This document shows, piece by piece, positions 1 to 64,000 of a stretch of DNA of 64,000 bases (its first letter is position 1; each line of letters begins with the position of its first letter). Position numbers and translations under genes: made by a program. Source of the DNA: Blautia sp. MSJ-19 (GTDB lineage Bacteria > Bacillota > Clostridia > Lachnospirales > Lachnospiraceae); assembly GCF_018918125.1 (NCBI RefSeq), contig NZ_JAHLQA010000035.1:62001-126000 (forward strand). Reading direction: 5' to 3'. Under the pieces are notes generated by a model that saw nothing but the letters and a program-made list of their open reading frames with translations, did no database searches and had not been told where the DNA came from.

Positions 1-347
1 TGTATAATCTTGTGGAAAATGCGATCAAATATAACCATTCTTCGGGAAAAGTAACGGTAAATATCCATCCGGGAAAAGCTGTTCTGGCTGCTGCTTCACA
101 GCCTCATCCGGCAGACTGTGCTTTCGTCGAAATCTCTGACACCGGCATTGGTATCCCGCCTGAATATCAGGAAAAAATCTTCGCCCCGTTTTTCCGCGTA
201 GACAAATCCCGAAGCCGTGCCATGGGCGGTGCCGGCCTTGGACTCGCCCTCGTAACCGAAATTGCCAGGCAGCATGGCGGACAGGTAAAAGTACTCGAAA
301 GTAATGCGAAAGGCAGCACGATCGCACTCATGCTGCCCATAAAATAG
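1..347 (+). CDS. Sensor histidine kinase, C-terminal fragment (cut by window edge)
   Basis: The reading frame is open from the first bases, so only the catalytic ATP-binding end of the kinase is present. Visible motifs in order are the N-box (LVENAIKYN), the G1 box (DTGIGIP), the F-box (FAPFFRVD) and the G2 box (GGAGLGLAL), all intact. This layout is typical of PhoR/VanS-like membrane kinases that phosphorylate an OmpR-type regulator. The sensor part, the phospho-accepting histidine and the partner regulator lie outside the window, so the signal is unknown. A terminator follows directly, so this is the last gene of its operon. Confidence 0.93.
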   Translation, partial: YNLVENAIKYNHSSGKVTVNIHPGKAVLAAASQPHPADCAFVEISDTGIGIPPEYQEKIFAPFFRVDKSRSRAMGGAGLGLALVTEIARQHGGQVKVLESNAKGSTIALMLPIK

Positions 348-355
348 TCCATAAA

Positions 356-412
356 GCCACTGGAGACGGAGTTGAATGCCATCAAACTCCGTCCCCGGTG
401 GGTTTTCTTTTC
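356..412 (+). terminator. Intrinsic terminator after the histidine kinase
   Basis: CCACtgGaGACGGAGTT pairs with AACTCCGTCcCcgGTGG, followed by a T-rich run (gttttctttt). It overlaps the last codons of the convergent EamA gene. Confidence 0.85.
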
Positions 413-1284
413 TGTGAGATCACCAGTCCCACAAAGATCAGCGCAGATCCGATCACAGATACTACGGTCATTTTTTCGTGAAGCACCAGCATGGACAGTA
501 CTACCGTCACTACCGGTGAAACATAAATATACACGCTTGTCTTCACCGCACCGATCCATTTCGTGGAAAGATTCCAGAGCAGGAATCCTACCGCACTTGC
601 AAAGAGTCCCAGAAACAGGAAGTTGGAAAGCACTTCCGGTTTCATCATAAGTTCCGGCTTCCAGGAAGCCTTCTGCTGGATCAGCACCGGGATTAAGAAG
701 AGAATTCCATAGAAATAAATTCTCCTGGTAACTGCAACTGTCGGATAATCCCATTCTCCAATCTTCTTAATCAACGTAGAATAGCATCCCCATGAGATCA
801 TTGCAATAAATGCCAGGCCATCTCCCATTGGATTAAGCTGAAAATTCTTCTGTCCATTCAAGCTGATCAGAATGACTCCTGCGATCGCAACTACAAATCC
901 TATGTAGAAATAGATCCCTGACTTTTCATTCTTAAAAAAGATTCCTGCTATTACCGCCACAAAAAACGGTGCACACGCAACGATGATCCCTACATTGGAT
1001 GCATACGTCATTGTCAGGGCAGTATTCTCCAGCATAAAATACATCACAATCCCAAACAGTCCTGCTCCCGCAAAAGCCAGTTCCTGTCTGGGATTCTTCA
1101 GTTTCAGATGATGTGGATAAAATATAAGCAATGCCAGGAAGGCCAGCACTGCACGTGTAAATAATACTTCTACAGGTAAGAAATATTTCAGAAGTACTTT
1201 TGTGGATACAAAGGTTGCTCCCCACATGATCTGCGTTCCACATGCAAGGACATGCCCTAATATCTGTTTTTTGTCATTTGCCAT
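382..1284 (-). CDS. EamA/DMT family transporter
   Basis: A 300-residue, very hydrophobic protein with about ten membrane segments arranged as two repeated five-helix EamA halves, the usual size and layout of drug/metabolite transporters (RhaT/YdcZ/RarD relatives). Members export or import small metabolites across the cytoplasmic membrane, and the substrate cannot be read here. The start is supported by GAGG seven bases upstream of the ATG. Its last codons lie inside the terminator of the convergent kinase gene. It runs in the same direction as the LysR gene behind it, with a 139-bp gap that probably holds its own promoter. Confidence 0.9.
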   Translation of the reverse strand: MANDKKQILGHVLACGTQIMWGATFVSTKVLLKYFLPVEVLFTRAVLAFLALLIFYPHHLKLKNPRQELAFAGAGLFGIVMYFMLENTALTMTYASNVGIIVACAPFFVAVIAGIFFKNEKSGIYFYIGFVVAIAGVILISLNGQKNFQLNPMGDGLAFIAMISWGCYSTLIKKIGEWDYPTVAVTRRIYFYGILFLIPVLIQQKASWKPELMMKPEVLSNFLFLGLFASAVGFLLWNLSTKWIGAVKTSVYIYVSPVVTVVLSMLVLHEKMTVVSVIGSALIFVGLVISQKRKPTGDGV

Positions 1285-1423
1285 TACGAAACCTCTTCAA
1301 TTATCATTTGGAAAAAGCTGATAATACTTCCTTTCCCCTCTAACTTAATTATGTTAGATGATAACGCAAATTTTTTCAATAGTATATGTTTTTATTTGCA
1401 CATAAAAATACCACTGTCCAGGA

Positions 1424-2341
1424 TCAGTCATAAAATCCGCTGTCTGAAAGAATCGTAAATTCCGGTGATTTACTCAGTTCGTGTCGCAGGATACGTAAAA
1501 AAGTCCGTTCAAAACGTATTTCACGGTTAACTTTTTTTACATAATAGATGATTCGGTCAGATGGAGGCACATCCAGTTTGCGTGTGGAAACATAAGGAAG
1601 TCTGCTGACTGTATCTGCGACGGAAAAAGGTGCGATCGCCCAGGTATCTTTCCAGGAAAGAAAATATTCCAGCAGGCTCATCTGATCCATAAAAGCATGA
1701 TACTGAACTGTAGAACCAAACCAATAATCATGCCATGTCTGAAACTCCGGATTCCACGGAAGAAAAATTTCTTTGCGCGGATCCAGAGATTTCGTCGAGA
1801 CAACATCCGGATAAGAACAGGAAGAATTGACCAGAAGAATCATCGGTTCCTGAAACAGCGGAATCGTTTCAAGATTCGGATAATAACGGTCATCGGATAT
1901 CAGTGCCAGATCAACCATCCCATTCGCAACATAATCGTAAGCTTCAAAAGAATGACAATGTCGAAAACAGATCCTGATATTTTCCGGTTCGTTGGAAAGA
2001 CTTCGAAAAACCTCAGGCAGAATATAGCTGCTGACACTGTTGATCGCTGAAATTTTCAAAAGATCCGAAGAATCCATTTCTTTAATATCTTTCGCTTCCT
2101 GCCAGAGGTCTTCCAGTCTGTGTGCGACAGAAATAAAGGCAGTTCCCCTTTCTGTTAATTCAATGCGTTTCTGTCCCTTTTTTCGTTGAAATAAAGAATA
2201 TCCAAGTTCTGTTTCCAGTGCCTGAATGCGGCGGGTAAGAGCAGGCTGTGTGACAAAAAGACTGTCCGCAGCCGCAGAAATAGAGCCATGTTTTATAATT
2301 TCAAAGAACGCTTCAATCTCAGAATATGTCATCGCACTCAT
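1424..2341 (-). CDS. LysR family transcriptional regulator
   Basis: An N-terminal winged helix-turn-helix of LysR type (residues about 1-65, with AAADSLFVTQPALTRRIQAL) is followed by a substrate-binding effector domain to residue 305, the normal family length. The first ATG overlaps the Shine-Dalgarno GGAG. The fourth codon, also ATG (2332), has better spacing (nine bases) and is the more likely start. The gene is divergent from the MATE transporter across 218 bp, the classic arrangement for a LysR regulator controlling its neighbour. Ligand unknown. Confidence 0.92.
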   Translation of the reverse strand: MSAMTYSEIEAFFEIIKHGSISAAADSLFVTQPALTRRIQALETELGYSLFQRKKGQKRIELTERGTAFISVAHRLEDLWQEAKDIKEMDSSDLLKISAINSVSSYILPEVFRSLSNEPENIRICFRHCHSFEAYDYVANGMVDLALISDDRYYPNLETIPLFQEPMILLVNSSCSYPDVVSTKSLDPRKEIFLPWNPEFQTWHDYWFGSTVQYHAFMDQMSLLEYFLSWKDTWAIAPFSVADTVSRLPYVSTRKLDVPPSDRIIYYVKKVNREIRFERTFLRILRHELSKSPEFTILSDSGFYD

Positions 2342-2559
2342 CTCCTGTCCTGAAATAAATATAAAATAATGCTTATATTATACATATTAAATATGCATTT
2401 TACAATGTATTTGATTTTCCATATATTAATACTTGTTGAAAGTATGTCTCGGGATATTACCTGTGAATAGTAACTTGAAAATAACTGCTATTTTTTCGAC
2501 ACAATATACAGAAAAAATATGGTACTGTCAGATCAGATGAAAGTAAAAACGAGATTGAT

Positions 2560-3897
2560 ATGGAAAAAACAAAAGATTTACTTCATGGAAATATAAAGAA
2601 AGAACTGATCGCATTGATGCTTCCCCTGATCATGGGAAATATCCTGCAGCAGTTTTATAATACAATTGATTCGATGATTGTTGGACGTTATGTGGGAAGC
2701 ACCGCATTTGCGGCAGTAGGGGTCGCCGGAAGTGTCATGAACCTGTTCATTTTTATGTTAAATGGCGGGTGTAATGGGATATCCGTTATTTTTGCGGAAT
2801 TATATGGACAGAAGAAATGGGAACTGCTGCGAAGAGAAAGCTTTTTATCCCTGTTACTGGGTGGAGGCGCAACACTTGGACTGAGTTTCATAAGCCTGAG
2901 TTTGCTTTCTCAGATTCTGAACGTGATAAAAACACCGGCAGAAGTATCTCCTTATGCATGGGATTATTTATGGATCATTCTTCTGGGACTTCCAGTCACA
3001 TTTTTTTATAACTGGTGTGCGGCAGTCCTGCAAGCCGCAGGAGATACCCAAATACCATTGTATACTCTGCTGATATCAATGCTTCTGAATATCGTGCTGG
3101 ATTTTCTTTTTGTTGCGGAAATGCATATGGGAACCGCAGGAACTGCCATTGCCACAGTTACTGCACAATTTACAGCCTCTGTTATCTGTATGGCAGTTAT
3201 GCAAAAGAAGCACCCGGAATTCTTTTTCGGGCGAAAAGATCTGGTCATGGATACGGGACTGATAAAAAAGACGGCAAAATATGGCTCCGTTTCAGCACTC
3301 CATCAGTCAAGCCTCTATATTGGAAAACTCCTTGTACAGGGAGCCGTCAACACAGGTGGTACGGATATGATATCGGCATATACTGCAACTACACGTATTG
3401 AGGGATTTGCCAACTCATTCAGTGACAGTGGTGCTGTCGCAATTTCCGTATTTACCGCTCAAAATCGCGGTGCCAGGAAGAAAGGCAGAGTCAGGGCCGG
3501 TCTCCGACAGGGACTGACAGTCATGCTTACGCTGGCAGTCACTTTGTCCATTCTGATGATTTTAGTTACAAAAAAAGCCGTTATATTGTTAATGGGAAAT
3601 CCATCTTCCAGCGTTTTGCAAAATGCAGATGAATATATTGTAATTATCTCGTTCTTCTACTTCCTTTGCTTCACCGGAAGCTCTTTTGTGGGCTTTTTCC
3701 GAGGAATCGGAAGAGTAGAAGTTCCGGTGATTGGAACGATCATCCAGATTTCCATTCGTGTTGTGATTTCTTACCTGTTGATCAACAGGCTGGGACTTAA
3801 AGCAGTCGCACTGGCAACCGGAATTGGCTGGGCAGTGATTGTGCTTTATCAGATCTTCACTTATCGCAGAACCCGGTGTAAAGAAAATGCATCTTAA
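2560..3897 (+). CDS. MATE family efflux transporter
   Basis: A 445-residue polytopic protein with about twelve membrane segments, opening with LLHGNIKKELIALMLPLIMGNILQQFYNTID, written here in part: the NILQQFYNTID motif is typical of NorM/DinF-like MATE exporters of Clostridia. These use Na+ or H+ gradients to export cationic compounds. The ribosome site is weak (GAGATTGAT before ATG). Divergent LysR gene upstream suggests regulated expression. A bidirectional hairpin terminator follows and separates it from the convergent aldolase gene. Confidence 0.92.
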   Translation: MEKTKDLLHGNIKKELIALMLPLIMGNILQQFYNTIDSMIVGRYVGSTAFAAVGVAGSVMNLFIFMLNGGCNGISVIFAELYGQKKWELLRRESFLSLLLGGGATLGLSFISLSLLSQILNVIKTPAEVSPYAWDYLWIILLGLPVTFFYNWCAAVLQAAGDTQIPLYTLLISMLLNIVLDFLFVAEMHMGTAGTAIATVTAQFTASVICMAVMQKKHPEFFFGRKDLVMDTGLIKKTAKYGSVSALHQSSLYIGKLLVQGAVNTGGTDMISAYTATTRIEGFANSFSDSGAVAISVFTAQNRGARKKGRVRAGLRQGLTVMLTLAVTLSILMILVTKKAVILLMGNPSSSVLQNADEYIVIISFFYFLCFTGSSFVGFFRGIGRVEVPVIGTIIQISIRVVISYLLINRLGLKAVALATGIGWAVIVLYQIFTYRRTRCKENAS

Positions 3898-3925
3898 AAG
3901 GAGAAGCCTGAAAAGACTTCTCCTT
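3896..3925. terminator. Bidirectional hairpin terminator between MATE and rhaD
   Basis: AAGGAGAAG and CTTCTCCTT form a stem around a short loop. A T-rich tract lies on the minus-strand side (CTTTT), so it can serve both convergent genes. Confidence 0.75.
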
Positions 3926-3942
3926 CGTTATCTGTTCGTTAT

Positions 3943-4773
3943 TTATTCTTTTTCATAAAGAAATTCTTCCGGCAATGTCACTTTGAAATCTTTTGCAAGG
4001 GCACGGAAATTGTCCGGCTGGATCGTCTGAAGCTTATGTGGTGACATGGACAGGATCTTTACCAGAATCTCTGCAGATTTTTCTACTGTATGGAGCAGAC
4101 CGAAGGTCAGGTCAAAGTCTTCTCCTGAACAGAACATTCCATGATGTGCCCAGATGACTACATCATATTTTTTCATCAGTTCTGCAGTCTTTACTGCAAT
4201 TTCTCTTCCACCAGGAACCATCCACGGAACGACTCCGACTCCATCCGGAAATACGACCGGGCATTCTGTTGCAGATTCCCAGAGTTCTCTGGTAAATACC
4301 TTGTCATCCAACGGAAGAACAAAAGTCAGTGCAATTGTGTTGGTCGTATGCGCATGATAGATGACACGGTGTTTTCCGTTTGTCAGTTTCTTCTTTACTT
4401 CATGGTTCATCAGGTGTGTCGGCAGCTCACTGGTCGGTCTTCCACCCTCTACCAGCCCCCAGCGGATACGATAATTGGTTCCTGTTTCATCCAGTTCAAT
4501 GATCGCCAGACATACTTCCGGGTCAACAATGATATTACGGAAATACTTGCCACTTCCTGTTACAAGAAAAAATTCTCCGGCAAGTCCAGGTACTTCTGTT
4601 CCGATCGGAGTCCACTCTCCCGGAGCATTCAGACGTGGACGAATCATTTCAACTTCTTCTGCTTTCAGGCGGTAGCTTAAGTTACCACCGTTTCTTTCAT
4701 GCCATCCCTGCAGATAACCGTCATTTGCCATTTTGATAAATCCCTGTACGAATTTTGTCTCTAAAATTTTCAT
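3943..4773 (-). CDS. rhaD: Rhamnulose-1-phosphate aldolase
   Basis: Class II zinc aldolase of the AraD/FucA fold that splits L-rhamnulose-1-phosphate into dihydroxyacetone phosphate and L-lactaldehyde in the cytoplasm. With the start at 4773 it is 276 residues, matching known RhaD (about 274). An upstream extension to 4896 is open but unlikely, because a strong site (TCGGAGGAAT) sits just before the 4773 ATG. Visible residues include NGGNLSYR near the N-terminus, the HAHTTN zinc motif and HHGMFCSGEDFD. It is an orphan: no rhamnose isomerase, kinase or mutarotase gene lies beside it. Repeated AAACCACA boxes in the upstream region probably bind its regulator. Confidence 0.92.
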   Translation of the reverse strand: MKILETKFVQGFIKMANDGYLQGWHERNGGNLSYRLKAEEVEMIRPRLNAPGEWTPIGTEVPGLAGEFFLVTGSGKYFRNIIVDPEVCLAIIELDETGTNYRIRWGLVEGGRPTSELPTHLMNHEVKKKLTNGKHRVIYHAHTTNTIALTFVLPLDDKVFTRELWESATECPVVFPDGVGVVPWMVPGGREIAVKTAELMKKYDVVIWAHHGMFCSGEDFDLTFGLLHTVEKSAEILVKILSMSPHKLQTIQPDNFRALAKDFKVTLPEEFLYEKE

Positions 4774-4836
4774 GATATTTATTCCTCCGATTCTGATCTC
4801 TAACTCTTGTCTGTATATGGGCAGACTTATTGCGTT

Positions 4837-4956
4837 TGTGGTTTTATGTTGTTTATCATTGCTTTTATTGTGGTTTCTCTTTGTTTCTGTCTGCATTATA
4901 TATGGTTTTTTGTGGTTTGTAAAGACCCTTTTTCAAAAAATTATCACAAAACCACA
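4837..4956 (-). promoter_or_regulatory. Cluster of four AAACCACA boxes upstream of rhaD
   Basis: On the minus strand (rhaD direction) AAACCACA occurs at 4837-4844, 4869-4876 and 4911-4918. The same box in opposite orientation is at 4949-4956. The first three start 32 and 42 bp apart, close to three and four helical turns, so they would lie on one face of the DNA. The fourth lies six bases before the -35 of the divergent gene. The binding protein is not encoded nearby. Confidence 0.55.
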
Positions 4957-4961
4957 TTTTA

Positions 4962-4991
4962 TTGACAACAACTATACGAAAGGGGTACACT
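4962..4991 (+). promoter_or_regulatory. Sigma-A type promoter of the ProX-like gene
   Basis: TTGACA at 4962-4967 and TACACT at 4986-4991 with an 18-bp spacer, 34 bp before the start codon at 5025. Confidence 0.6.
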
Positions 4992-5024
4992 CACAGATAT
5001 GAAATAAGAAAAGGAGTCGTAACA

Positions 5025-5579
5025 ATGGAATTACAGAATGGAAGACCTGAAAATACCTCAGGGAGACTTGATAAAGAAATTCGTGTCTATGATCTGCTCG
5101 ATAAACTGGGCGTAGCTTATCAGCGTGTAGATCACGAAGCAGCTATGACGATGGAAGCCTGTGAAGAGATTGACCGGACACTCGGTGATGACACCGCAAT
5201 CTGCAAGAACCTGTTCCTTTGCAACCGCCAGGAAACAAACTTTTACCTGCTTCTGATGCCTGGCGATAAACCATTCAAGACCAAAGATCTTTCTGCACAG
5301 ATCAACTCTGCCAGATTATCCTTTGCCAAACCAGAATACATGGAAAAATATCTGGATATTACTCCGGGATCTGTCAGTGTCATGGGGCTGATGAACGACC
5401 ATGAAAAGAAAGTGCAGCTGCTGATCGATGAGGATGTCATGAAGGATCCTTATTTTGGATGCCATCCATGCATCAATACTTCAAGTCTCAAGTTCACGAC
5501 AGAAGACCTTAGGGAAAAGATCATTCCGGCTCTCGGACATGAACCGATCATGGTAAATCTCCCAAATCCGGAAGCCTGA
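5025..5579 (+). CDS. YbaK/EbsC-family prolyl-tRNA editing protein (ProX/PrdX-like)
   Basis: A 184-residue protein with the YbaK/ProRS-editing fold from about residue 15 on. Relatives hydrolyse mis-charged aminoacyl-tRNA (such as Ala-tRNA-Pro) in trans in the cytoplasm. Recognisable stretches are KNLFLCNR, the SARLSFAKPE region and the C-terminal GCHPCINTSSLKF, which resembles the conserved GxHP segment of this family. Start chosen at 5025 because AAGGAG lies nine bases upstream; a frame opening at 4962 would run through the promoter. A YitT gene follows after 46 bp on the same strand and may be cotranscribed. Confidence 0.87.
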   Translation: MELQNGRPENTSGRLDKEIRVYDLLDKLGVAYQRVDHEAAMTMEACEEIDRTLGDDTAICKNLFLCNRQETNFYLLLMPGDKPFKTKDLSAQINSARLSFAKPEYMEKYLDITPGSVSVMGLMNDHEKKVQLLIDEDVMKDPYFGCHPCINTSSLKFTTEDLREKIIPALGHEPIMVNLPNPEA

Positions 5580-5625
5580 GTCAGGTATTTCTAAATAATC
5601 CAAATACAGAAAAGGATTTTCTTCT

Positions 5626-6480
5626 ATGAAAACACAATTGAATTATGCAAAAATCTTTATGGAAACAGTAATCCTGACCGTTGCCGTTGCAATTATCGCT
5701 GCCGCAGTATACTTTTTCCTCGTACCAAGCCATACTTCGGTCAGCAGTATCTCCGGTCTCGGTATCGTGCTGTCCAACTTTGTTCCATTGCCACTGTCCG
5801 CAATTACCATGATTCTGAACGTCGTACTTCTGATCATTGGATTCTTTACCTGTGGCAGAGAATTCGGAGTAAAAACTGTTTACACCAGCATCATGCTTCC
5901 GGTCTTTCTTGGGCTGTTTGAAAAAATTTTTCCTGATTTCAGCTCCATGACCAGCAGCCAGGAACTGGATGTACTTTGCTACATTCTGGTTGTCAGTGTC
6001 GGGCTGAGTATCCTTTTTAACCGAAATGCATCTTCTGGCGGACTGGATATTGTTGCAAAGATCATGAACAAATACCTGCATATGGAACTTGGAAAAGCAA
6101 TGTCACTTTCCGGTATGTGCGTAGCACTTTCTGCGGCACTGGTTTATGACAAAAAGACCGTTGTTTTAAGTATTCTTGGAACCTATTTCAATGGTATTGT
6201 GCTCGACCATTTTATCTTTGACCACAACATCAAAAGGCGTGTATGTATCATTACAAAAAAAGAAGAAGAGCTTCGAAATTTCATTATCCATGAACTGCAC
6301 AGCGGAGCTACTGTTTATGAAGCCTACGGGGCTTACAACATGCAAAAACGAAATGAGCTCATCACGATCGTAGATAAAACAGAGTATCAGAAATTGATGA
6401 ACTTCATCAACAAAGAAGATCCTCTCGCATTTATCACTGTTTACAATGTATCCGATATGCGCTACCAGCCCAAAATGTGA
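5626..6480 (+). CDS. YitT family membrane protein (DUF2179 tail)
   Basis: A 284-residue protein with five or six N-terminal membrane segments (YitT domain, residues about 10-205, including the SSGGLDIVAKIMNKY signature) and a soluble C-terminal DUF2179 domain of about 80 residues. The function of the family is not established. It is usually a putative integral membrane protein with a ligand-binding cytoplasmic tail. It follows the ProX-like gene closely and is closed by a strong bidirectional terminator. A paralogue of the same two-domain layout lies at 12559-13395. Confidence 0.9.
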   Translation: MKTQLNYAKIFMETVILTVAVAIIAAAVYFFLVPSHTSVSSISGLGIVLSNFVPLPLSAITMILNVVLLIIGFFTCGREFGVKTVYTSIMLPVFLGLFEKIFPDFSSMTSSQELDVLCYILVVSVGLSILFNRNASSGGLDIVAKIMNKYLHMELGKAMSLSGMCVALSAALVYDKKTVVLSILGTYFNGIVLDHFIFDHNIKRRVCIITKKEEELRNFIIHELHSGATVYEAYGAYNMQKRNELITIVDKTEYQKLMNFINKEDPLAFITVYNVSDMRYQPKM

Positions 6481-6514
6481 TTCAACGTAAAACCTGCATT
6501 GACCTTCTAAGTAC

Positions 6515-6572
6515 ATAAAAAACCGCAGTTCCTGTACATCATTTCTATACATACAGGATACTGCGGTTTTAC
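6515..6572. terminator. Bidirectional terminator between YitT and NSS transporter genes
   Basis: AAAACCGCAGT...CCTGTA pairs with TACAGG..ACTGCGGTTTT around a short loop. A and T runs on both sides fit termination in both directions between convergent genes. Confidence 0.88.
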
Positions 6573-6583
6573 TATTTATCCTC

Positions 6584-7957
6584 TTACATGGAAATCCATC
6601 CAAATGCATTTGCCACAGAACTGAGCAGGATGATAACTGCAAAGATCGGACAGAGGTATTTAATCATAAAATTGAAGACTTTTTTTCTCTTAAAAGATCC
6701 ACCCTCAAGCATCACTTCCTCTTCAATTTTTTTCACACCGATCACTCTGGATACCAGAAGGCAGGTTGCAAGTGCCGCAATCGGCATCATTACAGAGTTC
6801 GTCAGGAAATCAAAGAAATCAAGAAACTGCATTCCAATGATCTTTACAAACCCAAGCGGTCCATACCCCAATGAAGAAAGACTTCCCAGAACGATCATAA
6901 TTGCGCCTACAACCAGTGTAGATTTCTGTCTGCACCATCTCAGTTCATCCTGGAATGTGGATACCGCACTCTCTGTCAGTGCGATGGAGCTTGTCAGTGC
7001 CGCACAGAGCACCAGCACAAAGAACAGAATTCCTACCGGTGTTCCAAGTCCCATACTTGCAAAAACTTTTGGGATTGTGATAAACATCAATGCCGGACCA
7101 GCCTGCAGTGTATCCGGATCTCCACCTGAGAATGCAAAAACTGCCGGAATGATCATCAGACCTGCCATAATTGCGATTGCAGTGTCAAAGATCTCAACAT
7201 TTGTTGTAGAACCTTCAATAGAGACATCTTTTTTCATATACGAACCAAATGTCACCAGAATACCCATTGCAATCGATAATGAATAAAACATCTGTCCCAT
7301 GGCTGATACTACTGTCATCCAGGAGAAATTCTCAAAGTTCGGAATCAGGAAATATTTCACACCTTCCAGTGCTCCCGGTCTGGTCACAGAATAAATTGTG
7401 ATCAGTACAGATAAAAATACCAGCATCGGCATCATAAATTTTGATACACGTTCTACACCATTTCGAACTCCGGCATAAATGATTCCTATTGTAAATAATG
7501 CAAATACCAGGAAACAGACTTCTGTCGAAACTCCATTTGAGATAAACTCTGAGAAGTACCCGTCTGTTGCCAGTTTCTGGCTGTTTCCTTTTACATATTC
7601 AACCAGATATTTGATTACCCATCCGCCAATTACCGAATAATATGGTACTATCAGAATTGGAATGATCGCATTGATCCATCCGCCTAAAGATAACCATTTT
7701 GATTTGCCAAATTTACCAAATGCTCCTACCGGACTTTTCTTCGTCATACGTCCAAGAGCTGTCTCTGCCATGATCATAGAATATCCAAACGTAAGTGCCA
7801 GGATAATATAGATCAGCAGAAAGATTCCGCCGCCGTATTTGGCGGCAAGATACGGAAACCTCCAGATGTTTCCGAGGCCAACCGATGCACCGGCAGCCGA
7901 CAGTACGAATCCCAGCTTACCGGAAAACGTACTTCTCTCATGATGATGCTGTTCCAT
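6584..7957 (-). CDS. Sodium-dependent neurotransmitter/amino-acid symporter (NSS/SNF family)
   Basis: A 457-residue protein with about twelve membrane segments. The N-terminus carries the NSS signature GFVLSAAGASVGLGNIWRFP, whose Gly/Asn residues line the Na+ and substrate sites in LeuT-like proteins. Bacterial members import amino acids such as tryptophan, tyrosine or alanine with Na+, and the substrate is not readable here. The start has a GAAAGG site upstream. The gene stands alone: a terminator precedes the convergent YitT gene, and 204 bp separate it from the DUF362 gene, including that gene's terminator. Confidence 0.93.
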   Translation of the reverse strand: MEQHHHERSTFSGKLGFVLSAAGASVGLGNIWRFPYLAAKYGGGIFLLIYIILALTFGYSMIMAETALGRMTKKSPVGAFGKFGKSKWLSLGGWINAIIPILIVPYYSVIGGWVIKYLVEYVKGNSQKLATDGYFSEFISNGVSTEVCFLVFALFTIGIIYAGVRNGVERVSKFMMPMLVFLSVLITIYSVTRPGALEGVKYFLIPNFENFSWMTVVSAMGQMFYSLSIAMGILVTFGSYMKKDVSIEGSTTNVEIFDTAIAIMAGLMIIPAVFAFSGGDPDTLQAGPALMFITIPKVFASMGLGTPVGILFFVLVLCAALTSSIALTESAVSTFQDELRWCRQKSTLVVGAIMIVLGSLSSLGYGPLGFVKIIGMQFLDFFDFLTNSVMMPIAALATCLLVSRVIGVKKIEEEVMLEGGSFKRKKVFNFMIKYLCPIFAVIILLSSVANAFGWISM

Positions 7958-8095
7958 AAAATCTACCTTTCCCCATCCATATATTTTCGCTCAAATTTCC
8001 CCATTGCTCTTCCATTTCAGCTTCTTATAATAATACCATGGTTTCGCAGCTTAGGCAAATGATATATCAATGTATGGTATGCCACAATCCACACA

Positions 8096-8136
8096 TAAAA
8101 AGATGCAGATCCTGTTCTTTATGGACCTGCATCATG
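8096..8136 (-). terminator. Terminator of the DUF362 gene
   Basis: On the minus strand ATGCAGGTCC pairs with GGATCTGCAT, followed by CTTTTTATG. Confidence 0.82.
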
Positions 8137-8161
8137 ATTTTATACAAACTCTGTACGTCTG

Positions 8162-9286
8162 TTATTTAATTCTCTTTAATTCATATTCTCTGGTTCCAAG
8201 TCCGATCTTCTCTGCCTGATCCAGAGTTGCTTTCCATTCAATATTTGGATTGGAATCTTTGAAATGATCATGATGACAATGCCAGCCAGGTTCTGCCAGA
8301 TGTTCTCCAAGCTGACTGTTCTCGATCGGTGTTGCCTTCAGACAGGCATCTGCACATGCCTGATCCAGTGCAACCGGGTCAAAGCTTGCGAACATTCCGA
8401 TATCCGGGAGAATCGGCGCATCGTTTTCTCCATGACAATCACAGTTCGGACTGATATCCTGAACCAGTGCAATATGAAAATGTGGCCGGCCATGACAGAC
8501 TGCCTGTGCATATTCTGCCATTTTTCGATCAAGAAGCTCATTGGCACTGTCATTCGGATTATATACAGCATCAAAACTGCAGGCTCCGATGCAGCGTCCG
8601 CAACCTTTGCATTTATCATAGTCAATTATGGCTTTTTTGTTTACATAAGTAATCGCATCACTTCCACATTCTTTTGCACAGCGGCGGCAGCCACGACAGA
8701 CCTCTTCATTAATTGCCGGTTTTCCACTTGCATGCTGCTGCATTTTTCCTGCACGGCTTCCACAGCCCATACCAATATTCTTAAGTGCCCCGCCAAATCC
8801 GGTTGCCTCATGGCCTTTGAAATGGCTCAGACTGATAAAGATATCTGCATCCATAATTGCATGACCGATCAACGCTGTCTTACAATACTCTCCATTTACG
8901 ACCGGAACCTCCACTTCATCTGTTCCACGCAGTCCATCTCCAATAATGATCTGACAGCCCGTTGTGATCGTGTTGAATCCATTCAGATTTGCACAATCCA
9001 AATGTTCCAGTGCATTTTTTCTGCTTCCCGGATACAATGTATTACAGTCTGTCAGGAACGGCATACCACCCTGCTCTTTGCACAGATCAGCAACCACTTT
9101 TGCATAATTCGGGCGAAGAAAAGCCATGTTTCCCAGCTCACCAAAATGCATTTTGATCGCTACAAATTTTCCATCCATATCAATATCTTTGATACCAGCC
9201 ACAATACAGAGTTTTTTTAACTTATCAAGCTGGCTTGTTCCCACTGGACAACGAAAATCTGTAAAATAAACCGTCGATTTTTCCAT
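8162..9286 (-). CDS. DUF362 domain protein with two 4Fe-4S clusters
   Basis: A 374-residue cytoplasmic protein. Residues about 35-180 and the C-terminal third form the DUF362 domain (KMHFGELGN near the start, SLSHFKGHEATGFGGALKN in the middle). Between them sit two ferredoxin motifs, CRGCRRCAKECG and CKGCGRCIGACS. Each gives three closely spaced cysteines and a fourth for a [4Fe-4S] cluster. Function is not established; an electron-transfer or metal-dependent role is implied. The gene is divergent from a MerR regulator with a shared 113-bp regulatory region containing a perfect 20-bp palindrome, so it may be a target of that regulator. Confidence 0.88.
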   Translation of the reverse strand: MEKSTVYFTDFRCPVGTSQLDKLKKLCIVAGIKDIDMDGKFVAIKMHFGELGNMAFLRPNYAKVVADLCKEQGGMPFLTDCNTLYPGSRKNALEHLDCANLNGFNTITTGCQIIIGDGLRGTDEVEVPVVNGEYCKTALIGHAIMDADIFISLSHFKGHEATGFGGALKNIGMGCGSRAGKMQQHASGKPAINEEVCRGCRRCAKECGSDAITYVNKKAIIDYDKCKGCGRCIGACSFDAVYNPNDSANELLDRKMAEYAQAVCHGRPHFHIALVQDISPNCDCHGENDAPILPDIGMFASFDPVALDQACADACLKATPIENSQLGEHLAEPGWHCHHDHFKDSNPNIEWKATLDQAEKIGLGTREYELKRIK

Positions 9287-9310
9287 TTTAATCCCTCCTG
9301 AAGATGATTT

Positions 9311-9343
9311 ATCGTAACTGTTCAGTATCCTTACAGTTACGAT
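9311..9343. repeat. Dispersed palindromic repeat, copy 1
   Basis: ATCGTAACTGT and ACAGTTACGAT are perfect 11-bp arms around an 11-base loop. It is closely similar in sequence to the element at 34251-34277 read on the other strand, and related to elements at 27967 and 29121. Confidence 0.6.
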
Positions 9344-9348
9344 TTGTC

Positions 9349-9384
9349 TTTACAAAAGAATAGCACTTCAAGTATACTTGAAGT
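9349..9384 (+). promoter_or_regulatory. MerR-type promoter/operator
   Basis: TTTACA (9349-9354) and TATACT (9373-9378) form a promoter with an 18-bp spacer. The perfect 20-bp palindrome ACTTCAAGTATACTTGAAGT at 9365-9384 covers the -10 box and resembles the CTTCAAG/CTTGAAG operators of MerR-family proteins. The merR-like gene starts 16 bp downstream. Because the palindrome includes TATA on both strands it could also control the divergent DUF362 gene. Confidence 0.7.
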
Positions 9385-9399
9385 CAAGGAGGTTTTTAC

Positions 9400-9804
9400 A
9401 TGAGAACTTATAGCATTCGTGAAATATCTGAACTTTTTTCCCTTCCGGCATCCACACTCCGTTATTATGAAAGCGAGGGATTACTTCCCTGTGTGGAAAA
9501 ATCTTCTTCCGGTCAGCGAATCTACACGGAAGAACATATTGAACGCCTCAACTGCATTAACTGTTTTAAGCGTACCGGTATGACAATTCCACAGCTTCGG
9601 AAATTTTTTGAATATGAGACGGACGAAGCCCAACACATTGATGACATCATTCATCTTCTGGAAGATCAGGAAAAACAAGTAGATGAAAAACTCAGGCAGC
9701 TTCAGAAGGACTCTGCACATGTTCATCATAAAGTAGCTCATTACAAAGCGATCAAACATGCTCTGGAAAACAATCTGGCACTGCCTGTGTGGGAAGAACT
9801 CTGA
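9400..9804 (+). CDS. MerR family transcriptional regulator
   Basis: A 134-residue regulator. Residues 1-70 form the MerR winged helix (SIREISELFSLPASTLRYYE), then a long coiled coil (about residues 80-115) for dimerisation. The C-terminal effector part is very short and contains no cysteine pair, so a thiol-bound metal is unlikely. AAGGAGG lies just before the ATG. The operator palindrome immediately upstream indicates autoregulation. The AraC gene follows after 37 bp on the same strand. Confidence 0.9.
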   Translation: MRTYSIREISELFSLPASTLRYYESEGLLPCVEKSSSGQRIYTEEHIERLNCINCFKRTGMTIPQLRKFFEYETDEAQHIDDIIHLLEDQEKQVDEKLRQLQKDSAHVHHKVAHYKAIKHALENNLALPVWEEL

Positions 9805-9841
9805 ATCTTCAGCCAAAAATTTCTAAGGGAATATACAAACC

Positions 9842-10753
9842 ATGAAAAAAATAGACGCTGTTATCTTTCAGCCGGGAAGTCGCGAGGAACTGCTTCCTGG
9901 TTTTTCACAGGAGTTTCCATATATCTGCTCCTGCTCCGAACTGGATAAATATCCCGACCGTTCTGCCCCGTGGCACTGGCACAAAGCAGTCGAATTGTTT
10001 TATATGGAAAAAGGCTCCATAGAATACTATACTTCAAGTGGCAGAACAGTCATCCCCGAAGGCAGTGGTGGAATCGTAAATTCTAATGTACTCCATATGA
10101 CCAGAGCCCTTTCCACATCCGGCACAGTCAGAAGTACACTGCACATCTTTGATACTTCCCTTATCGGTGGCAGACATGGAAGTCGGATCGAGCAAAAATA
10201 TATTACACCTGTCATCACTGCATCCCGGATTGAACTGCTTGTTTTATCACCAGATAATCACCGGCATACACAACTGCTGAATCTGCTCCGTGATTCCTTC
10301 CTCATATCTGAGCAGGATCTGGGCTATGAACTCAGACTCAGATCTGCTTTGTCGGAAATCTGGCTTGGTATTTACAGAGAAGCTCTTCCTCTGCTTGAAA
10401 AATCCGAAAATGAGATACTGGACAGTAGTCGTTTAAAGGAATTAATGACCTATGTACATGAACATTTTTCCGAAAAGATCACCGTACAGCAGCTTTCTTC
10501 AAATGCTCTCATGAGTGAACGTGAATGTTTCCGTCTCTTCCACGACTGTCTGCATACAAGCCCTATGGAATATGTCCGCAACTACCGCCTGCAAATGGCA
10601 TGTCAGATGCTGATTGAAAGCAAAGATTCCATTACTGTCATCAGCCATACCTGTGGTCTTGGCAACAGCAGCCACTTCGGTAAGATTTTTCGGGAAGCTA
10701 TGAACTGCACACCATCGGAGTATCGCCAAAAATGGCAGAATCACGATATATGA
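9842..10753 (+). CDS. AraC family transcriptional regulator with cupin domain
   Basis: A 303-residue protein. The N-terminal half is a cupin-type sensor (WHWHKAVELFYMEKG, then HMTRA), and the C-terminal 100 residues hold two helix-turn-helix motifs of AraC type (ITVQQLSSNALMSERECFRL and the second around GLGNSSHFGKIFREA). Such proteins bind a small carbohydrate or metabolite and activate transcription. It follows the MerR gene closely and ends before a strong bidirectional terminator, so the two regulators may share a transcript. No adjacent catabolic gene indicates its ligand. Confidence 0.9.
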   Translation: MKKIDAVIFQPGSREELLPGFSQEFPYICSCSELDKYPDRSAPWHWHKAVELFYMEKGSIEYYTSSGRTVIPEGSGGIVNSNVLHMTRALSTSGTVRSTLHIFDTSLIGGRHGSRIEQKYITPVITASRIELLVLSPDNHRHTQLLNLLRDSFLISEQDLGYELRLRSALSEIWLGIYREALPLLEKSENEILDSSRLKELMTYVHEHFSEKITVQQLSSNALMSERECFRLFHDCLHTSPMEYVRNYRLQMACQMLIESKDSITVISHTCGLGNSSHFGKIFREAMNCTPSEYRQKWQNHDI

Positions 10754-10818
10754 CGGCAGAGATGATATATTTTTTCTCCCATCCCTGTACTATACTGAAC
10801 ATACACCAAATCATAGTT

Positions 10819-10860
10819 AAAAAAAGATGCCTGGCCACCTTCCTTGCCGGCATCTTTTTT
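10819..10860. terminator. Bidirectional terminator between AraC and degV genes
   Basis: AAAAAAGATGCC and GGCATCTTTTTT are perfect arms with A and T runs on each side, between convergent genes. Confidence 0.88.
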
Positions 10861-10887
10861 GCTGTATTGTCTTATCTGAATTGATTT

Positions 10888-11760
10888 TTATACCGGCTTA
10901 CAGGTGCATCCGATACCAAGTCCATCCGGACCAATGTGGCAGGACAAACCAAAAGACAGTTTATCACACATGACTTCCATTCCCGGGAAGCTTTCTTTGA
11001 TCTGATTTACCCATTCTTCAGTCACTTCATCAGTGCTGCTTGAGGCCGCCATCAGATATACTTTACCGGCAGCGTATTCTTCACGGAAATTGGTTTCCAG
11101 TTCATGTTTCATTGCATCGATCATGACTTTGCGAGACTTCTTCATGCCGCGGCATTTCTGGTAAGTGTCCAGTGTGCCTGTGCTGAAGTGCATGACAGGT
11201 TTGATGTTCAGGACATCTGCTGCCAATGCTGTCATGGAGCTGACTCTTCCACCTTTTTTGAGGTATTCCAGAGTGCTGAGCCCGATATAGATCGTCATCT
11301 TTTCTCTGGTCTCCTCGAGAATCTTCTTGATCTCGGCTGCACTGTATCCTTTTTCTGCCATTTCCACTGCATCAAGGACGGAACGATGCATCGGTGTCGC
11401 CACACGACCATTGTCTACAACAAATACTTTGCCGGTAAATTCGTCTTCGTTTGCCATTGCTTCTGCTGCCATGCAGGAACCACTTAATGCACTGCTGAGT
11501 GGAATGTAGACAATTTCTTCATATTCTTTAAGCATTTCTTTCCACATAACTATGACTTCTGCCGGTGACGGCTGGGATGTAGACACATCCACACCCTTTC
11601 GGAGCATGTCATAAAATTCATCCCTGGAAAGATCTACGCCTTCACGATGCAGCTTCTCTCCGATATAAAATGGCATCGAAAGTACTTTAATTCCAAGCCT
11701 CTGCGCTTCCTCGCTCAAAATCCCACTGTGGCTGTCTGTCATGATTCCTGTTTTCTTCAT
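10888..11760 (-). CDS. DegV family fatty-acid-binding protein
   Basis: A 290-residue soluble protein with the two-domain DegV fold. Marks are MTDSHSGI at the start (cf. the usual TDSxSDL), the TSQPSP motif at about residue 60, the SSALSGSCMAA loop and GRVSSMTALAADVLNIKP in the second domain. DegV/FakB-type proteins bind a single fatty acid and hand it to a FakA kinase for phosphorylation and entry into phospholipid synthesis. No fakA lies in the window. The TetR gene sits 39 bp upstream on the same strand, so both may be on one transcript. Confidence 0.9.
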   Translation of the reverse strand: MKKTGIMTDSHSGILSEEAQRLGIKVLSMPFYIGEKLHREGVDLSRDEFYDMLRKGVDVSTSQPSPAEVIVMWKEMLKEYEEIVYIPLSSALSGSCMAAEAMANEDEFTGKVFVVDNGRVATPMHRSVLDAVEMAEKGYSAAEIKKILEETREKMTIYIGLSTLEYLKKGGRVSSMTALAADVLNIKPVMHFSTGTLDTYQKCRGMKKSRKVMIDAMKHELETNFREEYAAGKVYLMAASSSTDEVTEEWVNQIKESFPGMEVMCDKLSFGLSCHIGPDGLGIGCTCKPV

Positions 11761-11799
11761 AATATTTTTCCCCCGTATTCTGTTTTTTAACCTGTATTC

Positions 11800-12333
11800 C
11801 TATAATACTTTGATGATTGGCATTACATAATCGATCATCTCTTCTGGTGTTTCTTTCATTTCATCCATGATCCAGCGTCTGGATACGCCATCCAGCACGC
11901 AGAGCTTTACGACCCATCCATATTTCTCAGGCATATCCGGATCTGCGGATTCTACTGCTTTACGTCTTTCATGGATCTTCTCTCCGAGACGTTTCGTAAA
12001 AAGATCCATATTAAGTCCCCGGATTGCCCACATCTCCTTATAATTCAAAGAGATCTGATAAAAATAATTAAACAGATATTCTCGCAGCTTGCGCTCATCT
12101 GTCGTATCAAGCAGCGGCAGAAATTCAATATTCAGTTTCTCTGCAGTCGCATCTGCGATGCTGTCCAGTACTTCCGAAATGGACGCGAAATTTCTGTAAA
12201 AAGAAACCCTCGCAACTTTCGCCTCCTGTACGATATCTGTTACTGTGATATCCAGGTAGGATTTCTGTGTCATAAGGCGGAGAAATGCCTGCTCTATTTC
12301 ACTTTTTGCAGAATGATTTTCTTTTTTGTTCAT
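11800..12333 (-). CDS. TetR/AcrR family transcriptional regulator
   Basis: A 177-residue protein. The N-terminal helix-turn-helix (residues about 8-55: SEIEQAFLRLMTQKSYLDIT, then VARVSFYRNF) is of TetR type with a helical ligand-binding C-terminus. The last segment resembles the TetR_C domain found in regulators next to DegV/FakB proteins. It is transcribed with the degV gene downstream and is divergent from a YitT gene across 225 bp, so either may be its target. Ligand unknown; a fatty-acid-related signal is an inference from the neighbour only. Confidence 0.88.
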   Translation of the reverse strand: MNKKENHSAKSEIEQAFLRLMTQKSYLDITVTDIVQEAKVARVSFYRNFASISEVLDSIADATAEKLNIEFLPLLDTTDERKLREYLFNYFYQISLNYKEMWAIRGLNMDLFTKRLGEKIHERRKAVESADPDMPEKYGWVVKLCVLDGVSRRWIMDEMKETPEEMIDYVMPIIKVL

Positions 12334-12558
12334 AGCCTGTCCTTCTCTGATCTTGTCAGCGTGGTTATGTTGGATAGTTATAGTTTAGTTCATATATGTT
12401 ACATTTTGTTTCATCAAAGAACTGTATTGTATCATCTATAAAAAAATATGTCAACAAATGAAGAAAATTTCTTCTCTTTTTATATTCTGAGTCAATAGAC
12501 ATTTTTAATGCTTTCTGTTACTATTACAAAATAAAAACAGCTCAGGAGATGGTGACTA

Positions 12559-13395
12559 TTGAACAAGAAATTCAAAGAATTATTCTCGTATCTTGCAATC
12601 ATGGCAGGTGCACTTATTGCCAGTTTCTCGGTTGCCTGCATTTTACTTCCCAATGATGCAATTGATTATGGAACTGCCGGAATCGCAATCATCATAAGCA
12701 GACTTACCGGTTATAATCTGTCGCTCTGCGTTCTCATCGTCTTTCTCCCATTTCTTGCTGCCGGCATTTTTCTGCTTGGAAAACATTTTTTCGCCAAAAC
12801 TTTTATCGGTTTTATCGTATATACTCTTGGTCTTGCCTATTTTGAAAAAATCCCGTTTGAACTTAATACAGAACATTTTCTGGCTGTCGCATTCGGCGGA
12901 ATGATCCTGGGAATCGGACTTTCACTTATCCTGCGTAATGGTGGCTGTATTGATGGTTCGGAAATTTTTGCCAATATCATTGTAAAACATATCTATAACC
13001 GTACCGGAAAAGATTACAGTATTTCTTATCTGCTGGTTGGATTCAATATCTGTGTATATGTTGCTGTATTTGTACTGGTCAACCGGGATGCAGCAATGCT
13101 GAGTCTTCTTGTATATATCATTGCTACAGCCATCATTGATCACTTTACCGATCACTATGAAGCCATCAAGCAGGTAACAATTATCACTAAGGATCCTGAT
13201 GAGATCATACGAGAAATAAAAGAAGACCTGAATAAGACATGTACCATCATCAACTCCTCCGGTGTCATCGCCGGAGACAACAAGACACTGATCTGTTATG
13301 TGAATTACTTTGAACTACAGCAGATCAAAAAAATCATTTCAAAAAACAAAGGAACTTTCAGCACAGTTTCCACTATTGAAGAAATTCTTCGCTAA
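12559..13395 (+). CDS. YitT family membrane protein (second paralogue, TTG start)
   Basis: A 278-residue protein with the same layout as the protein at 5626-6480: N-terminal membrane domain (with GGCIDGSEIFANIIVKHIYNR, the SGG-like signature region) and a C-terminal DUF2179 domain. The start is TTG: AGGAGATGG lies upstream at good spacing and the first in-frame ATG (12601) is inside the first membrane segment without a ribosome site. Function of the family is not known. It is divergent from the TetR gene and ends in a bidirectional terminator. Confidence 0.87.
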   Translation: MNKKFKELFSYLAIMAGALIASFSVACILLPNDAIDYGTAGIAIIISRLTGYNLSLCVLIVFLPFLAAGIFLLGKHFFAKTFIGFIVYTLGLAYFEKIPFELNTEHFLAVAFGGMILGIGLSLILRNGGCIDGSEIFANIIVKHIYNRTGKDYSISYLLVGFNICVYVAVFVLVNRDAAMLSLLVYIIATAIIDHFTDHYEAIKQVTIITKDPDEIIREIKEDLNKTCTIINSSGVIAGDNKTLICYVNYFELQQIKKIISKNKGTFSTVSTIEEILR

Positions 13396-13399
13396 CCAA

Positions 13400-13444
13400 A
13401 AAAGTGTCAGAGAAATTCTATTAAAAATTTCCCTGACACTTTTC
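13400..13444. terminator. Palindromic terminator, left copy flanking the sigI cassette
   Basis: AAAAGTGTCAG(A)GAAATT pairs with AAATTTCCCTGACACTTTT. It lies between convergent genes and can terminate both. Its sequence is strikingly like the terminator at 16121-16166. Confidence 0.88.
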
Positions 13445-13468
13445 TGCACATTGATTTTTGCCTGACTC

Positions 13469-14674
13469 TTATTCTAAAATATCTGGTTCCTGCCGGCTTA
13501 CACCTGCACCGCCATTATCCTGATTTTGCTGCGGTACAGAATTCTGTGCATCCTCCACATGGGAATTACCGGACAATTGTCCGAAATTCCCTGTATTGTT
13601 GTCTGTCTTCGATTGTTCTGTTCGAGTCTGTCCTGCGTTGTTTCCTGTATCATCCCCTGTGTCGTTTTGGTTTATATTGTTCTGATCTATATTCTGGGAA
13701 GACTGGTTTTCTGTAGTTTGTTTTGCTCTGGAATTCTGGCCTGCTTCTGTATTATTGTTCGTACTGCTCTGATCGTTCTGCTGTGATTCCTGTCGGCTGC
13801 TCTTCTGATCATCGTTTGTATCTGCTTTGCTGCTGTTGCTTTGACGGGAATTTTCATCCTTTTTCTCTGACTTGCTGTCAGAGTTGGATTTCGGTTCTTT
13901 CTCGGAAGTTTCTGCCTGTTTTGAATCCGCGGAAGAACTCGGCAGTTCTCCGGAAGTTTCCAGAAGCTCTTTTACTTTCATATCTTTATATTTTGAAACA
14001 TCTTCATCACCAATCGCCTTGATTTCTTTGTACTCTCCTGCAGAAATGCCGAGTTCTCTGGCTTCTTTTCGCTCTGAAACAGTTGAATCTGTCATGGTAA
14101 GATGTATATTTTCTTCATTATCTATATTCATTTTGTCAAACACACCCTGTGCTTCTTTTTTCAGTGATTCGCTTTTCTTATCACTGTCGGAAGCTACATT
14201 GATCAATATATAATCCGTCTCATCCTCTATAATATAACCATTCTCCTGAAGGATCTCTGCGGTCATGGAGATTGCGTCTGCGAGAGGTTCTTTTTTTATC
14301 CCCTGCTCTTTAAGCTGTTCTACAATTTCTTCGGCATCTTTATTTACTGCAGTTACATCCAATACACAATCCTGCCTGTTTAAAGTGTATTCAATTGACG
14401 GATTAATATCCAGAGATACATAGGAGCAGGCAATTGCAGTATTATAAACATGGCTTCCACCAAAGCCCAGAAGGAGGGCTGCGGCAGCTGCCACACTTCC
14501 ATACTGTCTGAGCTTTTTGTAAAATACTACTTTTTTATCCGGACAGATTTCTGCATCCGAAATGTCAATAGAATCACCAACCGCAAGGCCATTCCGACGG
14601 ATCTTTACAATCTGTCCGTCTTCGCAGAGAACTGCCGCTTCATTTTTTCTGATTTCAAGTACAACTGCTTTCAT
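13469..14674 (-). CDS. rsgI: RsgI-type anti-sigma-I factor with disordered ectodomain
   Basis: A 401-residue single-pass membrane protein. Residues 1-55 are the cytoplasmic RsgI N-terminal anti-sigma domain, a membrane segment lies near 58-80, and then comes the conserved juxtamembrane domain with YVSLDINPSIEYTLNR (Asn91-Pro92). In studied RsgI proteins a scissile Asn-Pro bond in this motif allows autoproteolysis and later release of the sigma factor. From about residue 245 the outside part is a Ser/Gln/Asn/Asp-rich low-complexity tail with no carbohydrate-binding module. It starts four bases after sigI, so translation is probably coupled. Confidence 0.9.
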   Translation of the reverse strand: MKAVVLEIRKNEAAVLCEDGQIVKIRRNGLAVGDSIDISDAEICPDKKVVFYKKLRQYGSVAAAAALLLGFGGSHVYNTAIACSYVSLDINPSIEYTLNRQDCVLDVTAVNKDAEEIVEQLKEQGIKKEPLADAISMTAEILQENGYIIEDETDYILINVASDSDKKSESLKKEAQGVFDKMNIDNEENIHLTMTDSTVSERKEARELGISAGEYKEIKAIGDEDVSKYKDMKVKELLETSGELPSSSADSKQAETSEKEPKSNSDSKSEKKDENSRQSNSSKADTNDDQKSSRQESQQNDQSSTNNNTEAGQNSRAKQTTENQSSQNIDQNNINQNDTGDDTGNNAGQTRTEQSKTDNNTGNFGQLSGNSHVEDAQNSVPQQNQDNGGAGVSRQEPDILE

Positions 14675-14678
14675 AATC

Positions 14679-15422
14679 TTATTCCAATGCCTCTCTTATG
14701 TACTCCATGTAATCTTTCAGCAACGGATACTCTCCATTCATGATTTCTGCTGCTGCAATAATATATCTCCTGTGCCTCTCCACAACTTTTCTTGACAGCC
14801 CTGAAATTTTCAGAAGCTCTTTCATCGGAAGGCTCCTGCTGTCACGCATTTTCTGAAAAAGCTCAGGATTTTTTAACAGGGTGGCTACGGCTCTTGCGCA
14901 GACACTCCTGGTTTTTTCTGCTTTTGGCGAGCATTCTGTCAGATCAAAAAAGGAAAATCCATATCTTGCAAGAAGCTGCTGGACTGCCTCGATTTCATCC
15001 TTTATCGCAGTACTTTCCTGTACTTCAGAAATCTCAGCTGACTTTGAGCGCACCTCGAGTTCAAGTGGAGATGCCGTTTCATCTTCTACATTTCCATCCA
15101 TCGTTTCAGGCTCCAGACTGATCTCAGACTGATGCCTCGATTGTGAAATCATGTAATCAGTCAGTCTTCTTTTAATCACCAGCGCTGCAAAGGATTTGAA
15201 ACTTCCCTTTGTGTCATCATAAGAGCGTACTGCCTCATGAAAAGCGATCAGGGCTACCGACCACTCATCATCGCTCTCTGTGACAAAACGGCCTGTTGCA
15301 CGGGACGCGCTGCTTTTGATAAATCTTTTATTTTCCAATATGAACTGATTAAGATACTTTTCATCCTGCTGTGCTTTTTTTACCGGAGAAAAAGCATCGT
15401 TGAATGCTGCCAGTATAAACAT
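14679..15422 (-). CDS. sigI: RNA polymerase sigma factor SigI
   Basis: A 247-residue sigma-70-family protein of the SigI group: a region-2-like block (residues about 20-85, QFILENKRFIKSSASRATGR and DDEWSVALIAFHEAVRSYD) and a C-terminal helix-turn-helix (KELLKISGLSRKVVERHRRY). SigI factors respond to heat, cell-wall stress or extracellular polysaccharide, held by the membrane anti-sigma RsgI encoded directly downstream. The secreted-repeat gene lies upstream on the same strand after 62 bp containing a hairpin without a T run, so sigI may be partly read from that promoter. Confidence 0.92.
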   Translation of the reverse strand: MFILAAFNDAFSPVKKAQQDEKYLNQFILENKRFIKSSASRATGRFVTESDDEWSVALIAFHEAVRSYDDTKGSFKSFAALVIKRRLTDYMISQSRHQSEISLEPETMDGNVEDETASPLELEVRSKSAEISEVQESTAIKDEIEAVQQLLARYGFSFFDLTECSPKAEKTRSVCARAVATLLKNPELFQKMRDSRSLPMKELLKISGLSRKVVERHRRYIIAAAEIMNGEYPLLKDYMEYIREALE

Positions 15423-15439
15423 ATGTACTCCCGATTAAT

Positions 15440-15461
15440 GGCTCCGTCCGAAAACGGAGCC
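15440..15461 (-). other. RNA hairpin between secreted-protein gene and sigI
   Basis: GGCTCCGT pairs with ACGGAGCC around six bases. No T run follows on the minus strand, so it may stabilise or process the transcript rather than end it. Confidence 0.5.
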
Positions 15462-15484
15462 CTGTGTATATTACTGAAATAATT

Positions 15485-15991
15485 TTATGCTACGTTGTCA
15501 GATCCGTCAACGGTTACTCCCTGTGGAAGATCTGGTTTTTCATTGCCTTCCTTCATAGCATCTTCGTCGGATTTCTTTCCAAGTTCGCCCTGCTGTCCGC
15601 CCTGAGGTCCCTTGCCGTCATCGTTATCTGACGGTTTTTCCGGTGGGGTCTGAGTGTCATCTCCTGCCGGTCGCTGTGTCTCATCCCCATCTGGTTTCTC
15701 CGGCGGTGTCTGAGTATCGTCACCATCCGGTCTTTCCATTGGAGCATCGAAATCATCAGTAGTCACACCATCTGGAAGATCTGGTGTCGGGTTGCCTTCT
15801 TTCATAGCCTCTTCATCAGATTTTCTTCCAAGCTGTCCATCTGCCGGTTTCTGATCATCAGATGGTTTCTCTCCGTTCTGCTCTATTGTACTCTGGTTCT
15901 GCTGTGTTGTAGCTGCATAAGCAGGTACTCCTGCTGCTGAAATTGAAAGTGCTGCTGCCATTCCTGCAAGTAAAATTCTTTTGTTCATCAT
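15485..15991 (-). CDS. Small secreted protein with duplicated motif and Pro/Asp-rich centre
   Basis: A 168-residue protein of no recognised family. Residues 1-26 are a signal peptide ending AYA before ATTQQ, with no lipobox. The mature chain has two copies of one motif, LGRKSDEEAMKEGN..PDLPDGVTTD and LGKKSDEDAMKEGN..PDLPQGVTVD. They flank a centre of repeated TQTPPEKPDGD-like units, making it acidic and probably extended. Two adjacent ATG codons follow AAGGAGATTTT; either may be used. Its place in front of sigI-rsgI suggests it belongs to the same stress or surface-polymer response. Cell-wall attachment signals such as LPXTG are absent. Confidence 0.75.
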   Translation of the reverse strand: MMNKRILLAGMAAALSISAAGVPAYAATTQQNQSTIEQNGEKPSDDQKPADGQLGRKSDEEAMKEGNPTPDLPDGVTTDDFDAPMERPDGDDTQTPPEKPDGDETQRPAGDDTQTPPEKPSDNDDGKGPQGGQQGELGKKSDEDAMKEGNEKPDLPQGVTVDGSDNVA

Positions 15992-16120
15992 AATAAAAAT
16001 CTCCTTTCATGTTATGCATTTTGCATATTCGATATCTCGCTTCAGTTGTCTGTCGGTTTGTTTTATATTGCTCTTTATTTCCTCCGACACTATATAATTC
16101 GGACACTTTGGGATAAAAAA

Positions 16121-16166
16121 TGGGGTCAGAGAAAATTTTTTAAAAAAAATTCCCCTGACCCTTTTT
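16121..16166. terminator. Palindromic terminator, right copy flanking the sigI cassette
   Basis: GGGTCAG(A)GAAAATT pairs with AATTcCCCTGACCC, with T runs on both strands. It serves the nitrilase gene on the minus strand and closely resembles the element at 13400-13444. Confidence 0.87.
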
Positions 16167-16176
16167 ATCATGCTGT

Positions 16177-17010
16177 TTACTTGCAAACCTTTTCTAACTG
16201 ATACATATCCTTACGTCTGCTCTTCAATAATGGTAATTCTTCTCTTACCTGCTCTTCATAGTCCATATCTAGTTCTGCCAGAAGAATTCCTTCTTTTTCA
16301 TCCAACATATTTATAACGCTACCCCATGGATCTGTAACAATAGAATGTCCCCATGAAATATAGCCTGCCGCCACATCACGTGCCGGAGCACATCCAACCA
16401 TATAAATCTGATTGTCCAACGCCCTGGTCCTAAAAGACAGTTCCCAGTGTGCAGGACCGGTTGTCATATTGAATGCCGCCGGAACAAAAATCACTTTCGC
16501 ACCATCATTTACCATCATGCGGGATAATTCCGGAAAACGAATGTCAAAACAGATCATGACTCCCATTTTTCCAAATTCTGTATCAAATACCGTATCACTA
16601 TCTCCCGCAGTTAACGTATCTGATTCTTTGAATGTCTGGCCACCTTTGACATCAATATCAAATAAATGTGCTTTTCTGTGTTTCCCGATCTGTTTTCCTT
16701 CACGGTCAAAAACATAGGATGCATTATAAACATTTCCTTCTGTATCTTTTTCCGGCATGGATCCTCCGATCAGATAGATTCCATACTGTTTTGCGTATAC
16801 AGATAACTGCTGCCATACCGGGCCGCCTTCTTCTTCCGCATAAACTGGGAAGTTTGGTGTCTGATATGGACAACAGAACATTTCCGGAAGAATTACAAAA
16901 TCTGGTTTTTCATCTTTTATTTTTTCGAGATATGTTCCAACTGTTCTTACATTTTCCATTTTGTCAGTCACTGTCGGCATCTGTATTGCTGCAATCTTTA
17001 TTTTAGACAT
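16177..17010 (-). CDS. Carbon-nitrogen hydrolase family protein (nitrilase superfamily, omega-amidase-like)
   Basis: A 277-residue cytoplasmic enzyme, the normal size of branch-10-like nitrilase homologues. The catalytic triad is complete: Glu in FVILPEMFCC, Lys in GKHRKAHLFD and Cys in GVMICFDIRFPE. The closest well-known group is Nit2/omega-amidase, which hydrolyses alpha-keto acid omega-amides, but deaminated-glutathione amidases look alike and the exact substrate is not settled by motif. It is a single gene with its own terminator, divergent from the J-domain gene. Confidence 0.88.
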   Translation of the reverse strand: MSKIKIAAIQMPTVTDKMENVRTVGTYLEKIKDEKPDFVILPEMFCCPYQTPNFPVYAEEEGGPVWQQLSVYAKQYGIYLIGGSMPEKDTEGNVYNASYVFDREGKQIGKHRKAHLFDIDVKGGQTFKESDTLTAGDSDTVFDTEFGKMGVMICFDIRFPELSRMMVNDGAKVIFVPAAFNMTTGPAHWELSFRTRALDNQIYMVGCAPARDVAAGYISWGHSIVTDPWGSVINMLDEKEGILLAELDMDYEEQVREELPLLKSRRKDMYQLEKVCK

Positions 17011-17098
17011 TTATTTTCTCTCCTTCTAAATCTTTTCTCTCTGGAACGATAGTTTCTTTCATGCTATGATAACCTTATTCTATCAGAGGAGAATGCTT

Positions 17099-18118
17099 AT
17101 GACCAGAATAAAAGCCTGCCAGATTCTTGGCATCGCCATCAACACGGATATGACAGAAATCAAGAAAGTCTACCGCCAACTGATGCATCAGGTGCATCCA
17201 GATACAGATGCTTTTCATACAATAAAATATGACTACACTGCGCAGGAAATCAACGAAGCGTATGCATTTCTATGCAAGGCATGCAATACACAGGCAAAAT
17301 CTGCCTTCTCCAAAAACACCGATTTTTCCAGGAAATCCTCTTATTCCAGAGAAACCTCAAATGCTTCCAGCTCCACCCGCACCAGAAGTGCTTCTTCCAC
17401 TCCACCGAAGAAAAAACGCTGGAATGCTCCACTTAACCCCACAGCCTACACGGAACGTAACATCTACCATTATGTAGAAGATTATGACTGCAGCATTATC
17501 GGAAGCATCGTACTCGACACCGGCAAATTTCTCTGGCAACCAGAAGAAGACTTTCCGCTTTTCCTGAAAAGTATCATGGAATGCAGCAAAAAACTCCTCG
17601 ATCAGGCTGAGCAGGAATCCGGATATACTCCAAATCCCTCCCGTCGTGCAGATATTCAGGCAAAACTGGTCTATCTCCTTGCCCAGCAGTTTATTGATGC
17701 CTCTGAGACTCTGAAACTTCTGGTAAAGCCATCTGTCAAAGAAACCTGCAGTATTTATCAGATTCCTGCAATGCTGGAGTTATCTTTACAGGCACCTGCC
17801 CTGCCTGCCGGCGCTACGCTTTATCCTGCTGCCATCACCAGACATCGCCTGTACCTGAAATCATCCGACAGCCAGAACGCCGGTTATCTTTCTTTCCATG
17901 ACGACCGCCTGTACTACATCGTCATTCCTCTTTTTGAACAGCACAGGGCACAGGTAAAGATCCGCATTGCAAAAGAGCAGCAACAGAAAAAATCACGTAA
18001 TTCCAGCCGATACAAAAATCTCGATTTCTGGCTCAAAGTTCCCCACACAGCCGAAGGAACTTTCCCCGAAAATATCTCTTTACAGATCAAAAGCCTGTTG
18101 CATGATTACGTTAACTGA
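17099..18118 (+). CDS. J-domain protein with unassigned C-terminal region
   Basis: A 339-residue protein. Residues 1-60 form a DnaJ J-domain with the HPD tripeptide (HQVHPDTD) needed to stimulate DnaK ATPase. A Ser/Thr-rich linker (about 65-105, SSSTRTRSASSTPPKKK) leads to a 230-residue C-terminal region I cannot assign; it has no zinc finger or DnaJ C-terminal peptide-binding repeats, so it is a class III co-chaperone. Start at 17099 is set by GAGGAG seven bases upstream. An ATG at 17066 is open in frame but lies in the promoter region. A hairpin terminator overlaps its stop codon. Confidence 0.82.
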   Translation: MTRIKACQILGIAINTDMTEIKKVYRQLMHQVHPDTDAFHTIKYDYTAQEINEAYAFLCKACNTQAKSAFSKNTDFSRKSSYSRETSNASSSTRTRSASSTPPKKKRWNAPLNPTAYTERNIYHYVEDYDCSIIGSIVLDTGKFLWQPEEDFPLFLKSIMECSKKLLDQAEQESGYTPNPSRRADIQAKLVYLLAQQFIDASETLKLLVKPSVKETCSIYQIPAMLELSLQAPALPAGATLYPAAITRHRLYLKSSDSQNAGYLSFHDDRLYYIVIPLFEQHRAQVKIRIAKEQQQKKSRNSSRYKNLDFWLKVPHTAEGTFPENISLQIKSLLHDYVN

Positions 18119-18134
18119 TCATACAACAGGCTTT
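18090..18134 (+). terminator. Hairpin over the stop codon of the J-domain gene
   Basis: AAAGCCTGTTG pairs with CAACAGGCTTT. The loop contains the stop codon and the T-rich tract after it is weak. Confidence 0.55.
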
Positions 18135-18184
18135 ATAAATTCTAATCAGACAATCCCGCTGGATATGCTGTCTTTTCTCGCTAT

Positions 18185-19159
18185 TTACAGTGATTCCAGG
18201 AACTGAATCGCTTCTTCCGGCCAGCCTTCCACATCACTGCCACGGCCATCTCCAAAACCATGTTCACCTTTTTCACCCAGTTTCAGCTGGGTCTTAATTC
18301 CGTATTCTTTTAATCGCTCATACAAATAAACAGAGTTCTGATACGGCACTGTTGAGTCATCCTTACAGTGAACAATAAAACATGGGGGATAATCTGCATC
18401 AATCATGTTGGAAACTTTGTACTTTTCAATCTCTTCCTGAGATGCGTCTTTCCCACACATAATGTTCCAGATTGGTCTTTCACTTTCCAGACTTGGACCC
18501 GGAACAGATACAAACGTATAAATCGGGAACAATACCTTCGGTTTTGGCAGTCCGTAATGTGCATAACCTTTTTCCTTTGTTCCCCAGAGGTTTGTCAGAT
18601 TTGAACCGGCTGAAAATCCACATACACCATATTCTTCTGTTACAAGTCCGAATTCTTCCTTTCGACTTACAACAAATTTGTATGCTGCTGCCAGATCGTC
18701 CAGAGGCTTCGGCAGTACTTTATTGGTTCCTACACGGTAGTTCAATATAAATACATGATATCCCAGTTTATTGAAATGAACAGCTGTCGGAATGGATTCC
18801 ACTGCTGAGCATACACTGCAGTATGCACCACCTGCTATTACGAACAGAAACGGAGCTTTCTTATCTTCTTCCGGTGGAAAATGCATAACTTTTACATTCT
18901 TTTTCTGCTCGTCATCCTGGCATTCTTCATCGGTATATACCGAGTAAAGCACCTGCTGTTTCGCAGATAATTCCTGCAGTCTTTTCAGCCCTGCCAGAGC
19001 GCTTTCTGCGTTCCATGCAGAAATTCCCTGCTGCAGTCCCTCCAGGGAATATGCCTCAGAAGGTTTCCCGTTTACTTCTGATCTGTACAGCAACAGACCT
19101 CTGTATTCCTTAAGACTTTCTATCTCGTTCAGTTTTGATTTTACCGTAATTTCTTCCAT
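18185..19159 (-). CDS. Alpha/beta hydrolase, sugar-esterase-like
   Basis: A 324-residue cytoplasmic esterase of the alpha/beta-hydrolase fold (no signal peptide). An oxyanion-hole region (VIAGGAYCS), the nucleophile elbow GFSAGS (Ser), an acid in HCKDDSTVPYQN and a His in GEHGFGDG are all present. Similar proteins beside glycan loci remove acetyl groups from imported oligosaccharides, which fits the adjacent sugar ABC operon, though activity is inferred. Start at 19159 is supported by GACAGGAGGGT; an earlier in-frame ATG at 19198 lacks a ribosome site. A terminator separates it from the ABC genes, so it is transcribed on its own. Confidence 0.82.
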   Translation of the reverse strand: MEEITVKSKLNEIESLKEYRGLLLYRSEVNGKPSEAYSLEGLQQGISAWNAESALAGLKRLQELSAKQQVLYSVYTDEECQDDEQKKNVKVMHFPPEEDKKAPFLFVIAGGAYCSVCSAVESIPTAVHFNKLGYHVFILNYRVGTNKVLPKPLDDLAAAYKFVVSRKEEFGLVTEEYGVCGFSAGSNLTNLWGTKEKGYAHYGLPKPKVLFPIYTFVSVPGPSLESERPIWNIMCGKDASQEEIEKYKVSNMIDADYPPCFIVHCKDDSTVPYQNSVYLYERLKEYGIKTQLKLGEKGEHGFGDGRGSDVEGWPEEAIQFLESL

Positions 19160-19244
19160 ATTAAATACCCTCCTGTCAATATTTTTATTATACACCAACT
19201 GACTCTGTTATAAAAGGATGTCATTTTTTTGATATAAGACATAA

Positions 19245-19289
19245 AAAAGAAATGCCGACAGACATTGCGTCCATCGACATTTCTTTTTA
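19245..19289 (-). terminator. Terminator of the first sugar ABC operon
   Basis: On the minus strand AAAAAGAAATGTCGA pairs with TCGGCATTTCTTTTT, with a T run. It lies between the last permease gene and the esterase gene. Confidence 0.83.
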
Positions 19290-19313
19290 TGAATATGTGT
19301 TTGTACAAAATCT

Positions 19314-20132
19314 TTATTCTTTTACCGCACCGGATGTCATTCCGCCAACGATGTACTTCTGTCCGATCATATAAACAATGATTACCGGAATACAGGTAAG
19401 TACGATATCTGCAAAAATGTAGTTCCAGTAGCTCTTGTTCTTTCCGAAGAACTGATATACAGCCATCGTCATCGGGAAGAGTTTACCCTTGCTGGACAGA
19501 TACAGAGGTGTAAGGAAATCACTCCATACTGTCATAAACTGCAGGATAAAGCAGGTTACCATGGTAGGTTTCAGAAGCGGCATGATGATCTTGAAGAACA
19601 GACTCAAAGGACCGGCTCCGTCAATGACCGCTGCCTCATCCAGCTCTACCGGAATCGAGATAACAAAGTTCCGGATTGTAAATACACAGAACGGTATCAT
19701 CGCACTTGTAAACACCAGTACAATACCAACACGGGTATCGTTCAGATGAAGTGCTGTCAGAACTCGTACCAGAGTTACATAGTTGACCGGGAAAAACAGT
19801 CCGCAGAGGACAAAGTAATACAGGAATGTATTTAATTTCGTTCTGTTACGGCACATAACAAATGCTGCCATTGCACAAAGCGTAACGCCAAGAGTGGTAG
19901 CTACCAGTGCATAGATCAAACTGTTTGCAAATCCCTGGATCAGATTACCTTTCTTGATAACTTCCGCATAGTTTGAGAATACCCATTCTGTCGGAAGTGC
20001 AAGGCTCATTCGTGCTGCCTCACCTTTGTTCTTAAAGGAGTTGATTAGTACCATATAAAATGGAAGGACAACGGTCAGGCACAGAAGAATACATACGACA
20101 TGTTTCAGTATTGTCTGAACATTCTTTTTCAT
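19314..20132 (-). CDS. Carbohydrate ABC transporter permease (MalG type)
   Basis: A 272-residue inner permease subunit with six membrane segments. It carries the binding-protein-dependent permease EAA loop (ELDEAAVIDGAGPLSLFFKIIMP, where EAAxxDGA contacts the ATPase). It pairs with the MalF-type permease encoded just upstream, whose stop overlaps its start. Family CUT1 importers move oligosaccharides. No ATPase gene is in the locus, so the complex probably borrows a shared MsmK/UgpC-type ATPase from elsewhere. Confidence 0.93.
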   Translation of the reverse strand: MKKNVQTILKHVVCILLCLTVVLPFYMVLINSFKNKGEAARMSLALPTEWVFSNYAEVIKKGNLIQGFANSLIYALVATTLGVTLCAMAAFVMCRNRTKLNTFLYYFVLCGLFFPVNYVTLVRVLTALHLNDTRVGIVLVFTSAMIPFCVFTIRNFVISIPVELDEAAVIDGAGPLSLFFKIIMPLLKPTMVTCFILQFMTVWSDFLTPLYLSSKGKLFPMTMAVYQFFGKNKSYWNYIFADIVLTCIPVIIVYMIGQKYIVGGMTSGAVKE

Positions 20133-21040
20133 TACTGCTGCACCTCCTGTTTACTCATCGTCTTAACAATCAATACGCCAATAACCGCAGTGATAATCAG
20201 AAGAATCGTATTTAATGCCGAAGACATTCCATACTGTCCTCTGGAGTAGAGCTGGAATGCATAAGTTGTAAGAACCTCTGTTGCATGTCCAGGACCACCG
20301 TTTGTGAGAACATAAACGATATCGAATACTTTCAAACCATATGTAATACCAAACACCAGGTTGATCATAATAGAGCCTGTCAACATCGGGAGTGTTACAT
20401 AGCGAAGTCGCTGCCAGAAGTTTGCACCGTCAATCTGTGCTGCTTCATAATAAGATTTCGGAATGGTATTCAGACCTGCCAGGAAAATCGTCATGACATA
20501 ACCGATACCTCTCCATGCATCCACGCCATAAATTGATTTCCATACAACTCCCAGATCAGAGAGCCATTTCTGTTTCAGGATTCCGAGATGCAGTGCATCC
20601 AGAATAGTATTCAGAAGTCCTGTATTGTAATTCAGGATGGATTTAAAGATCAGACCAATGATTACAAATGGAAGGATAGATGGCAAATACAGTAAAGTTC
20701 TGTAAAGTCCTTTTCCACGTAAACCTTCCTGAAGCATGATCGCGATCATAAGTGCCGGAATCAGTTTTACAATGTTGGAAATAATCGTAAATTTCAGTGT
20801 ATTTCCGATTCCACTTAAGTAGCCTTTATTTGATGTAAAAATCTCTTTGAAGTTCTGCAGTCCCACAAAATGTGTACCATTCAGGACGCTTCTGGAATTC
20901 CAGTCAGTAAAGGAATAACCAACGCCCATTGCACTCGGCAGAAGGAAAAAGATTACATACAGTGCCAGTGGTACGATTACAAACCACCAGGGATATATTT
21001 TTTTCTTATTCACTGAAGTTACCTCCTGTTCTTTCAGCAA
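20132..21040 (-). CDS. Sugar ABC transporter permease (MalF type)
   Basis: A 302-residue permease with six membrane segments, beginning in the cytoplasm with a short basic arm (KKKIYPWW). The EAA loop SYYEAAQIDGANFWQRLRYV is intact. It forms the heterodimer with the MalG-type subunit downstream (one-base overlap of stop and start). The gene follows the binding-protein gene after a 117-bp gap carrying a hairpin that may reduce permease expression relative to the binding protein. Confidence 0.93.
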   Translation of the reverse strand: MLKEQEVTSVNKKKIYPWWFVIVPLALYVIFFLLPSAMGVGYSFTDWNSRSVLNGTHFVGLQNFKEIFTSNKGYLSGIGNTLKFTIISNIVKLIPALMIAIMLQEGLRGKGLYRTLLYLPSILPFVIIGLIFKSILNYNTGLLNTILDALHLGILKQKWLSDLGVVWKSIYGVDAWRGIGYVMTIFLAGLNTIPKSYYEAAQIDGANFWQRLRYVTLPMLTGSIMINLVFGITYGLKVFDIVYVLTNGGPGHATEVLTTYAFQLYSRGQYGMSSALNTILLIITAVIGVLIVKTMSKQEVQQ

Positions 21041-21088
21041 GCAGATTAGTCTATAGGGCAGTCTTCAGAATTTCTGTCTTCTACCAAA

Positions 21089-21118
21089 CAGTGCGAAGGA
21101 TTTTACTCCCTCGCACTG
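21089..21118 (-). terminator. Leaky hairpin between binding protein and permeases (locus 1)
   Basis: CAGTGCGAGGGA pairs imperfectly with TCCTTCGCACTG on the minus strand, followed only by TTTGG. It is likely to attenuate rather than stop transcription. Confidence 0.6.
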
Positions 21119-21157
21119 AAGAATTACCCTTATTTTACAGCGTTTCTTATCTGGATT

Positions 21158-22483
21158 TTATTCCCAGTTTGCATCTCCGACAGTCTTTGCAGCTTCTGCA
21201 CGGTTGGTATCCATATTTGCAAGAACATCGTTTGCTTCCATTTCACCCTGGCAGAATGCGATCATATCCTGTCCGAACTGCATCCAGTAGTCGTTTGTAT
21301 ATTTTGTGCCATTCTGAAGAACAGATACGTTCATTTTGTCTTTGTCAACTGTAGCAAGGAATTCTTCCTCTTCCGGCAGCCAGTGCTGTTCAAGATTTTC
21401 GTCTGTTACATCAAGGTTTGTGTAAGCCGGTGAGTTGTCAAGGATTTCCTGAAGGCTTTCTGTTGTTGTTACAAAGTTGAAGAATTCTCTTACAAGGTCT
21501 TCATGTTCTGTTCCTTTGTATCCGAACATTGTCGGGCCAGCCGGGCTTGTCGGATACCATGTATTGTCACCAAGTGGAATCAGGAACATTCCGAATTCAT
21601 CTTCTGTACCAGTATCTTCTTTGATCTGTTTGATGAAACTGGAGTTTGCCATTGCCATTGCACATGTTCTGTCACCATATTCGTTTGACATGTTTGTGCT
21701 GTCTGTTCCGATCCAGTCTTCTCCGAAGTATCCTGCATCAGAAAGCTCTTTGAATTCATTCAGTACTTCAAGCATTTTTTCGTTATCAGCAAATGTAGCC
21801 TGATTTGTATTCAGTGCATCATACAGTCCTGGTGTTGCTTCTTCATAAACTCCACCGATCTGGAAGAATGCAAGCTGATGCTGCCATCCGTCAGCTCCTG
21901 GCATAAACCATGGTGTGATTCCTGTATCTGCGATCTCAGCGCAGAGATCTTTCAGCTCCGCATAGGTAGTTGGAACTTCCCAGCCGTTTTCTTCAAACAG
22001 AGTTTTGTTATAAACCATTACATATTCAGGGGAGTTATTCCATACCTGAAGTCCGTATAATTTATCATTGTATGTACAGGATGCTTTTCTTGTTTCCGGC
22101 ATCAGACTTTCCCACTCAGCTCCTGTAAAGTCGATACAGTATTTCTCCGGATCAACGATGGTAGATTCAATTGCAAACGGATTGGACTGAATCCAGAAAA
22201 CATCTGCACAGGAATCTGTTGCCAGTTTTGACTGAAGAAGATCAGAATACTGATCTGCCGGGATTGTCTGAAGATCAACAGTTACATCATAAGTATCCTC
22301 AAAACGTTCCAGTGTTTCATCATAACGGTTATCCATCCAGCCTGTGGAAACCAGAATACTTAATTCTTCTCCTGCAAAGTCTTTGGTGTTGTCATCCGCA
22401 TAAACATTCACACTCAGACCTGCTGTCATAGATGCGAGCATAGCCGCTGCACAAGTTACCGCCCATAATTTCTTTCTTTTCAT
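21158..22483 (-). CDS. Extracellular sugar-binding protein of ABC transporter (locus 1)
   Basis: A 441-residue family-1 solute-binding protein. The N-terminus is a signal peptide (MKRKKLWAVTCAAAMLASM...) ending VYA before DDNTKDF. I see no lipobox cysteine at the cleavage point, which is unusual for a Gram-positive binding protein. The mature domain begins GEELSILVSTGWMDNRYDET, typical of CUT1 oligosaccharide binders. It is first in an operon with the two permeases, and divergent from the sensor kinase; direct repeats in the intergenic region probably bind the response regulator. The ligand is unknown but the GH31 enzyme at 25496 may act on it. Confidence 0.92.
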   Translation of the reverse strand: MKRKKLWAVTCAAAMLASMTAGLSVNVYADDNTKDFAGEELSILVSTGWMDNRYDETLERFEDTYDVTVDLQTIPADQYSDLLQSKLATDSCADVFWIQSNPFAIESTIVDPEKYCIDFTGAEWESLMPETRKASCTYNDKLYGLQVWNNSPEYVMVYNKTLFEENGWEVPTTYAELKDLCAEIADTGITPWFMPGADGWQHQLAFFQIGGVYEEATPGLYDALNTNQATFADNEKMLEVLNEFKELSDAGYFGEDWIGTDSTNMSNEYGDRTCAMAMANSSFIKQIKEDTGTEDEFGMFLIPLGDNTWYPTSPAGPTMFGYKGTEHEDLVREFFNFVTTTESLQEILDNSPAYTNLDVTDENLEQHWLPEEEEFLATVDKDKMNVSVLQNGTKYTNDYWMQFGQDMIAFCQGEMEANDVLANMDTNRAEAAKTVGDANWE

Positions 22484-22525
22484 GAAAAAACCCTCCTTAT
22501 AATTTCATGTGTTCCGCATTTGTTA

Positions 22526-22531
22526 AATATA
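22526..22531 (-). promoter_or_regulatory. Likely -10 box of ABC operon 1
   Basis: TATATT on the minus strand, with no good -35 box at the right spacing. This fits an activator-dependent promoter with the repeat boxes just upstream. Confidence 0.4.
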
Positions 22532-22582
22532 GTTTATCAGTAAGACGTTTTTTTATCCATGGATATTTTTACCTTGTATTTG

Positions 22583-22701
22583 TACTTTTTTCACTGTTTT
22601 CTATACTTTTTTCACATATTTTATGCATTTTACACATGAATGATGGTTCTTTTTTGTCAACGTCTTACTATATAGTCTTTTTACGTTTGTACTTTTTTCA
22701 C
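22583..22701. promoter_or_regulatory. Three direct repeats TACTTTTTTCAC
   Basis: Identical 12-mers lie at 22583-22594, 22604-22615 and 22690-22701. The first two are exactly 21 bp apart, two helical turns, as expected for an AraC-type response regulator binding a tandem site. They lie 100-130 bp before the binding-protein gene. The third is near the divergent kinase gene. Confidence 0.65.
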
Positions 22702-22761
22702 AAACATGATATACTTTGATATGTTATTTACAGATTAGAACTACACAGGAGGAGCTCAGAT

Positions 22762-24573
22762 ACGAAAACCAGAAGCCTTCAGTCAAAACTTTTTATTGCT
22801 TACCTCGGTATGGCAAGCCTTATTCTTTTTGCTTTTGCAAGCTTTTTCTATCTTTTTGTATCAGCCCGTTTGAAAGACAGCCAGCTCAGCGCCATGAATA
22901 CACTGAACTCCAGTTTTAAAGCTCAGGTAGATTCCTCCATTATGGACCTGGATACCGTATCCGTAAATATCAACTACAGTAATATATCCAAAAGTATTCT
23001 CGACCAGAAATTCGATCTTAACATTTCTGATAATATGCTTTCTGACATGTCTGATCTTTTTATTTCTCTCAGCGGAACAGAATTAAAAGCAGATCAGGTA
23101 AATCTGTATGATTTTTCCGGGTATGTCCTCCAGGCAGGGCTTTCTACCATAGTCAAAAAAGCCGATGAGTCTCGTTCAGACTGGCTGCAGCAGGCGCTTG
23201 ATGCAGACGGCAGAAAAGTACTTACAAAGCCTTATCCTACATATGAATATTCCAAATCAGCCAAATATGCTCAATGGATGATTTCCGACTATCGTTCCTT
23301 TACCAATCAGTATCGTCGAAAAGTCGGCGTAGTTGAAACGGTCAAGCAGTGCAAATCTGTTTTTAAAAGCATTATTTCTTATAAGAAACAAAACAGAACT
23401 ACAGCTGCGAATGTCTATGTATTTAATCAGGCGGGGGATCTGATCTATCCCTATGATATCTCAGAGGAAGATGCAGCTGAGATCAGGCCATACTTTACAC
23501 TCACAGATGCTTCCGAACCTTCCACCAAACTGACCAGTCCTTTGAACGGTCAGACAGAGTACGCTACGCGAACAGATTCCAGCTATACCGGATATGCTTA
23601 TCTCACGATCCAGCCAGAGTCCTTTATCCTCGAGCCTGTTTACAAAATGCTCCAGATTCTTCTGGCAGTTGTTGCAGCTTTTCTTCTGGCTTCTGTTCTT
23701 GTCTCTTACCGGCTTTCCCGTTCCGTCGTAAAACCGGTCAAACACCTGAAACATATCATCCAGAGAATGGAGTTGGATACTCTGGGTCAGGAAAAAGTCA
23801 CTTCCTATCCGGTTTCTGTCAACGAGCTTGAAGAACTTTACCAGGCATTTCAGCTTATGAGTGAAAACCTTAAAATTTCAATGCAGGAAGTTACAGAGGC
23901 AAAAGAGCAGGAAATAAGAGCCCGAAATATGGCTCTTCAGACACAGATCAATCCACATTTTTATTACAACTCTCTGTCAAGTATCATGGTTCTTGCGGAA
24001 AACGGTGATAATGACACAGTTGCAAAAATGTGCCGGAATCTGTCTCTGATCATGCGTTATATTACAGATACAAGCAGTACGACTGTAACTCTCGCTGACG
24101 AACTGGATTATGTAAAAAAATATCTTTACTGTATGAAAGTACGATACCAGTCCAGTCTGAATTACAGCATAGATGTGGATGAAAATCTCCTCTCAGAAGA
24201 AGTTCCCAAGCTGCTGATCCAGCCGCTCGTCGAAAATGCGATCAAATACGGCTCAGACTGTGCGCCGCCATGGACGATCACCATACGCAGTGTCCTCACG
24301 GATAACAGCTGGAAGATCTCCGTCAGCGACACCGGTCCGGGATTTTCAGAAGAAGCCTGTGAAAAAATTGCACAAAATCTCGCCAAGGCTGATCAGAATC
24401 CAGGACTTCCGGAACTCAGAATCAATGGACTTGGAACCATAAATGTTTACTTAAGGTGGAAAATCTTCTGTAAAGGAAATATTATTTTTGAATATGGAAA
24501 CACCGAAGATGGACACGGAATCGTTTCCATAGGACGATACATATCAGCGGAAAAAGAAGCAATTCAGCAATAA
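22762..24573 (+). CDS. YesM-type sensor histidine kinase with apparent ACG start
   Basis: About 603 residues if it starts at 22762. A first membrane segment (from about residue 9), a large extracellular sensor domain, a second segment near residues 285-310, HAMP, then the His-kinase box (TQINPHFYYNSLSSI; phospho-His in NPHF) and an ATPase domain (LVENAIKYG, DTGPGF). AGGAGGAG ends seven bases before an in-frame ACG where ATG would be expected (ACG AAA ACC AGA). The first in-frame ATG is at 22810, inside the membrane segment and without a ribosome site. It probably senses external sugar or the loaded binding protein and phosphorylates the regulator encoded next. Confidence 0.88.
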   Translation, partial: TKTRSLQSKLFIAYLGMASLILFAFASFFYLFVSARLKDSQLSAMNTLNSSFKAQVDSSIMDLDTVSVNINYSNISKSILDQKFDLNISDNMLSDMSDLFISLSGTELKADQVNLYDFSGYVLQAGLSTIVKKADESRSDWLQQALDADGRKVLTKPYPTYEYSKSAKYAQWMISDYRSFTNQYRRKVGVVETVKQCKSVFKSIISYKKQNRTTAANVYVFNQAGDLIYPYDISEEDAAEIRPYFTLTDASEPSTKLTSPLNGQTEYATRTDSSYTGYAYLTIQPESFILEPVYKMLQILLAVVAAFLLASVLVSYRLSRSVVKPVKHLKHIIQRMELDTLGQEKVTSYPVSVNELEELYQAFQLMSENLKISMQEVTEAKEQEIRARNMALQTQINPHFYYNSLSSIMVLAENGDNDTVAKMCRNLSLIMRYITDTSSTTVTLADELDYVKKYLYCMKVRYQSSLNYSIDVDENLLSEEVPKLLIQPLVENAIKYGSDCAPPWTITIRSVLTDNSWKISVSDTGPGFSEEACEKIAQNLAKADQNPGLPELRINGLGTINVYLRWKIFCKGNIIFEYGNTEDGHGIVSIGRYISAEKEAIQQ

Positions 24574-24597
24574 GCCATTTAAGAAAGAGGAATAATC

Positions 24598-25374
24598 ATG
24601 AATTATACAGTAATCGTTGCGGAGGACGAGGAACTGCTGTTAAATAATCTGGTTCAAAAAGTCGGAAAAGCGGATCCGGACTTCCAGGTTGTAGGAACTG
24701 CCCAGACAGGTGACCAGGCACTTTCACTGGTTGAAAAACTTCATCCGGATCTGATCATTACAGATATCCGGATGCCGGTCATGGATGGAATCGCTCTGCT
24801 CACCAGAGTCAGAAGTCAGTTTCCTTTTATCAGATTTATCATTACCAGTGGATTTTCAGACTTTGAATATGCTAAAAAAGCAATCACTCTGAAAGTATCC
24901 GATTACCTTCTGAAGCCCGTCGATCTGGATGAACTTCAGGAAGCACTCCAGAAAATCAAACGCGACTTTCAGATTGCCCAAAAAGACTATGAATCGGTAT
25001 TCAACGCTGGAACCGCTGCAAAAACACCATCTCAAATTGCTTCCATCCTGAAGGATTTTATTGTAAAAAATTATGGAGATGATATTAATCTGAATCTGAT
25101 CGCGGATAACATGAATTACAGTCCGAGTTATCTGACCAAGATTTTCTGTCAGGCCTATGACTGTACACCCACAAAATATTTGCTCAACCTGAGGATGGAT
25201 CAGGCACAAAAACTGCTGATTCATGAACCTACGCTTTCTATCCGGCAGATTAGTGAAATGTGCGGTTATCATGATCAGGGGTATTTCAGCCGTATTTTTA
25301 AGAAGCATACCGGCAAAAGTCCACTTGAGTTTCGTGGTGAAAATGATGACACCGTGGTTGCCAGCGAAATTTAA
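24598..25374 (+). CDS. Response regulator with AraC-type DNA-binding domain (YesN type)
   Basis: A 258-residue regulator. Residues 1-120 are the receiver with acidic pair (AEDEE), phospho-acceptor Asp in ITDIRMPVMDG and Lys in LLKPVD. Residues about 150-250 hold two AraC helix-turn-helix units (INLNLIADNMNYSPSYLTKIF and TLSIRQISEMCGYHDQGYF, each 20-21 long and cited in part). AGAGGAAT precedes the ATG, 24 bp after the kinase. Together they form a YesM/YesN pair that most likely activates the divergent ABC operon through the TACTTTTTTCAC repeats. Confidence 0.92.
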   Translation: MNYTVIVAEDEELLLNNLVQKVGKADPDFQVVGTAQTGDQALSLVEKLHPDLIITDIRMPVMDGIALLTRVRSQFPFIRFIITSGFSDFEYAKKAITLKVSDYLLKPVDLDELQEALQKIKRDFQIAQKDYESVFNAGTAAKTPSQIASILKDFIVKNYGDDINLNLIADNMNYSPSYLTKIFCQAYDCTPTKYLLNLRMDQAQKLLIHEPTLSIRQISEMCGYHDQGYFSRIFKKHTGKSPLEFRGENDDTVVASEI

Positions 25375-25397
25375 ATATCCAGATTTTTCCCAGAACA

Positions 25398-25438
25398 AAC
25401 GCCTGAGCCTACAGGGAATTCCTGTAAGTTCAGGCGTT
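25398..25438. terminator. Bidirectional terminator between response regulator and GH31 genes
   Basis: AACGCCTGA..TACAGG pairs with CCTGTA..TCAGGCGTT, with a T-rich tract following on the plus strand. Confidence 0.87.
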
Positions 25439-25495
25439 ATATTTTTCATTTCAAATCTTAAATACAGTTATCCAACTACTGTCTTTTATTTTTCT

Positions 25496-27868
25496 TTACT
25501 GTCCAATCACAACCGTTTCATAAACAGCTTCTTCCATACCTTCAAAGCTTCCCTGTCTTTCCTCCACAGTCAGTTCACCCTTCTGATCATTCCATATCAA
25601 TTTCGTGATTGCGTATGCACCCTTCTCAAAGTTATAGTTATTTCCCTCATCTTCATAAAGAGCAAACTCTGCATCTGCTCCCGGGTAAACCATCAGTTTC
25701 ACCGGTCCTTCCGGTTTCTGAGATGCATAAGTAAGTCCGTCTGCAACCGGAAGAATGCTTCCTGCTTTTACAAAAATCGGCATCTGATCGATCGGAGCAT
25801 CTACGGTTACATACTGACCACCTTCATATTTCTTTCCGGTCCAGTAATCATACCAGTCAGCTCCCTGTGGAAGATAGCAGTCCCATGTTTTTTCACGGTC
25901 AAGTTCTGTGCTTTCCGGTCCGTAATACATTGGCTCTGTAACTGCACAGATCAGAAATGATGGTCCGAACATAAACTCATTTTCAATCTTTCTTGCAGTC
26001 TTATCCTGCGGGAAATCAAACAGAAGGCTTCTCATGATCGTATAATCATTGAAGTGAACAGCTCCTGCAAGAGAATAGATATATGGCATCAGATGGTATC
26101 TCAGCTTAATAGATTTCTCAATTGCATCATAGAACATCGTTCCTTTGTCACCGAAGTTCCAGATCTCTCTCGGAGTATCTGTTCCGTGAGAACGGAACAT
26201 CGGAAGGAAAGTTCCCATCTCAAGCCATCTGGTATAAAGCTCGCAGTATCCTTTGTCCTTCACGCCTTCATTATATTTGCCCTGCCAGAACCACTTCGGT
26301 TCCGGATCTGTATTGCAGCCACAGCCACGATTCTGCCATTTATCAGCTACCGTAAAGAATGCACCGATATCCAGTGTCCAGTACGGATAACCACTCAGTC
26401 CCATATTCAGTCCTTCTACGATCTGGATCTTGAAGTTGTCCCAGGAAGCACAGGTATCGCCGGACCACAGCATTGCCGCATATTTCTGTCCGGATGCATA
26501 ACCGGAACGGGTCAGGTTGAGGACACGTTTGTCCTCGGTGTCTTTTCTCTGATTTTCATAAATGCCCTTTGCATGCATCAGTGCAAATGCATTGGCAACA
26601 GCCGGATCCAGATATTTCTTGTGCTCGCCACCGACCAGTTCATATCGCTCCCATGGCTCTCTCTTCACGCCACCATTCCAGTCAGGACCGGAGAAAGGCT
26701 CTGTGGAATCGCACCACCAGGATTCGAATCCTTCATCAAAAAGTCCTTCTTTTGCCTGTTTCCAGTACATTTCACGGGCTTTTTCATCAAAAGCATTATA
26801 CGTTGCATAATCATAAAGAAGATATCCTGCGTCAAAAAATTCCTGATGATTTTTGCCGCCCGCATTCATGTTCGGCCATACAGAAACCATACTGTGTGCA
26901 TGCATTTTGTTGATCTCTTCCATACATTCTTTGTTGTCACCGTAGCGTTCTTTGTCCAAGATCTTTTCGCCCCAGTTGCCTGGTTCCCAGGTATTCCAGT
27001 CCTGAACGACACAGTCGATCGGAACACCAATCTCTCTGTAATGACGCACGATCTCAGCCAGTTCTTTTGCTGTGTAATACTGCTCTTTGGACTGGATATA
27101 ACCATATGCCCACTTCGGCAGCATCTGTGCTTTACCGGTCAGATAACGGTAGTCATGAATGATCCCATCCATTGTATTTCCACCGAGGAAATAATAATCG
27201 ATCTGGTCTACCGTATCCAGAAACAGATAAGATTCTCTACCCTCATCGTTAAAAGTCATCAATGAACAGCAGTCAAACAGGACTCCATATCCCTCGGTAG
27301 ATACGAACATCGGCATCGGGATACGCATATTGTGCTGATACAGATACTGTGTATGTTCACGGTAGTTGTAGATACCTTCTTCTGCCTGTCCAAGTCCATG
27401 GATCTCTTCGTCTTCTTTCCAGTCGAAGAAAACTCTTGCACGGTATCCGTCTCTGACTTTTTCTGCTTTGAGGTTCTGGATAAAGTTTCTTTCACCGTCT
27501 ACTGTCTTTACACGGTTGATGATTGGTTTTTCGCCGCCTGTATTATAGTGTACGACATCAATCCTGGTGAGATCCGCTTTGTTCTGCTCCAGCCACACAC
27601 TTCCATCTGCATGTTTCCAGGTGATCCCTCCTGTTTTGAGATTCAATTCTGCCTGCACTGCGGATGTTTTTACTGTAACTGCCCCGTCTGCTTCTGCTGC
27701 TTCAAATGGAACCTGCGGATACTCTTTTTTCTCGATAATCAGAGATTCCTGCTCTGTTTTTACTTCATCTTTTGCGATCACGCAGCGGATGATTTCATCT
27801 GTCATCGGTATCAGGCGATATTTCATACCTGCTGCAGAAGTTTCTACATATCTTTCCGTTCTTTTCAT
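25496..27868 (-). CDS. Glycoside hydrolase family 31 (alpha-xylosidase/alpha-glucosidase-like)
   Basis: A 790-residue cytoplasmic enzyme (no signal peptide). N-terminal beta-sandwich (about 1-230), catalytic barrel (about 240-600) and C-terminal beta domains. The nucleophile Asp lies in WWCDSTEPF and the acid/base Asp in LWSGDTCASWDNF, both GH31 signatures. The DSTEP form of the nucleophile motif occurs in alpha-xylosidases, so xyloglucan- or isoprimeverose-type oligosaccharides are plausible, but alpha-glucosidase cannot be excluded. AAGGAG precedes the start. An AraC regulator lies upstream in the same direction behind a terminator. The ABC operon at 19-22 kb probably delivers the substrate. 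Confidence 0.9.
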   Translation of the reverse strand: MKRTERYVETSAAGMKYRLIPMTDEIIRCVIAKDEVKTEQESLIIEKKEYPQVPFEAAEADGAVTVKTSAVQAELNLKTGGITWKHADGSVWLEQNKADLTRIDVVHYNTGGEKPIINRVKTVDGERNFIQNLKAEKVRDGYRARVFFDWKEDEEIHGLGQAEEGIYNYREHTQYLYQHNMRIPMPMFVSTEGYGVLFDCCSLMTFNDEGRESYLFLDTVDQIDYYFLGGNTMDGIIHDYRYLTGKAQMLPKWAYGYIQSKEQYYTAKELAEIVRHYREIGVPIDCVVQDWNTWEPGNWGEKILDKERYGDNKECMEEINKMHAHSMVSVWPNMNAGGKNHQEFFDAGYLLYDYATYNAFDEKAREMYWKQAKEGLFDEGFESWWCDSTEPFSGPDWNGGVKREPWERYELVGGEHKKYLDPAVANAFALMHAKGIYENQRKDTEDKRVLNLTRSGYASGQKYAAMLWSGDTCASWDNFKIQIVEGLNMGLSGYPYWTLDIGAFFTVADKWQNRGCGCNTDPEPKWFWQGKYNEGVKDKGYCELYTRWLEMGTFLPMFRSHGTDTPREIWNFGDKGTMFYDAIEKSIKLRYHLMPYIYSLAGAVHFNDYTIMRSLLFDFPQDKTARKIENEFMFGPSFLICAVTEPMYYGPESTELDREKTWDCYLPQGADWYDYWTGKKYEGGQYVTVDAPIDQMPIFVKAGSILPVADGLTYASQKPEGPVKLMVYPGADAEFALYEDEGNNYNFEKGAYAITKLIWNDQKGELTVEERQGSFEGMEEAVYETVVIGQ

Positions 27869-27947
27869 TTCCCCAATCTCCTTTATATAAGCTCTCCTGC
27901 TGTTGTTTGTGTAACATTTTCACCCCTGATAATGTTGCACAAAAAAA

Positions 27948-28019
27948 TGTCATGCCAGGATAACATTGTTACTGTTCACTCCGTTCACAGCAACTTGATC
28001 TTTTTATCCTAACATGACA
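27948..28019 (-). terminator. Long-stem terminator of the AraC gene with a nested repeat
   Basis: On the minus strand TGTCATGTTAGGATAA pairs with TTATCCTGGCATGACA (two mismatches in 16), followed by seven T. Its 40-base loop holds a second palindrome at 27967-27994 (GTTaCTGTTCA...TTCACAGcAAC) related to the dispersed repeat at 9311. Confidence 0.82.
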
Positions 28020-28056
28020 GTCCTTTTATGGTCTATGACATATCTGATTCTGATTT

Positions 28057-28926
28057 TTAACTATTTTTACTCTTTTCATCTTTTGGGGTTTTTCCAACGT
28101 GTTTTTTGTAAAGTCGATAGAAATTGGAAATATTATTAAATCCACATTCCATCGCAATGTCTGTCACATTCAACCTGCCCTCCCGCAATAATTCTCTTGC
28201 ATGGTTGATGCGCATTCTGGTCACATAATCGCTGAAACTTATATTTGTGACCTTTCGAAAATATGAAGAAAAATAATTCGAACTCATATATACCGATGCA
28301 GCCACATCCTCCAGCGTAATTCTCTCACAGTAATGTGCATCTATATATGCAAATGCCTGCTCCAGACGTTTCATGGCATTTTTCTTTTCTTTCAGCATCT
28401 CATCTGATTTTGATTCGTCCTGATAAGTGCGGATCAGCATAGTCAGAATACGAAGGACATTGGCCTTGATCATCAGCTGATATCCTTCTTTGCGTCCCTG
28501 CCATTCTTTATAAATTTCCTGAATACCGGCACGGATTTCCGGATTGATCTCATCTTCTCTGCCGATACGGTTCTTAAAATTACTTCCACGTTCTACAAAT
28601 GGTTTCAGGTATCTGGTATCAAACACACTGATCTTCTCTGCCACAAATTCCGGAGAAAAAATCATTACGAGCAGTTTCATGTCATCCCCGATCAGATTCC
28701 ATCCATGAGGCTCTACATTATTAAAAATGATCACATCATCTTTTTCCATCGTGTATTCCTGTCCATTGACAAAATAATTTCCCTTACCCTCCAGCACACA
28801 GGTGATTTCAAAATAACTGTGCCAGTGCCAGGTTCCCGGCTTACTGTTCTCCGGCGTCAGACGCACCTCCGCAATCTGAAAAGGGAACTCTTTATCAAGT
28901 GGAATATTGTCTCGTTCAAGTCTCAT
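28057..28926 (-). CDS. AraC family transcriptional regulator with cupin sensor
   Basis: A 289-residue regulator. An N-terminal cupin (GTWHWHSYFEITCVLEGKG, then FNNVEPHGW) binds the effector. The C-terminal 100 residues carry two AraC helix-turn-helix motifs (ITLEDVAASVYMSSNYFSSY and NVTDIAMECGFNNISNFYRL). Start at 28926 is set by AGGAGG seven bases upstream; the frame is open further to 29034 without a ribosome site. Its position between the methyltransferase and GH31 genes, in the same direction as both, makes either a candidate target. The sugar-locus assignment is favoured because cupin AraC proteins commonly control glycosidase genes. Confidence 0.88.
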   Translation of the reverse strand: MRLERDNIPLDKEFPFQIAEVRLTPENSKPGTWHWHSYFEITCVLEGKGNYFVNGQEYTMEKDDVIIFNNVEPHGWNLIGDDMKLLVMIFSPEFVAEKISVFDTRYLKPFVERGSNFKNRIGREDEINPEIRAGIQEIYKEWQGRKEGYQLMIKANVLRILTMLIRTYQDESKSDEMLKEKKNAMKRLEQAFAYIDAHYCERITLEDVAASVYMSSNYFSSYFRKVTNISFSDYVTRMRINHARELLREGRLNVTDIAMECGFNNISNFYRLYKKHVGKTPKDEKSKNS

Positions 28927-29035
28927 GATCTGCCTCCTGTCCAATATACAGATGACAGATGTCTTTTTATCTCTGCCCTGTAATACAGACAGTATAGCAG
29001 ATTTCATTTTTGTTCGCAAACCAGCCTCTTGCATG

Positions 29036-29076
29036 ATAAAAGAAGCCGCCAGGTCGTGACATTACCTGACGGCTTC
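29036..29076 (-). terminator. Terminator of the fused methyltransferase gene
   Basis: On the minus strand GAAGCCGTCAGGT pairs with ACCTGGCGGCTTC, followed by TTTTATC. Confidence 0.85.
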
Positions 29077-29120
29077 CGTTTATTTGAATTTGGGATTCAA
29101 CGTATTAATATAAGATTTTA

Positions 29121-29146
29121 TATAACTGTTCACCGTAACGATTTAT
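29121..29146. repeat. Dispersed palindromic repeat, degenerate copy
   Basis: TAACTGTTCA is followed directly by CCGTAACGATTTAT. These are the two ends of the 34251 and 9311 elements with the middle missing. It overlaps the stop codon of the methyltransferase gene. Confidence 0.4.
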
Positions 29147-31971
29147 CTGCCCAGGGACTCTACATAAGTTCCTTTTACATCGCTCCAGTTCTTATCTGCA
29201 TAGTCAAGAAGATATGCAGCCTGCTCCAGAGACATTTCCGGGAACAGAAGGAATAAGCTGTGAGAACCATATTTCTTAACGATACGGTCTACATTCTTGA
29301 TCCAGTCTTCGAACTCTCCTGAGTAAACTTTTACCCAGATGGATTTTCCTGCTGCAATTGCTTTGTCGTAGATCACATCCCAGTCCGGAAGTGTTCCGTC
29401 CGGGCCTGCATCTCCGCTTGTCCACTGCAGAGCGTCAATTCCATCAATTTCCATCAGTGCATCCATGTGTTTGATCGCAGCCGGTCCATCAAGATGATAC
29501 AGGACATGGTCTACTTTTTCACTCTGCTCACGTAAGGATGGCTGAATGTATTTTCTGAAGTCTTCCGGTGACATCATTGCGGAGAAGTCGCACTGTAATT
29601 TTACAGTTCTTCCAGGTCCCCAGATCTGGAACACCGTGTAAGCATTTCCACCTTCTTCGTCTTTGATGATATCATAGAAACGATCATAGTATTCATAGTA
29701 AATATCCGTTACTTCCTGAATTCTCTCACCGATCATATCCGGCTCATCCAACAGGTCAAACAGGATATCCTGTGCGCCGCGGAGAGAAGCAAGTACGTCG
29801 ATATTTTCCATAAGGTCAGGCATATCTACAACAAAATCGTCTCCTGCCAGTTCCTTACAGTCTTTTGCAAGCTGGATGTGTTTCTTGAACCATTTGTTCT
29901 CCGGATCGAATTCCAGTTTCGGCACGCCTTCCCAGCTATCCAGACATTTGTTGAACCATACGGTATCTTCTTTGAATCCAATCTCAGATCCGAGGTAAGA
30001 TGCTACAGATCCTGGTCCAAAGTCGATGTTCAGGTTCGGGAAACTTTCTCCAAGGAATGCATGTGTATCACAGAAATAACGATAACGGTCTACGATCCTC
30101 TGTGCATTCTGGTATTTGTCTTCCATGTCTTTCCATTTCAGCTCTTCCGGCATGTTGTAATATTTACCCTGGCAGATCTGATCCAGATAACCACCTTCAA
30201 CAGGGGTTCCGTCTGAATACTGCTCTACTTCCGGTCTTCTTGCAATGACGCACATCAGCGGTCTTCCGGTGTTTTTGTGCTGCCAGTAATTTGCAAATTT
30301 TTCTTTGGTTGCTTCCCAGTTAAGCTTGTATCCTTCTCCCGGTTTCGGAAGCTGGATCTTGCTTAAATCTACAGAGCCTTTTTCAAATTTAGGTGTTTCA
30401 GAAACTTTTTCTTCTGCTTTTGGAGCTTCTTCTTTGACTTCCTCCTGTACCGGTTCTGCACCTTCTACCGGAAGATCATCAAATTCACCGGCTGCTGCTT
30501 TTGCACAGAACCCGGATTCCGCATATTTCTTAGCCTGCTCTGCTGCGGAAGCTGCATCTTCTGTATAAGCATCTGCACCGATCTCATCTGCAAATTCCTG
30601 ACTGATCGGAGCACCACCAACCATGATCTTGATACGGTTACGGAACGGCTGTTTCAGAAGTGCTGCAACGGTATCTCTCAGAGACGGCATGGTTGTTGTA
30701 AGAAGAGCAGAAAGAGCTACGATACTTGCTTCTTTGTGTGCATTTACCTCATCAATGAATGTCTGTATCGGTACATCAACACCAAGGTCGATAACTTCGA
30801 ATCCGGCACTCTCAAACATCATGCCTACAAGGTTTTTACCGATATCGTGAAGGTCACCTGCTACAGTACCAAGGATAATAGTTCCTGCGCTTCCTGCTTC
30901 ACCTGTTGCAAGATATGGTTTCAGTACATCCACGCCGGCTTTCATAGCACGTGCTGCTGCAAGCATCTGTGGAACAAAGATAATCTCTTTCTTGAAGTTA
31001 TCACCTACGACGGCCATAGCTCCGATCATTGCATCATTTAAGATAGCAGTCGGATCACAGCCTGCATCAAGTGCTTCCTGAACAGCCTGTCCGATTTCTT
31101 TATTCTTACCATCCTGAGTTAATTTGAAAACTTTCTGCATCTTCTCATCGAGTGGAGAAGCCGGTGCCGGCTGTACTTCTTCAGCAGCTTTGTTTCCGAA
31201 TTTCTCAATATACTGCAGGCAGTATTCATCACGCTCTAACAGTGCATTTGTCGCATAGATCATACCGATCATGTTCTTGTTGGTCGGGTCAACGATCGCA
31301 CTGTCCATACCGGCATTCATAGCCAGTACCATAAATGCCTGGTTGATATTTTTTCTTGTAGGCAGACCGAAAGAAATATTGGAAAGTCCACTTGTGATGT
31401 GGATGTCCGGATATTCGTATTTAATTCTTCTGCAACAGTCTGCAAATACAGTTAATGCAGTCTGATCTGTTCCTAAAGTTACAACCAGTGGGTCAATATG
31501 TAAACGGCTTGGTGCAATGCCGTACTGTTTTGCTTTTTCCATAATTCCGAAGAAAATTTTCATACGTCGCTCTACGGAATCCGGAATACCATCATTATCA
31601 CACAGAAGTGCTACACATTCCCAGTCTGTGTCTGCGATTACCGGGAAAATGGTATCAATTTTATCACCTTCAAGAGATACAGAGTTGATAAGACCTGGTC
31701 TCTTGCAGAATGGAATCGCTGCTACGCAGGATTTTGCACTCGGGCTGTCTACGCAGATCGGTGTATCTGTTACTTCCTGTACAAGATCGATCATCCATTT
31801 CAGTGTTTCTACTTCTACGTCCTCTTCTACAGACGCACATACGTCCAGAAATGTGGCACCCGCTTCTGCCTGCATTCTGGCTCTCTCTCTGATCAGGTCC
31901 GCGTCCTTCTCAGCGATTGCCTTGGCAACTGACGGAATAGATCCGTTCAGTTTCTCTCCTATTATAATCAT
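29143..31971 (-). CDS. Three-domain corrinoid methyltransferase (pterin MT + B12 protein + URO-D MT)
   Basis: One 942-residue chain with three parts. Residues 1-265 resemble AcsE/MetH pterin methyltransferases (GEKLNG start, LINSVS, IDPLVVTLG, GLSNISFG). Residues 275-490 are a corrinoid protein: helical cap, then the B12 domain with D373-x-H375-x-x-G378 (GDLHDIGKN) for cobalt binding. After a charged Glu/Lys/Pro linker (about 495-540), residues 541-942 form a URO-D-type domain like MtaA/MtbA/CmuA. There the usual zinc H-x-C motif reads YHLDGP, Cys replaced by Asp, so it is probably not a thiol methylase. A methyl donor to corrinoid to tetrahydrofolate path in one protein is the likely role. 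The divergent gene encodes a corrinoid activator. Substrate unknown. Confidence 0.88.
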   Translation of the reverse strand: MIIIGEKLNGSIPSVAKAIAEKDADLIRERARMQAEAGATFLDVCASVEEDVEVETLKWMIDLVQEVTDTPICVDSPSAKSCVAAIPFCKRPGLINSVSLEGDKIDTIFPVIADTDWECVALLCDNDGIPDSVERRMKIFFGIMEKAKQYGIAPSRLHIDPLVVTLGTDQTALTVFADCCRRIKYEYPDIHITSGLSNISFGLPTRKNINQAFMVLAMNAGMDSAIVDPTNKNMIGMIYATNALLERDEYCLQYIEKFGNKAAEEVQPAPASPLDEKMQKVFKLTQDGKNKEIGQAVQEALDAGCDPTAILNDAMIGAMAVVGDNFKKEIIFVPQMLAAARAMKAGVDVLKPYLATGEAGSAGTIILGTVAGDLHDIGKNLVGMMFESAGFEVIDLGVDVPIQTFIDEVNAHKEASIVALSALLTTTMPSLRDTVAALLKQPFRNRIKIMVGGAPISQEFADEIGADAYTEDAASAAEQAKKYAESGFCAKAAAGEFDDLPVEGAEPVQEEVKEEAPKAEEKVSETPKFEKGSVDLSKIQLPKPGEGYKLNWEATKEKFANYWQHKNTGRPLMCVIARRPEVEQYSDGTPVEGGYLDQICQGKYYNMPEELKWKDMEDKYQNAQRIVDRYRYFCDTHAFLGESFPNLNIDFGPGSVASYLGSEIGFKEDTVWFNKCLDSWEGVPKLEFDPENKWFKKHIQLAKDCKELAGDDFVVDMPDLMENIDVLASLRGAQDILFDLLDEPDMIGERIQEVTDIYYEYYDRFYDIIKDEEGGNAYTVFQIWGPGRTVKLQCDFSAMMSPEDFRKYIQPSLREQSEKVDHVLYHLDGPAAIKHMDALMEIDGIDALQWTSGDAGPDGTLPDWDVIYDKAIAAGKSIWVKVYSGEFEDWIKNVDRIVKKYGSHSLFLLFPEMSLEQAAYLLDYADKNWSDVKGTYVESLGR

Positions 31972-31986
31972 TTCGTTCCCTCCTGC

Positions 31987-32004
31987 TTATAGCTTTTGCT
32001 ATAA
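31987..32004 (-). other. 5' UTR hairpin directly before the methyltransferase ribosome site
   Basis: TTATAGC and GCTATAA pair around four bases (AAAA loop in the RNA), ending next to GCAGGAGGGAACG of the start site. It could protect the mRNA end or gate translation. Confidence 0.45.
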
Positions 32005-32248
32005 TTTTTGCTTTTCCTCCGATAAGTTTTTTCCGCAAAATCCTTATCTGTTAATGCTATTCTATATCAAAGAACAGAGAGTCTGCGTCTGTTATTTTCC
32101 GATTCGTATATACTATCTTACTGTGATTTTATGTTTTGTTACACCTGTTCTCTCTATATATTGTATTTCATTCTTTGCAATGCTATATTGACTGTAAGAA
32201 AAAAGTCATCCGGAATTTCAGAAACTCCGGCAGAAGGGAAGCATCAAA

Positions 32249-33709
32249 ATGAAAACATACTCCGTTACAGTTTTACCATCTCAGCAAATTCTCCAGGCCT
32301 GCGAGGGAGAAAATCTGCTTCGGATTCTTCAGAAAAACGCACTGGCCCCGGATGCTCCCTGCGGCGGCAATGGAAAATGTGGTAAATGCATCGTTTATAT
32401 AAATGGCAGGAAATCTCTGGCTTGCCAGACTGTGATCCGGGACAATATCACAGTCCGTATTCCTGAAAAATCTGACATGCAGATCCTGAAACATGGCACT
32501 TCTGTTTCCGTACAGCCCGATGGCCGTGACAGATATCTCCTTGCATACGATATCGGAACCACAACTGTTGTCTGTTATCTTCTGGACGGTATCTCCGGTG
32601 AGAAACTTACTGAAGAAAGTATCCTGAATCCTCAGACTGCTTACGGTGCCGATGTGATCTCTCGTATCGAATATGTTATGCGTAACAAAACTTCTGAACT
32701 TCAGGACTGTATCGTTCGCACACTTTCAGAACTTGCGGATGTTGTATCTGCCAGAGCAGGTATCTCTCCGGCTGAGATCACTCTCGCCTGTGTTGTCGGT
32801 AACACTGCCATGCATCATCTTTTTCTTGGTATCGATCCTTTGCCGCTGACCGTGCCGCCCTATATGCCAAAGGTTTCCAACACCATGGAGATTCCTGCCG
32901 CCCCGCTGCTTCCTCTTCATCCGGAGGGACGTATCCGTATCCTTCCCAATATAGCTGGTTTTGTCGGTGCCGATACCGTAGCATGTATGACTTCTGTTCA
33001 TTTTGACCAGCTTGATGAATTGACTCTTATGATCGACATTGGTACAAATGGGGAAATGGTCCTGGGGGACCGCCACCGTCAGATTGCCTGTTCCACTGCT
33101 GCCGGGCCGGCTTTTGAAGGAGCCAGAATCTCTTGCGGCATGCGGGGAATTTCCGGAGCCATCGATCACGTTTCTGTAAAAAATGAAGAAGTTTTTTATC
33201 ATACCATCGGAAATGCTGAGATCAGGGGATTGTGCGGATCCGGACTGCTGGATCTGACCGCCGCCCTTCTGGATACTGGATTCTTAAGTGAAGCCGGTCT
33301 GATGCAGGCTCCAGAATATCGAATCGGTACTTCTGCGGTCACTCTGACCCAGAAAGATATTTCCGAAGTTCAATTTGCCAAATCTGCCATCCGCTCCGGT
33401 ATTGAACTTCTCGCCAAACGGATGCAGGTATCTGTAGGAGATATCCGTAAAGTATATCTTGCCGGAGCTTTTGGAAATTACATGAACCCAGTCTCTGCAT
33501 GCCGGATCGGTATGATACCTCCTGTGCTTCTTGATCGCATTGAAACGATTGGAAACGCCGCCGGAGAAGGTGCAAAGCTCTGTGCCTTAAATCGCCATGA
33601 ATTTGCTTACAGCCAGTTTCTTGCTGCCAAAACAGAATTTCTGGAGCTGGCATCCTGTCCGGAATTTCAGGACTGTTATATTGATCATTTAATGTTTGGA
33701 GAAGAATAG
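32249..33709 (+). CDS. Corrinoid-activation protein, RACo-like (2Fe-2S + ASKHA/DUF4445)
   Basis: A 486-residue cytoplasmic protein. An N-terminal ferredoxin domain has cysteines 38, 44, 47 and 59 (C-x5-C-x2-C-x11-C) for one [2Fe-2S]. After a linker comes an ASKHA ATPase-like domain with YDIGTTTVVCYL and MIDIGTNGE phosphate loops. RACo/RamA-type activators use ATP and low-potential electrons to reduce inactive Co(II) corrinoid back to Co(I). It is divergent from the three-domain methyltransferase across 277 bp and is followed by DUF2284 after two bases, which ties the three genes together. Confidence 0.9.
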   Translation: MKTYSVTVLPSQQILQACEGENLLRILQKNALAPDAPCGGNGKCGKCIVYINGRKSLACQTVIRDNITVRIPEKSDMQILKHGTSVSVQPDGRDRYLLAYDIGTTTVVCYLLDGISGEKLTEESILNPQTAYGADVISRIEYVMRNKTSELQDCIVRTLSELADVVSARAGISPAEITLACVVGNTAMHHLFLGIDPLPLTVPPYMPKVSNTMEIPAAPLLPLHPEGRIRILPNIAGFVGADTVACMTSVHFDQLDELTLMIDIGTNGEMVLGDRHRQIACSTAAGPAFEGARISCGMRGISGAIDHVSVKNEEVFYHTIGNAEIRGLCGSGLLDLTAALLDTGFLSEAGLMQAPEYRIGTSAVTLTQKDISEVQFAKSAIRSGIELLAKRMQVSVGDIRKVYLAGAFGNYMNPVSACRIGMIPPVLLDRIETIGNAAGEGAKLCALNRHEFAYSQFLAAKTEFLELASCPEFQDCYIDHLMFGEE

Positions 33710-33711
33710 AA

Positions 33712-34242
33712 ATGAATTACGAAGAACTTAAAAGCCTGGCTTTAGAATCAGGATTTACTCATACAGCACCGCTGGATACTGCAACCATCGAATTAAAACA
33801 GGATGTCCGGGACATGTGTGCCCAGGGATGCCAGCAGTATGCCAAGCGTTGGAGCTGTCCTCCCGGATGTGGAACTCTGGAACAGCTTCGCGGAAGTATT
33901 TATTGTTATAAAGAGGGAATTCTTGTACAGACTGTCACAAAATTAGAAGATGAATTTGACTGGGATGGCATGATGAAGGCGCAGAATCTTCACCAGGAAC
34001 ATTTCCTTGCGTTCCTCGAAAAACTCCACGCCTCGCATTTTCCTTTCCTGCCACTCGGAACCGGCTGCTGCATGCTCTGCAAAACCTGCACCTACCCGGA
34101 TACACCCTGCCGCTTCCCGCGAAAAAGGATTTCTTCGATGGAAGCATGCGGTATGCTGGTATCGGAAGTATGTCAGAAGAATAACCTGAAATACTATTAT
34201 GGCCCGAATACGCTTGCGTATGTGGCATGTGTGCTGATGTGA
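33712..34242 (+). CDS. DUF2284 cysteine-rich metal-binding protein
   Basis: A 176-residue protein of the DUF2284 family (predicted metal-binding). Cysteine clusters are CAQGC, WSCPPGCG and, near the C-terminus, GCCMLCKTCTYPDTPC, enough for one or more Fe-S or zinc sites. No enzymatic role is known. It begins two bases after the stop of the RACo-like gene, so translation is coupled. DUF2284 proteins are often seen beside corrinoid methyltransferase systems. A role in reductive activation or metal handling is an inference from context. Confidence 0.82.
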   Translation: MNYEELKSLALESGFTHTAPLDTATIELKQDVRDMCAQGCQQYAKRWSCPPGCGTLEQLRGSIYCYKEGILVQTVTKLEDEFDWDGMMKAQNLHQEHFLAFLEKLHASHFPFLPLGTGCCMLCKTCTYPDTPCRFPRKRISSMEACGMLVSEVCQKNNLKYYYGPNTLAYVACVLM

Positions 34243-34250
34243 GATTTATT

Positions 34251-34277
34251 GTAACTGTGAAGCTACTGAACAGTTAC
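34251..34277. repeat. Dispersed palindromic repeat, copy 2 (also a possible terminator)
   Basis: GTAACTGT and ACAGTTAC arms around 11 bases. Read on the minus strand it is nearly identical to the element at 9311-9343. It sits between the convergent DUF2284 and VOC genes. Confidence 0.6.
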
Positions 34278-34284
34278 GATTTAT

Positions 34285-34659
34285 TTACATTTTCTCCGGT
34301 ACGATCTCCAGCCAGTATCCATCCGGATCATTAATGAAATAAATTCCCATTGCCGGGTTTTCGAAGCAGATGCAGCCCATTTCTTCGTGTTTCTTGTGAG
34401 ATGCTTCCATATCGTCTGTGGTAAATGCAAGATGGATCTCATTGTCACCCAGATCATAATGATCCTTTTCCCAGTCTCTCAGCCAGGTAAGCTCCAGTTC
34501 AAATCCGGTCTTGCCATCACCAAGATATGCCAGAATAAAACTTCCGTCCTCGGCTTCTTTACGTCTCACTTCCTTAAGGCCAAGTGCCTCCTCATAAAAT
34601 TTGATGGACTTGTCCAGATCCATAACGTTGTAGTTGTAGTGTGCAAACTGAAAATTCAT
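34285..34659 (-). CDS. VOC family protein (glyoxalase I-like)
   Basis: A 124-residue protein of the vicinal-oxygen-chelate fold (two beta-alpha-beta-beta-beta units). It shows HYNYNVMDLDKSIKFYEEALG at the start, the substrate-side FELELT motif and YFINDPDGYWLEIVPE at the end. His6, Glu in FELEL and Glu in YWLEI match the metal-ligand positions of lactoylglutathione lyases, so methylglyoxal detoxification is plausible. The family is catalytically diverse. AAGGAGG precedes the start. It follows the toxin-antitoxin pair by 19 bp on the same strand. Confidence 0.87.
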   Translation of the reverse strand: MNFQFAHYNYNVMDLDKSIKFYEEALGLKEVRRKEAEDGSFILAYLGDGKTGFELELTWLRDWEKDHYDLGDNEIHLAFTTDDMEASHKKHEEMGCICFENPAMGIYFINDPDGYWLEIVPEKM

Positions 34660-34678
34660 GTTGATGTTCCTCCTTATT

Positions 34679-35089
34679 TTAAATATTTTCTCCTAATAGT
34701 TCTTCAACTACTGTTTTAAAATCATATAATTTATCAATATACAGATGAATGATTGTCTGGCAATGCTCTTTCACAATCACACCATCATAATCATGTGCAA
34801 GTTGATTTCGTATTTTCAGCATATCAATCCACTCATCACCTGTGATCAGCTTCGCCTGAAAAGACTGTTTCAGTACTTCTCTGGGAGAACCTGTAACAAA
34901 TCCGGTAATTGCATAATATTGTACCAGAATGTCTTTCATAACCTTCCATGCCAGATCAAACGTAATACTGAATTTTGCACTGGTTCCACTGAGTACAAAC
35001 GAATCTGATAAGTCGCGCTCTCTGGCTTCTGCCAGCGAATCCAGGGAGTTTTGAAATGACTCAAATCTTCTTATAAATTTCTCGTCCAT
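34679..35089 (-). CDS. HepT-like HEPN protein (HI0074 family), toxin partner of a nucleotidyltransferase
   Basis: A 136-residue all-helical protein of the HI0074/HepT group. The HEPN RNase motif R-x4-H-x-Y is present as RNQLAHDY. In the HepT/MntA systems this motif gives RNase activity that kills or stalls the cell until MntA adds AMP to the tyrosine. The start at 35089 overlaps the upstream antitoxin gene by 29 bp, so translation is coupled. Upstream frame to 35275 is open only because it shadows that gene. It may instead be a non-toxic substrate-binding subunit, as older annotation of HI0074 suggests. Confidence 0.85.
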   Translation of the reverse strand: MDEKFIRRFESFQNSLDSLAEARERDLSDSFVLSGTSAKFSITFDLAWKVMKDILVQYYAITGFVTGSPREVLKQSFQAKLITGDEWIDMLKIRNQLAHDYDGVIVKEHCQTIIHLYIDKLYDFKTVVEELLGENI

Positions 35090-35348
35090 ATTGTTTAATA
35101 TCCTCCAGTAATAACTGATTTTTACAGGTATCAAGATCAACAAGATCAATCGTATACAATGTTGGAATATCTTCCAGAGCTTCCTCCAGTTCAAAAATAT
35201 CACATGATGCCACGCCTGACACTGCAATATCAATATCACTGCGTTCTGTTGCGGTACCTTTTGCTCTGGACCCAAACAGGATTATTTTCTGTGCGCCATA
35301 GTTTCTGCATCTTTGTGTAATTTCTGCTATAACTTCATCGATTTGCAT
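35061..35348 (-). CDS. MntA-like minimal nucleotidyltransferase (antitoxin)
   Basis: A 95-residue protein with the minimal nucleotidyltransferase fold: GSRAKGTATERSDIDIAVSG holds the GSx10DxD catalytic signature, and a third acid lies in TIDLVDL. In characterised pairs it AMPylates the HEPN partner and neutralises it. The start at 35348 has AAGGAG seven bases upstream; the eight extra codons to 35372 lack a site. It is the first gene of the pair and overlaps the partner gene by 29 bp. Confidence 0.87.
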   Translation of the reverse strand: MQIDEVIAEITQRCRNYGAQKIILFGSRAKGTATERSDIDIAVSGVASCDIFELEEALEDIPTLYTIDLVDLDTCKNQLLLEDIKQYGREIYKKI

Positions 35349-35486
35349 AATATTCTCCTTATCTTTTCTCATTATAACAGATTTCCAGTTATTTCTGAAA
35401 TAAAATTATCTCACAGCCCCCTGCTATCTGTCGACTATTTTCGACAAACATTGAGAACTGTATGTGCTATACTTTTCGTAATTTAA

Positions 35487-35492
35487 TATACT
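35487..35492 (+). promoter_or_regulatory. Likely -10 box of the type I toxin mRNA
   Basis: TATACT, giving a start near 35499, about ten bases before AGCTGG. The antisense RNA starts at about the same distance from its own AGCTGG copy. No convincing -35 box is seen. Confidence 0.45.
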
Positions 35493-35558
35493 TACCTAGG
35501 CAGCTGGGGGACGTGCTCTTCTCCTAATCCGGACACCTTTACGGAGGAGGTGAAGTTT

Positions 35559-35642
35559 ATGAGCGATTACGAGACATTTATGATTATTTTAACTACTGCT
35601 AATTTAATTATAGCTATACTTACATATGCACATAAAAAATAG
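35559..35642 (+). CDS. Holin-like type I toxin peptide (27 aa)
   Basis: A 27-residue peptide: a short acidic N-terminus MSDYETF, one membrane helix (MIILTTANLIIAILTYA) and a basic end HKK. This matches the putative holin-like toxin family (TxpA/BsrG/Fst-like) of Firmicutes, which insert in the cytoplasmic membrane. The reading frame has an exceptionally strong ribosome site (GGAGGAGGTGAAGTTT before ATG). A 5' leader of about 60 bases and an intrinsic terminator follow the type I layout. A convergent antisense RNA promoter lies 120 bp downstream. The same size, charge and architecture support function despite the short length. Confidence 0.8.
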   Translation: MSDYETFMIILTTANLIIAILTYAHKK

Positions 35643-35678
35643 CCGTCCTAATCTTTGGCGAGATGACAGCTATTTTTT
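35634..35678. terminator. Bidirectional terminator shared by toxin mRNA and antisense RNA
   Basis: AAATAGCcGTC pairs with GACaGCTATTT. T runs lie on both strands, so the toxin mRNA would end near 35678 and the opposing RNA near 35634, giving complementary 3' ends. Confidence 0.75.
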
Positions 35679-35734
35679 ACTAATCTTATTTCGCCGGATT
35701 GGGTGACCTGCACTCACCTTCCAGCTCCCTTGTT
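35634..35734 (-). ncRNA. Predicted antisense antitoxin RNA
   Basis: A minus-strand promoter reads TTGAAA (35764-35769), a 17-bp spacer and TATAAT (35741-35746), close to consensus. The RNA would start near 35734 and end in the shared terminator, about 100 nt. It begins with GGGAGCTGG and a GGTGA/TCACC hairpin. This matches the convergent two-RNA design of Fst/TxpA-type systems. Confidence 0.65.
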
Positions 35735-35784
35735 AAGCATATTATATGCTATAAAACCATAATTTTCAATAACAATTTCCAATA

Positions 35785-36726
35785 TTATTTCTCAGCAGTA
35801 ATCTTAATATCCCCATCCTCACTCTTAAGTTCCAGGGAATCCTGTGGTTTATTTTCTGTGGTGAGTACCTGCTCATCGTCCTCATCTGTCATTACTTTTC
35901 CAAGAGTTTCCGGGATATCGATATCACTTGCCTCTGCCTCTATAGAAAGACCCTCAACCACTTCTTTCGGGATACTAAGTTTGATGTCTCCCAGACTGCA
36001 TGTGATTTTGTTTTTGCCCTGGAATACAGTATTTTCGGCTTTTACATCTCCGTCATCCAGTGTAATCTGACTGTTTGTGACAGAAATATTTTTGAGATGC
36101 AGATCTCCGAGTTCCATTTCCATCTCAAGAGAATTCAATGTACTGTCTTTCATCTTCACATCACCATCTGAACAGGAGATCACTGCTTTCTTTACTACCA
36201 AAGACTCCATATCCAGATCTCCATATCCCATCTTACAGGAAAAACCACTTAAGTCGGTTTTCTTCGGAATATACACCGTTACTTTATTTGAATTCTCAAT
36301 CACATGGCTCTGGCCGAGCATTTCCTGAAGAAAGTTAACATCAATATGGATATACGAATATGACTCATGTCCTTTTTTCTCCACAATATTCAGTGTATTT
36401 CCCTGAACCTGATAGGAAAGCGGAAGCATTCCGTCATTTGTTTCAATATTATAGGCTATATAGAAATTATCATCATCCGATTCTTTCACGTCCAGATCCA
36501 GATTCCGAAGATCGATATTCACGGCAGAAAACGCATCGATCTTTGTCTTGCTCAAGATCGCATGACTGTCGCTTGAATCCATCGTTGCAGTCCCGCTGAT
36601 TCTGTTCAGGTCTGCTGATTTTATATAATTTCTGCCGCCTGATGCAACACCAACACCAAAGAACAGAATACCCACTGCACAAAAGATGCCACCGGCTGCC
36701 AGTAAACGCTTATTTGTTTTTTTCAT
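35785..36726 (-). CDS. DUF4097 beta-strand repeat protein (membrane anchored)
   Basis: A 313-residue protein with an N-terminal membrane segment (residues about 8-30), then a long beta-helical DUF4097 region made of repeated strands such as DVKESDDDNFYIAY, SCSDGDVKMKDST and LDDGDVKAENT. It is probably exposed outside the membrane as an adhesion- or scaffold-like domain with no known activity. Its start overlaps the end of the DUF1700 gene by 17 bp, in a PadR-DUF1700-DUF4097 operon, a common Firmicutes arrangement for envelope-stress modules. Confidence 0.87.
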   Translation of the reverse strand: MKKTNKRLLAAGGIFCAVGILFFGVGVASGGRNYIKSADLNRISGTATMDSSDSHAILSKTKIDAFSAVNIDLRNLDLDVKESDDDNFYIAYNIETNDGMLPLSYQVQGNTLNIVEKKGHESYSYIHIDVNFLQEMLGQSHVIENSNKVTVYIPKKTDLSGFSCKMGYGDLDMESLVVKKAVISCSDGDVKMKDSTLNSLEMEMELGDLHLKNISVTNSQITLDDGDVKAENTVFQGKNKITCSLGDIKLSIPKEVVEGLSIEAEASDIDIPETLGKVMTDEDDEQVLTTENKPQDSLELKSEDGDIKITAEK

Positions 36727-37318
36727 GATTCTTACCTCTCTTTCCGGCTAATACCTGGGCCAGCTTGACAAGAAGCATGCCTGTCCATTTACAAAGATAG
36801 ATTCCGAGGATATACAGAAGGATCGCACATCCGATTCCAAGGAGTCCGCATCCTGTGATAGTCAACGCGCCTGATAACGAATACGGGAAGGAAACAAGTC
36901 CTCTCAGCAACAGTTTACCACCAATCAGTAACACACCAAATGCAGCAATAAAATCACTGATTATCACGCTGACAACACAGATTGCGACTGCAAAGAGCAC
37001 TGCAAGCAGTGCGATAAAAAGCGGCACTGTCACAGGCGTTGACAGGATTGCAAGAACCGAGAGCGTGATAATTCCTTTTTTACCCTTTTTCTCCTCAATA
37101 TCTGTGTCCTGTTCCTGTAACTTTCTATCCAGAAGATTACACATCAGATCCGCAGCCGCTTCCTTCGGAGTTCCCAGTTCCTCCATCAGTTTCTGCTGGC
37201 CTTCTTCATCCGTGTCACTGAAATATTCATTAAAATATTCAATTGCATCTTCATAATCCTGCTTTGGAAGTTTACGAAGATATTTCTGCAATTTCGCCAT
37301 ATATTCTTCTCTGGTCAA
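36710..37318 (-). CDS. DUF1700 membrane protein
   Basis: A 202-residue protein. Residues 1-65 form the soluble DUF1700 helical domain (MTREEYMAKLQKYLRKLPKQ, EAIEYFNEYF-like segment, ELGTPKEAA) and residues 85-195 carry about four membrane helices. Family members pair with PadR regulators and DUF4097 proteins. The function is unknown but probably envelope related. Its start overlaps the PadR stop by four bases and its end overlaps the DUF4097 start, so the three are translationally coupled. Confidence 0.87.
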   Translation of the reverse strand: MTREEYMAKLQKYLRKLPKQDYEDAIEYFNEYFSDTDEEGQQKLMEELGTPKEAAADLMCNLLDRKLQEQDTDIEEKKGKKGIITLSVLAILSTPVTVPLFIALLAVLFAVAICVVSVIISDFIAAFGVLLIGGKLLLRGLVSFPYSLSGALTITGCGLLGIGCAILLYILGIYLCKWTGMLLVKLAQVLAGKRGKNHEKNK

Positions 37319-37632
37319 TTTCTGATCCTCCCTTCAATGATTCCGTCAATCGTATCTCTGTAAGAAACCCATTCTTTGTGAAGATGCACCAGTTGTTCTT
37401 TGCCGGAATCGGTGATAGAATAATACTTGCGTTTACGTCCCTGAAATTCCTGAGAATAGGTTGTGAGATAACCGTTTTTCTCGAGTTTCTTCAGGATGGG
37501 ATATAGAGTGGATTCTTTGATATCAGCCACGATCTTGACGGTCTGGCTGATCTCATATCCGTAGGAATCCTGTGATTCTACCACGGACAGGATCAGAAAC
37601 TCTATAAGTAACGCTGATACGGGATAATACAT
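37315..37632 (-). CDS. PadR family transcriptional regulator
   Basis: A 105-residue regulator: a PadR winged helix (residues about 10-80, ILSVVESQDSYGYEISQTV and LYPILKKLEKNGYL, the latter being the wing-adjacent signature) and a short dimerisation helix. The GGAGGTGATCGG site precedes the ATG. It heads the operon of DUF1700 and DUF4097. A large AT-rich palindrome just upstream is its likely operator and would also cover the promoter of the divergent azlC gene. Confidence 0.9.
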   Translation of the reverse strand: MYYPVSALLIEFLILSVVESQDSYGYEISQTVKIVADIKESTLYPILKKLEKNGYLTTYSQEFQGRKRKYYSITDSGKEQLVHLHKEWVSYRDTIDGIIEGRIRN

Positions 37633-37650
37633 CCGATCACCTCCATAAAT

Positions 37651-37703
37651 AATATGTAAAATAATTATATATAAAAATTTTATATATAAAATATATACAT
37701 ATT
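37651..37703. promoter_or_regulatory. 53-bp concentric AT-rich palindrome (probable PadR operator)
   Basis: The inner palindrome spans 37665-37689 with perfect 12-bp arms (TTATATATAAAA) around a single A. The outer arms AATATGTA (37651-37658) and TACATATT (37696-37703) share the same centre at 37677. It lies between divergent padR and azlC. Confidence 0.7.
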
Positions 37704-37732
37704 CATTCTAAAAGTCAAGGAGTTTTTAACCA

Positions 37733-38431
37733 ATGAAGAAAAAAGCATTTAAAGCCGCATTTCCATACACGATCCCTATCGGTATCGGTTTCCTTTTCCT
37801 GGGAATGTCCTACGGATTTATGATGCAAAGCAAGGGATTTTCCGTGTGGTATCCATTCTTTATGAGTATGTTTATCTTTGCGGGCTCCATGGAATTCGTG
37901 ACAGCCAACCTTCTGCTGTCGGCATTCAGTCCGATCGCAGCTTTCTTTCTGGCACTGATGGTAAACGCCAGACATTTATTTTACGGACTTTCCATGCTGG
38001 ATAAGTACAAAAATACCGGCTGGAAAAAGTTCTACCTGATCTTCGGCATGTGCGATGAATCTTTCACCGTCAACTGTACAGTAACGCCGCCGGATGATGT
38101 AGACAGGGGATGGTTCATGTTCTTTGTCAATCTGCTGAACCAGATCTACTGGGTATCTGCTGCTACAGCGGGAGCACTTCTCGGATATGTGGTCCACTTC
38201 GATACAACAGGAATCGAGTTTGTCATGACCGCCCTGTTTGTTGTAATGTTTCTGAACCAGTGGGAAGAAGCCAAAGACCATCGTCCTGCACTGGTAGGGC
38301 TGATCTGCTCCGCTGTCTGCCTTCTGATCTTCGGAAGCAGCAATTTCATCGTTCCGTCCATGATCTTCATCATCGTATGCTTTACAGCAGAACGTAAACT
38401 CTCAAAGAAACCGGAGGTGGCTGCGAAATGA
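37733..38431 (+). CDS. azlC: AzlC family branched-chain amino acid exporter subunit
   Basis: A 232-residue membrane protein with about six segments, typical AzlC ([21 protein letters not shown] and [15 protein letters not shown] near the start, [19 protein letters not shown]). With AzlD it forms a small exporter for branched-chain amino acids and their analogues. AAGGAG lies before the ATG. The stop overlaps the azlD start by four bases (ATGA). Divergent from padR across a palindromic region, so it may share that regulation. Confidence 0.92.
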
Positions 38432-38760
38432 CAATGACAACAACACAGGCGATCATCACCATTGCGGCAGTTGTCCTTGGAACAATGGCAACACGTTTTA
38501 TCCCATTCATTATTTTTCCGGAGGGCAAAAATCCACCGGAATTCGTCAAGTACCTTGGAACGGTCCTCCCCTATGCAGCAATCGGGCTTCTCGTTATCTA
38601 TTGTCTAAAAGATGTCCCTGCAAGCAGTACACATGGACTTCCTGAAGCAATTGCAATTGTTTTCATCGTACTGCTCCACAAATGGAAAAAAAGTACTCTT
38701 CTGAGTATCGGCGGCGGAACCGTCCTGTATATGGTACTGGTCCAGACCGTTTTTCGCTAG
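38428..38760 (+). CDS. azlD: AzlD family branched-chain amino acid exporter subunit
   Basis: A 110-residue membrane protein of AzlD type with three or four segments ([22 protein letters not shown] is the signature, cited in part). It is the small partner of AzlC, translationally coupled through a four-base overlap. A GntR regulator starts 28 bp downstream on the same strand and could be part of the same transcript. Confidence 0.9.
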
Positions 38761-38788
38761 GAGAACTTCAACTGAAAGGAAGTTCAAT

Positions 38789-39478
38789 ATGAAAGAAATA
38801 AATACTGTAAATCAAAAATCTCTTCCGGAGCGTACCGCGGACGCAATCGTTGCCATGCTCCATATGGAAAACTACAAAGCTGGTGCCAAACTTCCAAATG
38901 AAATCCAGATGGCTCAGCGTTTCGAAGTCAGCCGCTCCACCATCCGTCTGGCCGAAAGGCTTCTGGCAGACAGAGATATCCTGGATATTCAGCGAGGCGC
39001 CGGAACTTTTGTTTCCCACAAGCTTGGTGTCTCCGATGATCCACTTGGCTTCTCGTTGATCTATGATAAGCAGAAACTGGCAAGAGATCTGCTGGAACTT
39101 CGCATCATGATAGAACCAAATGCGGCAGCTCTGGCAGCCCAAAATGCTACCCGCAGAGATCACGAACTTCTTTTCACATTATGTGATGAACTTGATGACA
39201 TTGTAAAATCCGGCAAAAACTACATAAAAAAGGATATGGAATTCCACCAGGCAGTGGCTAACTGCAGTGGCAATACAGCTGTTCACAACCTGATTCCGTA
39301 CATCCATCAGATGCAGGCATTATACGACAGCGTCTCCGGCACACGCCGCCCCAAAGAAACCGTCCCGGAACATCGTGAGATCGCACTTGCCATTTCAGAA
39401 CACAGAGGAATTGATGCAAGAAATGCGATGGAATATCATCTTCTGAGTATCCGAAAGAGAATTTTGAAAGATAAATAA
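38789..39478 (+). CDS. GntR family transcriptional regulator (FadR/FCD subfamily)
   Basis: A 229-residue regulator: N-terminal GntR winged helix (residues about 12-75, KLPNEIQMAQRFEVSRSTIR) and a C-terminal FCD helical effector domain (residues about 90-225) with metal-binding acids and histidines (ELRIMIEPNAAALAA, EFHQAVANCS, EHREIALAI). FCD regulators sense organic or sugar acids. The glycerol-dehydrogenase-like gene follows 171 bp downstream after a terminator; control of that gene is plausible but not shown. Confidence 0.9.
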   Translation: MKEINTVNQKSLPERTADAIVAMLHMENYKAGAKLPNEIQMAQRFEVSRSTIRLAERLLADRDILDIQRGAGTFVSHKLGVSDDPLGFSLIYDKQKLARDLLELRIMIEPNAAALAAQNATRRDHELLFTLCDELDDIVKSGKNYIKKDMEFHQAVANCSGNTAVHNLIPYIHQMQALYDSVSGTRRPKETVPEHREIALAISEHRGIDARNAMEYHLLSIRKRILKDK

Positions 39479-39497
39479 TTTTACTTCTATACCCTCC

Positions 39498-39527
39498 AAA
39501 AAAGCAGACAAATTTGTCTGTTTTTTT
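39498..39527 (+). terminator. Terminator of the GntR gene
   Basis: AAAAAAGCAGACAAA and TTTGTCTGTTTTTTT form a stem with seven T. Confidence 0.88.
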
Positions 39528-39649
39528 GTTATTCGGGGTGTAATTGATTCTAAAAACACAGGTCTTATTGCGGCAGGATTTTGCACTTGCTATGATGTTG
39601 TCATCCAAAGAAAACACTTATTTTTTACATAGAGAAAGGATGACTCATC

Positions 39650-40738
39650 ATGGAAAAGATCGTATTGGACAGTGCTATTAAATTCGGAGCAGGACGTTAC
39701 CGCCAGGAAAAAGGACTTCTGGAAGAATGCGGAAAAGAAATTGCAAGATTCAGCAAAAAAGCATTTCTTGTTGCGGGACCAAGAGCTTTTGATGCTGTAA
39801 AAGAAAAGCTGCTCCCGAGTCTGGAAGCAGCTGGTGTAGATTATGTTGTAGATATATACACAGGTGTATGCAGTTTTGAAGCGGCAAAAGAATATGCGGA
39901 CAGATGCCTCGCAGCCGGCTGTGATGAAGTTGTCGGCATCGGCGGCGGCAAGATCATGGACTTTTCCAAAGCAGTCGCGGAGACAGCCGGTCTGGGAACC
40001 GTCAATATTCCTACCTCCATCGCCACCTGCGCAGCCTTTACAACCATGAGTGTCATGTACACTCCGGAAGGTGCCAAGAAAACCTGCTGGAGATTCGAAC
40101 ATGAAATTGATGCCGTTCTGGTAGATATGGATGTCATCGCCAAATGTCCGATCCGTTACACTGCTGCCGGAATCCTCGATGCCATGGCCAAAAAGATCGA
40201 GATCCAGAACGGCAAACCTGTCATGACACTCGATGACAACAAATTCGATCTTTTTACTGCCTACAAAATGGCAGAATATACTTATGATGTTCTCGAAAAA
40301 TACGGTCCTGCTGCTGTCGAAGACAACCGACATCACAAAGTGACAAAAGCACTGGAAGACGTCACTTTCATTAACATCGCTGTTACCGGTGTGATCGCCA
40401 ATATCACAAAAAGTTTCAGCCAGTCCGCACTTGGTCACATGATGTATGACGGTGTCCGTACCTTCTTTACACAGGAGGCCAAAGATGCACTCCACGGTGA
40501 AATCGTAGCTGTCGCTCTGTTCACGCAGTTATATTACAATAAACTCAGTGAACAGAAAGAGCAGCTCAAAGAATTCATGCGCGGAATGGATATGCCACTT
40601 ACCCTCGAAGAGCTTGGCGTTCCATGTACAGAAAAGAATCTGAAAACACTGGAAGATTATCTGATTGATTCTCCGTATGTAGATCCTTCACCGGAAAGTC
40701 TGGCACTGCTCCATGAAGCCATGAAGCAGATGCAGTAA
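39650..40738 (+). CDS. gldA: Glycerol dehydrogenase-like iron/zinc alcohol dehydrogenase
   Basis: A 362-residue NAD-dependent enzyme of the GldA branch of the metal-containing polyol dehydrogenases. The nucleotide loop GIGGGKIMDFSKA and the metal ligands (Asp in GILDAMAK, His in SALGHMMYDG and His in DALHGEIV) are present. GldA oxidises glycerol to dihydroxyacetone, but several relatives use other diols, so the symbol is tentative. AGAAAGGATG precedes the start. The FCD-type GntR gene upstream may regulate it. Confidence 0.87.
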   Translation: MEKIVLDSAIKFGAGRYRQEKGLLEECGKEIARFSKKAFLVAGPRAFDAVKEKLLPSLEAAGVDYVVDIYTGVCSFEAAKEYADRCLAAGCDEVVGIGGGKIMDFSKAVAETAGLGTVNIPTSIATCAAFTTMSVMYTPEGAKKTCWRFEHEIDAVLVDMDVIAKCPIRYTAAGILDAMAKKIEIQNGKPVMTLDDNKFDLFTAYKMAEYTYDVLEKYGPAAVEDNRHHKVTKALEDVTFINIAVTGVIANITKSFSQSALGHMMYDGVRTFFTQEAKDALHGEIVAVALFTQLYYNKLSEQKEQLKEFMRGMDMPLTLEELGVPCTEKNLKTLEDYLIDSPYVDPSPESLALLHEAMKQMQ

Positions 40739-40785
40739 CTTTCCCCATGAGTAATCGTCAGTTATTTGGTTATGAGCAAGTAGCA

Positions 40786-40808
40786 AAGCGGATTGCGAAT
40801 ATCCGCTT
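40786..40808. repeat. Small palindrome between convergent genes
   Basis: AAGCGGAT and ATCCGCTT with a seven-base loop. No T run on either side, so it is not a normal terminator. Confidence 0.5.
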
Positions 40809-40827
40809 GACCTCCCGCAGGATACCC

Positions 40828-41694
40828 TCACACCTGCTCTTTCAAGAATCCCAGGAAGCGGTCTACGCCGCCCCCCAGCTGCTCGACTCCTTCCGGGCGT
40901 TTTCCGGGTACTTCTGACACATCAAAGAAGTATCCGGATTTTGTTTTGTCCGTTCTCATGAAGCTGTCACTTCCGTAGATTCCTTCTTCAATCCCGACAT
41001 ACTCATCTCCCCAGAAGCTACATTCTTCTGCTGAAATTTCATATTTTTCCTGTAAGTATCCAAGGATCTGATCCACATTATCACTTTTGCTGGAAATTCC
41101 TACTTCCAGATATTTGGCATCACAGGTCGGTTTTACCTGAATGCCATATTTCGCTCCTGCCGCCACAGAAATATCCAGAAGTCCCTGCAGTCCATTTTCC
41201 ACGCCATGTTTTTTCAGGCAGTCTTTAAGCATATCCAGTTCATTCTCCTGCATAAACAGATTGTCGCCTCTCTGGTTTGCCACCATCAGGTCAATCTTGC
41301 AGTAATTCGGTCTGGAGAAAACAATATCCGTATTCAATCCATATTTTTCCAGAAGTTCCATATGAATGTCAAAACAGATTCTGTGAATATCTGCCAGAAG
41401 CTTCTCATCCGGAAGCATATCAGAGAAAACCAACTCCTGTCCATTTTCATATCTGTAGTTGAACGTTCCACGGCCAAGTCCCAGATAAAGATAGTTCAGC
41501 TGTTCCTCCGTAAAATATTCCGCCAGTTTTCCTCCGGCTATATTTTCAATCGTTGTACCGCTTACAATGACCAGATTGACTTTTTCATCCAACAGCGGAC
41601 GCATCGCCGCTACAATGTCTTCTACCGGTGCTTTGCGGCTGAGAACGGCGGTGCCGTCCCAGTCAAAAAATATCGCTTTATATTTCTTCTTCAT
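40828..41694 (-). CDS. HAD superfamily phosphatase-like protein
   Basis: A 288-residue HAD protein. Motif I is FFDWDGT (nucleophile Asp and acid/base Asp), motif II is VSGTT, a Lys in the KIDLMV region and motif IV WGDEYVG. Its cap is of the C2 type, as in Cof/sucrose-phosphatase-like enzymes, and not the C1 cap of beta-phosphoglucomutase. It overlaps the GH65 phosphorylase gene by 17 bp. A role on the phosphorylated sugar made by that enzyme is inferred; the substrate is unknown. Confidence 0.82.
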   Translation of the reverse strand: MKKKYKAIFFDWDGTAVLSRKAPVEDIVAAMRPLLDEKVNLVIVSGTTIENIAGGKLAEYFTEEQLNYLYLGLGRGTFNYRYENGQELVFSDMLPDEKLLADIHRICFDIHMELLEKYGLNTDIVFSRPNYCKIDLMVANQRGDNLFMQENELDMLKDCLKKHGVENGLQGLLDISVAAGAKYGIQVKPTCDAKYLEVGISSKSDNVDQILGYLQEKYEISAEECSFWGDEYVGIEEGIYGSDSFMRTDKTKSGYFFDVSEVPGKRPEGVEQLGGGVDRFLGFLKEQV

Positions 41695-44029
41695 AAGCTT
41701 TTCCCTCTTCCAGATGGATTTCTTTGTCTCCTAATACAAGTGACAGTGGTTCGCCCGCTGCCAGTTCAATCCTTGTCATTTCATGTGTCAGTTGAATATT
41801 CAGTTTTCTTCCACGATACAGGATATGGAACTGCATGCCTTTCCACTTCTCTGGCACATACGGATGAAGTTCCAGTTTTCCTGCATTGACACGCACACCG
41901 GCAAATCCGTTTATGATCGCCTGCCAGGTTCCTGCCATATTTGCGGCATGGATTCCCGCATAGAAGTTATCATGATAATCATCCAGATCCATACGTGCAG
42001 ACTGTGCAAAATATTCGTACGCCTCCTCATAGTTACCGATCTGGCAAGCCAGCATACCAAATACACAGTTCGAAAGAGAAGAATGATGCAGGGTCACTTC
42101 CTGATAGAAATCGTAGTTCCGTTTCAGCTCTTCCTGTGTAAAGAAGTTACTGTGCAGATAAAGCGCAAAAATCGCATCTGCCTGTTTACACATTCTCTGT
42201 CTGTATACAAACAACGGATGATAGTTCTCGTAAAGCAGATGTCTCTTTTCCGGCGGGATTTTGGAATCTTCCCACGGTTTCAGCATCAGGAAACGGTCAT
42301 CCAGTGCATAGACCTGGCGTTTTTCATCATATGGGAAGTACATATTGTCCACAATCTTCTGCCAGTATGCAGTCTCTTCTTCTGTAATCTCCATTCTGCG
42401 GATGAACGCTTCGTATACCTCCTGTCCCTGCTCTTTCAGCATCTCCAGAGACTTCAGCGCATAACGGATGTTTTCTCTTCCCATAAGGTTTGTATAGAAG
42501 TTGTTGTCCGTGATCGCATTGTATTCGTCTGGTCCGGTCACTGCACAGATGCAGTATTTTCCACCCTTGCATTCTGCAAAATATCCGACATCTGCCCAGA
42601 CTCTTGCAGTTTCCACAAGTACCTCTGCCGCCATATCCTTAAAGAATTCCATATCTCCGGTCACATTGACATAGAGCCAGAATGCATAGGCGATATCTGC
42701 ATTGATATGATACTGTGCCGTTCCAAGCGGGAAATAAGTGGACGCTTCTTCTCCATTGATCGTTCTCCACGGATAAAGTGCCCCTTTCGGATGTCCCAGA
42801 ACCTTTGCACGGTCACGTGCCGGTCCTAATGTGCGGAAACGATATTCCAGAAGTTTCTTTGCAAGCTCCGGCGCCGTGTAAATAAATACAGGCAGCACAT
42901 ACATCTCTGTATCCCAGAAATAATGTCCTTCGTAGCCTTCTCCGGAAAGACCTTTTGCCCCCATTCCCGTATATCCGTCTCGCCCGGCAGACTGCATGAT
43001 ATGGAACAGATTGAAACGAATACCCTGCTGCAGAGCTTCGTCATCATAAATTTCTACATCAGAAATATTCCAGAATTCATGTGTTTTTTCCTGATGTGCA
43101 AGGAGTTCTTTCTTCCATCCATCTTCTGCTGCTTCCGACAGTTCTTTCCTTGCAAAAGCTTCCAGGCTGTCTGCATCCATATCCTGACTGGATGTATAAA
43201 CAATAAATTTGTCACAGGTGATCGTTGTATTTTCTGCAACTTCCAGAGTACTTTCACAGGCCGCACTGATCTCTTCATCATCGGTTCCAAAAACAGTAAC
43301 GATCTCTCCATCACCAGTTCCGGTAATCTGATAACAACTTGCACATGCCATGGTCATGCCGCTGCCCAGGGTATTGCCTTCGTAATACAGCACCCCATCA
43401 TCTGCCATAAGCTTATTGACATGCAGACGACTTCCAAATGGTCCATATCCGATCAGCGGATTCGTTTTCCTTGTATGGTTTTCCACATTTCCGGTCAGGA
43501 TAGAACGGATTTTGATCTCACCGGAGAAATTCAGCGGTGTAACCTGAATCTGCTGATACATCCGGTTCTTATGTACAAACGAAACAAAACGCTTCATTAC
43601 AAACTGCACTTTCTTTCCACTTGGAGAAATCCAGATTAGTTTTCTTTCCACATAACCATCTTTCATATGGAGCACACGGCTGTAGTCTTCTACTTTGCCG
43701 GTTCGCATATCAAAGAGTTCCCCGTCTACATAAATCTCCGTTTTCTTAAGATCCGGCAGATTCAGAAGTGACTGGCTTCTGGTCGGAAATCCATAATTCC
43801 ACTCACCATATGGAATATCTACACTCTCATAAAATCCGTTGATAAAGTTCCCTTCCAGTCCTTCGTCAACAGAAAAATCATAGCCCTCTTCAAAGGTTCC
43901 ACGGGTTCCAATATATCCATTAGACAATGCAAATGTTGTTTCATTCCGATAATTTGTCGTCATGGAAAATTCCGTCTCTGTGATGTTCCATGCTTCTACC
44001 GGATAGATTGCTTTTTTGTTGATATCCAT
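41678..44029 (-). CDS. Glycoside hydrolase family 65 alpha-glucoside phosphorylase
   Basis: A 783-residue cytoplasmic enzyme with the GH65 layout: N-terminal beta-sandwich (about 1-270), helical barrel (about 320-690) and C-terminal beta strands. The general acid Glu is in TGPDEYNAITDNNFYTN and the phosphate-binding end follows in the barrel. GH65 enzymes split alpha-linked disaccharides (maltose, kojibiose, nigerose, trehalose or glucosyl-rhamnose) with phosphate to beta-glucose-1-phosphate. The loop before the barrel centre reads GEEASTYFPLGTAQYHINAD, which differs from the maltose-phosphorylase HNEWEIT loop, so maltose is less likely. Sits in the operon with the permeases. Confidence 0.9.
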   Translation of the reverse strand: MDINKKAIYPVEAWNITETEFSMTTNYRNETTFALSNGYIGTRGTFEEGYDFSVDEGLEGNFINGFYESVDIPYGEWNYGFPTRSQSLLNLPDLKKTEIYVDGELFDMRTGKVEDYSRVLHMKDGYVERKLIWISPSGKKVQFVMKRFVSFVHKNRMYQQIQVTPLNFSGEIKIRSILTGNVENHTRKTNPLIGYGPFGSRLHVNKLMADDGVLYYEGNTLGSGMTMACASCYQITGTGDGEIVTVFGTDDEEISAACESTLEVAENTTITCDKFIVYTSSQDMDADSLEAFARKELSEAAEDGWKKELLAHQEKTHEFWNISDVEIYDDEALQQGIRFNLFHIMQSAGRDGYTGMGAKGLSGEGYEGHYFWDTEMYVLPVFIYTAPELAKKLLEYRFRTLGPARDRAKVLGHPKGALYPWRTINGEEASTYFPLGTAQYHINADIAYAFWLYVNVTGDMEFFKDMAAEVLVETARVWADVGYFAECKGGKYCICAVTGPDEYNAITDNNFYTNLMGRENIRYALKSLEMLKEQGQEVYEAFIRRMEITEEETAYWQKIVDNMYFPYDEKRQVYALDDRFLMLKPWEDSKIPPEKRHLLYENYHPLFVYRQRMCKQADAIFALYLHSNFFTQEELKRNYDFYQEVTLHHSSLSNCVFGMLACQIGNYEEAYEYFAQSARMDLDDYHDNFYAGIHAANMAGTWQAIINGFAGVRVNAGKLELHPYVPEKWKGMQFHILYRGRKLNIQLTHEMTRIELAAGEPLSLVLGDKEIHLEEGKAYEEEI

Positions 44030-44033
44030 AATG

Positions 44034-44876
44034 TCATCCTTTCACCGCTCCTGCAGTAAGACTTTCCATAACCTGTCTCTGCAGAAGTATAAATAAAACA
44101 ATTGTTGGCAATACCGTCATAACCACCGCCGCAAACAGTGCAGAATAGTTATTGGCAAAAGTTCCCATATAATAATTCAGTGCGATCGGCACGGTACGTG
44201 CACGGTCACCACTGGTCAGCATCAATGCAAAATAAAATTCATTCCAGATATTGATAAACTGGATCATGGCAATCGTAACAAGTCCCGGTTTTGCCAGTGG
44301 AAGAATAATGCTGGTAAAGGTCTGAATAAAAGTCGCACCATCGATATACGCAGACTCTTCCAGTGCCGTAGAAATTGTTTTGTAGTAGCTGACCATGACA
44401 AAGAAAGACATCGGAATTCCCATTGCAGAATACACAATGATCAGTCCCAGCTTTGTATCAAAAATACCCAGTTTCTGAAAGATTGCAAATAACGGCTGAG
44501 AGATTGCCTGCGCCGGCAGCATCAAAGACGCAGAGATCAGAAGCACGATCAGTGTTTTCAGCTTAAAATTAAATCTGGAAATAACATAGGCACACATTGC
44601 AACCAACGCCACTGTTACAAGTACACTGATTCCTACGATGATGACACTGTTCATGAAATATTTCAGAATCGGCGCATACTGTAATGCCGCTTTGTAGTTA
44701 TCCAGATTGAATTGTGACGGCAGTGACAATGCAGAGGAGTTGATCTCCGCATAAGATTTAAAGGAGCTTAAGAATGCCCAGATGATCGGTGCCAGTGAGA
44801 TAAAGATCATCAGGATCATAAAAAAGTATTTTCCAAAGGATGCGACCCCTTTTTTTACTTTATTTGTTTTTTTCAT
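44034..44876 (-). CDS. Carbohydrate ABC transporter permease (MalG type)
   Basis: A 280-residue permease with six membrane segments and the EAA loop LEESAYIDGATFIQTFTSII. It forms the importer channel with the MalF-type protein encoded upstream (stop and start share one base). Four bases separate it from the GH65 gene downstream, so uptake and phosphorolysis are coexpressed. No ATPase gene is present at this locus; a shared MsmK-type ATPase is likely. Confidence 0.93.
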   Translation of the reverse strand: MKKTNKVKKGVASFGKYFFMILMIFISLAPIIWAFLSSFKSYAEINSSALSLPSQFNLDNYKAALQYAPILKYFMNSVIIVGISVLVTVALVAMCAYVISRFNFKLKTLIVLLISASLMLPAQAISQPLFAIFQKLGIFDTKLGLIIVYSAMGIPMSFFVMVSYYKTISTALEESAYIDGATFIQTFTSIILPLAKPGLVTIAMIQFINIWNEFYFALMLTSGDRARTVPIALNYYMGTFANNYSALFAAVVMTVLPTIVLFILLQRQVMESLTAGAVKG

Positions 44877-45754
44877 TATGCCGCCTCCTTCTTTTCACGA
44901 AACAGACCTTTGATCAAAATAACCAGCGTGATTCCGATAATAATCTGTACCACACCGACTGCATTGGCTTTTCCATAGTTATTTTCCAGTGTGGCTGCTT
45001 TGTACAGGTAGATTGGAAGATTCAGAGTAGAAGTTCCTGGTCCGCCTTTTGTTGTCATATAAATAATGTCAAACTGTGATACCATAGCTACGCTTGCCAG
45101 GGTAACACAGGTTCCGCATACATTTCGCATCAGAGGCAGTGTGATGTAGCGGTCTGCCTGCCACGGAGTTGCCCCATCGATTGCTGCTGCTTCGTAAATC
45201 TGTTTATCGACTGCACCCATTTCTGCAAGAAAAATAATTGTATTAAATCCGGAATAGAAGATCCATGTCGCAGTCACAGTCCAGAACGCATAGCGAGAGT
45301 TTCCAAACAGGTTTGGAACCATCGCATAGTCTACTCCAAGGAAGTCCAGAAATGGTTTCACGATACCAAATGCCGGATTGAGAAGCAGGGTAAACATCAC
45401 CCCTGTTGCTGCGGTCGGGATGATATTCGGAATCATATACGCAGTTCTTGCAAACTTCCATCCCTTTGGTTTTCTTCGAAGGACCAGTGCCATTGTAAGC
45501 CCCACTCCAACATGCAGCGTAGACTGCAGCACTACCCACACCAGAGTATTTCTGATAGAAGTCATAAACTCTTTGTCGCTGAAAATTGTAATAAAGTTTT
45601 TAATCCCCTGGAATGCAGGAGCCGAAAATGCTGTGTAATCACACAGAGATGTGTAAAACACAGTGATGATCGGTGCTGCATATACCAGTGCAAATAAGAT
45701 CATGCAGGGAATCGTAAATAAAAAAATCCATATCTTTTTATTTTTTGTATTCAT
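44876..45754 (-). CDS. Sugar ABC transporter permease (MalF type)
   Basis: A 292-residue permease with six membrane segments and the EAA loop IYEAAAIDGATPWQADRYIT. It belongs to CUT1 importers. The gene follows the binding-protein gene after 160 bp containing a hairpin that may lower permease levels. The next gene (MalG-type permease) starts at its stop codon. Confidence 0.93.
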   Translation of the reverse strand: MNTKNKKIWIFLFTIPCMILFALVYAAPIITVFYTSLCDYTAFSAPAFQGIKNFITIFSDKEFMTSIRNTLVWVVLQSTLHVGVGLTMALVLRRKPKGWKFARTAYMIPNIIPTAATGVMFTLLLNPAFGIVKPFLDFLGVDYAMVPNLFGNSRYAFWTVTATWIFYSGFNTIIFLAEMGAVDKQIYEAAAIDGATPWQADRYITLPLMRNVCGTCVTLASVAMVSQFDIIYMTTKGGPGTSTLNLPIYLYKAATLENNYGKANAVGVVQIIIGITLVILIKGLFREKKEAA

Positions 45755-45821
45755 TCTTCCTCTCCTCGTTTTCGATATGCCGTTGCACTTTTTATACAGT
45801 TGTTCACAACCATAATTTTGC

Positions 45822-45868
45822 AGAAAAACAGCCTGTCACCACAGCCGTATCAGGTGCCGGTGACAGGC
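45822..45868 (-). terminator. Hairpin between binding protein and permeases (locus 2)
   Basis: On the minus strand GCCTGTCACC pairs with GGTGACAGGC, followed by TGTTTTTC. It can partly stop transcription after the binding-protein gene. Confidence 0.78.
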
Positions 45869-45914
45869 CTCTCTCACTATTTCAAATCTTTATTTCTGAT
45901 TCTTGATTCAGATT

Positions 45915-47225
45915 TTATTCTACGTTCTTAGCAGCTGCTTCTGACAGTTTTGTACAGAATTCTTCTGCTGTGATGTTTCCGTAAGCCAGTTCCGGAAGCT
46001 CTGTTGAGAATGTATCGATGGTATTCTGATACCAGTATGCCTGGTTCTGTCCATATGTCACTTCCGCTTTACCCTGAATCTCAAGAGCCTGTGCCATCAG
46101 AGGATCACTTTCAGAAAGTGTGTCCGGAACTTCAAGATTGTCAGATACCGGCTGTAAGCCTGTCATTTCCAGAGCTTTGATCTGATTTTCCGGTGTTGTC
46201 TCAAATTTCAGGAAAGCAACTGCTGCTTCAATCTTTGCAGGATCGGTTGCACCTACCATATCTCCAGGTGTCGGAACCATTTCCATTCCGTTTCCAGGAA
46301 GAAGCATGATACCAACTTTGTCATAGAAACCTTCCGGTGCTTTTTCTGTTTCGGAGAAATCCGGGATCATCCATGGTCCGTTCGGGAACATTGCAACTTC
46401 GCCGTTGAAGAAGTGTGTTGCCATCGGATCATATTTACCGCCAACTGCATCCGGTGTAGTGTACTCCTGGAACATCTTCTGTACAGTTTCTGCTGCGGAG
46501 ATGACTTCCGGTGTATTGTAGTCTGTCGGATACATGGTGTTCATCCACTCGTTTCCTGCATCACCGTTTGTTCCGATAAGAGCACTCATCCAGAGGTTTG
46601 TCAGCCATCCGGAGTCTGCACTGTCCATTCCAAGTGGAGTGATTCCTGCTTCTTTCAGCTTATCGCATGCTTCAAAGAATTCATCCCATGTAGAATAAGC
46701 AACTTCCGGTGCTTCGATCCCTGCCTGCTCAAACAGTTCTTTGTTGTAGTAGATATAGGAAACTTCTTTGGAAACCGGTACGCCGTAGATCTTGCCATCA
46801 ACAGTATTAAAATCCAGTGAAGTTTCATCAAACAGAGATTTCCACTCTTCATCTGCATCAAAATATGGAGTCAGGTCAGCCACTTTACCTGATTTTGCAG
46901 CCAGTTCAATGATATTGTTTCCACCATTAAATACGATGTCCGGCAGGTCACCGCTGGAAATCAGAAGTTTGATCTTCTGGTTGAATGCGTCTGTGGTAGG
47001 AATTTCCTCAAAGCTGAATTCCACGTTCTTTCCTTCCTCTGTCTGCTGGAAAGCATCGAACAGATAAGAATAATATTCAGCCGCATAGTCAGTTCCTACA
47101 TGATAATTGATCACACTTAAAGTTACTTTTTCATCATCGGCAGCCATTACAGTTGTAGCCATTCCTGTGCACATTGTTCCGATCAGTGCCACTGCCAGAA
47201 GTTTAGAGATTATTTTACGTTTCAT
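45915..47225 (-). CDS. Extracellular sugar-binding protein of ABC transporter (locus 2)
   Basis: A 436-residue family-1 solute-binding protein with N-terminal signal peptide (MKRKIISKLLAVALIGTM...) ending VMA before ADDEKV. No classic lipobox is seen at the cleavage site. The mature domain starts with VTLSVINYHVGTDYAAEYYS-like binding-protein sequence. AAAGGGAGG precedes the ATG. First gene of the operon with two permeases, GH65 phosphorylase and HAD hydrolase, and divergent from the second kinase/regulator pair. Ligand probably an alpha-linked disaccharide or oligosaccharide matching the GH65 enzyme. Confidence 0.92.
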   Translation of the reverse strand: MKRKIISKLLAVALIGTMCTGMATTVMAADDEKVTLSVINYHVGTDYAAEYYSYLFDAFQQTEEGKNVEFSFEEIPTTDAFNQKIKLLISSGDLPDIVFNGGNNIIELAAKSGKVADLTPYFDADEEWKSLFDETSLDFNTVDGKIYGVPVSKEVSYIYYNKELFEQAGIEAPEVAYSTWDEFFEACDKLKEAGITPLGMDSADSGWLTNLWMSALIGTNGDAGNEWMNTMYPTDYNTPEVISAAETVQKMFQEYTTPDAVGGKYDPMATHFFNGEVAMFPNGPWMIPDFSETEKAPEGFYDKVGIMLLPGNGMEMVPTPGDMVGATDPAKIEAAVAFLKFETTPENQIKALEMTGLQPVSDNLEVPDTLSESDPLMAQALEIQGKAEVTYGQNQAYWYQNTIDTFSTELPELAYGNITAEEFCTKLSEAAAKNVE

Positions 47226-47478
47226 GATGTTCCTCCCTTTTGTTTGGTTGATGACTGTATTATATCGGACTCAAACACTTTTTTTAATAAAAGACCTTGT
47301 GGTATTCCTTTGAAATTCCGGCATATTTTTTTGATTTTTTGACAATCCATGTGCTTTTTTTCCTTTGTTTAAAAATCTTGTCCTCTTCTTTAAAAAACAT
47401 GACATTCCCCCAAATCTGATTGATGTACTATTTTAAATGTGGGATAATGTGACTATCAAAAAAGGAGGTTTTTGTACC

Positions 47479-49236
47479 TTGACCAAACGCTCCGCAAAGA
47501 AATATCCTTCCCTTAGATTTTTTATCACAGTTACGATCATGATCATCGTCGCTTTCGTTTTGTTACTTTCTGTGGGATTTTATTATATCAAAACATCTTC
47601 TATATTAAGAAAAACCTCCCGCGACTCAATCGTGCGGGAGTTGAATCAGGTCAATGATATCATACAGGATCAGGTAGAAACAATTGATTCTGTGATTCCT
47701 CTTTTTATGTCCAACGAGATCATTCAGGATGCACTGGAAAATCCGGGAACCGGCATCAATTATCCCTTTTCTGTAGAACGGCAGATGTCCTACATCTATA
47801 ACAGTTCTGCCCTTTCCGAGAAGAATTTTACAGATTCTATCTATATCTACGGAAATGATAATGCTGTATATCATACATATACATCGGGAATCCTGGAGAA
47901 TATCACAAATACGTCTGAATTTCTGCAAAATACCGTTGATCCCTCCGATCCACATCTGATGTGTTATGCCTCATCGCTTCATGATCAGAATATGTACTTT
48001 GCCCGTAACCTGTACAGTAGCAATTCCGGAAACCGCATCGGGATGATCGTCATCAACATCAATGCCCGGAAATGGATCAAATACTGTGCCAAAATGATCG
48101 ATCCTTCCTGGTTCATTATGCTGTTTGATGATGATTTTTCTCTCAGCTCTGATCTTGGGACATCTGGAAAAAAACTCCAGGCTCTTTATCCGAAACTGAC
48201 TTCTGCAAGCAATTCAATCTTGTTTAAAGAACTGAGGTTCAATGACAGAGACTACTTCATGGCATCCCAGCCACTCGGACAACTTGGACTTACCTCCGCT
48301 GTCGCCGCCCCCCGTGATGTACTTCTGCAGAATCTCAACAGTACGCTGAAGTCTTATCTGCTGGTCACTCTGGCAATTGCATTTATTGCCCTGATTGCTG
48401 CATTTATCATCTCCCGTGCCGTTACACGTCCGGTAGACGCAATGATCGCATATATCAATGAAATTTCGCAGGGAAACCGCAGTACCCTTCCGCCGGAAGG
48501 ATTTTATCAGGAATTTCATGTATGGGCACAATCCTTTAACCAGATGCTTCAGCAGCTTGATACCTATTACAAAGATATTTATCAGCAGAAATTGTTGATA
48601 AAGAATGCAGAGATCCGTGCTCTTCAGTCTCAGATGGACCCTCATTTCCTGTTCAATGTGCTCAATACGATTGCATGGAAAGCCCAGATGATCGATAATG
48701 AAGAAATCTATGAAATGGTCATTTCTCTTGGAAGTATGCTGAAAATGAACACACTTTCACGCAATCATACATTTACTTCCATTTCCAAAGAAATGGAATA
48801 TGTACGTCTGTACGTATATCTGCAGCAGATGCGTTTTGAAGATAAAATTTCCTGCGACATTCAGATTCCGGAGCAGGTACTTTCCTGTCAGATTCCGTGC
48901 CTTTCCATCCAGCCACTGGCTGAGAATGCAATCGTACACGGACTGGAGCCCAAAAAAGGCAAGGGACATCTGATCATCCAGATTATAGAAAGCGACAACG
49001 ATATGCTTGAAATCTGCATCATAGATAATGGAATCGGTTTTGAGACAATTCCAGATATACAGCAGATCGCACACTCTGATAAAGACAGCCACACACATAT
49101 TGGTCTTAAGAACTTAGATAAACGACTCGAGTTGCTTTATGGGCCGGATGCCCACATAAAGATCACCAGCATTCCAGACAAATGCACAACCGTTTCATTC
49201 CACATTCCACGAAAGGAGGCATCTCATGATCTTTAA
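47479..49236 (+). CDS. YesM-type sensor histidine kinase (TTG start)
   Basis: A 585-residue protein with the start at TTG 47479, supported by AAAGGAGG ten bases upstream; the in-frame ATG at 47437 precedes that ribosome site and is unlikely. Membrane segment near residues 12-35, an extracellular sensor, a second segment near 280-305, HAMP, His box (QSQMDPHFLFNVLNTI) and ATPase domain (LAENAIVHGLEPKKGKG, DNGIGF). It probably detects the locus-2 sugar or loaded binding protein and phosphorylates the regulator encoded downstream, with which it overlaps by 11 bp. Confidence 0.9.
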   Translation: MTKRSAKKYPSLRFFITVTIMIIVAFVLLLSVGFYYIKTSSILRKTSRDSIVRELNQVNDIIQDQVETIDSVIPLFMSNEIIQDALENPGTGINYPFSVERQMSYIYNSSALSEKNFTDSIYIYGNDNAVYHTYTSGILENITNTSEFLQNTVDPSDPHLMCYASSLHDQNMYFARNLYSSNSGNRIGMIVININARKWIKYCAKMIDPSWFIMLFDDDFSLSSDLGTSGKKLQALYPKLTSASNSILFKELRFNDRDYFMASQPLGQLGLTSAVAAPRDVLLQNLNSTLKSYLLVTLAIAFIALIAAFIISRAVTRPVDAMIAYINEISQGNRSTLPPEGFYQEFHVWAQSFNQMLQQLDTYYKDIYQQKLLIKNAEIRALQSQMDPHFLFNVLNTIAWKAQMIDNEEIYEMVISLGSMLKMNTLSRNHTFTSISKEMEYVRLYVYLQQMRFEDKISCDIQIPEQVLSCQIPCLSIQPLAENAIVHGLEPKKGKGHLIIQIIESDNDMLEICIIDNGIGFETIPDIQQIAHSDKDSHTHIGLKNLDKRLELLYGPDAHIKITSIPDKCTTVSFHIPRKEASHDL

Positions 49237-50752
49237 ACTTCTTGTAGTTGATGATGAAGTCACCATGCGAAAAGGCATTTCCAACTATATGAACTGGGCT
49301 TCCATCGACTGCCAGGTTGTCGGAAGTGCCTCCGATGGCATGGAAGCAATTGAATTTCTCCGCAAAGAACCAGTTGATATCGTTATCACCGATATCAAAA
49401 TGCCGGCAGCCGACGGTCTGGAAGTTGCCCGTTATGTGCATGAGCATCATCCACAGACCCGGGTTATCATCCTGACAGGATATGCTGATTTTGAATATGC
49501 ACAGACAGCGATCAAATATCATGTTACTTCTTTTATCCTGAAACCAACCAATAAAAAAGAGCTGTTTGCGGCAGTTCAGGAAGCCCAGAAGCAGCTGATC
49601 ATCTCGCAACAGCAGGAAAGCATTGCCAAAGAAGGTATATTTTTTCTGAAAGACCAGCTGATGCAGGAACTTACCGATCATCCCTGCACTGAACAGCTTA
49701 AAGAAAAGCTTCATTCTCTCGGTCTTAATATGGATTCCTACTATGTGGCAGCATTCAAACCAGTTGCCGATGATCCGGATCTTTCTGCTCTGAAAAAGAT
49801 CGTCATCGAAGAAAAACAGAATTCCTACTGTTATCGCTATAATAACCTGATCATCAATATTTATTTTCAACAGAAAAATACTTCGGATCTTCTGGCTTTT
49901 ATTCTGGAAAACTGTCATGAGATATCAGACATTGTCAGCACCTTCAGTGCTTCCGGAATTCTGACCGGCATAAGCTTGCTTCATCAGTCCCCGGAAACCT
50001 TTCAGACTGCTGTCTCCGAAGCAATCCAGGCACTGACTCACAATTTTTACAGTGAACAGAATATCTCTGTTTTTCAAAGCAATGACGCGAATGAATCCGC
50101 AGAACTTTCCGTTGAAAACTCTCTGGATCTCTATCAGATTGAAAGCAGTTTGAATAGCTGGGATTTCACAGAGACCAGCTCCACCGCCAGCCATATGTTC
50201 TCCAAATTCAAAAGCAGTTTTACCAATTCTCAGGATGCCAAAAATATCTGCTCACAGATTTATTACATCTGCTGCCGTGTTCTGGTAAAAAAAGAACTGG
50301 AACCAGTTCCGCTTAACTATCTGGAGAAGATTCGAAAGTCCCGGGATATTTTTGCGCTGGAAAACACAATTACGGAAATCATGGAATACACCAGAGAAAA
50401 AAGTATTTCCGCACACACTGTTCCGAACTATATCATTGAAAACACGATCCGCTATATTTCGCAGAACCTTGCCGGAAACCTGTCACTGGATGCCATTGCG
50501 CAGGAGCTGCATATTTCAGCCTCTCATCTGAGTCGCACATTCAAAAAAGAAACTTCCGGCTCACTGACCGAATATATCAACAAAGAACGCCTCAACAAAG
50601 CCAAGGAACTGCTGCAGGACACAGATCTGCTGACTTACGAGATTGCAGAAGCCGTAGGATATAAAGATGCCACTTATTTCTCTTCTATTTTTCGGAAATA
50701 TGAGGGAGTAAGTCCTTCTGAATACAAAACAAGATTTACTGTAAAATCTTAA
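49226..50752 (+). CDS. Response regulator with AraC DNA-binding domain (508 aa)
   Basis: A receiver domain (residues 1-120: VDDE, phospho-Asp in VITDIKMPAADG, Lys in FILKPTNKKE), a long middle region (about 130-405) typical of YesN-like regulators, then two AraC helix-turn-helix motifs (LSLDAIAQELHISASHLSR and LTYEIAEAVGYKDATYFSS). Twice the length of the locus-1 regulator because of the middle region. AAGGAGGC lies inside the kinase end and precedes the ATG. It probably activates the divergent binding-protein operon. Confidence 0.92.
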   Translation: MIFKLLVVDDEVTMRKGISNYMNWASIDCQVVGSASDGMEAIEFLRKEPVDIVITDIKMPAADGLEVARYVHEHHPQTRVIILTGYADFEYAQTAIKYHVTSFILKPTNKKELFAAVQEAQKQLIISQQQESIAKEGIFFLKDQLMQELTDHPCTEQLKEKLHSLGLNMDSYYVAAFKPVADDPDLSALKKIVIEEKQNSYCYRYNNLIINIYFQQKNTSDLLAFILENCHEISDIVSTFSASGILTGISLLHQSPETFQTAVSEAIQALTHNFYSEQNISVFQSNDANESAELSVENSLDLYQIESSLNSWDFTETSSTASHMFSKFKSSFTNSQDAKNICSQIYYICCRVLVKKELEPVPLNYLEKIRKSRDIFALENTITEIMEYTREKSISAHTVPNYIIENTIRYISQNLAGNLSLDAIAQELHISASHLSRTFKKETSGSLTEYINKERLNKAKELLQDTDLLTYEIAEAVGYKDATYFSSIFRKYEGVSPSEYKTRFTVKS

Positions 50753-50815
50753 AAACAGTTCCATCAGATTTCCCTCAATTTCTCAGTTTTTTAAAGGCTT
50801 TCTCCAATTACAAAA

Positions 50816-50865
50816 CTCCCTGTAGGCTGTCTGATGATGACAGGCTACAGGGAGCTTCTGTTTTA
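50816..50865. terminator. Bidirectional terminator after the response regulator
   Basis: CTCCCTGTAG..TGTC pairs with GACA..CTACAGGGAG, followed by cttctgtttt on the plus strand. Lies between convergent genes. Confidence 0.85.
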
Positions 50866-50885
50866 TATATTATTTTTTGCTCTTA

Positions 50886-51236
50886 TTAATCGACCTTGCG
50901 GAGTGCATCACAGGTTCTGTTGTACTCTTTTTCTACAGTTGCAAGCAGCTCATCTGTACCATCTACACTGTCTGCTCCACGAAGTTTTTCGGTAAGTTCC
51001 TGACTTGGTGCAAAAAGGTTGTCAAATCCCAGATTCAGGCAGATTCCTTTTAGTGTATGTGCCGCACGAAATGCGGTTTCTGCATCTTTTGCTTCAATTG
51101 AAGTCTTCAGCTGGCCAAAGCTTGGATCATTCAGAAATTTAAGTGCAAATTTCTTTACCAGAGCTTCACTTACCAGTCTGCTCAGTACTTTGTCAAAATC
51201 GGAACCTAATTCTTCATAGCATTCTCTGACTGTCAT
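50886..51236 (-). CDS. Hpt (histidine phosphotransfer) domain protein
   Basis: A 116-residue helical protein. The phosphotransfer His is in RAAHTLKGICLNLG (HxxKG signature), near residue 60, in the four-helix Hpt fold. It is a shuttle between histidine kinases and receiver domains. It starts 46 bp after the stop of the GGDEF-REC-HD-GYP gene on the same strand, so the receiver of that protein is the most likely partner. No hybrid kinase is encoded nearby. Confidence 0.9.
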   Translation of the reverse strand: MTVRECYEELGSDFDKVLSRLVSEALVKKFALKFLNDPSFGQLKTSIEAKDAETAFRAAHTLKGICLNLGFDNLFAPSQELTEKLRGADSVDGTDELLATVEKEYNRTCDALRKVD

Positions 51237-51282
51237 ATTTTTCTTCTCCTCTAATCAAAAAAATTCTTTTGTATTTCATTCA

Positions 51283-53403
51283 TCAGAATTTTGGGATTGC
51301 CCCCCCCCTGGAAAAACCGGAATTTTCATCATTTCCAAGAGCTGAGTATTCTTTTTCCATATTTTTGGAAACTGAATCCATGAAATCTTCTTTTGCATGC
51401 TCAAACGCTTTGAGATCTGCTCCCTTTTCTCTCTTAAGAAGCGGATTTCCCTCAGGTGTGCTGCCCTTTACTTTTCGTTTGATTCTGTCCTGAATATCAA
51501 GCAGACAATCCAGAAGAACAGGATTAAAGGTACCACATTCACCATTCAGGATCATCTCAATCGCCTTTTCATGGGAATATGCTTTTTTGTATACACGTTC
51601 ACTGACAAGCGCATCATATACATCCGCCAGAGATACCACCTGTGCCGAAATCGGAATGTCATCGCCTTTCAGTCCATCCGGATAGCCTTTGCCATCATAT
51701 CGCTCATGATGCCATCTGCAGATCTGATATGCAACTTTCATCAGTTCCTCATCCTGATAGCCTTCCATGTTTTCGATAATAGACGCACCAATGATCGTAT
51801 GATCCTGCATGATCTTGAATTCTTCATCAGTCAGTCTGCCTGGTTTGTTCAGGATCTTATCATCAATACCAATCTTACCAATATCATGCAATGCAGATGC
51901 GGTAGAGATCAGCAGGCGTTCAGACCAGGTGATATTGTATTTGTCCGTCCGCTGAACCAGACTCTCCAGCAGCATTCCCGTAAGCACATTGATATTCAGT
52001 GTATGACTTCCACTCTCTCCATTACGGAATTCTACGATCTGACTGAGAATTCCAACCATCATACGGTTATTTCTTTCTTTTTCGTATACCTGGTTTGTGA
52101 TCAGCGTGATCAGACGTCTCTGCTTCGCATAAAGCTTGATCGTATTATAAACCCTGCGATGTACAACGCCTGCATCAAACGGGCGGTTGATGTAATCTGA
52201 AACACCCATTTCATATGCACGCCTGACAATCTCTGTAGAATCCTCACTTGAAATCATAATAACCGGAATATCTTCCAGATAATGATGTCGATTCATATAA
52301 TTCAGAACACCAAAACCATCCATTCCCGGCATGACGATATCAAGCAATACCAGTGAAATTCCGGTCTCGTAGCGTCTCAGCATATCTATGCAGGCTTCTC
52401 CGCTCTCAGCCTCCACAATATCGTATTCTTCGCTGAGGATCTCCGACAGAATCTCACGGTTCATTTCTGAATCATCTACGATCAGAATTCTGTATTTATA
52501 TGTTTTGGAATTTTCTCCATTTGAAGATTTTCCATTTGCTTCTTCGTCATGCTCTGTCACAACCATATTTTTGCATGTTTTTGCCTGGTACATAAACTGG
52601 TCAGCCTTGCGTATTGCTTTCTCTACAGTGCTGCCAGGTCCAGCCAGCACACCACCGATACTTACAGAAAGACGAAGTTGTGAATATCCCGGAACTTTTG
52701 TTTCGTGAATCTTTTCCTGAATCTGTTTGAGTTTGTCCGAAAAAGTCTGATCTGTAATATCAGGCATTACCAGCAGAAACTCATCTCCACCCATTCGGAT
52801 CAGCATATCCGTACGGCGGATATCATCCTTGATAATCCCGACAACCGTAGTAAGTGCCAGATCACCGGCATCATGTCCAAAAGTATCATTATAAATTTTG
52901 AAGTCATCCAGATCGATCATTGCCACACCGGCAGACATATCAGAATTTTTGATTCGCTCTTCATAATAACGACGATTATAGATTCCTGTAAGCGCATCTG
53001 TATATAATTCTCTGTTATAACCAGAAAGCTGTTTGATCAGTTCTGTCCGTCCGTCATCGTCCATGATCGCATCGGAATTCATCGCATTGATCAGTTCCAT
53101 GACATACGGTTTTCCGTCAATCTCTATATACTTCGATATTACCTGATAGATATTGGAGTTCAGGTATTCCAGCTTCAGCAGCTCGTCTTTTTTCTGTAAT
53201 GCCTCTCTGGAAGTACAGTTTTTACAACGCGTCCCTCTCTTCCAGAACGAATAACATTTACACGGAAATCCATCTGCATCTGTTTTCAGGTCTCCTGTCT
53301 CCAGTGTCTCCGCATCCAGCACCCGAACAACTTCAAATACTTTTTTTAATTGTTCGATCATCACTTCTGATTCCTGCTTTGTCATTGCAGTATCTTTATT
53401 CAT
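51283..53403 (-). CDS. GGDEF-REC-HD-GYP protein with Cys-rich N-terminal region
   Basis: A 706-residue soluble protein. Residues 1-130 are sensor-like with a cysteine cluster at 48, 50, 60 and 63 (PCKC, TRCKNC), possibly a metal or redox site. GGDEF (about 135-290) has intact GGDEF at 205-209, REC (about 310-425) has IVDDSE and VLLDIVMPGMDG, and HD-GYP (about 440-650) has HDIGKIGI and HHERYDGKGYPDG, so both synthesis and breakdown of c-di-GMP are possible. AAGGGAAGGA precedes the ATG. The gene ends with nine G in a row near the C-terminus (coding sense). An Hpt gene follows. Confidence 0.9.
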   Translation of the reverse strand: MNKDTAMTKQESEVMIEQLKKVFEVVRVLDAETLETGDLKTDADGFPCKCYSFWKRGTRCKNCTSREALQKKDELLKLEYLNSNIYQVISKYIEIDGKPYVMELINAMNSDAIMDDDGRTELIKQLSGYNRELYTDALTGIYNRRYYEERIKNSDMSAGVAMIDLDDFKIYNDTFGHDAGDLALTTVVGIIKDDIRRTDMLIRMGGDEFLLVMPDITDQTFSDKLKQIQEKIHETKVPGYSQLRLSVSIGGVLAGPGSTVEKAIRKADQFMYQAKTCKNMVVTEHDEEANGKSSNGENSKTYKYRILIVDDSEMNREILSEILSEEYDIVEAESGEACIDMLRRYETGISLVLLDIVMPGMDGFGVLNYMNRHHYLEDIPVIMISSEDSTEIVRRAYEMGVSDYINRPFDAGVVHRRVYNTIKLYAKQRRLITLITNQVYEKERNNRMMVGILSQIVEFRNGESGSHTLNINVLTGMLLESLVQRTDKYNITWSERLLISTASALHDIGKIGIDDKILNKPGRLTDEEFKIMQDHTIIGASIIENMEGYQDEELMKVAYQICRWHHERYDGKGYPDGLKGDDIPISAQVVSLADVYDALVSERVYKKAYSHEKAIEMILNGECGTFNPVLLDCLLDIQDRIKRKVKGSTPEGNPLLKREKGADLKAFEHAKEDFMDSVSKNMEKEYSALGNDENSGFSRGGAIPKF

Positions 53404-53662
53404 TCTATATATCCTTCCCTTAGGCAGACACTTCCCTGCCCTTGCTAGTTTTACTTATCTCTTCACGCAATTTAATATTCTTATTATAACATTCTACAAT
53501 TTCCCCGTAAAGTTTAATATTCACAACAACGACTAAAAAAGTACATTCCTCCGACTGTTCTTCGATATATTTTTCCTAAATCCTGTTATGTTAATTATAT
53601 ACAAAATAGTAATTTTATTTTTATCATTTTTGTACGAATTTTCATTTTTCATGAAATTCTAC
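53404..53662. other. Gene-free AT-rich stretch
   Basis: Part of a 415-bp gap between the GGDEF-REC-HD-GYP gene and the rhamnose-type binding protein gene. This left part is AT-rich and shows no reading frame, repeat or structured RNA that I can support. The right part holds the promoter and operators listed next. Confidence 0.5.
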
Positions 53663-53691
53663 TTGCTTTTTTCTGTAAACAAGTGTATAAA
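53663..53691 (+). promoter_or_regulatory. Promoter of the rhamnose-type binding protein gene
   Basis: TTGCTT (53663-53668), 17-bp spacer, TATAAA (53686-53691). The predicted start near 53698 places operator 1 just downstream. Confidence 0.65.
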
Positions 53692-53708
53692 TGAATTAAG
53701 ATGTTTTT

Positions 53709-53795
53709 GGGAATGTTCCCATAAAAATATTTTCTGATTTACCATTCCAATTTAAACATGGAAATATTTTTTTATGATTTTTTGGGAATGTTCCC
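53709..53795 (+). promoter_or_regulatory. Two LacI-type operators
   Basis: TGGGAATGTTCCCA occurs twice, cores at 53709-53720 and 53784-53795, with T and A tracts around. The core centres lie 75 bp apart, about seven helical turns. The pattern TGGGAAnGTTCCCA is that of LacI-family sites, and a LacI gene lies at 56694-57710. The second operator sits directly before the ribosome site. Confidence 0.75.
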
Positions 53796-53818
53796 ATTTT
53801 TAAGAAAGGAGAACTTTT

Positions 53819-54865
53819 ATGAAGAAAAAATTACTCTCTATCCTTCTCACCGCTGCTATGGCAACTACAGTTGTAAGCGGCACTGCTCTCATTGTTCATG
53901 CAGACTCCGAGGGCGATCTTTCCGGAAAAAGATTTGCAATCGTAATCCGTAACTCCGGAAACCCATATGCAGAAAAAGAAGCTGACGGTTTCAGACAGGT
54001 CATCGAAGCAGCGGGAGGCGAATGCATCATCAAATCACCAGAAAAAGCAACTGCTGATGCTCAGATTCCTCTGATTCAGTCTCTGATCTCTCAGGAAGTT
54101 GATGCCATCGCCATCGCAAGTAATGACGTAAATGCATTAACAGCCTGCCTTCAGGATGCTATGGATGAAGGAATTAAAGTATTATCTCTGGATTCCAACG
54201 TTGTTCCGGAAGCACGTCAGACTTTTGTAAACCAGGCAGGTGTTGCAGAGATCGGTCAGGCTCTTGCTGATGCTGTATATGATATCTCCGGTGGCTCCGG
54301 TGAATTCGCAATTCTTTCTGCAAGCAGCCAGTCTGCAAACCAGAACTCCTGGATCGATGCAATGAAATCCGTTATGGAAGAAGATAAATACAAAGATCTG
54401 GATCTTGTTGAAGTTGCCTACGGTGATGATGAACCACAGAAATCTACAGACCAGACACAGGCTCTTCTTTCCAAATATCCGGATCTGAAAGTCATCTGTT
54501 CACCTACTACTGTTGGTATCAACGCAGCAGCCAAAGTTATTCAGGACAGCGAATCTCCTGTTAAACTGACCGGTCTTGGACTTCCTTCCGAAATGTCTGC
54601 ATATATTGGCGATGACGACAGCTCACCGTGTCCGTATATGTTCCTGTGGAACCCGGAAGATGTAGGAAAACTTTCCGCATACACCGCTATTGCACTCGTT
54701 GACGGAACGATCACCGGTGCTGTTGGAGATACTTTTGATGCCGGCGATATGGAGAACAGTCCATACACTATTCAGGAATGCTCTGACGGTGGTTCTGAAA
54801 TTATCTTAGGACCTCCATACCGTTTCGATCCTTCCAATATTGACGAATGGAAAGATGTTTATTAA
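53819..54865 (+). CDS. Rhamnose-type (RhaS-like) sugar-binding protein, orphan
   Basis: A 348-residue periplasmic-binding-protein-type-1 (CUT2) solute-binding protein. It resembles the RhaS rhamnose binder in SAQ-region motifs: SLISQEVDAIAIASNDVNAL, SLDSNVVPEARQ, PTTVGINAA, GLGLPSEM and WNPEDVGK. A signal peptide (MKKKLLSILLTAAM...) ends VHA before DSEGDL, and there is no lipobox. No permease or ATPase gene (RhaPQT) accompanies it, so it is either a free sensor for uptake elsewhere or the rest was lost. AAGGAG precedes the ATG. Two LacI operators lie in its 5' region. Confidence 0.87.
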   Translation: MKKKLLSILLTAAMATTVVSGTALIVHADSEGDLSGKRFAIVIRNSGNPYAEKEADGFRQVIEAAGGECIIKSPEKATADAQIPLIQSLISQEVDAIAIASNDVNALTACLQDAMDEGIKVLSLDSNVVPEARQTFVNQAGVAEIGQALADAVYDISGGSGEFAILSASSQSANQNSWIDAMKSVMEEDKYKDLDLVEVAYGDDEPQKSTDQTQALLSKYPDLKVICSPTTVGINAAAKVIQDSESPVKLTGLGLPSEMSAYIGDDDSSPCPYMFLWNPEDVGKLSAYTAIALVDGTITGAVGDTFDAGDMENSPYTIQECSDGGSEIILGPPYRFDPSNIDEWKDVY

Positions 54866-54898
54866 AATCAGATTATACTCAAACAGGCGGCGGTAAAT

Positions 54899-55774
54899 AT
54901 GTTGAGATTAAGACAGGACATTCCGCTTTTTCCAGGCGGACGAAAAAAAGCTTTTACATTAAGTTCAGATGATGGAGTCACACAGGACAGACGTCTTACG
55001 GAACTGATGCGAAAATACGGAATCAGGGGAACTTTTCATTTAAACTCCGGGCTGATGGGTGATCGTGACTGGCTGATACAGCCGGGTATCGATGCCAGCC
55101 ATTACAAGTTCAGGAAGGATGAAATACAGGAAGTCTATGACGGATTTGAAATTGCAGTTCATACAATGACACATCCCGATCTGACTACTGTTCCCTCTTC
55201 CATGGCGGCCTGGGAAATATCAGAAAATAAGCGAGATCTGGAAACACTTGCCGGACATCCTGTCCAGGGTATGTCATATCCGTTTGGAACCTATAATGAT
55301 TCCGTTCTGGAAACGGCACGAATCTGTGGAATACTTTACTCCCGAACAGTCATTACTACTGATGATTTCCGTTTGCCTGAGAACTTTCTCACATGGCATC
55401 CTACGTGTCACTACTGTGCAGACAACCGTATGGAACTTGCAGAGAAATTTCTGGAGAAAAATGCAGAGGAAGAATATCTTTCACCTTCTCTCTTTTATGT
55501 ATGGGGGCATGCTTACCAGTTAGATGCTTACCATGACTGGGAAGGAATTGAGAACTTCTTTGCAAAACTCGGAAATAAAGAGGATATCTGGTATGCCTCA
55601 AACATAGAAATCTGTCAGTACATGCTTGCAGTCAGAAATCTTGTATATTCTTCTACCGGAGATTACATTTTTAATCCAACCTGTATTGATGTATGGCTTA
55701 TGATCGATGGCAGACCATATCAGATTCCTTCCGGAAAAACAGTTTCTATCCCTTGGAAACACACAAATGACTGA
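54899..55774 (+). CDS. Polysaccharide deacetylase family protein (NodB-like)
   Basis: A 291-residue protein without signal peptide. The N-terminal half is a NodB-type barrel: the FTLSSDDGVTQD segment gives the catalytic Asp pair and HTMTHPDL gives the two metal His (HxxxH). A later YPFGTYND motif resembles the family's substrate loop. The C-terminal part (about 200-291) is an uncommon extension. Members remove N- or O-acetyl groups from glycans or act on other C-N bonds; the substrate is unknown. Follows the binding protein by 33 bp and precedes an esterase. Confidence 0.83.
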   Translation: MLRLRQDIPLFPGGRKKAFTLSSDDGVTQDRRLTELMRKYGIRGTFHLNSGLMGDRDWLIQPGIDASHYKFRKDEIQEVYDGFEIAVHTMTHPDLTTVPSSMAAWEISENKRDLETLAGHPVQGMSYPFGTYNDSVLETARICGILYSRTVITTDDFRLPENFLTWHPTCHYCADNRMELAEKFLEKNAEEEYLSPSLFYVWGHAYQLDAYHDWEGIENFFAKLGNKEDIWYASNIEICQYMLAVRNLVYSSTGDYIFNPTCIDVWLMIDGRPYQIPSGKTVSIPWKHTND

Positions 55775-55789
55775 TAAGGAGAATCTATT

Positions 55790-56722
55790 TTGAAAAAACA
55801 GTTTCATACTGAAGAAGTTATCAAAAGAGAGCAGGCCCGTATGCAAAAACGGGCCTGCCGTCCGCATTTATACGGAGAAAAAATAACCGTTCCGACAAGA
55901 AACGGTTCCATGCATGCACTTATTTATAATACCCGGAATCTTCACCCCGGATATCTTATCGTAGAAGTTCATGGCGGTGGCTTCATGTACAATACAGCTG
56001 CTGATGACGACGATTTCTGCCATACGCTCCATCAGACCCTGGGCATTCCGGTAGTTGCATGTGATTACAGTCTTACACCGGAATTTCCATTTCCAACAGG
56101 TCTGGAAGATGTCTATGACTGCATTCTCCATGCACTTTCTATAAAAGAACTAAACGCTCAGCCGGATAAGATCATTCTCTGGGGACACAGTGCCGGTGCA
56201 AACCTGGCTGCCGGGGTCACTTATATGGCCAAAAACGGAACAGACTTTACTCCATGTATGCAGATTCTGGATTATCCGTATATGGATCCATATCGCAGTT
56301 CTGCCGAGCGAAAGCCAATCAAAAACTCCGTTTCCGGCAAATTGATGGATACTTTTGCACACTACTATACAGCCACACCTGAAGAACTCAGAAATGTCCT
56401 GATCTCTCCGGTTCTTTTCCCTGCTGAGACCTTTACGGATATGCCACGTACTTTCATTTTGCTGTGCGGTCGGGATAATCTGAATGAAGGCGGCAAACAA
56501 TACGGACTTCTTTTACGTAAAGCAAAAGTTCCCGTAACATTTTATTATGTACGGGAAGCTCTTCATGGTTTTATTGAAAATCACTTTAATTATGCATATA
56601 TTCCGGTTATCACCAAAATGCAGATCACGCATCGACAGCATGAACTTGCAGAAAAATCAGTAAAGCATATCTGCCGCTGGATTTCTGAACAGATCAACGA
56701 TCTGTCGTCTCACGGAAAATAA
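55790..56722 (+). CDS. Alpha/beta hydrolase of hormone-sensitive lipase type (TTG start)
   Basis: A 310-residue cytoplasmic esterase. HGGGF (oxyanion hole), GHSAGAN (nucleophile Ser), Asp in LCGRDNLNEGG and His in EALHGFIEN form the full catalytic set. The start is TTG at 55790, with TAAGGAG eight bases upstream and no nearby ATG. Likely removes an acyl group from a carbohydrate or a small ester, matching the deacetylase-like gene before it. The last 29 bp overlap the convergent LacI gene. Confidence 0.85.
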   Translation: MKKQFHTEEVIKREQARMQKRACRPHLYGEKITVPTRNGSMHALIYNTRNLHPGYLIVEVHGGGFMYNTAADDDDFCHTLHQTLGIPVVACDYSLTPEFPFPTGLEDVYDCILHALSIKELNAQPDKIILWGHSAGANLAAGVTYMAKNGTDFTPCMQILDYPYMDPYRSSAERKPIKNSVSGKLMDTFAHYYTATPEELRNVLISPVLFPAETFTDMPRTFILLCGRDNLNEGGKQYGLLLRKAKVPVTFYYVREALHGFIENHFNYAYIPVITKMQITHRQHELAEKSVKHICRWISEQINDLSSHGK

Positions 56723-57710
56723 GATTTCCCGGAAATACGACTTTGTCCTCTATTTCCTTGCCATCCAGTTTCGCAATAATGATCTCAGCTGCCTTCTGTC
56801 CGATCAGTCTGATCGGCTGACTGATCGTCGTCAGCGGCGGCTGAATCAGCGAACTGAGTGAAATATTATCAAATCCAATTACATTCACCTGCTCCGGTAT
56901 CTGGATCCCATCTTTTTGAAACTGCTGCACACATCCAATTGCAAGTGCATCGATTGCAGCGATCACTGCCTTAGGAGTTTCATCCAGTCCCTCATAATAT
57001 TTCGCTGCATCAGCTCCAAGTGCAATATAATCCGGCTCACTGCTCTGTCTGGCCTGATAAATATATTCTTCACGGAATGGAAGTCCACAGTCTCTCAATC
57101 CCTGCAGATACCCTTCATAACGATCCTCTATGACACTGATGTCTGTTGTATTCCTGATATAGCCGATCGTTGTACGTCCTTTTTCATAAAGATAATGCAC
57201 AGCTTCACGATTGCTTTCAAATCCATCTGTATAAACATAAGAAACCGGTTCATCCTCCTGAAACAGATGATTGGTATAAACTACAGGCAGTTTCTGTGAA
57301 AGTTTCCTCAGGTAATTTAACATTTCCTCACTGTTGGAATATGTATTATAAATGATCCCATCTACATTTCTCTTCAGGATCTCTTCGGTATATTCAATTT
57401 CGGAACGCCGACTTCTCTCAGTATTGCAGACAAACACCATATATCCGTATTTTAATGCAATATCCTCTACTCCTCTGAACAGTTCATTGTAAAAGATATT
57501 TGTATATTCCGGCACGACCATAGCAATCGTTTTTGTCTTGCCTGTACGGATTCCCTGTGCCAGATAACTCGGTGTATATTTAAGATCACGTATCGCTCTT
57601 TCTACGGCTTCACGTGTGGCTTCCTTTACTCCACTCTCTCCATTCAGAACTCTGGAGACCGTCGACTTGGAAACACCGGCCGCTTTCGCTACATCAAAAA
57701 TTGTACTCAT
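56694..57710 (-). CDS. LacI family transcriptional regulator
   Basis: A 338-residue repressor: LacI helix-turn-helix (STIFDVAKAAGVSKSTVSRV, residues about 2-22) and hinge (LAQGIRTGKTKTIAMVVP), followed by a PBP1 sugar-binding core. It probably represses the binding-protein operon at 53819-56722 through the paired TGGGAATGTTCCCA sites. The gene runs opposite to that operon and overlaps its last gene by 29 bp. The effector is likely the sugar bound by the RhaS-like protein (inference). Confidence 0.92.
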   Translation of the reverse strand: MSTIFDVAKAAGVSKSTVSRVLNGESGVKEATREAVERAIRDLKYTPSYLAQGIRTGKTKTIAMVVPEYTNIFYNELFRGVEDIALKYGYMVFVCNTERSRRSEIEYTEEILKRNVDGIIYNTYSNSEEMLNYLRKLSQKLPVVYTNHLFQEDEPVSYVYTDGFESNREAVHYLYEKGRTTIGYIRNTTDISVIEDRYEGYLQGLRDCGLPFREEYIYQARQSSEPDYIALGADAAKYYEGLDETPKAVIAAIDALAIGCVQQFQKDGIQIPEQVNVIGFDNISLSSLIQPPLTTISQPIRLIGQKAAEIIIAKLDGKEIEDKVVFPGNLIFRETTDR

Positions 57711-57970
57711 AGATTTGTCCTTTTATTTTAACGTTTCTTTTTGTATATCTTATACTCACAAAGCTTCTGTATATCTTTCTTTATTTTACTGAATCTCTGC
57801 CATCCCGTCAATTTAATTTGTCTGATATACTTTGTTGTTTTTCACTTTATCAGTCGATGAAATACCATAAATTTTTCTTCTGGAAGAAACTCTTTTTTTG
57901 TGGTACTCTAGGTAGGTACATATTTACAAATTTACACATAGGATCATGAATCCGGAAGGGAGATATACAA

Positions 57971-58357
57971 ATGCTTCAGGATGATTATATACTGCGTCAG
58001 ATACGCGAAATGGTACATGCTGTCATGAAAATGTTATTCCAGGTAAGTGCAACGGAACTGACCCCGGAAGTTATCGAAGATACTGACGCGCGGCAGACTC
58101 TTACAGACCTCACAAACCTGGCAGACAACGGCAAAATTGATGAAGCAGAAAACCAGTTATATGAGATGACCTGTGACGGAGACCGCCAGAATCTCGAAAT
58201 CGGCCTTCTGTTTTATTACCACCTCAATGGAAAAAACGATGAGTTTCTGGAAGCCAATGACTTCAGCCGCGAAGAGATCATGATGGGCATTCAGGATCTT
58301 GCTGAACGTTACAACCTGAGCGGAATTGCAGAAGCTTTCCGTACAGAAATTCTGTAA
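57971..58357 (+). CDS. DUF6483 family protein
   Basis: A 128-residue soluble, mostly helical, acidic protein of the DUF6483 family with no known function. Starts after GAAGGGAGATATAC with the usual opening MLQDDYILRQIREMVH. It is 16 bp before a DUF4317 gene on the same strand, so both are probably one transcript. The conserved pairing hints at a shared role but gives no activity. Confidence 0.8.
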   Translation: MLQDDYILRQIREMVHAVMKMLFQVSATELTPEVIEDTDARQTLTDLTNLADNGKIDEAENQLYEMTCDGDRQNLEIGLLFYYHLNGKNDEFLEANDFSREEIMMGIQDLAERYNLSGIAEAFRTEIL

Positions 58358-58373
58358 ACAGGAGTCATACATA

Positions 58374-59534
58374 ATGAACAAAAAAGAAATCTCAGAAATC
58401 AAAAAACAGTTTTCTCCGAACAACTGCGCGATCACACGAATCTGCGGCTGCTATGTGGACGGAGAAAAAAATAAAAAAACAGAATTGAAAGAAGCATTTC
58501 TTTCTCTTTCTGAAGAAGAAATGTTCAAGTATTTTGAAATCTTCAAAAAAACTTTATCCGGAACGATCGGCAAAAACCTGATCAACATGGAGTTTCCGCT
58601 TGAACAGGAAAAAGAAGGCGGCACACAGGAATTTCTCATGAAACTCCGTGGAAGCAAACTGCAGGACAATACCATCCTTGAGGAGTTCTACGATAAAATT
58701 ATTGAAAACTATGATTATGGCGAGAATTACTACATTATCCTGATTCACGCGGTTTATGATATTCCCGGAAAGTCTTCTGACGGGCAGGAAATGTTCGATG
58801 CATCAGATGAAATCTACGACCATATCCTCTGCAGCATCTGTCCGGTCAACCTTTCCAAAGCCGGTCTGTGCTACAACGCAGAGACCAACAACATCGAGGA
58901 CCGCATCCGTGACTGGATCGTAGAAATGCCAGATCTTGGATTCCTGTTCCCGGTATTTAATGACCGCAGTACGGATATCCACGGACTTCTCTACTACTCC
59001 AAAAACGCAGAACAGCTTCGCAGCACCTTTGTAGATGAGATGTTTGGCTGCACTACTCCGCTTTCTGCCGGAGGACAGCGTGACTCCTTCAATGCACTGG
59101 TTGAGGAAACCCTCGGTGAAGACTGTGCTTACGATACCGTCATGAACATTCATGAAAAATTAAACGAATGGGTCGAATCACAGAAAGATTCCCCGGATCC
59201 GGCTGTACTGACCAAACCGGAAGTAAAGCGTCTTTTTGAAGAATGCGGTGTCGAAGATGAAAAACTCGAAACTTTTGACCAGACTTACGAAGCAATCGCC
59301 GGAGAGAACGCCTCTCTCATGGCAAACAATATCACCAATACCCGGCGTACAGAGATCAAAACACCGGATGTTGTGATCCATGTTGACCCGGACCGTGCCG
59401 CTCTGATCGAGACTCAGATCATTGACGGACGCAAATGCATCGTCATTCCGATGGAGGGCGATGTTGAGATCAATGGGATCCATGTTTCCAGTGGAAGCGG
59501 CGAAACCACTGCATCTGATACAGAAGAATTTTAA
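58374..59534 (+). CDS. DUF4317 domain protein
   Basis: A 386-residue cytoplasmic protein of the DUF4317 family, found mainly in Clostridia. Starts MNKKEISEIKKQF at 58374 after AGGAG; an earlier in-frame ATG (58326) lies inside the DUF6483 gene. The body contains a Cys cluster around SICPVNLSKAGLCYN and ends with a short acidic tail. No enzyme motif recognised. Sits 16 bp after DUF6483. Function unknown. Confidence 0.85.
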   Translation: MNKKEISEIKKQFSPNNCAITRICGCYVDGEKNKKTELKEAFLSLSEEEMFKYFEIFKKTLSGTIGKNLINMEFPLEQEKEGGTQEFLMKLRGSKLQDNTILEEFYDKIIENYDYGENYYIILIHAVYDIPGKSSDGQEMFDASDEIYDHILCSICPVNLSKAGLCYNAETNNIEDRIRDWIVEMPDLGFLFPVFNDRSTDIHGLLYYSKNAEQLRSTFVDEMFGCTTPLSAGGQRDSFNALVEETLGEDCAYDTVMNIHEKLNEWVESQKDSPDPAVLTKPEVKRLFEECGVEDEKLETFDQTYEAIAGENASLMANNITNTRRTEIKTPDVVIHVDPDRAALIETQIIDGRKCIVIPMEGDVEINGIHVSSGSGETTASDTEEF

Positions 59535-59545
59535 TCACAGACTAC

Positions 59546-59583
59546 AAAAAAGGATGGCAGAAACAAATCTGTCATCCTTTTTT
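59546..59583. terminator. Bidirectional terminator between DUF4317 and the foldase gene
   Basis: AAAAAAGGATGgCAGA pairs with TCTGtCATCCTTTTTT, T run on each side. Confidence 0.87.
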
Positions 59584-59593
59584 ATGTTATTTT

Positions 59594-61114
59594 TTATTCG
59601 TAAATTCCATTTACAGTAACATCAAATACTGCTTCTTTTCCTGCCAGTTCTTCTGCAGCATAGTCATCCGGGAAGGTTACAGTTACTTTTACTTCATCCC
59701 CTGGATGAGCTCCTACAAGCTGATCCTCAAAGTTATCGATATAGGTTCCGGAACCGATCACAAGGTCTGTTCCATTGCCATCTGTGCTTCCACCATCAAA
59801 AGCAGTTCCATCGATCTTACCTACATAATCAATATTTACAGTATCACCGTCTTTTACTTCAAGGGAAGAATCTGTGCTGTAAGAAGGTGCTTCTGTGACA
59901 GTTGGTGTTGTTGTCGCTTCAGCTGCTTCTGTCACTTCCGGTGTAACTGTTGCATCCGCAGACTCAGTTACTTCTGGTGTCTCAGTAACTTCTGCATCCT
60001 CTGTATCTTCTGTTACTTCTTCAGCAGCCTCTTCTGTCGGTTCTGGTGTAGCAGTTGCAAAAGAGAATTTGTGATTATCTGTAACCTTCAGAGTCTTAAG
60101 AACCTTCTTCTCTACCGTAATGTCAGCATCAGCCAGCCATTTATCTGTTGTCTCTGTGTAAAGATTGCTCTCTCTTGTAGAAATGATGGATTCTTTCTTT
60201 GTTTCTGTAGCTTCTTCGTCATTTACTTTATCCAGTTTCACTACATAGTAAGCAGAGTCTGTTTCAATGACATCCGGTCCGACTTCTCCATCTTTCAGAG
60301 TTCTGAGCACTTCCATAACCTCATCCGGATATGTACTTGCAGAACTGCTGTCAGATTCCTCATCAGAGTCTTCCTCTGCAGCATCTTCATTTGCATCAAA
60401 TGAACCACTTAAAACAGAATAAGAATCATCTACAGATTTGACGATTTCACTGAAATCTGCTTCCGGATCTGCACTCAGATCATCAAGGATTGTCTGTGCA
60501 TCTTCTTTTTTCTGCTCAATCTCATCATCACTGAGATCTGCTGTGCTGATGCTTACATAATCAAAGGAGGACTGCTGTGCTTCCTCATCAGAAACATCCT
60601 TATCTACATCTGCAATGATCGGATCATGGATTCTGTTCTTGTATGTCTGAAGTTCCAGGTATGTCTTAACCTGATCTTCTGTAACTGCAAGCTCCTGAAT
60701 CGTCTCATCACTGTTGGCTTCCATAAATGCAGCTGCTGCATCAGCAATCTTCTGCTCGTCATCTTCCGTAATTTCCACATCATAATCAGCAGCTTTTTCT
60801 TTCATGATGTACATCAGCTCTATATCTTCCAGACACTGCTCTACAGCCTGCTCACCATAGGTCTTGCCGTCCTCTGCATCCATACTCCAGATAGAATAAT
60901 CAGAGCCGCCCATAAAGCTCTTATACATAGCCTCTGTCTGCGCCTGACCTTCTCTCACAGAAAGACTCAGTATTCCAAGAGGAACCTCTGTACCATCTAC
61001 TGTAACAACTGTCTGGCTTCCATCTAATTTTTTCTCACCACAGCCGGTAAGCATTCCTGCTGCCACTACGCCCGCAAGAGCTGCAACCGCTGTTCTCTTT
61101 GTCATTGTTTTCAT
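59594..61114 (-). CDS. PrsA-like foldase fused to a C-terminal FKBP-type PPIase (lipoprotein)
   Basis: About 506 residues with start at 61114. A lipobox (AAGMLTGCG) with Cys near residue 25 makes it a lipoprotein on the outer face of the membrane. Residues about 30-330 resemble a SurA/PrsA-type chaperone with a weak parvulin-like core. A Glu/Thr/Pro-rich linker of about 65 residues with TPEVTE-like repeats follows. The C-terminal 90 residues are an FKBP domain ([14 protein letters not shown] at the start, [19 protein letters not shown] at the end). This two-PPIase layout is uncommon. Role: folding of exported proteins. Confidence 0.85.
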
Positions 61115-61295
61115 CTCTTCCTCCATTGCTTCACAATTCTAGTACAGCATATAAATAAGAGTATAAACTTTTTTCCCTTTAAGAGCAAGGAGAATCATAA
61201 AAATAGCCGTTTTTCACGGATATTTCACAGATTCTCCCCATATATTTCTTATATTAAATTCTCTTCATAAAGGTTTTTTGAAATAATCTTCCGCC

Positions 61296-64000
61296 TTACT
61301 CTTCCACAAGTGTTTCCAGTTCTGTCAGGAAACCCGTCAGTGCTGTCAGAAGATTTCCGACACCCTCCGGCGTAAAGATAAATTTCGGCTCCTGCTCATT
61401 CTTGAACTGTAAACCTCTTCTGTATTTCTGCATCAGTACAGGAATTCCGGCCGGATTCAGTTTTGCGCGCTCATACAACGTGATCTTCAGGTCTTTTCCA
61501 AGCTGTTTGATCTCCACCACATAGCAGCGGTGCGCCAGCGCTTTCATACGGGCAATCGACAAGAGATTCAACACAGCCTTCGGCAGCTCTCCAAAACGAT
61601 CCAGAAGCTCTTCCAGCATATCATCATAATCCTGTTGCGTCTCGATTCCCGCAATTCGCTTGTAAATATCCAGCTTCTGATATTCGTTACTGATATAGGA
61701 ATCCGGAATAAATGCATCCATATTCAGATCGATCGTTGTCTCAAAATCTTCCATGATATGAATTCCTTTTGCCTCTTTGACCGCCTCACTGAGCATCTTA
61801 CAATACAGATCATATCCAACTGCATTCATGTGCCCATGCTGTTCCGCCCCGAGCAGATTTCCTGCACCACGAAGTTCCAGATCGCGCATCGCAATCTTGA
61901 ATCCACTTCCCAGATCCGTATATTCCCTGATCGCAGAAAGACGTTTCTCTGCAGTCTCTTTCAGCATCGTATTCCGGCGATACATCAGGAATGCATAGGC
62001 AGTACGGTTCGAACGCCCGATCCTTCCACGGAGCTGATACAACTGCGAAAGACCATAGCGATCTGAATCATGAATGATCATGGTATTCACATTTGAAATA
62101 TCAAGACCGGTCTCAATGATCGTCGTAGAAACCAGCACATCGATTTCTCCGTTGATAAAAGCATACATGACAGCTTCCAGTTCACGCTCACTCATCTGTC
62201 CATGTGCAAAATCCACCCTTGCATCCGGCAGAAGCTTTGCGATCCTTGCCGCCACATCCGCAATGTCATTGACACGGTTATACACATAATATACCTGCCC
62301 GCCTCTTCGAAGTTCACGATTGATTGCTTCTCTTACTGTTTCTTCGTCATACTCCATAACGTATGTCTGAATCGGTACACGGTCCATTGGAGGCTCTTCC
62401 AGAACACTCATATCGCGGATACCGATCATACTCATATGAAGCGTTCGCGGAATCGGCGTTGCTGTCAGCGTCAGCACATCAATATCCTTCTTCAATTGTT
62501 TGATTTTTTCTTTGTGAACGACACCGAAACGCTGCTCCTCATCAATGATCAAAAGTCCCAGATTCTTATATTCCACATCTTTGGAAAGTACTCTGTGTGT
62601 GCCGACAACAATATCCACCTGGCCCTTTTTCAGATCCGCAATTGTTTTTTTCTGCTGCGCTGCTGTTCGGAAACGGCAGAGCAGATCCACCCTCACCGGA
62701 AACTCTTTCATTCGCTGGATAAAGGTGTTATAGACCTGTTGTGCAAGAATCGTAGTCGGTACAAGATATACGACCTGCCGGCTCTCCTGCACGGCCTTAA
62801 AGGCAGCCCTCAGTGCCACCTCCGTCTTGCCATATCCAACATCCCCGCACACAAGACGATCCATGATCTTGGTGCTTTCCATATCCTTTTTGGTGTCCTC
62901 GATCGCTGCAAGCTGATCCTCGGTTTCCTCATACGGGAACATTTCCTCAAACTCTCGCTGCCATACAGTATCCGGTCCACAGACATATCCCTCTTTTTCC
63001 TGACGGACAGCATAGAGCTCTACCAGTTCCCGGGCGATATTCTGTACCGCACCACGGACTCTGGACTTCGTCTTTTTCCATTCCTGTCCGCCAAGGCGGT
63101 TCAGCTTCGGCGGTTTTGCCGTCTCCGCACCGGAGTATTTCTGCAATGCATCCAGCTGGGTTGCAAGGATATACAGATTACTTCCATTACGATACTCGAT
63201 CTTGATATAATCTTTTGCAACTTTATCTACTGCAACCTTCTCGATACCTTTGTAGATGCCAAGTCCATGTTTTTCATGAACCACATAATCTCCTATCGAA
63301 AGTTCCGAGAAATCCTGAATCCTCTTTCCGTTATACTCTTTTTTCTTTTTGCACTTCTTCTGCTCTTTACCAAAAATATCCGTTTCTGTGATGACCGCAA
63401 ACTTAATCAGCGGATATTCAAATCCTTTACGTGCATGACCATAAGCCACCATGATCTCCCCAGGCTGCAGGATACGGTCTGAATCCTGTCCGTAAAAAGC
63501 ACTCAGGCCTTCTTCCTGCAGATCCTTTGCCAGACGTTCTGCACGGGTTCTGGATCCTGACAGCAGCACAATCTGGTATCCGTCTTTTTTGTATTGTTTC
63601 AGATCTTTTACCAGAAGTTCAAAACTGCTCTGATAAGAACCCATAGATTTCACGGTGATGTTAAACAATCCGGATATCTTCCACCCAGATCTTCGCGGAT
63701 CCAGCAGAGACATGGCAACACAATTTCGGCTGTTCAGTTTATGACAGAGTTCTTCCCAGTCGCACATCCAGTTGATGGAAAGATTCGCCTCCCCTTTTTC
63801 CTGTCGATTACGACAACTCTGCTGAAATTCCTCTGAAACATCCTTTGCATTCTCTTCCAGATGATTCAGTTCATCCAGAAAAATAATCGAATCTTTATCC
63901 TCAAAATAATCAAGAAAAGATACTCCATTTTTTTCCATTGGCTGTTCTGACGCCGGATAAATTGTAATCTCATCCAGATTTTCCAGAGAACGCTGACTCT
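61296..64000 (-). CDS. mfd: Transcription-repair coupling factor, partial (N-terminal part outside window)
   Basis: The frame stays open to the window edge (upstream residues read DEITIYPASEQP before the Met at 63938), so the first roughly 250-280 residues are outside. Domains in order: a UvrB-like remainder, RNA-polymerase-interacting CarD-like domain (IGDYVVHEKHGLGIYKG), helicase core with Walker A (GDVGYGKTEVAL), DEEQ box (IDEEQRFG), SAT-like and RG(I)GRSNR motifs, and the C-terminal TRCF domain. It removes RNA polymerase stalled at DNA damage and recruits UvrA. The gene is followed on the minus strand by 169 bp and the foldase gene. Confidence 0.95.
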   Translation of the reverse strand, partial: SQRSLENLDEITIYPASEQPMEKNGVSFLDYFEDKDSIIFLDELNHLEENAKDVSEEFQQSCRNRQEKGEANLSINWMCDWEELCHKLNSRNCVAMSLLDPRRSGWKISGLFNITVKSMGSYQSSFELLVKDLKQYKKDGYQIVLLSGSRTRAERLAKDLQEEGLSAFYGQDSDRILQPGEIMVAYGHARKGFEYPLIKFAVITETDIFGKEQKKCKKKKEYNGKRIQDFSELSIGDYVVHEKHGLGIYKGIEKVAVDKVAKDYIKIEYRNGSNLYILATQLDALQKYSGAETAKPPKLNRLGGQEWKKTKSRVRGAVQNIARELVELYAVRQEKEGYVCGPDTVWQREFEEMFPYEETEDQLAAIEDTKKDMESTKIMDRLVCGDVGYGKTEVALRAAFKAVQESRQVVYLVPTTILAQQVYNTFIQRMKEFPVRVDLLCRFRTAAQQKKTIADLKKGQVDIVVGTHRVLSKDVEYKNLGLLIIDEEQRFGVVHKEKIKQLKKDIDVLTLTATPIPRTLHMSMIGIRDMSVLEEPPMDRVPIQTYVMEYDEETVREAINRELRRGGQVYYVYNRVNDIADVAARIAKLLPDARVDFAHGQMSERELEAVMYAFINGEIDVLVSTTIIETGLDISNVNTMIIHDSDRYGLSQLYQLRGRIGRSNRTAYAFLMYRRNTMLKETAEKRLSAIREYTDLGSGFKIAMRDLELRGAGNLLGAEQHGHMNAVGYDLYCKMLSEAVKEAKGIHIMEDFETTIDLNMDAFIPDSYISNEYQKLDIYKRIAGIETQQDYDDMLEELLDRFGELPKAVLNLLSIARMKALAHRCYVVEIKQLGKDLKITLYERAKLNPAGIPVLMQKYRRGLQFKNEQEPKFIFTPEGVGNLLTALTGFLTELETLVEE

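Follow-up and report, generated by a model that had tools for sequence, protein, structure and literature searches.

The gene examined here lies on the minus strand of a 64,000-nucleotide stretch of a Blautia sp. MSJ-19 contig (the window); the same interval read on the plus strand in frame 1 contains many stops. The open reading frame, Pfam and NCBIfam profiles and structure models together divide its product computationally into the three modules that the preliminary description had assigned to a single chain: a methyltransferase (MT2), a corrinoid carrier and a URO-D-fold methyltransferase (MT1). A corrinoid demethylase gene set of MT1, carrier, MT2 and activator is encoded together here, as one chain and a divergent RACo gene; the latter is followed by a DUF2284 gene, as in other corrinoid clusters. 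The further claim of a complete methyl donor-to-tetrahydrofolate (H4folate) path in one protein holds for the three transfer modules and not for reactivation, for which the chain presumably needs the separately encoded RACo-type activator. The window's GH31 enzyme has alpha-xylosidases as its nearest solved relatives (PDB matches 5jou, 470.8 bits; 2xvg, 440.8; 7kmp, 432.7). No cobalamin riboswitch was matched at the Rfam gathering score between 17 and 39 kb, and no gene specific for rhamnogalacturonan II (RG-II) was recognized within the window. Methyl transfer steps of this kind are reversible in principle by established chemistry, and the chain could conversely use methyl-H4folate to methylate a cell-surface glycan; its position among importer and exo-glycosidase genes, with a two-component system typical of sugar uptake, makes this direction extremely improbable.

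Table. Features of the fusion gene and its surroundings in the window.
Feature	Residues	Position	Strand	Profile
Single-chain MT2–corrinoid carrier–URO-D-fold MT1	942 in all	29143..31971	-	
MT2, methyl-H4folate:corrinoid methyltransferase, predicted O-demethylase type	1-262	31186..31971	-	
Predicted corrinoid carrier, helical cap and B12-binding Rossmann domain	276-490	30502..31146	-	PF02607, PF02310
Cobalt lower-ligand motif	D373-x-H375-x-x-G378	30838..30855	-	
Variable linker before MT1, Ala/Glu/Pro/Lys-rich	491-544	30340..30501	-	
URO-D-fold domain, presumed substrate:corrinoid methyltransferase (MT1)	545-942	29146..30339	-	
Replacement of H-x-C zinc motif	H826-L-D828	29488..29496	-	
RACo-type ATP-dependent corrinoid reductive activator, divergent		32249..33709	+	PF14574 (231.9 bits), PF17651 (166.8 bits)
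DUF2284 predicted metal-binding protein		33712..34242	+	PF10050
AraC-family regulator with cupin domain, downstream of fusion		28057..29034	-	
GH31, alpha-xylosidase-like		25496..27868	-	
AraC-type response regulator		24598..25374	+	
Sensor histidine kinase		22810..24573	+	
Sugar-type solute-binding protein		21158..22483	-	PF01547
ABC importer permease		20132..21040	-	PF00528
ABC importer permease		19314..20132	-	PF00528
Alpha/beta-hydrolase, BD-FAE (acetyl/feruloyl esterase-like) family		18185..19198	-	PF20434

The N-terminal domain matches Pfam Pterin_bind (residues 17–228, 73.4 bits) and NCBIfam NF005719 (residues 1–265, 348.3 bits, cut-off 259), and its nearest structures come from O-demethylation systems: it scores 323.2 bits against 4o0q and shares 55% identity with the O-demethylase MT2 4o1f over residues 1–262 (TM 0.92). 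The pterin fold anticipated for the first 265 or so residues is recovered in this model, and the domain is predicted to be an MT2 of the O-demethylase type. The carrier combines a B12-binding_2 cap (residues 284–351, 64.4 bits) with a B12-binding domain (residues 364–476, 86.4 bits) and is 56% identical to the solved corrinoid-binding protein 1y80 (178.6 bits). D373, H375 and G378 of the DxHxxG motif are present as claimed, and the motif is invariant in a 13-row alignment; judged from its sequence, this module is a methyltransferase corrinoid protein predicted to be capable of binding cobalamin, and its TIGR02370 score of 201.6 bits lies slightly below the cut-off of 215.3. Foldseek searches with the full model return MetH as the best matches, and MetH also unites a folate module and a following cobalamin module in one polypeptide (PMC12478193, in part). 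However, the chain cannot be a methionine synthase, since Pfam detects neither the homocysteine-binding nor the reactivation domain of MetH, and the chain ends in a URO-D-fold donor domain instead; the metH profile gives 240.8 bits against a cut-off of 1010.85, its match spanning the folate–cobalamin part (residues 2–524). The full-length model reaches a pTM of only 0.51 and does not predict domain docking. Within the linker before MT1, which differs in length and sequence between orthologues, pLDDT falls below 50 at residues 500–525.

The C-terminal domain is a UroD/MtaA-type TIM barrel of the URO-D superfamily fold. In the whole chain, Pfam URO-D (PF01208) is not found at E 0.001; scored against the C-terminal part alone, it yields 11.2 bits (E 0.18), short of the 23.9-bit cut-off, and a sequence-profile search of the PDB returned no relative of the domain at E ≤5. 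The zinc thiol methylases MtaA, MtbA and CmuA bind zinc through an H-x-C...C site, whereas the zinc-type MT1 proteins of aromatic O-demethylases such as OdmB and VdmB carry an E-x14-E-x20-H motif. The latter motif is absent from the chain, and the zinc thiol methylase families TIGR01463 and NF004889 give no NCBIfam match. The reported loss of the zinc cysteine (HLDGP) and lack of C-terminal cysteines are both borne out, as the sequence reads H826-L-D828-G and the last cysteine is C794; with H-x-C absent, a coenzyme M-like thiol methylase, already deemed unlikely, is ruled out. In 42 aligned sequences, the window's included, the zinc cysteine is missing throughout and H826 and D828 are invariant; 65 columns are invariant in all, with Asp, His and Trp numerous among them. 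Loss of the cysteine is no argument against demethylation, because CdmB needs no zinc to function and zinc is likewise missing from a Moorella O-demethylase (PMC13222342, in part). The same loss in 42 of 42 sequences would fit a domain that binds substrate or regulates but has lost catalysis, with the chain handing on to folate only the methyl groups received from a separate MT1, but the many invariant Asp, His and Trp columns, the retention of a stand-alone form beside glycan genes and the activity of one zinc-free URO-D-type MT1 (PMC13222342, in part) make this very improbable. A second URO-D protein in loci L118, L119 and L120 has HHCG, unlike the MT1 domain of the fusion.

Known corrinoid demethylase systems were said to consist of separate proteins, which is correct for the three modules taken together and not for pairs of them, MetH being one partial fusion and CmuA another. 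CmuA naturally unites a URO-D-type MT1 for chloromethane with a carrier (PMC13222342 and PMC9930637, each in part), but in the opposite order, its methyltransferase being best fitted at the N terminus and its carrier at the C terminus (PMC9930637, in part), and its MT2 is the separate protein CmuB (PMC13222342, in part). The novelty is thus the joining of all three demethylase modules, not fusion as such; among the top matches of a literature search, judged by title and abstract opening, no description of a natural MT2–carrier–MT1 chain or of a corrinoid sugar demethylase was found. CdmB, CdmC and CdmA of Acetobacterium dehalogenans resemble the chain in comprising a zinc-free URO-D-fold MT1, a carrier and an H4folate-assigned MT2 served by an ATP-dependent activator, yet are described as three separate proteins for haloalkanes, with hydrophobic channels (PMC13222342, in part); the MT1 domain of the chain, in contrast, has many invariant Asp, His and Trp residues. 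Aromatic O-demethylases (OdmB, VdmB, MtvB or MtoB with carrier and MT2) employ the same three modules plus activator, and the solved structure nearest to the MT2 of the chain belongs to an O-demethylation system (4o0q/4o1f). The aromatic systems are, however, separate proteins acting on aromatic methyl ethers, and neither HxC nor E-x14-E-x20-H occurs in the chain's MT1. Type 1 mlp gene clusters likewise group URO-D proteins with carrier and RACo, but, as far as PMC10418091 describes them in part, contain several SCMT-like proteins and no H4folate methyltransferase, with a proposed role in methyl-sulfur or methyl-selenide metabolism.

The three-domain chain recurs in other genomes and loci, which rules out chance or an assembly artefact. 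It is present in two further genomes among the matches listed in a 299-genome family scan, where at most two candidates per genome were scored, so that stand-alone domains are at least as numerous as counted. In the named collection, 24 of 80 loci carry it, 21 by called ORF and three by open frame (L096, L102 and L144); L095 is counted although its best MT2 alignment spans part of the MT2 domain only, and L085 ends at a contig end. Blautia schinkii DSM 10518 and B. caecimuris DSM 29492 (L077, L079) also carry the fusion. A simple script that takes the longest ORF first was used for calling, and shadow ORFs hid the MT1 ORF in 7 of the 80 loci. The fusion is nested in the stand-alone MT1 family: with 24 fusion rows among 80, the character requires two changes, which we interpret as a single gain followed or accompanied by a single loss.

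Partner genes co-occur with the MT1 domain in the genomes searched. A non-MetH carrier is found in all 20 MT1-domain genomes (in the three fusion genomes as part of the chain, hence in 17/17 of the stand-alone ones) versus only 5 of 30 without the domain, a biased control hand-picked from low-numbered genomes whose best family-scan match is MetH-like. In an unselected block taken whole (G101–G150), the carrier occurs in 3/3 genomes with the domain versus 6/47 without (Fisher p 0.004). Searches confined to domain-carrying genomes located RACo in 20/20 and a dedicated MT2 in nine, the same nine that have an AcsE-like short methyltransferase, a label given by score, with AcsB alongside checked in the window's genome only. 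There, both AcsB and the AcsE-like gene are present. Whether homologues always possess a separate methyltransferase partner receives a divided answer: the window's genome has no carrier besides the fused one at E 1e-20, but it does have the separate AcsE-like methyltransferase (31%), and the other two fusion genomes examined, G263 and G179, hold separate carriers and MT2 genes. The lack of a dedicated MT2 in 11 of the 20 genomes rules out folate as the acceptor throughout the MT1 family. Methanol release via MtaB is ruled out as the general acceptor route in MT2-less genomes, MtaB occurring in only 2/20 (0/30 of the others). In some non-acetogenic MT1-domain genomes, the carrier is encoded in clusters that resemble the type 1 mlp clusters.

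Methylated sugars, earlier a candidate drawn from nearby glycan loci, are now supported by considerably more evidence. GH31 genes occur in 29 of 81 MT1 loci, 24 of which also have importer genes, against about 1.5 expected by chance (hand arithmetic from 64 GH31 matches in ~75 Mb, counting every GH31 in 20 genomes that overlap the 81 loci only partly). For each cluster label (GH31, GH95, GH106, BPa0997-like, MtaB, importers), a single member was checked against Pfam or the PDB, and the remaining members were assigned by sequence clustering. The GH31 link extends over Spirochaetota, an Actinomycetota MAG and several Bacillota lineages; Treponema-type loci run binding protein–permease–permease–MT1–GH31, MT1 and GH31 abutting or overlapping. 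Two loci, L118 and L120, are of RG-II type, and in L118 MT1 lies within a run of RG-II-type glycosidase genes, flanked by apiosidase, BPa0997-like and BT_1002-like modules. An assignment of the 909-residue L118 neighbor to GH139 (2-O-methyl-fucosidase) was dropped, the protein being BPa0997-like.

The same architecture and direction could serve a donor other than a sugar, either an aryl methyl ether or some other small methylated compound, in which case the glycan genes would lie nearby by chance or as general neighbors: the URO-D-type ether demethylases MtvB, OdmB, VdmB and MtoB use methoxylated aromatics and CdmB haloalkanes (PMC13222342, in part), the nearest solved relative of MT2 belongs to an O-demethylation system, and 21 of 81 loci, some on short contigs, have no Pfam-checked sugar importer cluster or counted glycosidase cluster. 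The breadth and excess of the GH31 link, the setting of MT1 in L118 and the lack of PDB sequence-profile relatives of the C-terminal domain render such a donor unlikely. An O-methyl sugar from elsewhere than RG-II, such as 4-O-methyl-glucuronate of glucuronoxylan, is a sub-case of the sugar reading with overlapping odds. CE15 glucuronoyl-esterase-like genes in L118 (PF22244; PDB relatives) and L128 speak for it, as does the window's lack of a recognized RG-II-specific gene; it is nonetheless quite unlikely given the window's alpha-xylosidase-like GH31, the modules around MT1 in L118 and the fact that Pfam names no alpha-glucuronidase family among 40 selected neighbor proteins of MT1 loci outside the window.

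The chain is, on balance, probably a corrinoid O-demethylase passing the methyl group of an O-methylated plant sugar of whatever kind to H4folate. Direction, catalysis, substrate class and the order of demethylation and hydrolysis, as we infer them, would be as follows. First, the ABC importer would take up a plant-wall oligosaccharide bearing an O-methyl sugar. With the C-terminal domain holding the central carrier, the carrier's Co(I) would accept the methyl group of this sugar, and the carrier would then swing on flexible linkers to MT2 and methylate H4folate, RACo re-reducing Co(II) whenever formed. The demethylated linkage would become accessible to the GH31 enzyme, and methyl-H4folate would enter the acetyl-CoA pathway, which the window's genome appears to have. 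Against this counts that an unactivated sugar ether would have to be cleaved without zinc. To our knowledge, the disaccharide 2-O-Me-Xyl-alpha1,3-Fuc of RG-II is not cut by B. thetaiotaomicron and is left behind. Tentatively, and with considerable doubt, the URO-D-fold domain may found a zinc-free corrinoid family cleaving sugar methyl ethers whose substrate is RG-II 2-O-methyl-D-xylose, notably in this disaccharide; acetogens such as Blautia would import it and demethylate it into the acetyl-CoA pathway before GH31 cuts, while MT1 of non-acetogens would use mlp-type or MtaB-type carriers toward another acceptor. If true, anaerobes would gain a route to the methyl ethers in plant glycans, and the one RG-II disaccharide still left uncut in the gut would have a named fate. 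Pectin breakdown would be tied to acetogenesis through cross-feeding, and corrinoid ether cleavage would reach beyond aryl ethers to alkyl ethers, split without zinc, which would be surprising mechanistically. An artificial methyltransferase–carrier fusion has been built as a practical catalyst (PMC9930637, in part); a natural single-chain demethylase would be one that adds the folate module.

Among other neighbors of MT1, a 532-residue protein in L092 (a cluster of four loci) has no Pfam or PDB match and a 326-residue protein in L093 (also four loci) no Pfam match. Of ten further neighbors, those in L127 and L139 are surface proteins, L131 has a helicase and a sensor protein, L099 a thioredoxin-like protein, L118 an amidohydrolase and L120 a histidine kinase, while L088 gave nothing clear. 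The sole addition to the glycan picture from these ten is a GH3 glycosidase in L080.

Comparison supports well a function of the fusion chain as a one-chain demethylase that supplies methyl-H4folate. Pfam matches Pterin_bind, B12-binding_2 and B12-binding in the chain, and residues 1–265 score above the cut-off of the NCBIfam model NF005719. In a PDB search, residues 1–258 match 4o0q, annotated in the structure library as a methyltransferase component taking part in O-demethylation, with 323 bits; the structures of CFeSP methyltransferases, 2yci and 2e7f, score far lower (145 and 136 bits). Residues 286–482 match the corrinoid protein 1y80 (178.6 bits). The C-terminal part stays below the Pfam URO-D cut-off (11.2 bits versus 23.9), and a PDB search with a 21-sequence alignment of this domain found no relative by sequence. 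The three modules in one chain proposed in the preliminary description are borne out; the architecture is real and conserved and fits a single origin. CmuA, a natural two-module fusion known earlier, and MetH are precedents.

Inspection of the sequence also confirmed the preliminary reading of the motifs. The corrinoid DxHxxG motif is kept (D373, H375, G378) and is unchanged throughout 13 aligned carriers. In the C-terminal domain, H826-L-D828 stands where HxC is expected, and no cysteine follows C794; H826, D828, H835, C794 and several aspartates are kept in all 42 aligned rows, as are eight invariant tryptophans. The E-x14-E-x20-H motif, which characterizes zinc O-demethylases, was searched for in this domain and not found. 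Loss of HxC, lack of a late cysteine and absence of E-x14-E-x20-H count against a zinc thiol methylase, an identity already considered unlikely. According to an excerpt of PMC13222342, CdmB activity is unaltered by EDTA or zinc and its crystal is free of zinc; zinc is likewise reported to be missing from a Moorella O-demethylase. A missing zinc motif therefore does not argue against a demethylase.

When 299 genomes of the same family were scanned, with at most two candidates scored per genome, the three-domain chain was among the listed matches of three: the window's genome (100%), G263 (88%) and G179 (76%). In other family genomes the listed matches are to the C-terminal domain by itself, or to an MT2 and a carrier encoded by different genes. 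A named collection yielded 187 domain relatives, the best 80 of which were used. Three-domain chains account for 24 of these 80, 21 by called ORF (including L085, cut by a contig end, and L095, whose best alignment covers only part of MT2) and three by open frame (L096, L102, L144); they occur in Blautia schinkii, B. caecimuris, several Blautia MAGs, Robinsoniella peoriensis and rumen Clostridia. The remaining 56 domains are not part of a three-domain chain; they come from Lachnospiraceae, other Bacillota, Treponema, another Spirochaetaceae genome and a Propionibacteriaceae MAG. On a tree of 80 rows (L085 excluded; 24 fusion rows including the window's), the fusion state requires two changes, read as one gain and one subsequent loss, in L080 and L097, where the modules are separate again.

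A non-MetH carrier is present in all 20 domain-carrying genomes (counting the fused carrier in the three fusion genomes) and in 5 of 30 hand-picked genomes without the domain; in a block of 50 unselected genomes the figures are 3/3 with and 6/47 without (p 0.004). The activator RACo likewise occurs in 20/20. At E 1e-20 the window's genome shows no carrier match other than the fused one; G263 and G179 have further carriers and MT2 genes besides the fusion. Nine of the 20 genomes have a dedicated MT2, and exactly these nine have an AcsE-like short methyltransferase, the distance from AcsB to the AcsE-like gene being about 3.6 kb in the window's genome. Eleven are without a dedicated folate methyltransferase (G110, G161, G214, G093, G157, G220, G158, G181, G255, G098, G253). 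Among 13 carrier stretches and one RACo stretch inspected in these, RACo lies near the carrier in five (L147, L149, L150, L151, L155), and L149, L155 and L160 were confirmed to encode MtaA/CmuA-like URO-D proteins, as in the type 1 mlp clusters described in part of PMC10418091. MtaB lies near a carrier in two of the eleven genomes. Given these varied partners, the acceptor served by the donor module seems to differ from case to case, and the fusion would tie the module to folate in acetogens. The mlp-like cluster of L149 also contains a URO-D–thioredoxin fusion adjoining a CobW-like gene. In L111, L114, L115, L116 and L117, five loci of Lachnospiraceae (judging by their names, mostly rumen MAGs), a stand-alone domain lies near an MtaB-cluster gene, with a carrier near the domain in four, as would fit a joint use of methanol and methyl ethers from pectin. 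RACo and then DUF2284 are divergent from the fusion gene in the window; DUF2284 also directly follows a RACo-type activator in many other corrinoid methyltransferase clusters (L052, L057, L059, L061, L064, L067, L082 and L124), which suggests that it helps to activate the corrinoid or to deliver metal.

The window combines the fusion gene with an esterase, two permeases, a sugar-type binding protein, a two-component system, an AraC regulator and a GH31 that, among solved structures, comes closest to alpha-xylosidases (5jou, 470.8 bits). HAAS-domain and DUF4097 toastrack genes and a second glycan locus also lie in the window. Of 81 loci (the window and 80 others, each up to 21 kb), 29 contain the GH31 cluster, 35 the main importer clusters and 24 both; with both ORFs called, GH31 directly adjoins the domain gene in 13 of 27 loci and shares its strand in 25 of 27. 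The 20 domain-carrying genomes hold 64 GH31 matches in about 75 Mb, so that by hand arithmetic about 1.5 would be expected in the 81 loci, against 29 observed. The link recurs on separate tree branches, including Spirochaetota and the Propionibacteriaceae MAG. Methylated sugars had been named as candidates from glycan proximity; this proximity holds for 60 of the 81 loci once other Pfam-checked importer and glycosidase clusters are counted, and fails for 21 with no such neighbour. A methylated sugar is the likely substrate class. G179 and G214 have seven and six matches to the zinc-less domain, some strongly divergent, and one in G214 also has a GH31 beside it, a hint that methyl-sugar specificity may differ among them.

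The best single candidate is the 2-O-methyl-xylose of RG-II, an uncommonly testable prediction. In L118, a GH95, an apiosidase-GH43 protein (PF13204, 320 bits) and a 909-residue protein matching BPa0997 (651 bits) precede the domain gene on the same strand; further along are a CE15-type esterase and a GH2-malectin protein, which matches BT_1002 in its C-terminal part (87 bits). We take BPa0997 to be the counterpart of BT0997 (family GH138). BPa0997-like cluster genes adjoin the domain gene in L118, L119 and L120 (PDB comparison on the L118 member only), and L120 has GH31 too. A GH106 cluster follows the domain gene in six loci; the one member checked best matches 5mwk/5mqm (54 bits), identified as BT_0986 in an excerpt of PMC6828813. 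Parts of PMC7939467 describe BT0997, BT1012 and BT1002 as alpha-galacturonidase, beta-apiosidase and alpha-L-fucosidase acting on RG-II, and state that B. thetaiotaomicron cuts 21 of 22 RG-II linkages, the exception, 2-O-Me-Xyl-alpha1,3-Fuc, accumulating during growth on an RG-II oligosaccharide. Importer, demethylase and alpha-xylosidase would be the set expected for this leftover. The RG-II-type loci pair the zinc-less domain with a second, distant URO-D protein bearing an intact HHCG zinc motif, roughly at the HLDG position in a weak alignment; it may act on 2-O-methyl-fucose, the other methyl ether of RG-II, or be an acceptor-side methylase.

Coordinates of the fusion gene and of features in the window and related loci
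Feature	Location	Strand	Remarks
Fusion ORF	window 29143-31971	minus	single ORF, 942 residues
RACo	window 32249-33709	plus	
DUF2284	window 33712-34242	plus	
HAAS-domain and DUF4097 toastrack genes	window 35785-37318		overlapping, same strand
GH65-family gene, then permease gene	window 41678-44029		second glycan locus, ~10 kb from fusion
URO-D–thioredoxin fusion, beside CobW-like gene	L149:2131-4483		
Zinc-less domain match beside GH31, G214	C93:30591-31670		
Second URO-D protein	L118:19748-20872		PF01208, 39 bits
Second URO-D protein	L119:7499-8593		
Second URO-D protein	L120:13947-14987
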